Shown piece by piece: positions 1 to 34,713 of a DNA stretch of 34,713 nucleotides. The stretch comes from an uncultured Ruminococcus sp. (lineage in GTDB: Bacteria; Bacillota; Clostridia; Oscillospirales; Acutalibacteraceae): NCBI GenBank assembly GCA_902777275.1, contig CACYTI010000021.1, forward strand, positions 1 to 34,713, written 5' to 3'. Under the pieces are notes generated by a model. The model was not told the origin of the DNA. It saw only the letters and a program-made list of their open reading frames with translations, and ran no database searches. The number at the start of each line of letters is the position of its first letter. Within the stretch, counting starts at the first letter, position 1. The position numbers and the translations under genes were made by a program.

Positions 1-5
1 GAGGT

Positions 6-30
6 AAAAACAGTCCGGTGGACTGTTTTT
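6..30. terminator. Perfect hairpin with T tail
   Basis: Eleven-base arms (6-16 and 20-30) are perfect inverted repeats around a 3-base loop, with an A run on one side and a T run on the other. It could therefore terminate transcription on either strand. It probably serves a gene left of the window. The core CAGTCCGGTGGACTG may be a dispersed palindrome rather than a dedicated terminator. No gene is visible in 1-198. Confidence 0.5.
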
Positions 31-129
31 AAGGAGAGAGCAGATGAAACCCTTAGCTCAGCACACACCGCAGTCAGCGAGATGAAAGGCTTCGGAAAGC
101 CACACAACAGGTTATCAGCTCCATAAATG

Positions 130-164
130 GGGCTGTCGCAAATCGAAAGATTTTGCGACAGCCC
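130..164 (-). terminator. Hairpin downstream of the dockerin amylase
   Basis: GGGCTGTCGCAAATC (130-144) pairs with 149-164, with one bulged T and a GAAA loop. It lies 35 bases past the stop of the amylase gene. The T tract on the minus strand is weak, so it may act as an mRNA-stabilising 3' hairpin as well as a terminator. A hairpin of the same type lies at 3477-3512. Confidence 0.55.
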
Positions 165-198
165 TGTATGGTTATGTGTTATTAATAGGTTTATCGGT

Positions 199-3100
199 TT
201 ACTGCCACGAACCTTCCATGACATTTGAATTGGTTCTGTAACCGCTGATGACAAACGTGCCGCCGGTTCTTGTCGTCTGGTTTTCGGTTTGACCCCAAAT
301 ATTGACGCCCCATGCCGGCTGCGCACCCTTAGGCACTCTTACAAACAAGCAATTCGACTTTATTGATGTTCCGGTAAAGGTAGTGGTCGAACCTGAAGCT
401 GTGCCGCTGACCCAAGAGCCTCCCTGACCGTCTGCCCATGTCCACATCCAGTAATCAGCCGGACTTTCAGCATCGATGGTGGCAAAAGCGCTCGCATTAA
501 GGGTAACTCCGTTTGACGGAGCCGTAGTTGGCTGTGTGGTTGGTGTGGTGGGTGTGGTTGGTGTGGTTGGTGTGGTGGGTGTTGTAGGTATGGTTACAGA
601 CTCGCCTACCTGTATGGTTTCACCGGTACGATTCTCACTGTTGAGCATCTCAGCGAGATAAATCTGAACCATGGTAGCGTCCTTGATGTTTACCTTGGTG
701 TCCTGATTTGTGTCAGCCGCGAAAAGACCGTCGCCCGTGAGAATTGAGCCTGCATACTCGGCGCAGTGTCTCTGGATAGCCGTCACGTCCTTTACGTTGA
801 TGTTTGTATCCTGGTTGGCGTCTCCGAGGAGAACATCATGCAGAGTAACGGGAACGGTTGGATCGGTCGGAACCGTAGGATTAGACGGCGGGATGGTCGG
901 CTGAGTCGGATTGCCGCCGGAATAAGGCTCCCAAGTGGTGCCTCTGAGGATCATATTGGTTCCGTTGATTTCAAGCCCCTTTACATTCAGACCTGAGGGA
1001 TACTGCGCTGTACCGTTGTTGAAAATAACAAGTCCGTTTTCAACGAGATTATCGGGTACCTCGTATGTATAGAGGTTGAGGTTTGAATCGAACGTCATAG
1101 CCTCGCCCGGCCATTTGTTGTTTTGAATGACCGAGCTTCCGCTTTCGTCGTAAACATAAGCGTTAACGGGCGTCCAGTTGTAGCTCGAATTGTCAAAGTA
1201 GATGGTAGTTACCGCGTTGGGATCCTTCTTTTTGAAGTTGAAGGACTTTGTAACGGTTTCGGTCGCGTTTGTGGCGGTGAGGGTAACGGTGAACTCGGTT
1301 CCTAACGCAATACCTTCGCCAATTTCAAATGTTTGACCGTCAACAACTCTGAACGGTGTGCCGCCCGCGATGGAAGCCATGGCGTAGTCGGCGCCGCGGA
1401 GTCTTACGGTAACGGTCTCGGAGTCTTCAAACAGATAAGCGCCGTTGAGCGACATACTGATCGTGGACTGGGGACCCGAAATAAGGATAACGCCCTGAGC
1501 GCCCGAATTGAAGTTCGCCTTACCGTTGGAAACAACAGCGGTGGTGCCGTCATACTCGTTGGTCACGGTTTTTCCGTCGGTGAATACCGATGAAACGTCA
1601 ACCGCGATATTCTGATTGGTGGGAGCGCCTATGCAGCATACAACCGCGTCGTTAACATTTTCGTCGCTGTAGGAACGCGAGAAGGTGTAGCCGGTTGAGG
1701 AGTTATAGGCGGAAATCTGCTGATGTGTACCTGCGCCTACCGCTACATGGTTTGCACGGAACTTGCCGACCTTCTGCCAGTGCGCCAACTGATCGGCGTT
1801 CGCGCCGAAGTTCATGTCGCTTCTCACGGCATGACCAGCGCCGTCAACCGTGAGTCCCGGAACGAGGGGACGCGAGGTTTCGTCGCCGTAGAATATCTGT
1901 ATGCCGCCGGGCAGCAGTTGGAGAGCCGTGCCCTGCCAGTAAGGATTCTGTCTTGCAAGACCCGTATCGTGTGAAGAGATGTAGGTGAGCAGGTTGTAGT
2001 TGGGGTTGGAGTTGATGTCGGCAGCATATGAGGAATACATTCCGTTGATGCTGTCAACGCCGGGCATACCGGAGGGATTGGACGAAACAGCGCCTGTTAC
2101 ATTGAAGCTGATCATCGAATCGAAGCCGCCCTCGGTGTAGTAGGAACCGTAACCCGTCTTATAGCCCCAGCATTCGCCGGTCATCCAGAAGTCTTCGTCC
2201 CAATCCGCGCCGACTGCCGTCGGGTTGTTCTGTCTCCATGTGTTGAGCGCTGTAACGCACTTAGTCTTGAGCTTTTTCCAGGAGGCAAGCTCAACGTGCT
2301 TCGCGGTGTCGCAGCGGAAGCCATCTACGCCGTAGGTCTCGACCCACTCTGCAAGCCATGTGGTGAGATAATCGGAAACCGTGCCGGAGCTGCCGTATTT
2401 GTAGAGCTTCTGCTGCAGGGAGCCTTCCTTGCCCCACTTTGTCTGGAGGAAGGTGGGAATAGAAACGCTTGATGTAGACTCGGTGCGGAAGTCGGGAAGA
2501 CCTTCAAGGCACTTGTGGATGTCGTCGCCGCCGCTGCCGTCGTGATATCCGGGAAGACCGCTGCGTACCCAGCCGTCGCCCCACCAGCGACCCCAATCGG
2601 TGGCACTTGAATCATAGTCTACATAGCTGTGGAATGCGCCCGCGTTGGTGAGCTGATACTTATACTGCTGATAGCCTGGCTTGAGCGTTCCGTAGTTATA
2701 CTCCTCCATGTCGAGCAGGTTGTTGTAGCCCGCGTGGTTCATAACGATATCCATAACAACGCGGATACCGTGAGCGTGAGCGGTGTTTACCATGGTCTCG
2801 AACTCCTGCCGCGTACCGAAGTTCGCGTCGGGCTCGGTGTAGTCGAGAACATAGTAGCCGTGATAGGAATAGTGAGCGAAATGGTCGTCACCCGAATCAA
2901 CATAGCCGTGAATCTGCTCATAGGGAGCGGATATCCAAATCGCGTTCACGCCCATGTTGTCAAAGTAACCTTCATTGATCTTTTGTGTGATACCCGCGAA
3001 GTCGCCGCCGTGGAAGGTTCCGGGAGCGGTGTTCCAGCCGCTGAGCGGGGTTCCGTTAGCGTCGAGCGCGCGTCCGTATGAGTGGTCGTTTGAGGTGTTG

Positions 3101-3291
3101 CCGTTATAAAAACGGTCGGTCAGGAGAAAGTACATATTGACGTTGTCCCAAGAAAAATCGTCGGCACTTTCTATTTTGCTGAGTGATGTCGGCTGGGAGT
3201 CGATCGTCGCCGCGTTCGTCGGAACCGCGCATACGATTATCGTCAACAGCATGGCAAAACAAAGCGCAATTGAGATGGTTTTCTTCTGCAT
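199..3291 (-). CDS. Secreted dockerin-bearing alpha-amylase (GH13, MalS-like) with CBM26-like module
   Basis: This is an extracellular endo-acting amylase for starch and maltodextrin, 1030 aa. Residues 1-27 are a signal peptide (cleavage likely after PTNA). A GH13 catalytic barrel follows (about 50-610) with the four classic regions: DIVMNH (181-186), GFRCDTAKH (324-332, nucleophile D328), TGECWG (acid/base E373) and SSHDT (D442). The stretches YHGYYVLDYT and DTAKHVE resemble MalS, suggesting subfamily GH13_19. A CBM26-like starch-binding module lies at about 695-790, a Pro/Thr linker at 792-817, and a type I dockerin at about 818-883 with two calcium loops (DANQDTNINVKD and DTNQDTKVNIKD). 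A PTT-repeat linker (901-924) and a Trp-rich C-terminal module (925-1030) complete it. The ATG at 3291 has a good site (AAAGGAGT). The dockerin implies docking to a cohesin scaffold; no scaffoldin is in this window. The internal dockerin and unnamed C-terminal module are the odd points. Confidence 0.93.
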   Translation of the reverse strand: MQKKTISIALCFAMLLTIIVCAVPTNAATIDSQPTSLSKIESADDFSWDNVNMYFLLTDRFYNGNTSNDHSYGRALDANGTPLSGWNTAPGTFHGGDFAGITQKINEGYFDNMGVNAIWISAPYEQIHGYVDSGDDHFAHYSYHGYYVLDYTEPDANFGTRQEFETMVNTAHAHGIRVVMDIVMNHAGYNNLLDMEEYNYGTLKPGYQQYKYQLTNAGAFHSYVDYDSSATDWGRWWGDGWVRSGLPGYHDGSGGDDIHKCLEGLPDFRTESTSSVSIPTFLQTKWGKEGSLQQKLYKYGSSGTVSDYLTTWLAEWVETYGVDGFRCDTAKHVELASWKKLKTKCVTALNTWRQNNPTAVGADWDEDFWMTGECWGYKTGYGSYYTEGGFDSMISFNVTGAVSSNPSGMPGVDSINGMYSSYAADINSNPNYNLLTYISSHDTGLARQNPYWQGTALQLLPGGIQIFYGDETSRPLVPGLTVDGAGHAVRSDMNFGANADQLAHWQKVGKFRANHVAVGAGTHQQISAYNSSTGYTFSRSYSDENVNDAVVCCIGAPTNQNIAVDVSSVFTDGKTVTNEYDGTTAVVSNGKANFNSGAQGVILISGPQSTISMSLNGAYLFEDSETVTVRLRGADYAMASIAGGTPFRVVDGQTFEIGEGIALGTEFTVTLTATNATETVTKSFNFKKKDPNAVTTIYFDNSSYNWTPVNAYVYDESGSSVIQNNKWPGEAMTFDSNLNLYTYEVPDNLVENGLVIFNNGTAQYPSGLNVKGLEINGTNMILRGTTWEPYSGGNPTQPTIPPSNPTVPTDPTVPVTLHDVLLGDANQDTNINVKDVTAIQRHCAEYAGSILTGDGLFAADTNQDTKVNIKDATMVQIYLAEMLNSENRTGETIQVGESVTIPTTPTTPTTPTTPTTPTTQPTTAPSNGVTLNASAFATIDAESPADYWMWTWADGQGGSWVSGTASGSTTTFTGTSIKSNCLFVRVPKGAQPAWGVNIWGQTENQTTRTGGTFVISGYRTNSNVMEGSWQ
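520..591 (-). repeat. 9-bp tandem repeat encoding a Pro-Thr-Thr linker
   Basis: A run of near-identical 9-base units encodes repeated Pro-Thr-Thr between the dockerin and the C-terminal module of the amylase (residues 901-924). It is a flexible, probably extended linker. Such tracts are prone to slippage, so its length may vary between strains. Confidence 0.8.
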
Positions 3292-3330
3292 TTCAAGACT
3301 CCTTTCATATTTAAACTTCTAAATGCTTTT

Positions 3331-3345
3331 TGCCGCTTTGCGGCA
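3331..3345 (-). other. Stem-loop in the amylase 5' leader
   Basis: TGCCGC-TTT-GCGGCA forms a perfect 6-bp stem about 40 bases upstream of the amylase start, inside the predicted transcript. It is flanked by A/T runs, so it could stabilise the leader or pause RNA polymerase. No known riboswitch class is recognised. Confidence 0.45.
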
Positions 3346-3361
3346 CTCCATCAAAAATTAT

Positions 3362-3394
3362 CCAAAAAGCATAAACCTCTCGGTATAATTTCAT
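3362..3394 (-). promoter_or_regulatory. Conserved leader element, copy 1 (amylase)
   Basis: This 33-base stretch matches 7944-7976 at 27 of 33 positions without gaps, and most differences are transitions. In both places it lies at or just after the predicted transcription start of a secreted-protein gene on the minus strand. The shared core reads GTTTAT-R-CTTTTTGG. It may be an operator or a 5' RNA element that co-regulates the two genes. Confidence 0.45.
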
Positions 3395-3400
3395 ATATAT

Positions 3401-3428
3401 ATTATACCATATTTAATTCAAATTTCAA
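3401..3428 (-). promoter_or_regulatory. Promoter of the dockerin amylase
   Basis: On the minus strand TTGAAA (3423-3428) and TATAAT (3401-3406) are separated by 16 bases, a good sigma-A type promoter. The leader to the ATG at 3291 would be about 100 nt. The rest of 3292-3607 is AT-rich and holds the leader element and the terminators of the upstream gene; no further gene is seen there. Confidence 0.65.
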
Positions 3429-3476
3429 TATCATTGACAAATAAATTATTGATAAAATATTTCGCAGCAAACAAAC

Positions 3477-3512
3477 GGGCTGCCGCAAACCCGTACAGAT
3501 TTGCGGCAGCCC
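3477..3512 (-). terminator. Hairpin downstream of the repeat protein gene
   Basis: GGGCTGCCGCAAA (3477-3489) and TTTGCGGCAGCCC (3500-3512) are perfect 13-base arms around a 10-base loop. Read on the minus strand it is followed by GTTTGTTTG. It lies between the stop of the large secreted protein and the amylase promoter, so it likely insulates the two units. It resembles the hairpin at 130-164. Confidence 0.6.
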
Positions 3513-3576
3513 AAAGAAAGGTTAAAAGAGCTTGATGTTGCCTCGGAAGGCAGCCGTCATATTATATTAATTGTTT

Positions 3577-3603
3577 GCCGAAAAAACTCTTGACTATTTC
3601 GGC
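3577..3603 (-). terminator. Short stem-loop just after the repeat protein stop
   Basis: GCCGAAA (3577-3583) pairs with TTTCGGC (3597-3603) around a 13-base loop, starting 5 bases after the stop codon on the minus strand. The loop itself carries the T run, so it may act with the stronger hairpin at 3477-3512 rather than alone. Confidence 0.35.
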
Positions 3604-3607
3604 ATAT

Positions 3608-6600
3608 TTATTCTTTGATTGCAGCGACCTCGGCATTGAAAACATCTTCCGAAACAGCCTCGGGAGTAAGCTCAACATCGGCGCTGTTTGTTTTCTTTAC
3701 AAGCGAAACCGAGAAGGTTCCGGTTGAGGATGATCCGTAGAGTCTTGCAGCGAAGATATATGTCTTACCCGACTTAAGCGAGTAGGTAATGCTGAAGTTT
3801 CTGTTGTCGCCGCTGTCGTCATCAGTTGCAAGCTGGGATGACCTGTTGTAGTTGTACAGATGACCGTAGGTATCAAGACTTCCGGTGGAATAGAACTGTA
3901 CCTTCATATCGGAAGCAGCCGTATACTTGAAGTATCTGGTCAAGCCTCCCTGACTTATGTTTACATCCTTGGTTGAACCGGGCGTGATGTTGTTATAGGT
4001 AATCTTAAAGGTTTTGGTTACCGAACCGGTATAATTTCCTTTACCTGTTACGGTTACCTTACCGGTGCCGACTTCAACATTGTCCGCATATTTAACCGTG
4101 AAATCGGTATCCTTTTTAAGTGTCTTGCTGCCGTCTTTAACGGTTACTCCGGGAGTTTTAGCCGTGCCGGTATAGCTGTAGGAAGTAGTACCGAGAGTTA
4201 CGGTGCAGCTTGAAAGCGATTTCGGGTTCTTTTTGACCATAACGCTGAAGCTTCCCGTAGCACTTGAGCTGTAGAGCTTGCAGGCAAAGATGTAGGTCTT
4301 TTTGGCAACCAGCGAGTAGGTCATCTTAAAGTTTTTGCTGTCGCCGCTGTCGTTGTCGTTTTTAAGCTTTGTCAGCTTATAGTCGTACATAATGCCGTAG
4401 GTGTCAAGACTTCCTGTTGAATAGAACACTATGTTCATATCGGCAGTTGCCGTGAGCTTGAAGTATCTTACCGCGCCCGCCTTGCTGATGTTGACTGTTC
4501 TGGCAGTTCCGAGCGTAATGCTGTCGTAGACGATTTTAAATGACTTTGTAACCGAACCGGTGTAGCTTCCTTTACCTGTTACGGTAACCTTCGCTGTGCC
4601 TACAGCGGTGTTGTTTTCATACTTGACCGTGTAGTCGGTGTTCTTTGTAAGGGTCTTGCTGCCGTCCTTTACGGTCACGGTCGGGGTTTTAGCTGTGCCT
4701 GTGTAGCTGCACGATGTTGCGCTGAGAGTAACAGTGCAATCCGAAATGGGTTTTGTATTCTTCTTCAGCATTATCGTAAAGCTGCCGGTCGCGGAGGAGT
4801 TGTAGAGCTTGCATGAGAAGATATAAGTTGTGTTCGCACTGAGCGAGTAAGAGATTTTAAAGTTTCTGTTGTCGCCGCTGTCGTCATCCGAAGCAAGCTG
4901 GCTCAGGCTTGAGTTGTAAACATAGCCGTAGGTGTCGCATTCGCCTGTTGAGTAGAACTGAACCGTCATAGCGGACGAGGGCTTGAATTTGTAATATCTT
5001 ACGGTGCCCGCCTTGCTGATGTTAACGGTTTTTGCAGTGCTCAGCGCAATGGTGTCATACGCGATCTTAAAGGTCTTTGTCACCGAACCGGAGTAATTTC
5101 CTTTACCGGTAACGATAGCCTTCGCTGTGCCTACAGCGGTGTTGTTCTCGTACTTAACGGTGTAGTGGGTGTTTTTGGTGAGTGTGGTCGAGCCGTCCTT
5201 GACCGTTACGCTCGGTGTTTTAGCTGTACCGGTGTAGCTGAATGATGTAGCGCTGAGAGTAACAGTGCAATCCGAAATCGGTTTTGTATTCTTCTTCAGC
5301 ATTATTGTAAAGCTGCCGGTCGCGGATGAGCTGTAGAGTTTGCAGGAGAAGATGTAAGTCGTGCTCGCGCTGAGCGAGTAAGAAATTTTGAAGTTCCTGT
5401 TGTCGCCGCTGTCGTCGTCGGAAGCAAGCTGACTCAGACTTGAATTGTACACATAGCCGTAGGTGTCGTAGTCTCCCGTTGAATAGAACTGAACAGTCAT
5501 AGCCGCCGTAGGCGTGAACTTGTAATATCTCACGGTGCCCGCATTGGTGATGTTTACGGTCTTGGCGGTGTTCAGCGAAATGCTGTCGTACGCAATGGTA
5601 AACGTCTTTGTTACGGAGCCTGTGTAATTGCCCATACCGGATACGATCGCCTTGGCTGTGCCGACGTTGACATTGTTTTCATATCTTACGGTATAATCGG
5701 TGTTCTTGGTGAGAGTGGTTGAGCCGTCCTTGACCGTTACGCTCGGTGTTTTAGCTGTACCGGTGTAGCTGTATTTCGTTGTGCCGAGAGTGATCGTGCA
5801 ATTTGAAATGGATTTTGTCTGTGTCGTGCCTGTCAGCTTAACGGTAAAGCTGCCGGTCGCGGACGAGCTGTAGAACTTACACGCAAGAATATATGTTGTG
5901 TTTGCCGACACCGCATAAGTAATTTTGAAGTTCCTGTCGTCGCCGCTGTCGTCGTCCGACGCAAGCTCGCTCAGACCGGAGCTGAACATATAGCCGTAGG
6001 TGTCGTAATCTCCCGTGGAGAAGAAATTGATAGTTGTGGCGGAGGTTGGAGTAAATTTGTAATACTTCAAATCTCCCGCCGTGGTGATGTTTACGGTTTT
6101 GGTGGAGTTCAGTGTGATAGTTTCATAAGTCGGAGTCGGTGTGGAACCTCCGCCCAAAACAAACGTGGAGCCTGTCGGGGTAAGAATGGGATACGCCGCC
6201 ATCTCGCTTTGACCGTCGGTTGCGCCGTATCTGTTTTTTGCGTTGTTCAAAGCAGTGGTAACGTCTGTTCCCGCATAGCACTGGTCAACGACATATTTCA
6301 TAACGTCACGGCTGTAAACTGCCAAAACGCTGTTGTGATAGCCGATTACAGCGCCTGCCCCGCGGCCGTAAATAGCGTTGGCAAAGCCGTAGTAGGGGGT
6401 TGTGGAATAGGTGTCGGCGCCGTAGAACTCACAGGTCTCGGAGAAGATAAGCTTTCCGTTGAGAGCTGTGCTCGAATAGCTGTCCGTGAAAAATATGTCG
6501 CGGATAAGATAAACGGGAGTGCCGCCGGAATAAGCCTTGATTACGCTTCCTCTTGTATTTATCTCATAATCGTATCTTTCATCTGTCGATGACGTAACGG

Positions 6601-7750
6601 TTTGGTTGAGAACGATCACATAATAGAATGTACTGCTTGAGATTTGGATATCGGAGCCGTGCATGGAAATAACGCTAACGTCGTACGAACCGAATCTCTT
6701 CATATCATCAACGGTCACGTCAATGTCTACTGTTGTGGTCAGCCCCTTGCTGTCCCATTCGGTTTTTAAATCATCGTAATAATCTCTGCGGAACGAGCTG
6801 TTTTCAAAGCCGTTCAGCACTAAAGCCTTCTTGCTGCTTGTGCCGCCCACAGGATCGCTGATTTTTGATTCTGTAACGCCGCCGTTGAATTCTGCGCCGC
6901 CCTGAGTGATGTATTTCATTGCTTCGCTTTCGCTGATAGGCTCAAGAGCGATATCCTCACCGGCGTTGATCACGCTGCTGTCGGAGTCAGATGACAATAC
7001 AAATGTGTCGCCCGAGGCGTCTTCGGGAGAGTTATACTTTTCATCAAAATCCTTCAGCATAATTACGCCGGGCGTTGAAGACGCGTACTCAAAATAGTAC
7101 TGCCGGTTCTTCTCATCGTAAAAAATCGAGTCGCCCTTTATTTCGCCGCTGCTGACCATCTTGTCGAGGAGCTCATCTACGGCTGCCGCTTTCTCCGATT
7201 CGGACTTCTGCTTGTAGCTTTTGGAATTGAGACAGGATTCGATTTTGTTTTCGGAAACGTGCATAGCGTTCCATTCGGCTTCGGTTGTGGGGATAAAATA
7301 CTCGATATTGACCGACGGACCTGAGCTTCCGTTTGCGGAAGCGTAAAAGCTGACGGTCTTAGCCTCGTCGGATGACAGCTTTGCCTGCATGGTATATGTT
7401 CCGTCGGAAGCGGCTCCGTCGCCGTTCGTTCCGTTGTCATACATATAGCCTACAACATTTTGGTCGCTGTCAATAACCTTTAATTCGTTATCTGCTGAGT
7501 TTGTAACACCGGACACAGTTGCTTTGAAAGTTACGGTTTTTGTTTCCCCTACGGGAATACTGTTTGTGTCAGATTCAAACTTTTCGATTGAAACGCCGCC
7601 GTTTGACGCTGCGGCATTAACCGGTGCGTTGTCTGTTTCTGCCGCGCTTGCGGAAGCGACCGGCACCATTATGAGTGTACCCGAAGCGACCGTCACGGAC
7701 AAAATCAACGACAAAGCTTTTCTGCGCAGATTTTTTATCATTTTTTTCAT
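3608..7750 (-). CDS. Large secreted repeat protein with caspase-fold (clan CD-like) peptidase domain
   Basis: A 1380-aa exported protein from the ATG at 7750, which has a strong AGGAGGT site 6 bases upstream; upstream in-frame codons lack one. Residues 1-37 are a signal peptide (ends ASASAA). An Ig-like domain (about 52-152) and a charged linker follow. Residues about 308-535 alternate strand and helix; strand 3 ends in SMHG (H364) and strand 4 in SETCEF (C440), the His-Gly and Cys spacing of caspase, gingipain and clostripain type peptidases. Then five PPC-like domains of ~75 aa, each with an Asp-rich motif such as ASDDDSGDNRNF, alternate with four Ig-like domains (SYTGTAKTPSVTVKDGS). There is no dockerin, LPXTG or transmembrane anchor, so it is probably released or held through the repeats. 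The peptidase call is inference from two motifs and topology; a non-catalytic adhesin is the alternative. Confidence 0.8.
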   Translation of the reverse strand: MKKMIKNLRRKALSLILSVTVASGTLIMVPVASASAAETDNAPVNAAASNGGVSIEKFESDTNSIPVGETKTVTFKATVSGVTNSADNELKVIDSDQNVVGYMYDNGTNGDGAASDGTYTMQAKLSSDEAKTVSFYASANGSSGPSVNIEYFIPTTEAEWNAMHVSENKIESCLNSKSYKQKSESEKAAAVDELLDKMVSSGEIKGDSIFYDEKNRQYYFEYASSTPGVIMLKDFDEKYNSPEDASGDTFVLSSDSDSSVINAGEDIALEPISESEAMKYITQGGAEFNGGVTESKISDPVGGTSSKKALVLNGFENSSFRRDYYDDLKTEWDSKGLTTTVDIDVTVDDMKRFGSYDVSVISMHGSDIQISSSTFYYVIVLNQTVTSSTDERYDYEINTRGSVIKAYSGGTPVYLIRDIFFTDSYSSTALNGKLIFSETCEFYGADTYSTTPYYGFANAIYGRGAGAVIGYHNSVLAVYSRDVMKYVVDQCYAGTDVTTALNNAKNRYGATDGQSEMAAYPILTPTGSTFVLGGGSTPTPTYETITLNSTKTVNITTAGDLKYYKFTPTSATTINFFSTGDYDTYGYMFSSGLSELASDDDSGDDRNFKITYAVSANTTYILACKFYSSSATGSFTVKLTGTTQTKSISNCTITLGTTKYSYTGTAKTPSVTVKDGSTTLTKNTDYTVRYENNVNVGTAKAIVSGMGNYTGSVTKTFTIAYDSISLNTAKTVNITNAGTVRYYKFTPTAAMTVQFYSTGDYDTYGYVYNSSLSQLASDDDSGDNRNFKISYSLSASTTYIFSCKLYSSSATGSFTIMLKKNTKPISDCTVTLSATSFSYTGTAKTPSVTVKDGSTTLTKNTHYTVKYENNTAVGTAKAIVTGKGNYSGSVTKTFKIAYDTIALSTAKTVNISKAGTVRYYKFKPSSAMTVQFYSTGECDTYGYVYNSSLSQLASDDDSGDNRNFKISYSLSANTTYIFSCKLYNSSATGSFTIMLKKNTKPISDCTVTLSATSCSYTGTAKTPTVTVKDGSKTLTKNTDYTVKYENNTAVGTAKVTVTGKGSYTGSVTKSFKIVYDSITLGTARTVNISKAGAVRYFKLTATADMNIVFYSTGSLDTYGIMYDYKLTKLKNDNDSGDSKNFKMTYSLVAKKTYIFACKLYSSSATGSFSVMVKKNPKSLSSCTVTLGTTSYSYTGTAKTPGVTVKDGSKTLKKDTDFTVKYADNVEVGTGKVTVTGKGNYTGSVTKTFKITYNNITPGSTKDVNISQGGLTRYFKYTAASDMKVQFYSTGSLDTYGHLYNYNRSSQLATDDDSGDNRNFSITYSLKSGKTYIFAARLYGSSSTGTFSVSLVKKTNSADVELTPEAVSEDVFNAEVAAIKE
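3690..6127 (-). repeat. Alternating PPC-like and Ig-like coding repeats
   Basis: About 480-bp units repeat across the C-terminal half of the secreted protein: five copies starting like YDSISLNTAKTVNI and four interleaved copies starting like ISDCTVTLSATSFSYTG. The middle copies are nearly identical in DNA as well as protein, which points to recent duplication or gene conversion. Copy number may differ between strains, and short-read assemblies may collapse here. Confidence 0.85.
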
Positions 7751-7847
7751 GTTCTTACCTCCTGAATTATTAATTGTTTCGGGGCAGCGCATAAAACACA
7801 GCGCCGCATCCACGGGTGACACAGTCGGAAAGACTGCTTGATTTTTC

Positions 7848-7865
7848 ATATTGCCGAAGCAATAT
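7848..7865 (-). other. UUCG-capped hairpin in the leader of the repeat protein gene
   Basis: On the minus strand ATATTGC-TTCG-GCAATAT is a perfect 7-bp stem with the very stable UUCG tetraloop. It lies about 100 bases upstream of the start codon, inside a predicted leader of roughly 215 nt. A second weaker stem can be drawn nearer the start. It is not a riboswitch class I recognise. Confidence 0.5.
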
Positions 7866-7896
7866 ATTATTGTTGTGCTGTTTTGTGTGCTGTTTT

Positions 7897-7917
7897 TTAG
7901 CTTTGACCGAGTATCAT
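7897..7917 (-). CDS. Possible six-codon leader peptide (uORF)
   Basis: In the long leader of the repeat protein gene, ATG at 7917 opens a frame of six residues (MILGQS) ending in TAA. It is preceded by GGAAGGAG at correct spacing. A good ribosome site on so short a frame suggests translational or attenuation control, but chance is possible; there is no run of a single amino acid to suggest classical attenuation. Confidence 0.25.
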   Translation of the reverse strand: MILGQS

Positions 7918-7943
7918 ATCTCCTTCCGAAGCGTAAAACTGTC

Positions 7944-7976
7944 CCAAAAAGTATAAACTCCCCAGTATATTTTCAT
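7944..7976 (-). promoter_or_regulatory. Conserved leader element, copy 2 (repeat protein)
   Basis: This is the partner of 3362-3394, identical at 27 of 33 positions. It overlaps the -10 box (7975-7980) by two bases and runs into the leader. Since it occurs only before the two secreted-protein genes, it is a candidate shared regulator site or RNA element. Confidence 0.45.
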
Positions 7977-8003
7977 TATAGCATTTCTGACAGCAAAAAT
8001 CAA
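7975..8003 (-). promoter_or_regulatory. Promoter of the secreted repeat protein
   Basis: TTGATT (7998-8003) and TATAAT (7975-7980) on the minus strand are separated by 17 bases. Transcription would start near 7968, giving an unusually long leader of about 215 nt. Together with the terminator at 8054-8096 this accounts for the gene-free stretch 7751-8126. Confidence 0.65.
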
Positions 8004-8046
8004 TATAGTAAATACAAATTAATCACTGAAATAATCCATAAAAATC

Positions 8047-8096
8047 AAAAAAACCTTCCCCCAACCGCGCGATGTGCTGCGCCGGTTGAAGGAAGG
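8047..8096 (-). terminator. Terminator of the malQ-glgP operon
   Basis: On the minus strand a GC-rich hairpin with outer arms CCTTCC (8054-8059) and GGAAGG (8091-8096), plus inner AACCG/CGGTT pairing, is followed by seven T residues and a second T run. It lies about 30 bases past the glgP stop and is a textbook intrinsic terminator. A very similar hairpin ends the two-component operon at 26664-26706. Confidence 0.85.
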
Positions 8097-8126
8097 CTGA
8101 TCAACTAACTAAAATTAAATTTTAAA

Positions 8127-10490
8127 TTACTTGTGTGAAACGTGCCAGATCTCCTCGGCGTATTCAAGGATAGATCTGTCGGACGAGAACTTGCCGGCGT
8201 TCGCCACGTTGAGCAGGCACTTCTTGCCGAATGCCTTGCGGTCGGCGTAATCGGCGTTCGCGCGGATCTTTGTCTCGATGTAATCGGGCAGGTCGAGCAT
8301 GAGGAAATAGTGGTCGGGACCGTGCCAGTGGGTACCCTTGGTCAAAGCGTCGTACAGCTCGCCGAAGCTGCTGTTGCCGACTCTTCCGTCTGTCGGGAAG
8401 GTGCCGTCGATCAGGGTGCTTACAACTCTCTTGAGCTCGGGGTTAGACTCGATAAGACCGTAGGGGTTGTAGCCGTTTCTCTTGGCTTCCTCAATTCCCT
8501 CAACGCGTGCGCCGAAGATGTACTCATTCTCAACGCCTGCACATTCTGCGATCTCGATGTTCGCGCCGTCCCAGGTGCCGAGGGTGACAGCACCGTTGAG
8601 CATGAACTTCATGTTGCCGGTACCGGATGCCTCAAGACCTGCGGTGGAGGTCTGCTCGGAGATATCTGCGGCAACTACGATTTTCTCAGCGTAGGAAACG
8701 TTGTAGTTGGAGAGGAAATAAACCTGGAGCAGATCCTTGGTGTCGGGATCGTTATTAACCAAATTGCCGATCTCGTTGATGTATTTGATGATGACCTTGG
8801 CTCTGTCGTAGCCGGGAGCCGCCTTCGCGCCGAACAGGAAGGTGGTGGGGGTCCAGTTGGGCAGCTTGCCGTCCTTGATGCGGAAATAAATAGCTAAAAT
8901 CGAGAACGCGTTGAGAAGCTGTCTCTTGTACTCGTGCAGACGCTTGACCTGAACGTCAAATACGGTGTCGGGGTTTACATCATAGCCGTCCATCTTCTTG
9001 ATGTACTCGGCGAGCTGAACCTTCTTCTTAGCCTTGATTTTGTTGAACTTGTTGATGGTTCTGGCGTCGAGACAGTCGTTGAGCACGCTGAGCTTTGAAA
9101 GATCGATAAGCCAATCGTCGGAGCCGACCTTATCGGTGATAAGCTCTGAAAGCTCGGGGTTGCAAAGACCGAGCCAACGGCGCTGTGTGATTCCGTTTGT
9201 CTTGTTGAGGAATCTTTCGGGATATATCTGATACCACTCTTTGAGCAGATCCTTCTTGAGTATCTCGGTGTGAAGCTGTGCCACGCCGTTTATATATGTG
9301 CCGACATAGGTCGCAAGTCTTGCCATGTGAACGGTGTTGCCGTCAACGATGCGCATCTTTCTGCGCGCTTCCTCGCTTACGCCCTTGTCGCGCAGCTCTT
9401 CCTGACACTTGTTGGCGATCAGGCAAATAATTTCGTAGATCTCGGGGATAACCTGATTCATCAGGGAAGCCTGCCATTTTTCAAGCGCTTCGCCGAGAAC
9501 GGTGTGATTGGTATAGGAGCAGGTCTTGCGGGCGATCTCAAACGCCTCGTCAAAGCCCATTTTCTCCGCCATCATCAGGCGGACAAGCTCAGGAACGCAG
9601 CACACGGGATGGGTGTCGTTGAGCTGGAAGGCGTTCTCCTCCGCGAAGAAGCTGAAATCGTTGCCGTGCTTTGCCTTGTAACGGCGCACGATGTCCTGCA
9701 ATGAAGCGGAGCAGAAGAAATACTGCTGCTTGAGTCTGAGCACCTTGCCCTCGTCCTTGTTGTCGTTGGGATAGAGAACCTTCGAGATATTCTCGGCGTC
9801 GTTCTTCTCCTTGACAGCGCGGTCATACTCAAAATTGTTGAAAGCGTTAAAGTCAAAATCGTTTACAGGCTCTGACTGCCAAAGTCTGAGCGTGTTGATG
9901 TTGTCGGTCTTGCAACCGATAACAGCCATATCATACGGAACAGCCTTGACCGTTTGATCCTTAAAGGAAACGAACACAGACTCGTCCTCCTTGCGGATGC
10001 ACCACGGATCCTCAAAGCGCTGCCAGTTGTCCGCCTCTTCCTTCTGATAGCCGTCCTCGATAAGCTGCTTAAACAGACCGTACTTGTAACGGATTCCGTA
10101 GCCGTCAAGGGGAACCTCCTGAGTTGCGGCTGAATCGAGATAGCAGGCAGCAAGTCTGCCCAGACCGCCGTTGCCCAGAGCAGCGTCGTCGATATCCTCA
10201 AAAACATTGATATCAATACCCTTTTTGTCAAGGAGCTTTGTGACCTCCTCAAGAATTCCCAGGCAGTAAAGATTGTTGTACATCATTCTGCCCATAAGGA
10301 ACTCAGCGGAGAAATAGTAGGCTCTTCTGTTAGCGTCGTGTTTAGCCTTGCTCTTAGCCCAGTTGGGGGCGATCTCGCCCATTACAGCCTTGCCGAGCGC
10401 AAGATGAAGCTCGGAAGGAGTAAGCTCTTCAATAGTTTTACAGTACATTGACTGAGCTGTAAGCTCAAGCTTTTCCATGATATTTGCCAT
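8127..10490 (-). CDS. glgP: Glycogen/starch/alpha-glucan phosphorylase
   Basis: This cytoplasmic GT35 enzyme uses phosphate to release glucose 1-phosphate from alpha-1,4-glucan ends; pyridoxal phosphate is the cofactor. It is 787 aa, a normal bacterial length. The cofactor lysine is K628 in GTGNMKF, within the highly conserved SEQTSTAGLEASGTGN stretch. N-terminal family signatures RAYYFSAEFLMGR (56-68) and ALGNGGLGRLAACYLDS (104-120) are intact. The start ATG at 10490 lies 3 bases after the malQ stop, and its GGAGG site sits in the last codons of malQ, so the genes are translationally coupled. MalQ lengthens and trims maltodextrins and GlgP phosphorolyses them, which fits the extracellular amylase nearby. 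Confidence 0.96.
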   Translation of the reverse strand: MANIMEKLELTAQSMYCKTIEELTPSELHLALGKAVMGEIAPNWAKSKAKHDANRRAYYFSAEFLMGRMMYNNLYCLGILEEVTKLLDKKGIDINVFEDIDDAALGNGGLGRLAACYLDSAATQEVPLDGYGIRYKYGLFKQLIEDGYQKEEADNWQRFEDPWCIRKEDESVFVSFKDQTVKAVPYDMAVIGCKTDNINTLRLWQSEPVNDFDFNAFNNFEYDRAVKEKNDAENISKVLYPNDNKDEGKVLRLKQQYFFCSASLQDIVRRYKAKHGNDFSFFAEENAFQLNDTHPVCCVPELVRLMMAEKMGFDEAFEIARKTCSYTNHTVLGEALEKWQASLMNQVIPEIYEIICLIANKCQEELRDKGVSEEARRKMRIVDGNTVHMARLATYVGTYINGVAQLHTEILKKDLLKEWYQIYPERFLNKTNGITQRRWLGLCNPELSELITDKVGSDDWLIDLSKLSVLNDCLDARTINKFNKIKAKKKVQLAEYIKKMDGYDVNPDTVFDVQVKRLHEYKRQLLNAFSILAIYFRIKDGKLPNWTPTTFLFGAKAAPGYDRAKVIIKYINEIGNLVNNDPDTKDLLQVYFLSNYNVSYAEKIVVAADISEQTSTAGLEASGTGNMKFMLNGAVTLGTWDGANIEIAECAGVENEYIFGARVEGIEEAKRNGYNPYGLIESNPELKRVVSTLIDGTFPTDGRVGNSSFGELYDALTKGTHWHGPDHYFLMLDLPDYIETKIRANADYADRKAFGKKCLLNVANAGKFSSDRSILEYAEEIWHVSHK

Positions 10491-10493
10491 TGT

Positions 10494-11978
10494 TTAGTCC
10501 TCCAGTCGACCGGTGTTTTTAGCCATTGTTCTGATTTTTTCGGCAAGCTCGTCGGTAAGGGCGTCTTTGGTTACTCTCCATGTCCAGTTTCCGCCTAAAA
10601 CTGACGGAGTGTTCATTCTCGCCTCTTTGCCGAGACCGAGAAGATCCTGCAAGGGGATGATAGCCATATCGGCGTTGCTCTCGTAAGCAACGCGGATCAG
10701 TCCCCAGTTGTAAGGCTCGTCATCGGCCATTTTGCAATATTCTCTCGCGTAACGAACATCCTCGGGCTTAGCGGTTTCGACCCAGCCCATGATCGTGTCG
10801 TTGTCGTGAGTGCCTGTGTAAACCACACAGTTGGTCGGATATTTATGCGGCAGATAATCATTCTCTTCGCCGCTGTCAAACGCGAACTCAAGAACCTTCA
10901 TGCCGGGATATCCGGTCTGCTTCATAAGCTCGGTAACGTCGGGAGTCAGGGTTCCCAGATCCTCGGCTACGATTTCAAATTTGCCGACAGCCTCTTCCAT
11001 CATCTCAAAGAACTTGATGCGCGGTCCCTCTACCCACTTGCCGTTGATTGCGTTCTCGGCGGGATAAGGAATCGAATAATAGCTTGCAAATGCGCGGAAA
11101 TGGTCGATTCTTGTGATGTCATAGAGCTTTGAAGCCGCCTTAACGCGGTCGAACCACCACTCATAATTGGTTTCTTTAAGATAGTCCCAGTCATAAAGCG
11201 GATTGCCCCAAAGCTGACCGGTCGCTGAGAAATAATCGGGCGGACATCCGGCTACCGCGATTGGGTCGCCGTCGTCGTAAAGCTGGAACAGCTCGGGATT
11301 TGCCCATGTGTCTGCGCTGTCCATAGCCACATAAATAGGCATATCGCCCATGATCTTTATGCCCAGTCCGTTCACATAAGCGCGGAAGCTTTCCCACTGC
11401 TCATAAAACTTGAACTGTACAAACTTCCAGAAGTAAATGTCGTCGCTGAGTTCATTCTCGTAATACTCGATCGCGCCTTCCTCGCGCATCTTGATGTCCT
11501 CGGGCCACTCTGTCCAGGAAACCATGCCGAAGCTGTTCTTTACCGCCATGTAAAGGGCGTAATTGTCAAGCCAGTTTGCGTTATCTTCGGCAAACGCGTT
11601 GAATTTGCTCTGATCCTTGCTCTTGAAGTTTTCAAAAGCGATCCTCAGCACCTTGAATCTGCTGTTGTAAATCTTTTCGTAATCTACCTCAGCGGGATTG
11701 GAGCCCCAGTCAAAGCTGTCAAGCTGCTCTTTTGTAACCAGACCTTCCTCAACAAGAGTGTCAAGGTCGATGAGGTACGGGTTGCCGGCGTAGGTCGAAA
11801 AAGACTGATACGGTGAATCACCGTAGCTTGTCGGTCCGACGGGAAGAATCTGCCAAATCTTTTGTCCGGCCTTCTTCAGATAGTCAGCGAACTCACGAGC
11901 CTCTTTGCCGATGGTCCCGATGCCGTAAGGGGAGGGAAGCGAAGTGATCGAGAGAAGGACTCCTGCGCTTCTTGCCAT
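10494..11978 (-). CDS. malQ: 4-alpha-glucanotransferase (amylomaltase, GH77)
   Basis: MalQ moves alpha-1,4-glucan segments between maltodextrins and frees glucose, giving chains long enough for phosphorylase. At 494 aa it has the compact GH77 form without long N-terminal insertions. The catalytic triad is visible: D292 in RIDHFR (nucleophile), E339 in VAEDLG (acid/base) and D392 in THDND. Other family motifs include SPYQSFSTYAGNPYLI (55-70) and SATGQLWGNPLYDW (251-264). ATG at 11978 follows a GGAG site. It is the first gene of the malQ-glgP operon, with its own promoter at 12065-12093. Confidence 0.96.
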   Translation of the reverse strand: MARSAGVLLSITSLPSPYGIGTIGKEAREFADYLKKAGQKIWQILPVGPTSYGDSPYQSFSTYAGNPYLIDLDTLVEEGLVTKEQLDSFDWGSNPAEVDYEKIYNSRFKVLRIAFENFKSKDQSKFNAFAEDNANWLDNYALYMAVKNSFGMVSWTEWPEDIKMREEGAIEYYENELSDDIYFWKFVQFKFYEQWESFRAYVNGLGIKIMGDMPIYVAMDSADTWANPELFQLYDDGDPIAVAGCPPDYFSATGQLWGNPLYDWDYLKETNYEWWFDRVKAASKLYDITRIDHFRAFASYYSIPYPAENAINGKWVEGPRIKFFEMMEEAVGKFEIVAEDLGTLTPDVTELMKQTGYPGMKVLEFAFDSGEENDYLPHKYPTNCVVYTGTHDNDTIMGWVETAKPEDVRYAREYCKMADDEPYNWGLIRVAYESNADMAIIPLQDLLGLGKEARMNTPSVLGGNWTWRVTKDALTDELAEKIRTMAKNTGRLED

Positions 11979-12064
11979 AAAATCAACTCCATTCTTTTGG
12001 ATATTAAATTGTTTTTTCTACGGATTTTGTGCTATTTTCCCCAAAATCCCATAGTTTCAACTTT

Positions 12065-12093
12065 ATTTTACCACAACCCGCTCAATTTTTCAA
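12065..12093 (-). promoter_or_regulatory. Promoter of malQ-glgP
   Basis: TTGAAA (12088-12093), a 17-base spacer and TAAAAT (12065-12070) on the minus strand. The predicted leader to the malQ ATG is about 80 nt. The promoter abuts the tandem repeat array that begins at 12105, so the array lies directly upstream of the -35 box. Confidence 0.65.
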
Positions 12094-12104
12094 GTATTTT
12101 AGTT

Positions 12105-12390
12105 CGCTTCATAAGTTTTATTTAAAAAAAACTTTGTTTCCCGAAGATATTGTCCGTAATTATCTCGCGTTCCCTGTCGCTTCATAAGTTTTATTTTTAA
12201 AAAAACTTTGTTTCCCGAAGATATTGTCCGTAATCATCTTGCGTTCCCTGTCGCTTCATAAGTTTTATTTAAAAAAACTTTGTTTCCCGAAGATATTGTC
12301 CGTAATTATCTCGCGTTCCCTGTCGCTTCATAAGTTTTATTTTTAAAAAACTTTGTTTCCCGAAGATTTTGTCCGTAATCGTCTTGCATT
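12105..12390. repeat. Four tandem ~73-bp intergenic repeats
   Basis: Units start at 12105, 12178, 12252 and 12324 (lengths 73, 74, 72 and about 67 bases), each beginning CGCTTCATAAGTTTTATTT. Each contains an AAGTTTT...AAAACTT-type dyad and the stretch TTTCCCGAAGAT. Units 1 and 3 share TAATTATCTCGCG and units 2 and 4 share TAATC-TCTTGC, so the array looks like a duplicated dimer. It encodes no plausible protein. It fills the space between the divergent malQ and sirtuin promoters, so it may be regulatory, a repeat family member, or simply tandem duplication. The rest of 11979-12552 holds the two promoters. Confidence 0.9.
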
Positions 12391-12462
12391 TGGAAGCGCT
12401 TGTTTTGATTTTTTACAAAGCGGATACGAATTGATTGCACTGCGCTCATACAAAATTATCGC

Positions 12463-12491
12463 TTGATAATCTTCTTCACAGGGTTTATAAT
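12463..12491 (+). promoter_or_regulatory. Promoter of the sirtuin gene
   Basis: TTGATA (12463-12468), 17-base spacer, TATAAT (12486-12491). The predicted leader is about 55 nt and contains a perfect 7-bp inverted repeat (ATTAAGG-GAA-CCTTAAT, 12514-12530). Confidence 0.7.
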
Positions 12492-12513
12492 ATGATCAAC
12501 GACAAATCCAAGC

Positions 12514-12530
12514 ATTAAGGGAACCTTAAT
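12514..12530 (+). promoter_or_regulatory. Perfect inverted repeat in the sirtuin leader
   Basis: ATTAAGG and CCTTAAT flank a GAA centre between the predicted transcription start and the ribosome site. The position fits a repressor operator or a small RNA hairpin ahead of the ribosome site. No regulator is assigned. Confidence 0.4.
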
Positions 12531-12552
12531 ATACAAAAGGAGGAAAAAAATA

Positions 12553-13278
12553 ATGAGTAAGATCGAAGAACTTCAAACCACAATAGACAACAGCAGCCGC
12601 ATTGTTTTCTTTGGCGGAGCGGGAGTAAGCACCGAGAGCGGTATTCCCGATTTTCGCAGCGTTGACGGGCTTTATAACCAAAAATACGATTTTCCACCCG
12701 AGCAGATCCTCAGCCACACGTTTTTTGAGCGTAAAACGGCGGAGTTTTACCGTTTTTACCGCGACAAAATGCTCTGCCTTGACAAGCAGCCCAACGCGGC
12801 GCACCTAAAGCTTGCCGAGCTTGAACGCGCGGGCAAGCTTTTGGCTGTTGTGACTCAGAATATTGACGGTCTTCATCAGGCGGCAGGCAGCAAGCGTGTG
12901 TATGAGCTTCACGGAAGCGTACTGCGCAACCACTGCCGCAAATGCCGCAAATTTTATTCGGCGGAATTCATCAAAAACAGCAAGGGCGTCCCGACCTGCG
13001 ACTGCGGCGGCGTGATAAAGCCCGACGTTGTTCTATACGAGGAAGGTCTGGACGACAGCACCGTAAACGGTGCGCTGAACGCCATAATGCAGGCGGACAC
13101 GCTTATCATAGCGGGCACAAGTCTGACGGTTTATCCCGCCGCGGGCTTTATCCGCTACTTCCGCGGAGACACGGTAGTTCTTATAAACCGCGACAAAACG
13201 CAGTTTGACCGTCAGGCGGATCTGGTTTTCCACGACAAGGTCGGTGAGCTGCTCGGGCAAATCAAGGTAAACGCTTGA
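12553..13278 (+). CDS. cobB: NAD-dependent protein deacylase, Sir2 family
   Basis: This sirtuin removes acetyl (or other acyl) groups from lysines using NAD and yields nicotinamide and O-acyl-ADP-ribose. It is 241 aa, normal for bacterial sirtuins. Motifs seen: GAGVSTESGIPDFRS (22-36) and TQNIDGLHQAAGS (101-113) for NAD binding, catalytic H120 in ELHGS, zinc ligands C128, C131, C149 and C151, and AGTSLTVYPAA (187-197). ATG at 12553 follows a strong GGAGG site. It has its own promoter and terminator and so is monocistronic. In other bacteria sirtuins control acyl-CoA synthetases, but a link with the acyl ligases further along this window is only speculation. Confidence 0.95.
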   Translation: MSKIEELQTTIDNSSRIVFFGGAGVSTESGIPDFRSVDGLYNQKYDFPPEQILSHTFFERKTAEFYRFYRDKMLCLDKQPNAAHLKLAELERAGKLLAVVTQNIDGLHQAAGSKRVYELHGSVLRNHCRKCRKFYSAEFIKNSKGVPTCDCGGVIKPDVVLYEEGLDDSTVNGALNAIMQADTLIIAGTSLTVYPAAGFIRYFRGDTVVLINRDKTQFDRQADLVFHDKVGELLGQIKVNA

Positions 13279-13321
13279 ATTGTCGGCACGGTGAAGAATT
13301 TTCTTTAAAAATCAAAAAATG

Positions 13322-13358
13322 CCGGACAGCCATAACACAGGTTGTCCGGTCTTTTGTT
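13322..13358. terminator. Bidirectional terminator between sirtuin and GntR genes
   Basis: Ten-base arms CCGGACAGCC (13322-13331) and GGTTGTCCGG (13340-13349), with one G-T wobble, are followed by TCTTTTGTTTT on the plus strand and TTTTTTGATTTTT on the minus strand. It lies between two convergent genes and can end transcription from both. Confidence 0.8.
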
Positions 13359-13370
13359 TTGCCGAATGAT

Positions 13371-13772
13371 TCAATCGGTTGATTCTTTTTTTATATCCGT
13401 GATCTGTTCCTGTTCAAAAACCTCACGTACCATCGCCTCTAAATCCTCCAATGAGTACCGCAGCCGTTTCGCTTCCTCAAGCGCGCCGATAATATACTTC
13501 TCTTTATACACATCCCGGCGTTCCTTGATCAGCCGGTCCACGGCGCCTTCGGTGACAAACATACCGATCCCGCGCTTTTTGTAAAGAATTCCTTCATCAA
13601 CAAGCAAGTTGAACCCCTTGTTTACCGTTGCTATATTAATATTGTAATCGTTCGCAATGCGCGTGGTGGAAGTTATTTGCTCACCTTCCTTTAATTCGCC
13701 CGATAAAATATAATCCTTTATACCTTCCGCGATCCTGACAAAAATCGGAAGATTGTCTGTAATATTGTTCAT
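13371..13772 (-). CDS. GntR-family transcriptional regulator, YtrA type
   Basis: A 133-aa regulator: an N-terminal GntR winged helix (about 5-75, with GELKEGEQITSTTRIANDYNINIATVNKGF) and a short helical C-terminal tail rather than a large effector domain, which is the YtrA subfamily architecture. The ATG at 13772 has GGAGG 7 bases upstream; the in-frame TTG at 13778 is only 1 base from it and is unlikely. YtrA regulators usually sit in operons with ABC transporters and repress them; none is adjacent here, so this is an orphan. It has a perfect consensus promoter and a direct repeat in its leader, suggesting strong, autorepressed expression. Confidence 0.88.
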   Translation of the reverse strand: MNNITDNLPIFVRIAEGIKDYILSGELKEGEQITSTTRIANDYNINIATVNKGFNLLVDEGILYKKRGIGMFVTEGAVDRLIKERRDVYKEKYIIGALEEAKRLRYSLEDLEAMVREVFEQEQITDIKKESTD

Positions 13773-13793
13773 GCCCAAGCCTCCAAACGTGAA

Positions 13794-13821
13794 ATAGTTA
13801 AGTGTTTGAATAGTTAAGTGT
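13794..13821. promoter_or_regulatory. Direct-repeat operator candidate for the GntR regulator
   Basis: ATAGTTAAGTGT occurs exactly twice (13794-13805 and 13810-13821), a 16-base period, between the predicted start of transcription and the ribosome site of the GntR gene. The placement fits negative autoregulation. Whether YtrA-type dimers would use direct rather than inverted sites here is untested. Confidence 0.5.
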
Positions 13822-13834
13822 CTGTAACGTTATC

Positions 13835-13863
13835 ATTATAACCAATTCAGATATATTTGTCAA
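13835..13863 (-). promoter_or_regulatory. Consensus promoter of the GntR gene
   Basis: TTGACA (13858-13863), exactly 17 bases, TATAAT (13835-13840) on the minus strand: a perfect sigma-A consensus. So strong a promoter on a regulator suggests it is normally held down, consistent with the direct repeats just downstream. Confidence 0.8.
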
Positions 13864-13894
13864 CCGGTTTCAGGGTCTTAAACGATCCCGCACA

Positions 13895-14076
13895 AACAAA
13901 AACAGCCGCCGAAGCGACTGCCTTTGCAAACAAACAATATATCAAATTTAACCAATCATGCTGAATCAGTACAGGCGGTGTTTTTTCAGCGAAGTATGCT
14001 GTCGCTCTTCCATGCGATTAAAAGCTTTGCTTTGTCCCAATCCCTTGTTTCGTTAAGAGGTTGCTTATCTTAGTAC
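13895..14076 (-). ncRNA. Candidate small RNA gene of about 180 nt
   Basis: A self-contained transcription unit on the minus strand: promoter TTGACT-17-TATTAT (14083-14111), predicted start near 14076, and an intrinsic terminator (CAGTCGC-TTCG-GCGGCTG then TTTTTGTTTG, 13895-13920). Between lie several stems, e.g. AAAGC-AAA-GCTTT and AGCGA...TCGCT. The only frame is 15 codons (ATG about 14013, MEERQHTSLKKHRLY) without a good ribosome site. I do not recognise it as 6S, tmRNA, RNase P or SRP RNA. It could be a regulatory RNA or encode the micropeptide. It and the GntR promoter account for most of 13773-14249. Confidence 0.5.
13903..13920 (-). terminator. Terminator of the candidate small RNA
   Basis: Arms CAGCCGC (13903-13909) and GCGACTG (13914-13920) with one wobble pair and a UUCG loop on the minus strand, followed by five T residues and another T run at 13895-13902. 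This is a compact, convincing intrinsic terminator with no protein gene immediately before it. Confidence 0.75.
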
Positions 14077-14082
14077 GTGACT

Positions 14083-14111
14083 ATAATACGCCCTAACTTT
14101 CACAAAGTCAA
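14083..14111 (-). promoter_or_regulatory. Promoter of the candidate small RNA
   Basis: TTGACT (14106-14111), 17-base spacer and TATTAT (14083-14088) on the minus strand. It drives transcription away from the lipid operon and into the non-coding stretch ending at 13895. Confidence 0.6.
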
Positions 14112-14197
14112 CACATTTTCATCAACTTTTTTCAATCCAGAGTCTTGGATATGTTGCACAAGTTCCCATATTATTTTTTGTGCATAACGACAACAAA

Positions 14198-14238
14198 CTT
14201 CCTTCGGTTCCCACATTATAACGGGTCATCAAAGGAAG
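14198..14238 (-). terminator. Probable terminator of the lipid operon
   Basis: CTTCCTT (14198-14204) and AAGGAAG (14232-14238) pair, with an inner CCC/GGG stem, just past the stop of the last hydrolase gene. On the minus strand it is followed by TTTGTTGTC, a modest T tract. Its outer arms match the stronger terminators at 8054-8096 and 26664-26706. Confidence 0.5.
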
Positions 14239-14249
14239 GCTGTGTTTTG

Positions 14250-15260
14250 TTACCTTGTTTTTCTCACTGCATTTTTGTAAAAGCTTATAACGCTGTTCAT
14301 AAACTCTTCGTCCAAAACATTCGCGCGGGCTTTGTCGTCGGGGTTTTCGGTTTCGGCTAAATATCTTGCCGCCTCGCGGCTCAGCCACGCCGAGCTGTGC
14401 GCCGAGCGGTATTGATCGTCTATTTCGACCACGACCGCGTTCGGGTTTGTTATCTCGTCCGCTTTGTTGAGAATACTGATTTCATACGGTATCCTTTCGT
14501 CCCCGTTGCTGCCCACGATCATCACGGGCGTATCGGTGCTGTTTATCGCGCTGACGGCGGACACGTCGGATTTATCGCCGAACAGAAAATAATTTTGCAG
14601 ACACATGAACGGATACTGCGCGTCGGCAAGTATACCGACATATCTTTTCGCACTGCTCCGCATATTCTCGTTAGGGGAGTCAAAGCCCGACACACACACA
14701 ACCGCTCTGATGTCATCCTCATCAAGGAGCGCTGTTGTGACCGCGTAGCCGCCCAGACTGTGCCCGTAAAGAAAAAGCGGTAGCGCGGCAAGGTCTTTTT
14801 CAGATCTGATATACTCAATCGCAGCCACGGTATCTATCCGCGCCTGCGGGATACCCACGGTCCCGCCTCCCTCGCTGCGACCCACTCCCGTGTTATCAAA
14901 GGTAAACACCGAAAAGCCGCTGTCCACAAAACGGAGGATCTCGGGCAGATGACGGTCGGCGCAGGAATTGATCCCGTTCGCCACAAGCACAAGCCCCGCG
15001 CTTTCTCCCGGCGGACGGTAAACAAATCCGCACAGCCTGTTGTCCCCCGAAAAAAAGCTGATCTCGGAGCGGGGATATTTTTCTGCATCTATATCGCTAT
15101 AGGTCAGTTCAAACGCGTTTACGGTGTTTGTGCGGGCAAATATGAAGCGGAACACGATAGCCGAGCCCGCCATTGAAAAAATCACATAGGAAAGCACTGT
15201 CGCAACAAGAATAATACACACCCTCTTTGCGCGGCGTTTGTTTTTTGACAACGTCTGCAT
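14250..15260 (-). CDS. Membrane-anchored alpha/beta hydrolase
   Basis: A 336-aa alpha/beta-hydrolase fold protein with one N-terminal transmembrane helix (about 14-40), the catalytic domain likely outside the membrane. The nucleophile elbow is GHSLGG (S168), followed by a plausible acid in VGSNGDERIP and a His in YRSAHSSAW. The stretch preceding the elbow (FDNTGVGRSEG) is typical of serine esterase or lipase-like hydrolases. The ATG at 15260 has a GAAAGGAA site. It is the last gene of the lipid operon, separated from the previous one by 120 bases with a hairpin and a TATAAT, so it may also be transcribed alone. Substrate unknown; an acyl ester or lipid is inferred only from context. Confidence 0.85.
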   Translation of the reverse strand: MQTLSKNKRRAKRVCIILVATVLSYVIFSMAGSAIVFRFIFARTNTVNAFELTYSDIDAEKYPRSEISFFSGDNRLCGFVYRPPGESAGLVLVANGINSCADRHLPEILRFVDSGFSVFTFDNTGVGRSEGGGTVGIPQARIDTVAAIEYIRSEKDLAALPLFLYGHSLGGYAVTTALLDEDDIRAVVCVSGFDSPNENMRSSAKRYVGILADAQYPFMCLQNYFLFGDKSDVSAVSAINSTDTPVMIVGSNGDERIPYEISILNKADEITNPNAVVVEIDDQYRSAHSSAWLSREAARYLAETENPDDKARANVLDEEFMNSVISFYKNAVRKTR

Positions 15261-15309
15261 ACATACTTTCCTTTCTATGATTTCCGATTTTTTAAAGATT
15301 ATACAAAAT

Positions 15310-15352
15310 GAGCCGTGAAGAGATACAGCGCGTGCTGATCTCTACACAGCTC
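15310..15352. terminator. Long hairpin between the last two genes of the operon
   Basis: GAGCCGTGAAGAGAT (from 15310) pairs with ATCTCTACACAGCTC (to 15352) with two mismatches, closing around an inner CAGC/GCTG stem. T-rich bases follow on either strand (ATTTTGT on the minus strand). It may partly terminate the operon before the last hydrolase, or protect the upstream mRNA. A TATAAT follows at about 15299-15304 on the minus strand, without a clear -35 box. Confidence 0.5.
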
Positions 15353-15380
15353 TTTTGTGGAGTAAGGCACATCAGCAAAA

Positions 15381-15716
15381 TCACTTGATTTCAGACGCTA
15401 CTTTGCTGACAATAGACTCAAAGCCCTTGGGATCGTTGGATGCCGCGACCACGATGATAACGATTAACGCGATCCAGAACACGATAGCACAAATGCTTAT
15501 GATCAAACCCGCAATTGAAAGACGCTTACCGACTCTGACCTGATTGGAAACATCGCCGTAGGATGCGATATAGTTACCGGCCATATTAAGACCGATAATC
15601 GAGAAAATCAGACCGAGAATACCGGTTGATAAGCCGAACGCAAGTCCGAGAATACCGAACACCAGCACCTTTGAAGGGCTGCCCTGAGCAGGCTGAACTT
15701 GTACGTTATTATCCAT
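15381..15716 (-). CDS. Small two-helix membrane protein (DUF4190-like)
   Basis: A 111-aa protein from the ATG at 15716, chosen because AAAGGAG sits 6-7 bases upstream; the longer frame to 15746 has no such site. A short Gln/Pro-rich cytoplasmic tail (NNVQVQPAQGSPSK) precedes two hydrophobic segments rich in Gly, Ile and Leu (about 17-46 and 62-90) joined by a polar loop (YGDVSNQVRVGKRLS). The layout resembles DUF4190-type proteins of unknown role. It is 32 bases after the preceding hydrolase in the lipid operon and may be an accessory membrane component. Confidence 0.75.
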   Translation of the reverse strand: MDNNVQVQPAQGSPSKVLVFGILGLAFGLSTGILGLIFSIIGLNMAGNYIASYGDVSNQVRVGKRLSIAGLIISICAIVFWIALIVIIVVAASNDPKGFESIVSKVASEIK

Positions 15717-15748
15717 TATAATCTCCTTTCCGCGTATAAAACGCAAAT

Positions 15749-16723
15749 TTATTCACCGACAATTTTGTCGGTCATATTATTATTTTCGCATATTTCATGC
15801 AAAAAATCAATAATCTTTTTGTCATATTTTTCGGAAGCGTTAATTTTTATGTGCGAATGCGCTCCCTTTTCAAAATAAACCAACCGCTTAGGCGCATTGC
15901 AACGTTCGTACAAATCCTTTGCACGTTCCGGCAGGGAGTATTTGTCCTCCTTGCTTTGCAGCATGAGTATGGGCTTTTTAAGCTTGGGTATACGGAATAT
16001 CGGGCCGTCGTTTTTGATGTCGTAGCCCGTGAACAGCTTAATATAGCCGCGAACCTCGGGCAGCGCGGGATAGACAGGCTGCTTTGCCTCTTTGATGTGG
16101 TAATACAGACTCTCGTAGAAGCAGGTGAACATACCCTCGGCTGCCATGCCCTGAAGATAATCGGGGCAGTCGTCGGCGGTCAGCGCGAAAAGCGCGTTTG
16201 AAGCGCCTATGCATATGCCGTGCATGAACACAAGGCTGTTGCCGAAGTCGTCGTGCAGCATTTGCGCCCAGCGCAGAATGTCGCGGTGCTCGTTGTAGCC
16301 TAAAGAATTCAGCCTGCCGTCCGATTTTCCGTGTGAACGGTTGTCTATCACTAAAACATTATATCCCGCCGCGCGGTAGGGCTCGGCAAAGTAGTAAGAG
16401 TAAAGCAGCGACTCGGTGCGTCCGGCGATGATTATTGACGCCTTATCAAAGCCGAAGTCAAAATATTCGCCGAACAGGTGATATTTTCCGCTGTACACAT
16501 CTACCTCGCGCTTTTTTTCCGCGTATTTTTCCGCCCAGTCCATACCGATGTGAAACATCCGGGTTATCTCTTTGTCCTTGGGCAGGCTGCATTTGCGCCG
16601 CCACTTGCTTTTGCGGGTGCGAACTAAAAGGATCACATATATACCCGCAGGAATAATTACCAAGGGCGCCAAAACTAAAAAAAACGCCGCGATACCGATA
16701 AGTAACCAAATCCAAAAACTCAT
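15749..16723 (-). CDS. Alpha/beta-hydrolase with Cys at the nucleophile elbow
   Basis: A 324-aa membrane-anchored protein of the alpha/beta-hydrolase fold. One N-terminal transmembrane helix (about 5-34) is followed by a cap-less domain with family landmarks NVLVIDNRSHGKSDGR (122-137). The elbow reads HGICIGAS, so the usual serine is C171. An acid in SKEDKYS and a histidine in KGAHSHIKI complete a possible triad. Cys in this place is seen in dienelactone-hydrolase-type enzymes but is rare in this membrane-anchored group, which normally has GxSMG, as the sister protein at 19340-20275 has. It may be a thioesterase or acyltransferase-like enzyme, or catalytically weak. Starts 12 bases after fakA, with its ribosome site (TGAGG) overlapping the fakA stop. 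Confidence 0.82.
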   Translation of the reverse strand: MSFWIWLLIGIAAFFLVLAPLVIIPAGIYVILLVRTRKSKWRRKCSLPKDKEITRMFHIGMDWAEKYAEKKREVDVYSGKYHLFGEYFDFGFDKASIIIAGRTESLLYSYYFAEPYRAAGYNVLVIDNRSHGKSDGRLNSLGYNEHRDILRWAQMLHDDFGNSLVFMHGICIGASNALFALTADDCPDYLQGMAAEGMFTCFYESLYYHIKEAKQPVYPALPEVRGYIKLFTGYDIKNDGPIFRIPKLKKPILMLQSKEDKYSLPERAKDLYERCNAPKRLVYFEKGAHSHIKINASEKYDKKIIDFLHEICENNNMTDKIVGE

Positions 16724-16735
16724 ATTTTCCTCAAT

Positions 16736-18376
16736 TCAAGCCAGTCCGATTATCCAGTGGTACACGCTTTGTCCGCCGTCAACAAACTCTATCTCAAGCA
16801 TCGGCCAGCGCTCCTCTATTGCCTCTCTCAGAACGCCCTCTCGGTCGGGAGCGGAGTCGGCTCCCCTGAAAATTACACAGGTTTCCCTGTCGTCGATATC
16901 CTCCACGGTGCCGAGTCCGTCTATGATAGCCTGAAGGCGGTCGTTGTTTACGCAAACGATCTTATTGTCTATCAGCAAGATCTCCTCGCCCTTTTTGCAG
17001 CTTATTTCGTGATAGGCGTAGTCGCGCGAGGCGGTCGTTTCGCAAAGCGTCACGGTGTTTTCAAGACCTCCGCGCATTTCGCTGAGTCTGAAAGCAATGT
17101 CGTCGCTGTTCGGAATGTCCATCGCTATGGCGAAATATCCCTCGGCTACACTGCGCGAAGGCAGCACCGTTATGTTGTCAGCGCCGTAAAGCCCGACCGC
17201 CTGCTCCGCCGCCAAAATGACGTTGGGATTGTTTGGCAGCACAACCACCGCGTCAGCGTCAAGCTGCGCAAAGGCGTCGATGAACTCCTGAGAGGATGTG
17301 TTCATCGTTGAGCCGCCGTCAATGACCGCGTCGCAGCCTAAATCCGAGAAAAGCTTTTTCATGCCCTCTCCGTTCACCACCGCGACCGCAGCTAACCTTT
17401 TGTGCTTGCGGGTTTTATTCAGCTCTTTATTGTGCTCGTTGTGCTGAACCTGCATATTCTCAAGCTTGAAGGTCAAAAACTCGCCGTATTCCTGGCTGAG
17501 AATGATAATCTTCGCGGGTATAAGCGTGTGGATATGCACCTTGACGCGCTTGCCGTCCTGAACCGCGACTATCGAATTGCCGTACAGCTTCAAGTCCTCT
17601 ATATAAGAACTTATTCTGAAATGGCGGTTATATTTGGGGGCGTTCATAAGCTGCAAAATAAATTCCATGCAGTAGCCGTCCTCAAACGCGCTGTTCTCGT
17701 TGAACAAGTCAAAATTTATCTGCTTGGGCGGCTTGGCGGCAACGGTGTCGGACGGGAGCCTCACATCGCCGTAGAGATATTTGAGCATACCCTCCGCTAT
17801 GGCTATAAAGCCGAGCGCTCCGCTGTCAACCACGCCCGCTTCCTTCAATACCGGAAGAAGCTCGGGGGTCATGGCGAGCGATTTTTTCATCTCGGCTATA
17901 TACATAGACAAAAGCTGCTCTATCGTAGTGGAGCGGTTTATCTGTCCGCGAATATGCTCGATACCCTCGCGGGTCACCGTGAGGATCGTTCCCTCGGCGG
18001 GCTTCACCACCGCGCTGTAGGCGGTGCGGTAGCCCTTGATAAGGGCGTTGCGAAGCTCTCCCACGCCCGCCTGTGCACAGCGTGAAAGCTCAATGTAAAA
18101 GCCCTTAAAAAACTGGGAAAGAATAACGCCCGAATTTCCCCTCGCGCCGAGAAGCATTCCGCCGCTGAGCAGCTTAAGGTATTCGCCCGCGTTCATTTTT
18201 GTTTTTGCGTAGCGAATACCGTTTTCAAGCGTCAAACGCATATTGGTGCCGGTGTCGCCGTCCGAAACAGGGAAGACATTGAGCCTGTTGATCGTTTCCT
18301 CTTGGGTTTGCAGATTCGCAAGCCCGTTTTTCATCATTTGTTCAAGCTGAAAGCCGTTTATACGTTTTGTGCTCAT
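16736..18376 (-). CDS. fakA: Fatty acid kinase catalytic subunit FakA (DAK2 domain, YloV family)
   Basis: FakA phosphorylates a fatty acid held by FakB to give acyl-phosphate for phospholipid synthesis by PlsX/PlsY. The 546-aa length is typical. The N-terminal DAK2 nucleotide domain has PVSDGDTGTNMRLT (36-49) with the metal-binding Asp pair (D39, D41), then LLGARGNSGVILSQFFKG (about 75-92). The C-terminal half has the family stretch DGGSTMNTSSQEF and VLPNNPNV. ATG at 18376 lies 9 bases after the FakB-like gene. In most Firmicutes fakA sits by Asp23 and rpmB genes; placement within an acyl ligase and acyltransferase operon, next to a FakB, is unusual and supports a dedicated lipid path. Confidence 0.93.
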   Translation of the reverse strand: MSTKRINGFQLEQMMKNGLANLQTQEETINRLNVFPVSDGDTGTNMRLTLENGIRYAKTKMNAGEYLKLLSGGMLLGARGNSGVILSQFFKGFYIELSRCAQAGVGELRNALIKGYRTAYSAVVKPAEGTILTVTREGIEHIRGQINRSTTIEQLLSMYIAEMKKSLAMTPELLPVLKEAGVVDSGALGFIAIAEGMLKYLYGDVRLPSDTVAAKPPKQINFDLFNENSAFEDGYCMEFILQLMNAPKYNRHFRISSYIEDLKLYGNSIVAVQDGKRVKVHIHTLIPAKIIILSQEYGEFLTFKLENMQVQHNEHNKELNKTRKHKRLAAVAVVNGEGMKKLFSDLGCDAVIDGGSTMNTSSQEFIDAFAQLDADAVVVLPNNPNVILAAEQAVGLYGADNITVLPSRSVAEGYFAIAMDIPNSDDIAFRLSEMRGGLENTVTLCETTASRDYAYHEISCKKGEEILLIDNKIVCVNNDRLQAIIDGLGTVEDIDDRETCVIFRGADSAPDREGVLREAIEERWPMLEIEFVDGGQSVYHWIIGLA

Positions 18377-18385
18377 AAAAACCTT

Positions 18386-19321
18386 TTACTCTGCGGAGTT
18401 TAAAAATCCGACCAGCAGCGCCTTTTCTTCCTCAAGATCCCTTGAGATCGGCTTGCCGATGTAATACGCAGCCATAAGTCCGGGACCCACGTTTATTCCC
18501 GTGGCGGGAAATACGTCTACAATGCGCACTTCCTTGGGCTTGATGGTCTCTTCGATCATCTGCTTATATTTTTCCGCCTGCGGCAGACGGTTTGACTGTG
18601 CGACGAAAATCATCTGCTCCTCGGGCTTTTCGATCGTAGCGGCGATATATTTCAGCAGCACGGAATATGCCTTTTTTGCGCCCTTTGCCTTGCCGATGGG
18701 TGTGGTCATGCCGTTGTAGTCAAACTCGCCAATCGGCTTTATTCCGACGATAGTACCCATAAACGCGGCGGCATGGTTCAACCTGCCTTTTTTTGCGACG
18801 AATGAAAGGTCATCAAGCCAGCCGGCCTGATGATAACGGCATTTGTTTTCTTCGATCCAAGCCGTCACTTCATCAAGCGACTTGCCCTCGTCGCGGAGCT
18901 GAGCCGCCTTTACGACCATAAGTCCGAAGCCGGGGCCGAAGCGCAGGGAATCTACAACATTTATTTTCGCGTCGCAGTATTTTTCCAAAACCTGATCACG
19001 GGCTTTTACCGCAAAGTCATACGTTCCGCTCATTCCGGAGGACATTGTAATGACCATTACATCCTTTCCCTGCGAAACGTATTTTTCATACACAGCAGCG
19101 AACATATCGGGGTTCGCCGGAGAGGTCGAGTAGCCGTTGGGATTTTTCTTGAGCTTGCTGTAAAAGTCCACCCTGTCCATATCCTTCCAGCTAAGAAACT
19201 GCGGAATCTCGCTGCCGTCGGGCAGATGAATATGACCCAAAACGGGCACTATGTCAAATTCCCTGAGCATATCCTCGTTGAGGTCGCTTGTTCCATCCGT
19301 GATAAGGATAAATTTCTTCAT
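18386..19321 (-). CDS. DegV family fatty acid-binding protein (FakB)
   Basis: DegV/FakB proteins bind one fatty acid in a deep pocket and present its carboxylate to FakA. This 311-aa protein has the family marks: ITDGTSDL near the N-terminus, YSTSPANPD (64-72), ITMSSGMSGTYDFA (about 96-109), VVDSLRFGPGFGLMV, and a C-terminal DVFPATGINVGPGLMAAYYIG. ATG at 19321, AAAGG upstream. It directly precedes fakA with 9 bases between, so a matched kinase pair is likely. Which fatty acid it prefers cannot be read from sequence. Confidence 0.92.
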   Translation of the reverse strand: MKKFILITDGTSDLNEDMLREFDIVPVLGHIHLPDGSEIPQFLSWKDMDRVDFYSKLKKNPNGYSTSPANPDMFAAVYEKYVSQGKDVMVITMSSGMSGTYDFAVKARDQVLEKYCDAKINVVDSLRFGPGFGLMVVKAAQLRDEGKSLDEVTAWIEENKCRYHQAGWLDDLSFVAKKGRLNHAAAFMGTIVGIKPIGEFDYNGMTTPIGKAKGAKKAYSVLLKYIAATIEKPEEQMIFVAQSNRLPQAEKYKQMIEETIKPKEVRIVDVFPATGINVGPGLMAAYYIGKPISRDLEEEKALLVGFLNSAE

Positions 19322-19339
19322 TGTATTTCAGTCCTTTGC

Positions 19340-20275
19340 TTAATTAAAATATATATTTATAAAATCGGTAAGCTCTTTTTCCGTTTTTTCGGGGTTCTTT
19401 AAAATGGACAGCGTATGCGGAGCGCCCTCAACGAGCAGCAGCTTTTTTGTTGATGAACAGGCGTTGTAATTCGCAAGTCCCCAGCGGTACTCCACCGTTT
19501 CGTCGTTGGTGCCGTGCAGAAAAAAAGCAGGAACGCGCGCGTGAGCGAGCGAGTCGGTCGTCGCGCTCTTTATATCGACGCGCAAAAACAGCCTCGCAAG
19601 GATACGCTGGGCGGGAACCATAATTCCCGGAATGTGATTTTTGCGCACGTCGCGCCGCATTTGCTCATAAACCGAGTAAAATCCGCTGTCAATGACCATC
19701 GCCTTGACCGCCGTTCCGTTCAGCTTGTCGCTCGCGTAAGACACCGAAGCGCCGCCCATAGACACGCCGTAAAGCAGAATTTCCTCCGCGCCCAACTCCT
19801 GCGCGCGGTTTATCCAGCTAAGCACGTCGTACTGTTCGCGGATACCGATCGTCGTCCATCTGCCGTCGCTCCTTCCGTGAGAGCGGTGACAGGCGAGCAG
19901 TACATTGAAGCCGCTCTTGTATAAAAACCGCGCGTGAGCCGAAAGATTGGTATAAAGCTCGGCGCCGATCCCGTGAAAAAGTATAGCCGTGCGGTGGGTA
20001 CCCCGGTCGTAATAATCCCCGCGCAGGGTCAGCCCGTCATACGACAGAACATCGACCTCGGTGTGCGGCTTGGCTTTGAGCCACTCGCGCGCCTCGGCTA
20101 TCCTTCCGAGGTACGGAATATAGTAGTGGTTCTTGAATTTTTCCATATCGTATTCTTCAAACGGCACCGCTTTTTTTCTTCCGAAAACCGCGAAAAAAAT
20201 CAGCAGCGCGGGAGCTAAAAGAAATATGACAAACGCAGCCAAAGCAGCGATTATTATCATCGTCACGATATTCAT
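19340..20275 (-). CDS. Membrane-anchored alpha/beta hydrolase, serine type
   Basis: A 311-aa protein from ATG 20275 (GGGAG 7 bases upstream; the TTG at 20278 is too close). A strong N-terminal transmembrane helix (about 4-32) is followed by an alpha/beta-hydrolase domain. The nucleophile elbow is GVSMGGAS (S172), with an oxyanion stretch LFHGIGAE, a probable acid in HGTNDETVE and His in GAPHTLS. It resembles the YqkD/BAAT-like group of bacterial hydrolases of unknown substrate and is clearly paralogous in layout to the protein at 15749-16723, with shared NVLLACHRSHGRSDGR-type motif. It sits between the LRAT-like gene and fakB in the lipid operon. Confidence 0.87.
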   Translation of the reverse strand: MNIVTMIIIAALAAFVIFLLAPALLIFFAVFGRKKAVPFEEYDMEKFKNHYYIPYLGRIAEAREWLKAKPHTEVDVLSYDGLTLRGDYYDRGTHRTAILFHGIGAELYTNLSAHARFLYKSGFNVLLACHRSHGRSDGRWTTIGIREQYDVLSWINRAQELGAEEILLYGVSMGGASVSYASDKLNGTAVKAMVIDSGFYSVYEQMRRDVRKNHIPGIMVPAQRILARLFLRVDIKSATTDSLAHARVPAFFLHGTNDETVEYRWGLANYNACSSTKKLLLVEGAPHTLSILKNPEKTEKELTDFINIYFN

Positions 20276-20287
20276 CAAACCACTCCC

Positions 20288-21139
20288 TTATTCAAAATAT
20301 TTTCCTCCCATGAGGAAGGAGGAGCCGTCCTCGACCCAAAAGTATTTTACGGCGGAGCTGTTTTTGCCGCTTACCTCAACGGGCATTCGGGGATTTTTTA
20401 ACGTTCGGCAAACGCCCTTGCGGCGGATATCTTTGCCCAAACGCAGGCTGACGTCGGCGTTGGAAACCGCAACGGCGGCTAACCCGTCGCGTTCGGACAG
20501 AGAAAAGCTGAACGAATCGCAGACCCATTTGCCCATAAGCTGCCTTTTAAAGCCCGCGTTTTTTAAATCGGTGTTGAATGAGCGCCCTGCGGCATAGCCC
20601 AAAAGCTTCCACAAAAATCTCGCGGCGTTCCGCTCTTCGGGTGAGGAAATGTTGTCTATCTCCGCTTTGCGCCTTTCCGGAAAAATCCCGACGCCGCTGA
20701 CGTTTTCGGGGATCACAGCTATATAGACGTCGCAAATCGGGCGGCTCAGCCAGCGTCGGCGGACGTCCTCCGCCTGAAGACACCTTGCCTCGCCAAACAC
20801 ACATTCGTTCACAAAATGCTCGCAGTTGTTGTGGATTATGTTATAGCCGCCTTTTCCTATCGCGGCGCGGGCGCGGGAAACGGTTTCCTCAGCAGGCAGC
20901 CTTCGCTTTGACTCAGAGCGGTCAAGAACCGCAGTTTCGACGATGCAGCCGCAGGCAAACACGTCTATATCGGTCGCTAACACGGAAGGCTCGCCCTCCT
21001 TAGCGCGGTTCTCCGCTGTGGGCGGCAGCCCGAACTGGATCACTTCATCCTCGCTGACAAAAATGCCGTAGTGATACAGCGAGCCTAAACGGATGCGGAT
21101 CATATCGCCCGCTCTGCACTGAACAGGCTCCCATTTCAT
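20288..21139 (-). CDS. LRAT/NlpC-like acyltransferase-fold protein with decayed PPTase-like tail
   Basis: A 283-aa protein. The N-terminal half (about 8-140) has the LRAT/NlpC thiol fold: GDMIRIRLGSLYHYGIFV gives the catalytic His (H23) and HNNCEHFVNEC gives the catalytic Cys (C106). LRAT-type enzymes take an acyl group onto Cys and pass it to an acceptor; some cleave phospholipids. The C-terminal part (about 165-283) resembles a Sfp-type phosphopantetheinyl transferase in spacing (FSFSLSERDGLAAVAVS, then KYFWVEDGSSF), but the GVDIE metal motif reads SLRLG and WTxKE reads WVEDG, so it is probably inactive. The ATG at 21139 overlaps the acyl carrier protein stop (ATGA). The LRAT call is firm; the PPTase-like call is inference. 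Confidence 0.75.
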   Translation of the reverse strand: MKWEPVQCRAGDMIRIRLGSLYHYGIFVSEDEVIQFGLPPTAENRAKEGEPSVLATDIDVFACGCIVETAVLDRSESKRRLPAEETVSRARAAIGKGGYNIIHNNCEHFVNECVFGEARCLQAEDVRRRWLSRPICDVYIAVIPENVSGVGIFPERRKAEIDNISSPEERNAARFLWKLLGYAAGRSFNTDLKNAGFKRQLMGKWVCDSFSFSLSERDGLAAVAVSNADVSLRLGKDIRRKGVCRTLKNPRMPVEVSGKNSSAVKYFWVEDGSSFLMGGKYFE

Positions 21140-21393
21140 TGCAATCTTTCTCCTATATATTCCACGACGTCGCCGACTGTCTTAAACTCGTTCATGCCCA
21201 CGTTGTCAAAGCGGATGCCGAACTCCTCCTCAGTGGCTATTATCAAATAGAGCATATTGACCGAGGTCAAGCCCAAATCAGTCTGCAATCGGGTCTGCTC
21301 GTTTACGGAGTCGATGCTTTCAAAGCTGCCGTCGCCGGCGGAAAGAAGTATCTCTTTGAGTTTTTCGGTTATTTCTGTTTTATTTACTGACAT
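21136..21393 (-). CDS. Acyl carrier protein
   Basis: An 85-aa stand-alone carrier protein of the phosphopantetheine-binding fold. The attachment serine is S44 in DLGLTSVNMLYLI; TSV replaces the DSL usual in housekeeping AcpP, which suggests a specialised carrier. Acidic helix 2 (IIATEEEFGIRFDN) is typical. It overlaps the ligase gene before it (by 10 bases) and the LRAT-like gene after it (by 4), so it is made with them and probably carries acyl groups loaded by one of the AMP-forming ligases. Confidence 0.92.
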   Translation of the reverse strand: MSVNKTEITEKLKEILLSAGDGSFESIDSVNEQTRLQTDLGLTSVNMLYLIIATEEEFGIRFDNVGMNEFKTVGDVVEYIGERLQ

Positions 21394-22880
21394 TTTTTAT
21401 ATCTCACAATCTTCATGCTCGGAGTGCGTTCAAAGTCTGATTTTCTAATCACAATTTTGCTTACGCGCTCAAAGGTGGGAAGGCTTTCGTTGATTTTTTG
21501 CAGCGCCTCGGTAATATAGGTGTTTACGTCGTCTGTTGCAAGCTTCTGCACCTCGGCGGCGCGCGGAACTACCTCAAGCGACAAAAAGCGCCTTCCGTTT
21601 TCGTCCTCGTCCTCGAACACCTGCGAATCCTGAATAAAAGGCAGGGTGTTGAACTCCGCCTCAAGCTCGGCGGGAGAAATGTTTTCGCCCGTGGGCAGCA
21701 CGATCACCTCTTTTATTCTTCCCGTGATGTACAAAAAGCCGTCGTCGTCGATTTTTACTAAATCGCCTGTTTTGAACCAGCCGTCCTCATAGGCGTCGGG
21801 CTCGGCGCAGCCGACATAGCCGTCCATCATGTTTTTGCCCTTGAGCCAAAGCTCGCCGTCAACGATCCTATATTCCATCTCGGGGAAAATAAGACCGACC
21901 GAACCGGGCTTGTTGAGGTTTTCGGGATTGCCCGAAACGAGATTCGCTGACTCGGTGAGGCCGTAGCCGGGATAGAGCGCTACGCCCGCCTTGTCATACT
22001 CCTCAACGAGGTACTGAGGAACGTTCGCCGCTCCGCAGATGATGGTTTTAAGGCTGTCGCCGAACATATTCTTTCCGAATTTTTTCGAGAGCGAAAGCGC
22101 CATATCCGCAAGCGCGGGAACGAGCACCATGATAGTCGGCTTGAACATAGCAGCGTCGCGGAACATATTTCGGTTGTCGCGGCAGATGTGAAGAGTGCTT
22201 CCGGTATAAAGCGAGGCGAGCATATTTCTGATTAATCCGAAAACGTGCGACAGCGGAAGCACCAGCATATAGCGCTGTTCAAACGTGCCGGGAACACCTA
22301 AACAACTGTTGATAACGCCCTGCATTACGGCGGTGTTCGACAGCAGAGCGCCCTTTGGTCTGCCCGTGGTGCCGCCTGTCATTATGATAGTGCAGCCGTC
22401 CTTGCCGTCGCACTCGGCGGCGGGGCATTTCTCTCCCGAGGTCACCGACGGAGAGATAACCGTAAGGTCGGGGCAAAGGCTCGCCTTCTGCGCGTCAAGA
22501 GTTATCAATGCGTCATAGCCAAACATAAGGCGGGTACCCGCTACGGCTTTCTCGTCAAGATGAGCGGGCAAAACCGCCGCCGTGCAGCCCAATGTCACAA
22601 CGGCTAAAAACGCCTTTACAAAATCATATGAATTGGGAAGGAGAATAGCCACGCGCGATTTCTCGGCGATGCGGGGTTTCAAAACGGCGCGGAAATCCGC
22701 TACGTCGTCCGCGAGAGCCGCGAAGGTGTATTCCTTTCCGTCGTCCGAAACGGCGGTCAAACCGGCGTATTCAGCCGAGCGTTCCTCCCACATCTTAGCC
22801 AAGGTTTCATAAGGCTTGATGCGGCTGAAGGTCTCCTCGCCCGTGTAAGCACGGTATTGCTCCAAAGTGTTTGCAATCAT
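21384..22880 (-). CDS. Acyl-AMP ligase (ANL superfamily), likely fatty acyl-ACP or -CoA ligase
   Basis: A 498-aa adenylate-forming enzyme that activates a carboxylic acid as acyl-AMP and passes it to a thiol. Motifs are intact: P-loop MTGGTTGRPKGA (167-178), YGLTE (306-310), GWFKTGDL (367-374) with the ribose-binding Asp, GRIKEVI hinge (387-393), and the catalytic A10 lysine in TPSMKIVRYK (about K490). It is immediately followed by, and overlaps, the acyl carrier protein gene, so acyl-ACP is the likely product. ATG at 22880 has GAGG upstream. The 62 bases before it contain a TATAAT without a clear -35 box. Confidence 0.9.
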   Translation of the reverse strand: MIANTLEQYRAYTGEETFSRIKPYETLAKMWEERSAEYAGLTAVSDDGKEYTFAALADDVADFRAVLKPRIAEKSRVAILLPNSYDFVKAFLAVVTLGCTAAVLPAHLDEKAVAGTRLMFGYDALITLDAQKASLCPDLTVISPSVTSGEKCPAAECDGKDGCTIIMTGGTTGRPKGALLSNTAVMQGVINSCLGVPGTFEQRYMLVLPLSHVFGLIRNMLASLYTGSTLHICRDNRNMFRDAAMFKPTIMVLVPALADMALSLSKKFGKNMFGDSLKTIICGAANVPQYLVEEYDKAGVALYPGYGLTESANLVSGNPENLNKPGSVGLIFPEMEYRIVDGELWLKGKNMMDGYVGCAEPDAYEDGWFKTGDLVKIDDDGFLYITGRIKEVIVLPTGENISPAELEAEFNTLPFIQDSQVFEDEDENGRRFLSLEVVPRAAEVQKLATDDVNTYITEALQKINESLPTFERVSKIVIRKSDFERTPSMKIVRYKKCQ

Positions 22881-22942
22881 TTTCTATTTCCTCTCTATTG
22901 TAAATAATATACCGTTAATTGATTATATGCCTGAGGAACAAT

Positions 22943-23593
22943 TCATAAATTCCTTGCTATCTCCTCAAGCTGCTCCTCGCGCTGTCTGAGAAGCTCGGTG
23001 GCTTCTTTTATTTTTTTGAACGCCGGACCGTCCGCGCACATGGCGGCTACGTCCACGGGCTCGCCGATGACCGCTTTCAGGCGGCTGTACCAGTGCTCCC
23101 TCGGCTTCATAAAAATCGGCACCACGGGGCGCTTGCTCTGCATCGAGAGCAGCACCATGCCCGACTTGAACTCGGTCATATCTCCGCCCTCGCCGTTCAC
23201 ATGACCCTCGGGAAACAGGGTGACGACCTTACCATCCTTCATGCTTTCGGTGATCACGCGGAACGAGTTGATATTGAAGTTTTCCGCGTCTATCGGTATA
23301 AGGCAGCCTGCCGCGCGAAAAAACGGTCCCGCCTTTGTCTTTAAAAACGCCTGGTGGCAAACAAAAAACTGGCGTCGGTACCAAACAACGAACATTGTAA
23401 ATGCCGGATCTACAAAGCTTGTGTGGTTTGAGATGACCAGCGCGCCGCCGCGTATGCGTTTTTTTGCCGCTTTTGAAGCGTAACGGATTTTCGGCCGTAA
23501 CCATATCACACCCGGAAGTGCGCCCGTTACACGCATAAAATCATAAAAAAAGTATTTAAAAGTAAAAAGCTTAGCTTTTTTTGATCCGCTCAT
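22943..23593 (-). CDS. PlsC-type acyltransferase 1
   Basis: A 216-aa member of the 1-acyl-glycerol-3-phosphate acyltransferase family, which moves an acyl chain from acyl-ACP or acyl-CoA onto a glycerolipid or similar hydroxyl. Block I is NHTSFVD (H57, D62; the HX4D catalytic pair) and block III is FPEGHVNGEG. Hydrophobic N-terminal stretch suggests membrane association. Starts inside the end of the previous PlsC gene (23-base overlap), ATG 23593 with GGGAG upstream. Two adjacent but quite different PlsC proteins suggest acylation at two positions or on two acceptors. Confidence 0.9.
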   Translation of the reverse strand: MSGSKKAKLFTFKYFFYDFMRVTGALPGVIWLRPKIRYASKAAKKRIRGGALVISNHTSFVDPAFTMFVVWYRRQFFVCHQAFLKTKAGPFFRAAGCLIPIDAENFNINSFRVITESMKDGKVVTLFPEGHVNGEGGDMTEFKSGMVLLSMQSKRPVVPIFMKPREHWYSRLKAVIGEPVDVAAMCADGPAFKKIKEATELLRQREEQLEEIARNL

Positions 23594-24212
23594 ACAGCTC
23601 CCGCTCCAAACCGATAATTTTTTCTCTCATAGCGTCGGATATCCGCTCGATGTTCTCCTTTTCGGACAGCTCCTCATCAACAAGCTCACGCGCGCAAATC
23701 GGTTTTCCGATTATGACCCTTGCGCGTTTAAGGCTGAAATATTTTCCGTTTGTAAACACGGGGATCATCGGCGCGCCGCTGAGAAGCCCCAAATACGCCG
23801 CGCTCGGCTTGAACGGCAGCGGACGCTCCTCGTCCTTCAGCGGAAGGCGGCTTTCGGGGAAAATCAAAACCACTCCGCCTTTTTCAAGAATCTCCTGAGA
23901 ACGCGAAACAAAGCCAAAGTTAAAGCCCGTGCGGTCAACCTTTATTCCGCCCATCATTTTAAGGAAAAGTCCGAGCGGCTTTTTCTGAAACAGCACCTCC
24001 GCCATTTGGGCGCGGAGCGTGCGAAAGAAAAACACAAACAAATAGACGCCGTAATCCCAAACCGAGGTATGGTTTGAATATATGATCGCCGCGCCCTTTA
24101 TCCGACGGCTCTGAACGTTTTTGTCCTCGTAATACACCTTTGTGCGGAATATGGGAAGCTGCACGAAATAACCCGTGATTTTCACAAAGGTATTCCAAAA
24201 TCTAATAAACAT
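23571..24212 (-). CDS. PlsC-type acyltransferase 2
   Basis: A 213-aa acyltransferase of the PlsC family. The HX4D motif is NHTSVWD (H48, D53) and the block III motif is IFPESRLP with Ser instead of the common Gly after Glu (FPEGT). A hydrophobic segment (YGVYLFVFFF) follows the first motif. It overlaps the ligase-carrier gene upstream by 11 bases and the next PlsC gene downstream by 23. Acceptor and acyl donor are unknown; context favours acyl groups from the carrier domains encoded next to it. Confidence 0.88.
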   Translation of the reverse strand: MFIRFWNTFVKITGYFVQLPIFRTKVYYEDKNVQSRRIKGAAIIYSNHTSVWDYGVYLFVFFFRTLRAQMAEVLFQKKPLGLFLKMMGGIKVDRTGFNFGFVSRSQEILEKGGVVLIFPESRLPLKDEERPLPFKPSAAYLGLLSGAPMIPVFTNGKYFSLKRARVIIGKPICARELVDEELSEKENIERISDAMREKIIGLERELYERIKKS

Positions 24213-26136
24213 CGTTCTGCGCTGCCTTTATAAAGTCATAAAGCTCCTGCACCGTGCTAAGGCTTTTGCCGTCGCTCTGCGGGAACGCGACCGAAAAATC
24301 CTCTTGAAGCTTCGCGATGACCGCAAAGTAGTCCAGACTGGTGCCGCCCAAGTCGGCAAAGAAATCCGACTGCGGCGCGACCTCGCTTATATCCCTGTCG
24401 AGAGCTGCCGCGATGACCTGACGCAGGTGGAGCATAAGCTCGTCCTGCTCTTCCTCGCTGCCCGCCGAGGACGGGTCGGCTACGTTCAGCCTGCCCTCCC
24501 TCAGGTCGGAGGCGAGCCGCCTGCGGTTTAGCTTGAATTCATCTCCCGTCATAAGCGGGTCGTAAATATATACTATCCTGCCGATTTGCCCCCTCAGGTT
24601 CAAAGCGGCGATTTTTTCTTTAAGCTCTTTATCGAGCGTTCCAAACCTCTGCGCGGTAGTGTAACGGTTGACCGACACAAGCAGGACCGGCGTTTTTCCG
24701 TCGGTCGTCAGGCATACCCCGTTCGTTCCCGGGATCCTGAGCTGAGGCTCAACGAGATTCGGGTTTAGGTTTTCCCCGTTCGCCGAAACTATCAAATCAT
24801 CTGTTCTGCCCAAAATGCGGTACCTGCCGTTTTCACAGACCGCCAAGTCGTGAGTATTGAACCACTCGTTTTTGTCGGTGACGGTCTTTTTGCCGTCCTC
24901 TATAATATATTTCGCAATAACCTTTCCGCGCACAAGCAGCTCTCCGCTGTCGTTTATTTTGTACTCGGCATAGGTCATCGGTCTGCCCACAGAGCAGGAG
25001 TTAAGCACCCTCGCGTCCTCGGAAAGCTCCACCGAGGTTATGCCTATCTCTGTCATGCCGTAGCCGTCGGCAAGGTGATAGCCTATCGCGTTGAAGAACC
25101 GGATCACCTCGGGGCGAATTGCGCTGCCGCCCGTTATCAAAAAGCAAATGCTTTCGCCGAACAGGTTCTCCCTGACCTCTTTGAACGCCTTTTTGGAAAA
25201 AGCGCGGCCGAGAGCGGGCGTTTTGCTCAGCTTTCTTGATATTTTCATTCCCTTTAGGAACTTGTTATAGGTTTTTTCGCCTCTGTTTTTTATGGTTTTT
25301 ATCGCCTGGTCGTAAACCGTTTCCCAAAAAAGCGGCACCGCGAAAATGTGCGTCACCTTGTGACGCTTGATGGTGTTTACGATGGTCTGCGGCTGCATAT
25401 CGCGCAGCTCCACGAACGCCCGCGAGAAAAACGCGAACCAGATATACATCGCGAACAGCCCGAACACATGATAAAACGGCAAAAAGCAGAGCTGCTTTAT
25501 GTATCCGTCGTAGTGGCGCTTCGCTACGGCACACTCCTTTATTATCTGGCAGGTGTCATGCATCTGATAGCGGAACTCCTCCGCCGAGTACGCGCAGATT
25601 TTAATATGGTCCGAGGTGCCCGACGACATGACCATAAGCTCTTCGCCGAATACGTCCGGAGTATACGCCTTATCCGCTTTTTTTATCGACTCAGCCAAAA
25701 CGGTCCTGACGGAATACTCTCTTCCGTCGGAAATGACAGCCGCCGCTCCGCAGTCCTTTAATGCCTGTTCGAGAGAGCTGCCGCTCAGCCTTAAATTCAT
25801 CAGCAGGGGTCTGTATCCCGAAATCAAAATCGCCCAGAACATCTCTATCCAAAGCAGGCTGTTGTTCATACTCAGCCCGACGACCGAGCCGAAGGGCAAA
25901 TCAAGCGTGCTTTTGAGCGTATTTGCTAAACGGAGAATATCCTCCCGCGCCTCGCCGTAGGTGGTTTGTCTTATGCGGTAGCCCTCGCTCTTTTCGTACA
26001 TCAGGTTTTCCCGTTCGCTGAACATCATCTCAAAAAGCAGGTCAAAGCCCGCTTTCGATTCGTCGAGCCTTTTCAGCTTTGACTCGACAAACGAATCTAT
26101 ATCGTTAAATTGTCCTAATCCCAAGTCTTTTTCCAT
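24202..26136 (-). CDS. Acyl-AMP ligase fused to an acyl carrier domain
   Basis: A 644-aa two-part protein, first gene of the lipid operon. Residues 1-545 are an ANL-type adenylating domain with YGMTEIG (about 359-365), EWFNTHDLA, ILGRTDDLI and a catalytic lysine in FKLNRRRL (K535). The P-loop is divergent: SSGTSDHIKI where TSGTTGxPKG is usual. Residues about 565-640 are a carrier domain with attachment serine S600 in DLGGTSLDYF. The enzyme probably activates a fatty acid and loads it on its own carrier. The ATG at 26136 is chosen; GTG at 26142 is possible, and neither has a strong ribosome site. The fused domain makes soluble CoA a less likely acceptor. Confidence 0.88.
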   Translation of the reverse strand: MEKDLGLGQFNDIDSFVESKLKRLDESKAGFDLLFEMMFSERENLMYEKSEGYRIRQTTYGEAREDILRLANTLKSTLDLPFGSVVGLSMNNSLLWIEMFWAILISGYRPLLMNLRLSGSSLEQALKDCGAAAVISDGREYSVRTVLAESIKKADKAYTPDVFGEELMVMSSGTSDHIKICAYSAEEFRYQMHDTCQIIKECAVAKRHYDGYIKQLCFLPFYHVFGLFAMYIWFAFFSRAFVELRDMQPQTIVNTIKRHKVTHIFAVPLFWETVYDQAIKTIKNRGEKTYNKFLKGMKISRKLSKTPALGRAFSKKAFKEVRENLFGESICFLITGGSAIRPEVIRFFNAIGYHLADGYGMTEIGITSVELSEDARVLNSCSVGRPMTYAEYKINDSGELLVRGKVIAKYIIEDGKKTVTDKNEWFNTHDLAVCENGRYRILGRTDDLIVSANGENLNPNLVEPQLRIPGTNGVCLTTDGKTPVLLVSVNRYTTAQRFGTLDKELKEKIAALNLRGQIGRIVYIYDPLMTGDEFKLNRRRLASDLREGRLNVADPSSAGSEEEQDELMLHLRQVIAAALDRDISEVAPQSDFFADLGGTSLDYFAVIAKLQEDFSVAFPQSDGKSLSTVQELYDFIKAAQNDVY

Positions 26137-26165
26137 ACACACGACCCGTTCCGTTTATTTCGGTA

Positions 26166-26189
26166 TTTTACGGTTTAAGCGCCGTAAAA
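26166..26189 (-). promoter_or_regulatory. Inverted repeat in the lipid operon leader (TTTTACGG arms)
   Basis: Perfect 8-base arms, TTTTACGG and CCGTAAAA, flank 8 bases, roughly 30-50 bases before the first gene of the operon. It could be an operator for a lipid-responsive regulator or a leader hairpin covering the ribosome site region. It does not match a FapR or FabT site I know. Confidence 0.45.
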
Positions 26190-26197
26190 AACACTTT

Positions 26198-26211
26198 GTT
26201 AATTTATTAAC
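26198..26211 (-). promoter_or_regulatory. Short palindrome in the lipid operon leader (GTTAAT arms)
   Basis: GTTAAT-TT-ATTAAC is a perfect palindrome lying just downstream of the predicted transcription start. Position and symmetry suit a repressor operator. Being AT-rich it could occur by chance. Confidence 0.4.
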
Positions 26212-26238
26212 CGTGAAATACATATGCACTCAAATTAG

Positions 26239-26267
26239 ATTATACTAAAACCTGCGACAAAATTCAA
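26239..26267 (-). promoter_or_regulatory. Promoter of the lipid operon
   Basis: TTGAAT (26262-26267), 17-base spacer, TATAAT (26239-26244) on the minus strand. It is the only clear promoter before the twelve-gene run down to 14250. The leader is about 95 nt and contains the two inverted repeats at 26166-26189 and 26198-26211. Confidence 0.7.
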
Positions 26268-26311
26268 GCTTTTTTGACTTTTTACTAAATTTCACATTTT
26301 GACTTTTACTC

Positions 26312-26385
26312 AAGGCAACACCGCACAATTCGCGGCGCACGCCTTGCTTCGCAATCCGCAAACCGTAATTATGCGGTATTGCCTT
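26312..26385. repeat. Long imperfect inverted repeat element, about 74 bp
   Basis: Arms at 26312-26330 and 26367-26385 are 19 bases each and match at 17 positions (AAGGCAA-Y-ACCGCA-Y-AATT). The centre is GC-rich (CGCGGCGCACGCC). It looks like a small dispersed palindromic element of the REP or MITE type. No protein is encoded. The rest of 26268-26657 shows no gene; 26610-26660 is rich in the CAATTGTC/CAATTATCC type of repeats often seen between genes. Confidence 0.5.
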
Positions 26386-26657
26386 AATGGGTTATTTGAA
26401 GATAGTATAAAATTGATTGAATCGAATATTGAATAATATGTTCATTCCCTTGATATTGTATGGACGAGCCTGTGTGTTTGCCCTTTGCACCGACGTTGTT
26501 TCCGCGTCCGATTGTTAATTAAGATCATAAACATTTGATTCAGCGTTCACAGGCGCACAAGGTAACCGCCATATCCCACAGCATTACAAATCAGGAGCGG
26601 AGCGTCAACCGAAATTGTCAATTGTCCGTTCAGCCCATGCAAAGTCAATTATCCATT

Positions 26658-26706
26658 GAAAAACCTTCCTTCAATTCCCGCGTTAAACCGCGCCGTTGAA
26701 GGAAGG
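26658..26706 (-). terminator. Terminator of the two-component operon
   Basis: CCTTCCTTCAA (26664-26674) and TTGAAGGAAGG (26696-26706) are perfect 11-base arms with an inner CGCG/CGCG stem; five T residues follow on the minus strand. Nearly the same arms occur in the glgP terminator (8054-8096). Opposite-strand reading also passes through the stem but without a good T run. Confidence 0.8.
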
Positions 26707-26740
26707 CTTATTTTATAGATATTTATCAATAGGCGCCATG

Positions 26741-26776
26741 GGTGCAGCGTCACGCTGCACCGTCGGCTCAGCCGAC
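26741..26776. repeat. Pair of adjacent perfect hairpins
   Basis: GGTGCAGCG-TCA-CGCTGCACC (26741-26761) and GTCGGCT-C-AGCCGAC (26762-26776) abut each other, starting 5 bases past the histidine kinase stop on the minus strand. With the terminator beyond them they make three successive hairpins. They may protect the 3' end of the mRNA or be a dispersed palindromic repeat. Confidence 0.6.
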
Positions 26777-26780
26777 CGAC

Positions 26781-28319
26781 CTATTTTTTGCGGCGTTTGA
26801 CGCTTTCGTAGGCGATCTCGAACCAGAAGGTGCTGCCCTTGCCGGGGGCGCTTCTCACGCCGTACCGCGCGTTATGCGCATCGAGAATGCTCTTTACGAT
26901 CGAAAGTCCCAAGCCCGAGCCGATAACTCCGCGCTTGTGCTCCTTGTCCACCTTGTAATATCTCTCCCAGATATACGGCAGCTTGTCGGCGGGGATACCC
27001 TCGCCGTGGTCTATAACCTCGATCCTCACGCGTTTGTCCCTGATGCTCTGCGTAATTATAACGGTCTTATCCTCGCCCGCGTGGTTCACGGCATTGTTCA
27101 CAAGGTTGTAAATGACCTGAGAGATACGCAGCTCGTCGGCGTTGATATAAACGTCCTCGTTGTTTTCAAACATTATATTAAAGCCGTCCTGCTCAATAAG
27201 CTTTGAGTAGCGGTCAAAAATCGCCTTTACGCTGTCGGTCAGGTTGAACACCTTTTTCTGCGCCTGCAGCGCGCCCGACTGCAGCTTTGACAGATCGAGC
27301 AAATCGTTTACGAGCGTAGAAAGCCGCGTCGCCTCGTCAATAATAATCTGAATGTTTTCGGGCGTGTTCTCTCCGGGCAAATCGCGCATAACCTCGCCGT
27401 AGCCCGTAATCATAGTCAGCGGCGTGCGCAGGTCATGCGAAATGTTGGCTATAAGCTCCTGCTGCAGCTTTTCGGTGGCGGCAAGCTCGGTTTTGGCATA
27501 GTTGAGCGTGTCGTTCAGCTCCTCAACCTCGCGGTAGCCCCTCGCCTTGAATTCGATCGAGTAATTTTTCTTAGCTAACTCCTTTGCCGCGTTGTTTGTT
27601 TCGGCGATCGGTCTGGCTATTCTGCGGCTGGCGTAAAGCGAGAAGAACAACGAGAGCAGCACGAACACAACCGAAACCACGATCATCTGATTTTTAATAA
27701 CATCAAGGGTGATATTGAGCGGCGTTATCGAAGATGTTATTATCAAAAAGGTCTGCCTGCCGTCGGTGCGGTCTATTATGTAGGTGTAAACAAGGCTTTC
27801 GTTTTCGCTGACGCTCGTGAGGTGAACCTTCGCGTCTACGCTGTCGATGCTCGCGCCCGACTTTTTGAGTATCTCGACCCTCTTGCTGACCACATCGTCA
27901 ACGTCATTCGACGCGACAAAGCTGCACTTGCCGCCGTTGTCAACAGTTCTTTCGTAGTATTTGAGAACGTCGGGGTATTCCATATTGAGCTTAACGGCGG
28001 GATTCTCGTAAGAGCATTCGCGCGAGAATGACGGAGCGCCGCCGCCTACGTCATACAGATAGACAGACAGCGTGTAATTGAGCGCGACGCTGTCGATCGT
28101 CGCCCAAACGTTTTTATTATACTGAACCGCCTTTGAAATGCTCGTCGCGCCCTTTTCGACGCTCATAGACTTTGACATCGTGTAAAGCGGCTTTATGAAA
28201 AAGGATTGGAACACCCACAGCACTATCAGGATAATCGCGCCGAAAACCAAAAAATACGCCAGCAGCTTTATATGAAGCGGCAGCTTTTTAAGGTTAAACC
28301 GTTTCAAACCTGTAGCCAA
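26781..28319 (-). CDS. Sensor histidine kinase
   Basis: A transmembrane sensor kinase of up to 512 aa. Transmembrane helices at about 18-42 and 209-231 enclose a ~165-aa extracytoplasmic sensor region of no recognised class. HAMP linker (about 230-283), HisKA with phospho-acceptor H295 in ANISHDLRTP, then ATPase motifs NLVNNAVNHAG (N box), DHGEGIP (G1) and GSGLGLSIV (G2). No ATG is near the start: TTG at 28319 lies directly after GGAG, and TTG at 28307 is 12 bases from it; the second is spaced better, so the true start is uncertain by 4 codons. It overlaps the response regulator gene and forms a two-component system with it. Signal unknown. Confidence 0.92.
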   Translation of the reverse strand: MATGLKRFNLKKLPLHIKLLAYFLVFGAIILIVLWVFQSFFIKPLYTMSKSMSVEKGATSISKAVQYNKNVWATIDSVALNYTLSVYLYDVGGGAPSFSRECSYENPAVKLNMEYPDVLKYYERTVDNGGKCSFVASNDVDDVVSKRVEILKKSGASIDSVDAKVHLTSVSENESLVYTYIIDRTDGRQTFLIITSSITPLNITLDVIKNQMIVVSVVFVLLSLFFSLYASRRIARPIAETNNAAKELAKKNYSIEFKARGYREVEELNDTLNYAKTELAATEKLQQELIANISHDLRTPLTMITGYGEVMRDLPGENTPENIQIIIDEATRLSTLVNDLLDLSKLQSGALQAQKKVFNLTDSVKAIFDRYSKLIEQDGFNIMFENNEDVYINADELRISQVIYNLVNNAVNHAGEDKTVIITQSIRDKRVRIEVIDHGEGIPADKLPYIWERYYKVDKEHKRGVIGSGLGLSIVKSILDAHNARYGVRSAPGKGSTFWFEIAYESVKRRKK

Positions 28320-28971
28320 CTCCTCTCAGCGTTACAATACACTTGCTGTATTCGCCAAGGCTTTTGCGCAGCAGCTTGATGTGAGTGTCAAGCGTGCGCT
28401 CGTCGCCGAAAAAGTCGTAGCCCCAAACCTCGCTTATAAGGCTTTCGCGCGTGAGCGCAAGACCCTTGTTGCGCACCATATAGAAGAACAGGTCGTACTC
28501 CTTGGGAGTCATATCAACGCGCTTGTCGTCTATCGTGACCGTTCTCGCCGAGAAATCGACGACCAGACCCTTATATGTAAAAACGTCGTTTTTGTTTGAG
28601 TCGTCGCCCTTGCCCGAACGCTTTATGACCGCACCCACGCGCATCATAAGCTCCTTGGGCGAAAACGGCTTTACAACGTAGTCGTCGCTGCCCAGCTCAA
28701 AACCGTGGATCTTGTCGTATTCCTCGCCGCGAGCCGAAAGCATGATGATCGGGGTGTCGCGGAACTTGCGGATCTCGCGGCAGGCGGAAAAGCCGTCGAG
28801 CTCGGGCATCATTACGTCCATTATAATAAGGTCAAACTCTTTTTGGCGGCAAATTTGGATAGCCTGCATTCCGTCGGTGGCTTCCTCAACCTCGTAGCCC
28901 TCAAACTCCGCGTATTTGCGGATTATCTGACGAATGCGGAATTCGTCGTCAACAACCAGTATCTTACTCAT
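28294..28971 (-). CDS. OmpR/PhoB family response regulator
   Basis: A 225-aa regulator: receiver domain (1-120) with the acidic pocket VVDDE, phospho-acceptor D52 in IIMDVMMP, and K in VVKPFSP; then a winged-helix DNA-binding domain (about 135-225) with DERTLDTHIKLLRKSLG and the terminal TLRGVGYRFE. ATG at 28971 is chosen because AAAGGG precedes it; the longer frame from TTG 28989 contains that site. The gene overlaps the kinase by about 26 bases. Targets are unknown; no winged-helix repeats are obvious in nearby promoters. Confidence 0.95.
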   Translation of the reverse strand: MSKILVVDDEFRIRQIIRKYAEFEGYEVEEATDGMQAIQICRQKEFDLIIMDVMMPELDGFSACREIRKFRDTPIIMLSARGEEYDKIHGFELGSDDYVVKPFSPKELMMRVGAVIKRSGKGDDSNKNDVFTYKGLVVDFSARTVTIDDKRVDMTPKEYDLFFYMVRNKGLALTRESLISEVWGYDFFGDERTLDTHIKLLRKSLGEYSKCIVTLRGVGYRFETV

Positions 28972-29021
28972 TTTATCAAGCCCTTTCAAAAAAGCACAAA
29001 GTTTTTTATTATGACACTTTT

Positions 29022-29050
29022 ATTATAACACACAATAAAAAATATTGAAA
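29022..29050 (-). promoter_or_regulatory. Possible promoter of the two-component operon
   Basis: TATAAT (29022-29027) on the minus strand, 17 bases from TTTCAA (29045-29050), a poor -35 box. The same six bases read TTGAAA on the plus strand and form the -35 of the divergent fumarase promoter. Weak -35 may mean an activator is needed, perhaps the response regulator itself. Confidence 0.4.
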
Positions 29051-29073
29051 TACCCAAAAAAAAGTTTTATAAT
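29045..29073 (+). promoter_or_regulatory. Promoter of the fumarase genes
   Basis: TTGAAA (29045-29050), 17-base spacer, TATAAT (29068-29073). The leader to the ATG at 29157 is about 77 nt. Confidence 0.65.
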
Positions 29074-29156
29074 AGGCGTCAGTGGATGCTTTCGGCGCCT
29101 TTGGACAGGTCGATATTTATTTTACCTTAATATATGAAACAAAGGAAGGAACTTTT

Positions 29157-30005
29157 ATGGATATACGCGTGATAAACGCCTCCGAAATCACGGCGGCTGT
29201 AAAAAAACTATTTATGGACTGCAACTACTTTATAGGAAAAGATATACTTGATTCACTCGAACGGGCGCGCGAAAATGAATCATCGCCCGTCGCCAAGAGC
29301 GTGCTCAGCCAGATAATTGAAAACGACAGAATAGCCGCCGCTGAGGAGATACCGATTTGTCAGGACACGGGAATGGCGGTGCTCTTTGTCGAATACGGTG
29401 ACAAGGTCGCGGTTGACGGCGACTTTGAAGGCGCGGTTCAGCAGGGCGTGCGCGAGGCTTACGAGGAAGGCTATCTGCGCAAGAGCGTTGTGAGCGACCC
29501 TGTATTTGACCGCGTAAACACCCGCGACAACACCCCGGCGATCATTCACACCAAAATCATAAGCGGAGATAAGATCCGCATAACGGCGGGCGGAAAGGGC
29601 TTCGGCAGTGAAAATATGTCCGCGATAAAAATGCTTACCCCCGCCTACGGAGCCGAAGGCGTGAAACAGTTTGTGCTTGACACTGTCAAAGCGGCGGGAC
29701 CGAATCCCTGTCCGCCGATAGTTGTCGGAGTGGGCATAGGCGGCACCTTTGAGCGCGCGGCACAGCTTGCAAAAAAAGCGACCTTCCGCAGCATTGACAC
29801 CCGCAACCCCGACGAGCGTTACGCCGCAATGGAAGATGAGCTGCTTGAAAAAATCAACGAAATGGGCTTCGGTCCCGCAGGGCTCGGCGGAAAAACGACC
29901 GCGCTCGGCGTGAATATCGAAACCTCGCCCACACACATAGCCGGAATGCCCGTGGCGGTGAATATCTGCTGCCACGCCGCGCGGCACGCCGACGTTGAGA
30001 TTTAG
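29157..30005 (+). CDS. Fumarate hydratase, alpha subunit (class I, iron-sulfur)
   Basis: The alpha subunit of a two-subunit, oxygen-sensitive [4Fe-4S] fumarase (or the closely related tartrate dehydratase) that adds water to fumarate to give malate. It is 282 aa, standard for the split form. Cluster cysteines are visible in ICQDTGM (C68), GPNPCPP and [19 protein letters not shown] binds substrate or cluster region. ATG at 29157 is taken because GGAAGG lies upstream; the longer frame from 29082 starts within the leader. The beta subunit follows 9 bases later. In a fermenting Clostridium-type cell this serves a partial TCA branch. Confidence 0.93.
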
Positions 30006-30014
30006 GAGGAAGCC

Positions 30015-30548
30015 ATGACTAAGAAAATCAATCTGCCGATTACGGACGAAGACATAAAAAATCTGAAAGCGGGCGACAGCGTTCTGCTCACGGGAAAGAT
30101 CATCACGGGACGCGACGCGGCTCACAAGCGGCTTCTTGAGCTGCTTGAACAGGGAAAAAGCCTACCCGTAGACCTGCGCGGCGAGGTCATTTACTACGTG
30201 GGACCCGCACCCGCCAAGCCCGGCTACGCCGTGGGACCCGCAGGACCCACATCAAGCTACCGCATGGACAAATACACCCCCGCCCTGCTCGATTTGGGGC
30301 TAAGGGGAATGATAGGCAAGGGTGCTCGCTCACAAGAGGTCATCGACTCGATCGTAAAAAACAAGGCGGTTTATTTCGCGGCTATAGGCGGAGCGGCGGC
30401 GCTTATCGCTAAAAGCATAAAACAAGAGGAGCTTTTGTGCTATGAGGATCTCGGCACCGAGGCTGTGCGCCGCTATACGGTAAAGGACTTCCCCTGCGTC
30501 GTCGCGATAGACTGTGAGGGTAACAACGTATATAACAGGAACGATTAA
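30015..30548 (+). CDS. Fumarate hydratase, beta subunit
   Basis: The 177-aa beta subunit of the iron-sulfur hydro-lyase. Family features: TGKIITGRDAAHKRLLE (34-50), YYVGPAPAKPGYAVGPAGPTSSYRM (conserved Gly/Pro-rich substrate site), GKGARSQEV and a C-terminal DLGTEAVRRYTVKDFP. Good ribosome site (AGGAGG) overlapping the alpha stop. The pair works as a heterodimer-based complex in the cytoplasm. Substrate could also be tartrate; fumarate is favoured because no tartrate genes are near. Confidence 0.93.
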   Translation: MTKKINLPITDEDIKNLKAGDSVLLTGKIITGRDAAHKRLLELLEQGKSLPVDLRGEVIYYVGPAPAKPGYAVGPAGPTSSYRMDKYTPALLDLGLRGMIGKGARSQEVIDSIVKNKAVYFAAIGGAAALIAKSIKQEELLCYEDLGTEAVRRYTVKDFPCVVAIDCEGNNVYNRND

Positions 30549-30616
30549 CAGACGTTTTCTTGCGTTATTTATATAATCGAGCGGAAGACAGTCCGTAATT
30601 TCCGCACGCTTTACAA

Positions 30617-30645
30617 TTGACAACGCGAAGCATTAATATTATAAT
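30617..30645 (+). promoter_or_regulatory. Consensus promoter before the tautomerase gene
   Basis: TTGACA (30617-30622), exactly 17 bases, TATAAT (30640-30645): a perfect sigma-A consensus. It likely drives the tautomerase and the ddl-murF-upp genes that follow. Confidence 0.8.
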
Positions 30646-30683
30646 AAAACATAAATATATATTTAACAGGAGTTAAAAAGCTA

Positions 30684-31028
30684 ATGCCATTTATTAACGT
30701 AAAAACAAACGTAAAATTATCAGATGAAAAAAAAGAGGCTGTCAAGAACGGTCTGTTCGACAGCATAAGCGTAATTCCCGGTAAAAGCGACCGCTATCTA
30801 ATGACGGCGATTGAGGACGGGATAAGCATGGCATTCCACCGCGACAGCGAATCAGCAATGGCTATGGTAGAGGTTAAAATTTTCGGAAGCTCGACAAAGG
30901 ACGCATACGGTCGTCTTACGGGCGAGATATGCCGTATTCTCGGCGACGTCGCGGGCATTGACGGGCAAAACTGCTACGTCAAGTTTGAGGAAGTCAAATA
31001 CTGGGGCTACAACGGCTTTATGTTCTGA
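30684..31028 (+). CDS. MIF-like tautomerase (phenylpyruvate tautomerase family)
   Basis: A 114-aa protein of the macrophage migration inhibitory factor / tautomerase fold. After removal of Met the N-terminal residue is Pro (MPFINVKTN), the catalytic base of the family. Other MIF-like marks are the conserved central stretch SDRYLMTAIEDG and the C-terminal VKYWGYNGFMF, as in MIF (NAANVGWNNSTFA region). A good AGGAG site precedes ATG 30684. It is 22 bases before ddl and likely co-transcribed. Physiological substrate is not known for bacterial members. Confidence 0.85.
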   Translation: MPFINVKTNVKLSDEKKEAVKNGLFDSISVIPGKSDRYLMTAIEDGISMAFHRDSESAMAMVEVKIFGSSTKDAYGRLTGEICRILGDVAGIDGQNCYVKFEEVKYWGYNGFMF

Positions 31029-31050
31029 TTAATACAAAGGGGATTCATAT

Positions 31051-32094
31051 ATGAGAATTGTTGTTCTTGCCGGAGGCACAAGCACCGAGCGCGATGTTTC
31101 GATTTCGTCGGGACTGCTTGTTGCGGACGCCTTAAGACAAAAGGGGCACGATGTCGTGCTGCTTGACGTTTTCACCGGCTATGAAAAGGATATTTTGGAC
31201 GTTTACGCGCTGTTCAAGCAGAATTACAGCTTCGTTAAGGATATTGTGGTGGGAGACACCATTTCGGATATCGACGAAATTCGCGAGAACCGTCGCGACA
31301 AGTCCAACAGATTTATCGGAGAGAATGTTATAGACATCTGCTCCTTTGCCGACATCACATTTTTTGCGCTTCACGGCGGCGAGGGAGAAAACGGTCAGAT
31401 ACAGGCGACCTTTGACCTTCTCGGGCTCAAATACACGGGCACGGGCTATCTCGGCTCCGCGCTCGCGATGAACAAGGGTCTTACAAAAAGCGTACTCATT
31501 CAGAAAAAGGTTCTCACCCCGCAGGGCGAGATCTTCAAAACCGTCGAGGACGCCGAAAGCTGGAATACCTTCCCATGCGTTGTAAAGCCATGCTCGGGCG
31601 GCTCCAGCGTGGGGATCACTATCGTCAGGGACAAAGCGGACTTTAAAAATTCAGTTAAAGAGGCGTTTTCCTACGGCGAAAAGGAAATAGTCGTCGAGCA
31701 GTACGTAAACGGCAGAGAGTTTTCGGTCGGCGTTCTGAACGGCAAGGCGCTGCCTCCAATTGAGATCATTCCCAAAGAGGGCTTTTACGACTACAAAACC
31801 AAGTATCAGGCGGGAGCGGCAGACGAAAAATGCCCTGCCGACATCACCCCCGAGCAAGACGCTTCAATGCGCAAGGCAGCCGAAGCCGCTTACGAGGCGC
31901 TTCATCTTGAAAGCTACGGCAGAGTTGATTTTATCCTTGATAAGGACGACAACGCCTACTGCCTTGAAGCGAACACTCTCCCGGGCATGACCCCCACAAG
32001 CCTTCTTCCGCAGGAAGCGGCGGTCGAGGGATTGAGCTACGCCGATTTGTGCCAGCTTATCGTTGACAGCTCGCTTAAAAAATACAAAAAATAA
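31051..32094 (+). CDS. ddl: D-alanine--D-alanine ligase
   Basis: An ATP-grasp ligase making the D-Ala-D-Ala dipeptide of peptidoglycan. It is 347 aa. Visible motifs: LAGGTSTERDVSISSG (6-21), ALHGGEGENGQIQ (105-117), the ATP-grasp lysine in PCVVKPCSGGSSVGI (about 176-190), and the metal/D-Ala site EANTLPGMTPTSLLPQEA near the C-terminus. GGGG-type ribosome site upstream of ATG 31051. Next gene is murF, which consumes the product, 10 bases away. Confidence 0.96.
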   Translation: MRIVVLAGGTSTERDVSISSGLLVADALRQKGHDVVLLDVFTGYEKDILDVYALFKQNYSFVKDIVVGDTISDIDEIRENRRDKSNRFIGENVIDICSFADITFFALHGGEGENGQIQATFDLLGLKYTGTGYLGSALAMNKGLTKSVLIQKKVLTPQGEIFKTVEDAESWNTFPCVVKPCSGGSSVGITIVRDKADFKNSVKEAFSYGEKEIVVEQYVNGREFSVGVLNGKALPPIEIIPKEGFYDYKTKYQAGAADEKCPADITPEQDASMRKAAEAAYEALHLESYGRVDFILDKDDNAYCLEANTLPGMTPTSLLPQEAAVEGLSYADLCQLIVDSSLKKYKK

Positions 32095-32104
32095 GGTATA
32101 TAAT

Positions 32105-33460
32105 ATGAAACCGTTCACTTTATCGGAAATTGCCGCGGCGTGCGGCGGAAAATATGTCGGCAGCGAGGAAATGAAATCGACTGCAATAACCTCCGTTGAG
32201 CGCGACAGCAGGCAGATAAAACCCGGCTCGCTGTTCCTCGCCATTCCGGGCGAGCGCGTTGACGGTCACGATTTTATCCAAAAATGCTACGACAGCGGCG
32301 CGGTCTGCGCTGTTTGCGAAAGAGCGCCCGAAAATGCGGAAAAGCCATATATTCTTGTGCCGTCAACACTTGAGGCGGTGAAGAAAATAGGCAGGGCTTA
32401 CCGCGAGAAGTTTGACATTCCCGTGGTCGGAGTATCGGGCAGCGTCGGCAAGACCTCAACAAAGGAAATGCTGTACGCGGTGCTTTCGCAAAAATACAAG
32501 ACACACAAAACACAGGGCAACCTGAACAACGAGTTAGGCGTGCCGCTCACTCTGCTGAGTATGCCCGAGGACGCCGAGGCTGCGGTCATCGAAATGGGGA
32601 TCTCGGGCTTCGGCGAAATGACCCGTCTTTCTGAAATGGCTCAGCCGACGATCTGCGTGCTGACCGTTATCGGCTGCTGCCACCTTGAAAACCTCGGCGA
32701 CCGCGACGGCGTTCTCAAAGCCAAAACCGAGATGTTCGCTAACGCCCGCAAAGGTGCGCAGTATGTACTCAACGGCGACGACGATAAGCTGTCGCAAATC
32801 ACTGAGGTTCGCGGCACTGAGCCGATTTTCTACGGTCTTGACCCGCGCTTCCGCTATCACGCAGAAAACATCGAAAACAACGGCGAGGGCGGCGTAAGCT
32901 GCACCCTCTGCTTTGACGACACGCGCCTTGACGTGACGATACCCGCAATAGGAAGCTACATGGTTTCAAATGCGCTGGCGGCTGTGGCGGCAGGCAAGCT
33001 GCTCGGACTAAGCGACGAACAGCTCAAAAACGGCGTTGAAGCCTACAAAACCATTGGCAGCCGCGCCAATGTTATAAACACGGAAAGCCTGAGAATTATC
33101 GACGATTGCTACAACGCGAACCCCACCTCGGTAAAGGCGTCGCTCGACACACTAAAAAACTTCTCGGGCAGGACAGTTGCCATTCTCGGCGACATGAAGG
33201 AGCTGGGTGCGAATGAGCTTGCTCTCCACTTTGACACGGGAGCTTACGCGTCGGATATCGGTGTAAACCTCGTTATCGGCGCCGGTCCTCTCGCAAAGGA
33301 GCTTGTAAGGGGAGCGCACGGAATTTGGTACGAAACCGTTGAGGCTCTTATCAAGGAACTGCCTGCTCATCTCAAAAAAGGCGACACGGTGCTTGTCAAG
33401 GCGTCTCACTCTATGCGCTTTGAGAGAATAGTTGATTATTTAAAAAACCTGTCAGTCTGA
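32105..33460 (+). CDS. murF: UDP-N-acetylmuramoyl-tripeptide--D-alanyl-D-alanine ligase
   Basis: MurF joins D-Ala-D-Ala to the UDP-MurNAc tripeptide, the last cytoplasmic step in building the pentapeptide. The 451-aa length is normal. The Mur ligase P-loop is GVSGSVGKTSTKE (109-121, K116); NLNNELGVPLTLL (about 138-150), DDCYNANPTSVKASL and ILGDMKELG (family signatures of MurF) are all present. ATG at 32105 has AAGG upstream; the longer frame from 32063 overlaps ddl. Operon with ddl. Confidence 0.96.
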   Translation: MKPFTLSEIAAACGGKYVGSEEMKSTAITSVERDSRQIKPGSLFLAIPGERVDGHDFIQKCYDSGAVCAVCERAPENAEKPYILVPSTLEAVKKIGRAYREKFDIPVVGVSGSVGKTSTKEMLYAVLSQKYKTHKTQGNLNNELGVPLTLLSMPEDAEAAVIEMGISGFGEMTRLSEMAQPTICVLTVIGCCHLENLGDRDGVLKAKTEMFANARKGAQYVLNGDDDKLSQITEVRGTEPIFYGLDPRFRYHAENIENNGEGGVSCTLCFDDTRLDVTIPAIGSYMVSNALAAVAAGKLLGLSDEQLKNGVEAYKTIGSRANVINTESLRIIDDCYNANPTSVKASLDTLKNFSGRTVAILGDMKELGANELALHFDTGAYASDIGVNLVIGAGPLAKELVRGAHGIWYETVEALIKELPAHLKKGDTVLVKASHSMRFERIVDYLKNLSV

Positions 33461-33478
33461 ACGAAAGGAATGAACTAA

Positions 33479-34105
33479 ATGCCCGTAACTTATATGACAC
33501 ACCCGCTGATAAAGCACAAAATCACCCTGATCCGCAAACCTGAAACGGGCTCAAGCGAATTCCGCAAGCTTGTTGATGAAATCGCGATTATGATGGGGTA
33601 CGAGGCGCTTGCCGACCTTCCGACCAAGAACGTTGAGATAATGACTCCGATGGAAAAAACCGTTCAGCCGGTTATCAGCGGCAAAAAGCCTGCAGTCGTT
33701 CCTATCCTCCGCGCAGGACTCGGAATGCTCAACGGTATTTTAGCCTTGGTTCCCACAGCTAAGGTCGGTCACATCGGACTTTGCCGTGACCCCGAGACTC
33801 ACCTTCCTCAGGAATACTACTGCAAACTGCCCAACGCTATCGGCGAACGCCAAATCGTAGTGATCGACCCAATGCTCGCCACAGGCGGCTCGGCAGTTGC
33901 GGCGGTAAATCTGGTAAAAGCGCACGGCGGAAAGAAAATTAAATTTTTGTCGATAGTAGCCGCACCCGAGGGCGTGAGCGCACTGATGGCGGCACACCCC
34001 GACATTCAGCTTTATGTCGGCTGCCTCGACCACTGCCTTAACGAACACGCCTACATCTGCCCCGGCTTGGGCGACGCAGGCGACAGGATTTTCGGCACAG
34101 ACTGA
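33479..34105 (+). CDS. upp: Uracil phosphoribosyltransferase
   Basis: Salvage enzyme making UMP from uracil and PRPP. It is 208 aa, the standard size. The PRPP-binding loop is [13 protein letters not shown] (127-139), PILRAGLGM (75-83) is the substrate loop, and [16 protein letters not shown] closes the uracil pocket at the C-terminus. GAAAGGA precedes ATG 33479, 18 bases after murF. Confidence 0.97.
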
Positions 34106-34132
34106 TTCAGACAATAAGTTTTTATAAATATC

Positions 34133-34178
34133 CGAAAGCCTGCAAAACTCTCCTTTGAGATCAGTGCCGGCTTTTTGA
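34133..34178 (+). terminator. Hairpin after upp
   Basis: AAAGCC and GGCTTT arms, with an inner CTC/GAG stem, followed by TTTTTG, lie about 30 bases past the upp stop. A second, stronger hairpin follows at 34222, so upp may have tandem terminators. Confidence 0.5.
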
Positions 34179-34221
34179 ATGTATCTCGCGAAATCCAATG
34201 TTATAATAGGATATCAAGAAA

Positions 34222-34255
34222 ATCCCGCCGGACTGAAATCGGGCGGGATCTTTTA
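34222..34255. terminator. Bidirectional terminator between upp and the small hypothetical gene
   Basis: ATCCCGCC (34222-34229) and GGCGGGAT (34242-34249) form a GC-rich 8-bp stem, with CTTTT following on the plus strand and TTTTCTT on the minus strand. It separates two convergent genes. Confidence 0.8.
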
Positions 34256-34273
34256 TAATATTAAAGTAAACGT

Positions 34274-34459
34274 TTAAAAATAATACTCTTCAAACGCGTC
34301 CTCGTCGTATGGTTCTTCTCGTGCGGCGGGGACTGCGCCTGTCATTTCGGTTGACGACACTATATCGGGATCGAGCGTAACGCTGCCCGCGTCCGGGTCA
34401 AATATGCCGTTATAACGTTTCGATTTGCCGTTTGTAAAAACAGGTTTGCGTTTCTTCAT
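34274..34459 (-). CDS. Small hypothetical protein, 61 aa
   Basis: From the ATG at 34459 (AAAGGAG 8 bases upstream; the longer frame to 34543 runs through a hairpin and lacks a site). The protein has a very basic start (MKKRKPVFTNGKSKRYNG) and a very acidic end (EEPYDEDAFEEYYF), with no membrane segment. I do not recognise a family. It lies just downstream of an rRNA operon end. Its ribosome site is inside a 9-bp hairpin (34468-34498). Confidence 0.6.
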   Translation of the reverse strand: MKKRKPVFTNGKSKRYNGIFDPDAGSVTLDPDIVSSTEMTGAVPAAREEPYDEDAFEEYYF

Positions 34460-34467
34460 AACAAAAA

Positions 34468-34498
34468 CTCCTTTCGAGATTAGCTTGTCCGAAAGGAG
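34468..34498. promoter_or_regulatory. Hairpin covering the ribosome site of the small gene
   Basis: CTCCTTTCG (34468-34476) and CGAAAGGAG (34490-34498) are perfect 9-base arms. On the minus strand the second arm to be made contains the AAAGGAG ribosome site of the 61-aa gene. T runs flank it on both strands, so it also looks like a bidirectional intrinsic terminator. Both readings are open: translational masking, or a backup terminator of the rRNA operon. Confidence 0.55.
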
Positions 34499-34540
34499 CC
34501 TTTTTATGCAGTGTGAAACGCGCGCACGATAAGACAGTAA

Positions 34541-34572
34541 CAAAATAAAAAGCGCCGAATAACCGACGCTTT
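34541..34572 (-). terminator. Terminator of the rRNA operon
   Basis: AAAGCGCCG (34549-34557) and CGACGCTTT (34564-34572) pair with one wobble around a 6-base loop, followed on the minus strand by TTTTTATTTTG. It lies about 97 bases after the 23S 3' end with no 5S rRNA in between. Confidence 0.75.
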
Positions 34573-34668
34573 AAGTACCTTCAAAACTGAATAAAGAGCA
34601 GGGAGAAGAGTATCAATACTGCTGACCAAAGAAGTGAAGGACTTAAATGCATCTTGCCTTCTTAGTAT

Positions 34669-34713
34669 GGTCAAGCCCTCGACCTATTAGTACTGCCAAG
34701 CTGAACATGTCAC
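34669..34713 (-). rRNA. 23S ribosomal RNA, 3' end (partial, runs off the window)
   Basis: The minus strand reads ...GTACTAATAGGTCGAGGGCTTGACC, the highly conserved 3' end of Firmicutes 23S rRNA. About 45 bases are inside the window. The 3' boundary near 34669 is set by analogy with known 23S ends. Spacer 34573-34668 contains CAGTTTTGAAGGT, a sequence type common after rRNA genes in this group, and no 5S or tRNA gene. Confidence 0.9.

Follow-up and report, generated by a model that had tools for sequence, protein, structure and literature searches.

Gene content and layout of the locus

The window, the whole stretch of 34,713 nucleotides which was analysed, carries twelve open reading frames on the minus strand at 14250-26142, confirmed by an ORF check and Pfam families. 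Their products are two acyl-AMP ligases, two carriers (one fused, one free), two PlsC-type acyltransferases, an LRAT/PLAAT enzyme, three alpha/beta-hydrolase proteins, a FakB/FakA pair and a small membrane protein. All reading frames of the run proposed in the initial annotation are in place, and the families agree with Pfam. The features are:

26239..26267, minus strand: candidate sigma-70 promoter, TTGAAT-17-TATAAT (10/12 consensus matches; consensus only)
24202..26142, minus strand: gene 1, acyl-AMP ligase with a C-terminal carrier domain (PF00501 130.8 bits, PF00550 42.2 bits)
23571..24212, minus strand: gene 2, PlsC-type acyltransferase (PF01553 47.6 bits; NHTSVWD and FPESRLP motifs)
22943..23593, minus strand: gene 3, PlsC-type acyltransferase (PF01553 61.9 bits; NHTSFVD and FPEG motifs)
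21384..22880, minus strand: gene 4, acyl-AMP ligase (PF00501 187.9 bits; TGGTTGRPKG, YGLTE and TGD motifs)
21136..21393, minus strand: gene 5, free acyl carrier protein (PF00550 27.8 bits; DLGLTS attachment site)
20288..21139, minus strand: gene 6, LRAT/PLAAT-like cysteine enzyme fused to a decayed Sfp-type phosphopantetheinyl transferase (PPTase) (PF04970 68.2 bits)
19340..20278, minus strand: gene 7, N-terminally membrane-anchored alpha/beta hydrolase (PF12146 49.5 bits; Ser nucleophile, GVSMG)
18386..19321, minus strand: gene 8, FakB/DegV-type protein (PF02645 194.8 bits; TIGR00762 above cut-off)
16736..18376, minus strand: gene 9, FakA-type kinase (Dak2, middle and C-terminal domains; TIGR03599 above cut-off)
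15749..16723, minus strand: gene 10, membrane-anchored protein of alpha/beta-hydrolase fold (Cys171, invariant, plus Asp260 and His289)
15381..15746, minus strand: gene 11, small membrane protein (sub-cut-off matches only)
15262..15380, minus strand: strong intergenic hairpin (genes 11/12), a candidate terminator or attenuator
14250..15260, minus strand: gene 12, membrane-anchored alpha/beta hydrolase (PF12146 55.4 bits; Ser nucleophile, GHSLG)
14198..14238, minus strand: terminator-like hairpin 3′ of gene 12 (z -2.3; poor T-run)

The tight spacing noted earlier is borne out by the coordinates. Four junctions overlap (11, 23, 10 and 4 nt) and the gaps are mostly short (62, 9, 18, 9, 12 and 2 nt), the exceptions being the 62-nt gap and the 120 nt between genes 11 and 12. 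Some starts are likely better placed further downstream: at ATG 26136 in gene 1, where homologues start nearby, at ATG 20275 in gene 7, and at ATG 15716 in gene 11, preceded by AAAGGAG. The latter start gives a product of 111 amino acids and a gap of 32 nt before gene 11, whose family matches all lie below cut-off.

Among the enzymes of the acyl-carrier part, the carrier domain of gene 1 has a Ser602 that is invariant in 11 aligned sequences and a nearly invariant Lys537. The motifs of gene 4 are seen in the ligase alignment, and this protein resembles, below cut-off, the ligase part of acyl-ACP--phospholipid acyltransferases. Genes 2 and 3 both combine PF01553 with the NHx4D and FPE motifs of PlsC enzymes, which in gene 2 are also present across loci. 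The best NCBIfam match of gene 3 is the PlsC part of an acyl-ACP--phospholipid O-acyltransferase (NF006386, E 1.1e-18, below cut-off).

Conservation and distribution

The order of the genes is not peculiar to one strain. The first ligase is present in 11 relatives of the same genus. Six of them retain 11-12 genes in order, with about 37-80% identity in the larger proteins; two of the others are interrupted by contig ends and three are variants. Within the genus the distribution is patchy, with 12 of 36 genomes positive, the window's own included.

A wider scan yielded a best 80 loci, whose record titles all name metagenome-derived or uncultured organisms; they partly overlap the same-genus genomes (L039, L046, L059), and the two counts are not independent. 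The order is kept in most of these best 80 loci. Fifty-six of them are long, reaching 9 kb or more past the ligase, and here the first PlsC gene is present in 56, the second in 46, ligase 4 in 43, the carrier in 48, the LRAT gene in 46, hydrolase 7 in 42, FakB and FakA in 45 each (the pair is kept in 45 of the 56), the Cys protein in 45 and a transporter in 32. The second ligase is absent from the stretch covered in 22 of the best 80 loci, some because they are cut, and a gene 11 homologue follows gene 10 in 24 of the 80. The parts also diverge together: inter-locus distances computed for nine other parts all follow the gene 1 distances (r 0.64-0.90), and for each part none of 200 label permutations reached as high a value.

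In the order sample, 38 of 394 genomes match the ligase at E 1e-40, 24 of them above 250 bits (own genome included). Of the stronger matches, L134 carries the transporter and every part but gene 2, which is uncalled, a plus-strand frame having been kept there, and L135 has seven parts before the contig ends. Three weaker hits, L133, L136 and L137 (433, 321 and 371 bits to the ligase), have no such operon. At such distances the ligase alone is therefore a misleading marker, and presumably only the stronger of the 38 matches hold the unit. Of 398 genomes in the phylum sample, the window's own and one other match at E 1e-70.

Three variant loci (L030 by Pfam; L031 and L032 read from translations only) have a family-2 glycosyltransferase nearby, two of the three also a free PPTase. 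PlsX follows FakA in two variant loci. The two-component, GntR and Sir2 genes which flank the run were considered as members of the unit and rejected, having no homologue in 8 reference loci with short flanks.

Transcription signals and the position of gene 12

A good promoter had been assigned to 26239-26267. The site is present, but a scan of 12200-26900 finds 30 promoter-like sites against 14.4 in shuffles, which makes it plausible rather than good. The probable terminator at 14198-14238 fares similarly: it folds well (z -2.3; as good in 3 of 200 shuffles) but its T-run is poor. No Rfam element reaches its gathering score in the window.

Gene 12 had been counted as the twelfth member of the operon. 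Adjacent it is, but tight linkage is not seen. The 120-nt gap before it holds a hairpin with a minimum energy of -35.5 kcal/mol (z -3.94; unequalled in 200 shuffles), and co-transcription of gene 12 with genes 1-11 may thus be incomplete. In the best 80 loci, 26 copies of gene 12 lie on the plus strand, 16 downstream and 10 upstream of the ligase. As judged from gene positions, its linkage to the unit is loose.

Hydrolase-fold proteins

Counting by alignment column, we find that only two of the three proteins first described as hydrolases, those of genes 7 and 12, have a serine nucleophile. In gene 10 the position is occupied by Cys171 in 49 of 49 aligned sequences. This invariant cysteine in place of serine makes acyl transfer as likely as hydrolysis, and gene 10 may be an acyltransferase. 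Its structural neighbours are a mixture of esterases, lipases and a thioesterase and so do not fix the function. Charge balance predicts the catalytic domain of gene 12 outside (16/17) and that of gene 10 inside. The Cys protein directly follows FakA in 46 pairs in the best 80 loci.

The LRAT/PLAAT protein and its decayed tail

Gene 6 is LRAT-type, as initially proposed, but not LRAT alone. Its first part (about residues 1-130, with H23 and C106) carries an LRAT domain at 68.2 bits against a gathering score of 24.3, and its profile matches PLAAT/HRASLS. H23 and C106 are invariant (10/10 and 24/24 aligned, the cysteine in 60/60), and the position of the third catalytic residue holds Gln in the window and Ala in many relatives.

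The second part (about residues 150-283) is, by profile and fold, a decayed Sfp-type PPTase which is intact in many relatives. PF01648 does not detect it; a profile built from fused and free copies, with the window outside the training set, gives 77.8 bits for residues 152-230. Foldseek matches gene 6 to both families, including the PPTases 2cg5 and 1qr0. The VGVDIE-like and WTKKE-like motifs, present in many full-length relatives, are both gone in the window. The PPTase domain is fused to LRAT in 35 of 60 LRAT genes, 7 decayed and 2 cut ones counted. The fusion ties an acyl enzyme directly to the carriers, and no description of a PLAAT-like enzyme fused to a PPTase appeared in the titles and abstract starts of the papers listed.

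FakA, FakB and the transporter of relatives

Genes 8 and 9 belong to the claimed families at the level of family cut-offs, but they fall short of the equivalog models of characterised FakA and FakB1. Gene 9 scores 480.4 bits against a cut-off of 396.1 for TIGR03599 (YloV subfamily), contains DGDTGTN and matches the solved 7w7h over nearly its full length (E 1e-88), yet reaches only 365.6 of the 975 bits set for the NCBI equivalog FakA_VfrB. Gene 8 passes PF02645 and TIGR00762 and matches solved DegV/FakB relatives; the FakB1 equivalog gives 108.4 against 350 bits.

Conservation extends to the pairing of the two ways of activating fatty acids, by AMP ligases and by FakAB. Nevertheless, the Fak arm is not obligatory: FakA after the ligase is missing in 11 of the 56 long loci among the best 80 (L098 has FakA upstream), and 9 of these 11 carry a long form of the transporter instead. 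Elsewhere in the genome lie two further Dak2 genes, of which one neighbours a RecG-like gene and the other belongs to a FakA-FakB-PlsY-like cluster (RecG and PlsY identified by reading translations), as well as one PlsX and two ketoacyl synthases, so the set in the operon is an extra one.

Beyond the twelve genes, 37 of the best 80 loci add an MFS_2 transporter, which is absent from the window and the other 43. A profile of 16 transporter sequences gave three weak matches in the PDB, the best to the lysophosphatidylcholine symporter MFSD2A (E 0.0013) and the next to a sucrose transporter; a single sequence gave no match at 0.01. In NCBIfam, sugar-symporter models match below cut-off.

A possible pathway and its alternatives

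Gene content, order, conservation, motifs and domain decay are shown by the sequences, whereas every reaction, the way the pathway runs and its lipid product are inferred. The reading we prefer, whose chances we put a little short of even, is salvage of fatty acids or lysolipids and re-acylation of lipids on dedicated carriers, apart from the carrier of fatty-acid synthesis. Hydrolases, with gene 12 probably outside and gene 7 at the membrane, would release free fatty acids from lipids, and so would the PLAAT-like enzyme of gene 6 acting as a phospholipase A, an activity extrapolated from the mammalian enzymes. At the cytoplasmic face, the two ligases would adenylate the fatty acids and load the two dedicated carriers; by the other route, FakB would bind and FakA phosphorylate them. 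The two PlsC enzymes could then place carrier-bound chains at two positions of a lyso- or glycero-lipid, while the Cys enzyme of gene 10 might shift acyl groups among acyl-phosphate, carrier or lipid. In many relatives, MFS_2 would bring in lysolipid and the fused PPTase would activate the carriers. With this domain decayed in the window's genome, activation there must fall to a separate PPTase, presumably encoded elsewhere.

A bolder version of the last acyl step is rather unlikely, though worth stating: coupled to FakA, the Cys enzyme would acylate a lipid from acyl-phosphate, or swap acyl-phosphate with carrier-bound acyl. This would be an undescribed pathway of gut-type Clostridia with private carriers, giving acyl-phosphate a third outlet in addition to PlsX and PlsY and supplying a membrane lipid not yet assigned to these bacteria.

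Two ligase-carrier pairs are not obviously needed for mere salvage, which favours a special product. It is indeed possible, albeit doubtful, that the genes form a specialised cluster for an acylated product (an N-acyl lipid, a glycolipid or an unusual glycerolipid), perhaps with MFS_2 as its exporter, in which ligase-carrier pairs and PlsC enzymes would attach two chosen chains to a head group, with a third added or moved by the LRAT or the Cys enzyme. Two carriers, two ligases and a dedicated PPTase within the cluster resemble specialised pathways, and the glycosyltransferase of the three variant loci, the free PPTase of two of them and the patchy occurrence in the genus point the same way; against this, condensation, ketosynthase and oxidoreductase domains have no match in the twelve proteins, and FakAB with three lipase-fold proteins better fits lipid turnover. 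A more defensive role, in which uptake or re-acylation of gut lysolipids and fatty acids (from phospholipases or bile) protects the membrane, seems fairly improbable. It draws on the analogy with LplT-Aas of E. coli, as far as the consulted part of its description goes (PMC11416262), on MFS_2 in 37 of the best 80 loci and on the gut or rumen sources in many of their record titles, although the collection itself may be rich in gut genomes and the window and 43 of the 80 loci have no transporter in the stretch. Chance adjacency of unrelated lipid genes is highly implausible: the flanking regulatory and Sir2 genes suggest that neighbours can be arbitrary, but order conserved in distant relatives and correlated divergence speak against it for the unit.

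If the salvage reading is true, many uncultured Clostridia keep their acyl traffic from external fatty acids and lysolipids separate, on private carriers, and the joint presence of both known activation routes is explained. It would open the lipids of these organisms to genetic study and offer tests for acyl-phosphate outlets beyond PlsX and PlsY.

Comparison with known systems

The individual parts are already known. No paper on the gene set as a whole stands among those listed in the literature searches, which is weak evidence of novelty as they covered titles and abstract starts, with most subscription papers outside.

The closest likeness is to LplT-Aas, which re-acylates lysophospholipids in E. 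coli and other Gram-negatives and shares a PlsC-type acyltransferase, an acyl-AMP ligase that works with an acyl carrier and, in 37 of the best 80 loci, an MFS transporter. In contrast to LplT-Aas, the operon has separate proteins, two ligases, two PlsC enzymes and dedicated carriers, relatives have a fused PPTase and a transporter of the MFS_2 kind, and FakAB, LRAT and hydrolases are added. The Aas equivalogs NF006386, NF005291 and NF005959 match in segments far below their cut-offs (e.g. 66.5 against 1221 bits), PlsC and ligase are separate genes in the window rather than an Aas-type fusion, and none of the twelve genes encodes an MFS lysolipid transporter. On its gene content, the unit would work like LplT-Aas but is not a member of that system.

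Fatty-acid-amide clusters of gut Clostridia were reportedly covered by a 2021 paper, and a 2026 preprint draws on clusters of this kind. The operon resembles OaaA/OaaACP/OaaC of Coprococcus eutactus in its free-standing acyl-activating enzyme, free carrier and presumed use of fatty acids. Such clusters employ a free-standing condensation domain, according to the part of the source consulted (PMC13142362); none of the twelve proteins has a Pfam match to this domain, on which ground the reading as a fatty-acid-amide cluster was rejected.

Mammalian PLAATs carry a C-terminal membrane helix, in place of which a PPTase domain follows in gene 6. An LRAT-type domain, its conserved His and Cys residues and the motif NCEHF are shared with the PLAAT/HRASLS phospholipase A-acyltransferases and with LnsA of S. 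aureus, assigned by its authors to the same permuted NlpC/P60 group in the portion consulted (PMC7387801); gene 6 differs from both in having carriers and ligases as neighbours.

The FakAB-PlsX-PlsY route, by which Staphylococcus and Enterococcus use exogenous fatty acids, shares the FakB/DegV protein and FakA, and two variant loci have PlsX beside FakA. In the operon, however, these proteins are joined to AMP ligases and carriers, and a Cys hydrolase-fold protein stands directly after FakA.

Organisation of the gene run

The window covers positions 1 to 34,713 of contig C21, in a genome of 2.59 Mb and 57 contigs. The following features are considered here:

199-3291: alpha-amylase carrying CBM26 and a type I dockerin, of the kind known from starch-degrading Ruminococcus
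3608-7849: 1413-aa protein, several repeat copies in its second half (read from the translation), no Pfam match above cut-off
13371-13778: GntR-type regulator gene, preceded by a 12-of-12 sigma-70 promoter match at 13863-13835
26142 to 14250, minus strand: twelve successive frames (ORF coordinates in the window)
15262-15380: hairpin in the gap between genes 11 and 12

The twelve lipid genes listed in the initial annotation are borne out by both the frames and their families. With Pfam assignments for genes 1-10 and 12, the order is: ligase with a fused carrier, PlsC, PlsC, ligase, carrier, LRAT protein, alpha/beta hydrolase, DegV/FakB, FakA, alpha/beta hydrolase, small membrane protein and alpha/beta hydrolase. 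At ten of the 11 junctions the genes overlap or lie no more than 62 nt apart; the last gap, between genes 11 and 12, measures 120 nt. A good promoter had also been claimed; the consensus match is present, but matches of this kind are twice as frequent in the region as in shuffled sequence. The hairpin before gene 12 is very stable, has an arm ending in AUUUUGU and is a possible terminator or attenuator within the run. Since this hairpin is strong and the position of gene 12 varies between loci (best 80 of 423 confirmed candidates), the sequence suggests a predicted transcription core of genes 1-11.

Elsewhere in the genome, one FakA gene lies beside a RecG-like gene and a separate FakA-FakB-PlsY-like cluster is found (RecG and PlsY named from translations). 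Genome totals are five DegV genes, three Dak2 genes and one PlsX; a further two genes match PF01553, and two encode ketoacyl synthases. Given these other genes, the Fak pair of the operon is an addition to an apparently normal Gram-positive route.

Conservation within the genus

At a threshold of E 1e-60, gene 1 was matched in 12 of 59 genomes (the own genome and relatives), own included; all belong to the same genus (12 of its 36 members). All 11 other matching genomes were opened for gene-order comparison. Five keep the twelve genes in the same order (L023, L025, L026, L027, L029), and in L024 eleven are retained, the place of gene 11 being taken by a 171-aa frame that has no match. L022 retains the first seven genes and L028 the first nine before the contig end cuts both. 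The gene-1 homologue at L025:14122-16041 carries one in-frame TGA.

The remaining three loci (L030, L031, L032) are variants with 28-35% identity in gene 1, which retain the ligase-carrier, PlsC and a carrier. FakB, FakA and PlsX are present in L030 and L032 (Pfam), of which only L032 reaches the NCBIfam PlsX cut-off; the PlsX-type gene lies directly 3' of FakA in both. L030 holds a free PPTase and, near the ligase, a family-2 glycosyltransferase (Pfam). By reading of translations only, L031 has PPTase- and glycosyltransferase-like genes and L032 a glycosyltransferase near the ligase.

Distribution and gene order beyond the genus

In the order sample, the ligase was matched at E 1e-40 in 38 of 394 genomes, across 23 of 168 genera; 24 of the 38, own included, exceed 250 bits. 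In the phylum sample, matches at E 1e-70 occurred in 2 of 398 genomes, one being the window's own. The operon is present at two strong matches that were opened (L134, L135) and absent around three weaker ligase-carrier homologues from other genomes of the order or phylum (L133, L136, L137), so a ligase match by itself is no proof of the operon.

Named genome contigs were scanned with the ligase alignment, and the best 80 of 423 confirmed candidates were analysed; all counts from named loci refer to these 80. Most carry titles of metagenome-derived or uncultured organisms labelled Clostridia, Ruminococcus, Oscillospiraceae, Lachnospiraceae or similar; a few bear other labels (e.g. Bacillales, Mageeibacillus, Christensenella). 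The co-occurrence in the same order that the initial annotation proposed as a check was found in same-genus relatives and in most of the named loci. PlsC gene 2 lies downstream of gene 1 in 80/80, adjoining it in 65, after a transporter in 14 and farther away in one. Over all 80, many of which end early, the presence counts are PlsC-b 67, ligase 4 58, carrier 62, LRAT 60, hydrolase 7 48, FakB 51, FakA 47, hydrolase 10 47, small membrane protein 24, hydrolase 12 16 (downstream) and transporter 37. Of the 56 loci that extend 9 kb or more beyond gene 1, 45 contain FakA, 45 FakB and 45 the Cys protein (gene 10). FakA is absent downstream of gene 1 in the other 11, one of which (L098) has FakB, transporter, FakA and Cys protein upstream.

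For nine parts, distances between pairs of loci track the corresponding gene-1 distances (r 0.64 to 0.90); for each part the observed correlation was higher than in all 200 label permutations. The correlations demonstrate common inheritance, an outcome equally expected from linkage or from hosts that share their ancestry. Six loci (L088, L089, L090, L102, L105, L107) carry a shortened set, in which the second PlsC and ligase 4 were not called, behind a conserved non-operon block that reads as pheS/pheT-like.

The MFS_2 transporter

The transporter family of the named loci, F0, is MFS_2 (PF13347); it was not found among the genes of the window's operon. Its copies measure 443-504 aa (24) or 624-706 aa (14). 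With a profile of 16 members, the best solved match is MFSD2A, a lysophosphatidylcholine symporter, albeit weak (E 0.0013), followed by a sucrose transporter. The long form stands right after gene 1 at L079:12096-14084 and in 13 further loci, among them 9 of the 11 FakA-less loci with at least 9 kb; within the sequence available, none of the 14 has FakA downstream. The long form and downstream FakA behave as if they were alternative arrangements.

Gene 6 and the PPTase domain

Pfam detects a C-terminal PPTase (ACPS) domain in the LRAT proteins encoded at L079 and L069. A profile was built from full-length fused and free PPTase copies, the window copy excluded, and finds the domain in 35 of 60 LRAT genes of the named loci. 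Of these, 26 have at least 328 aa, seven (275-286 aa) are devoid of WTKKE-like and VGVDIE-like patterns, and two (L050, L095) are shorter frames running past the end of the available sequence; the two patterns are not seen together in every full-length copy. The other 25 genes (120-155 aa) encode LRAT alone. Gene 6 of the window matches the profile over residues 152-230 (77.8 bits), with both motifs missing. Its structure model (mean pLDDT 79, residues 241-283 low) matches PLAAT enzymes in Foldseek and, lower in the list, human and Sfp-type PPTases (best E 1.9e-6 and 3.3e-4). By profile and model, gene 6 is an LRAT-PPTase fusion whose PPTase part has decayed in the window. The sole PF01648 match in the own genome, a 197-aa frame on contig C5, is probably a stand-alone PPTase.

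Proposed function and comparison with known systems

AMP ligases load carriers, and PlsC enzymes draw on acyl donors bound to a carrier or to CoA. The analysis shows the parts themselves, together with their order, conservation, motifs and domain decay. The parts could act as one flow, in which exogenous or recycled acyl chains would end in a diacyl lipid. With a private carrier and its own PPTase, chains could stay separate from the fatty-acid-synthesis pool; this speaks for a special lipid or for selective salvage of chains from outside. FakAB, the three lipase-fold proteins, the PLAAT-like enzyme and the MFS_2 transporter of relatives make salvage and re-acylation the somewhat likelier reading.

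FakAB makes acyl-phosphate. PLAAT/HRASLS enzymes are described as phospholipases A1/2 and O- and N-acyltransferases acting via an acyl-thioester (PMC7387801). The literature searched, with subscription journals mostly outside its coverage, yielded no publication on this gene set among the papers listed. The set falls short of characterised FakA/FakB and of fatty-acid-amide clusters in at least one defining feature each. The same applies to LplT-Aas, where a lysolipid is flipped and then re-acylated (PMC11416262); we retain it as a working analogy.
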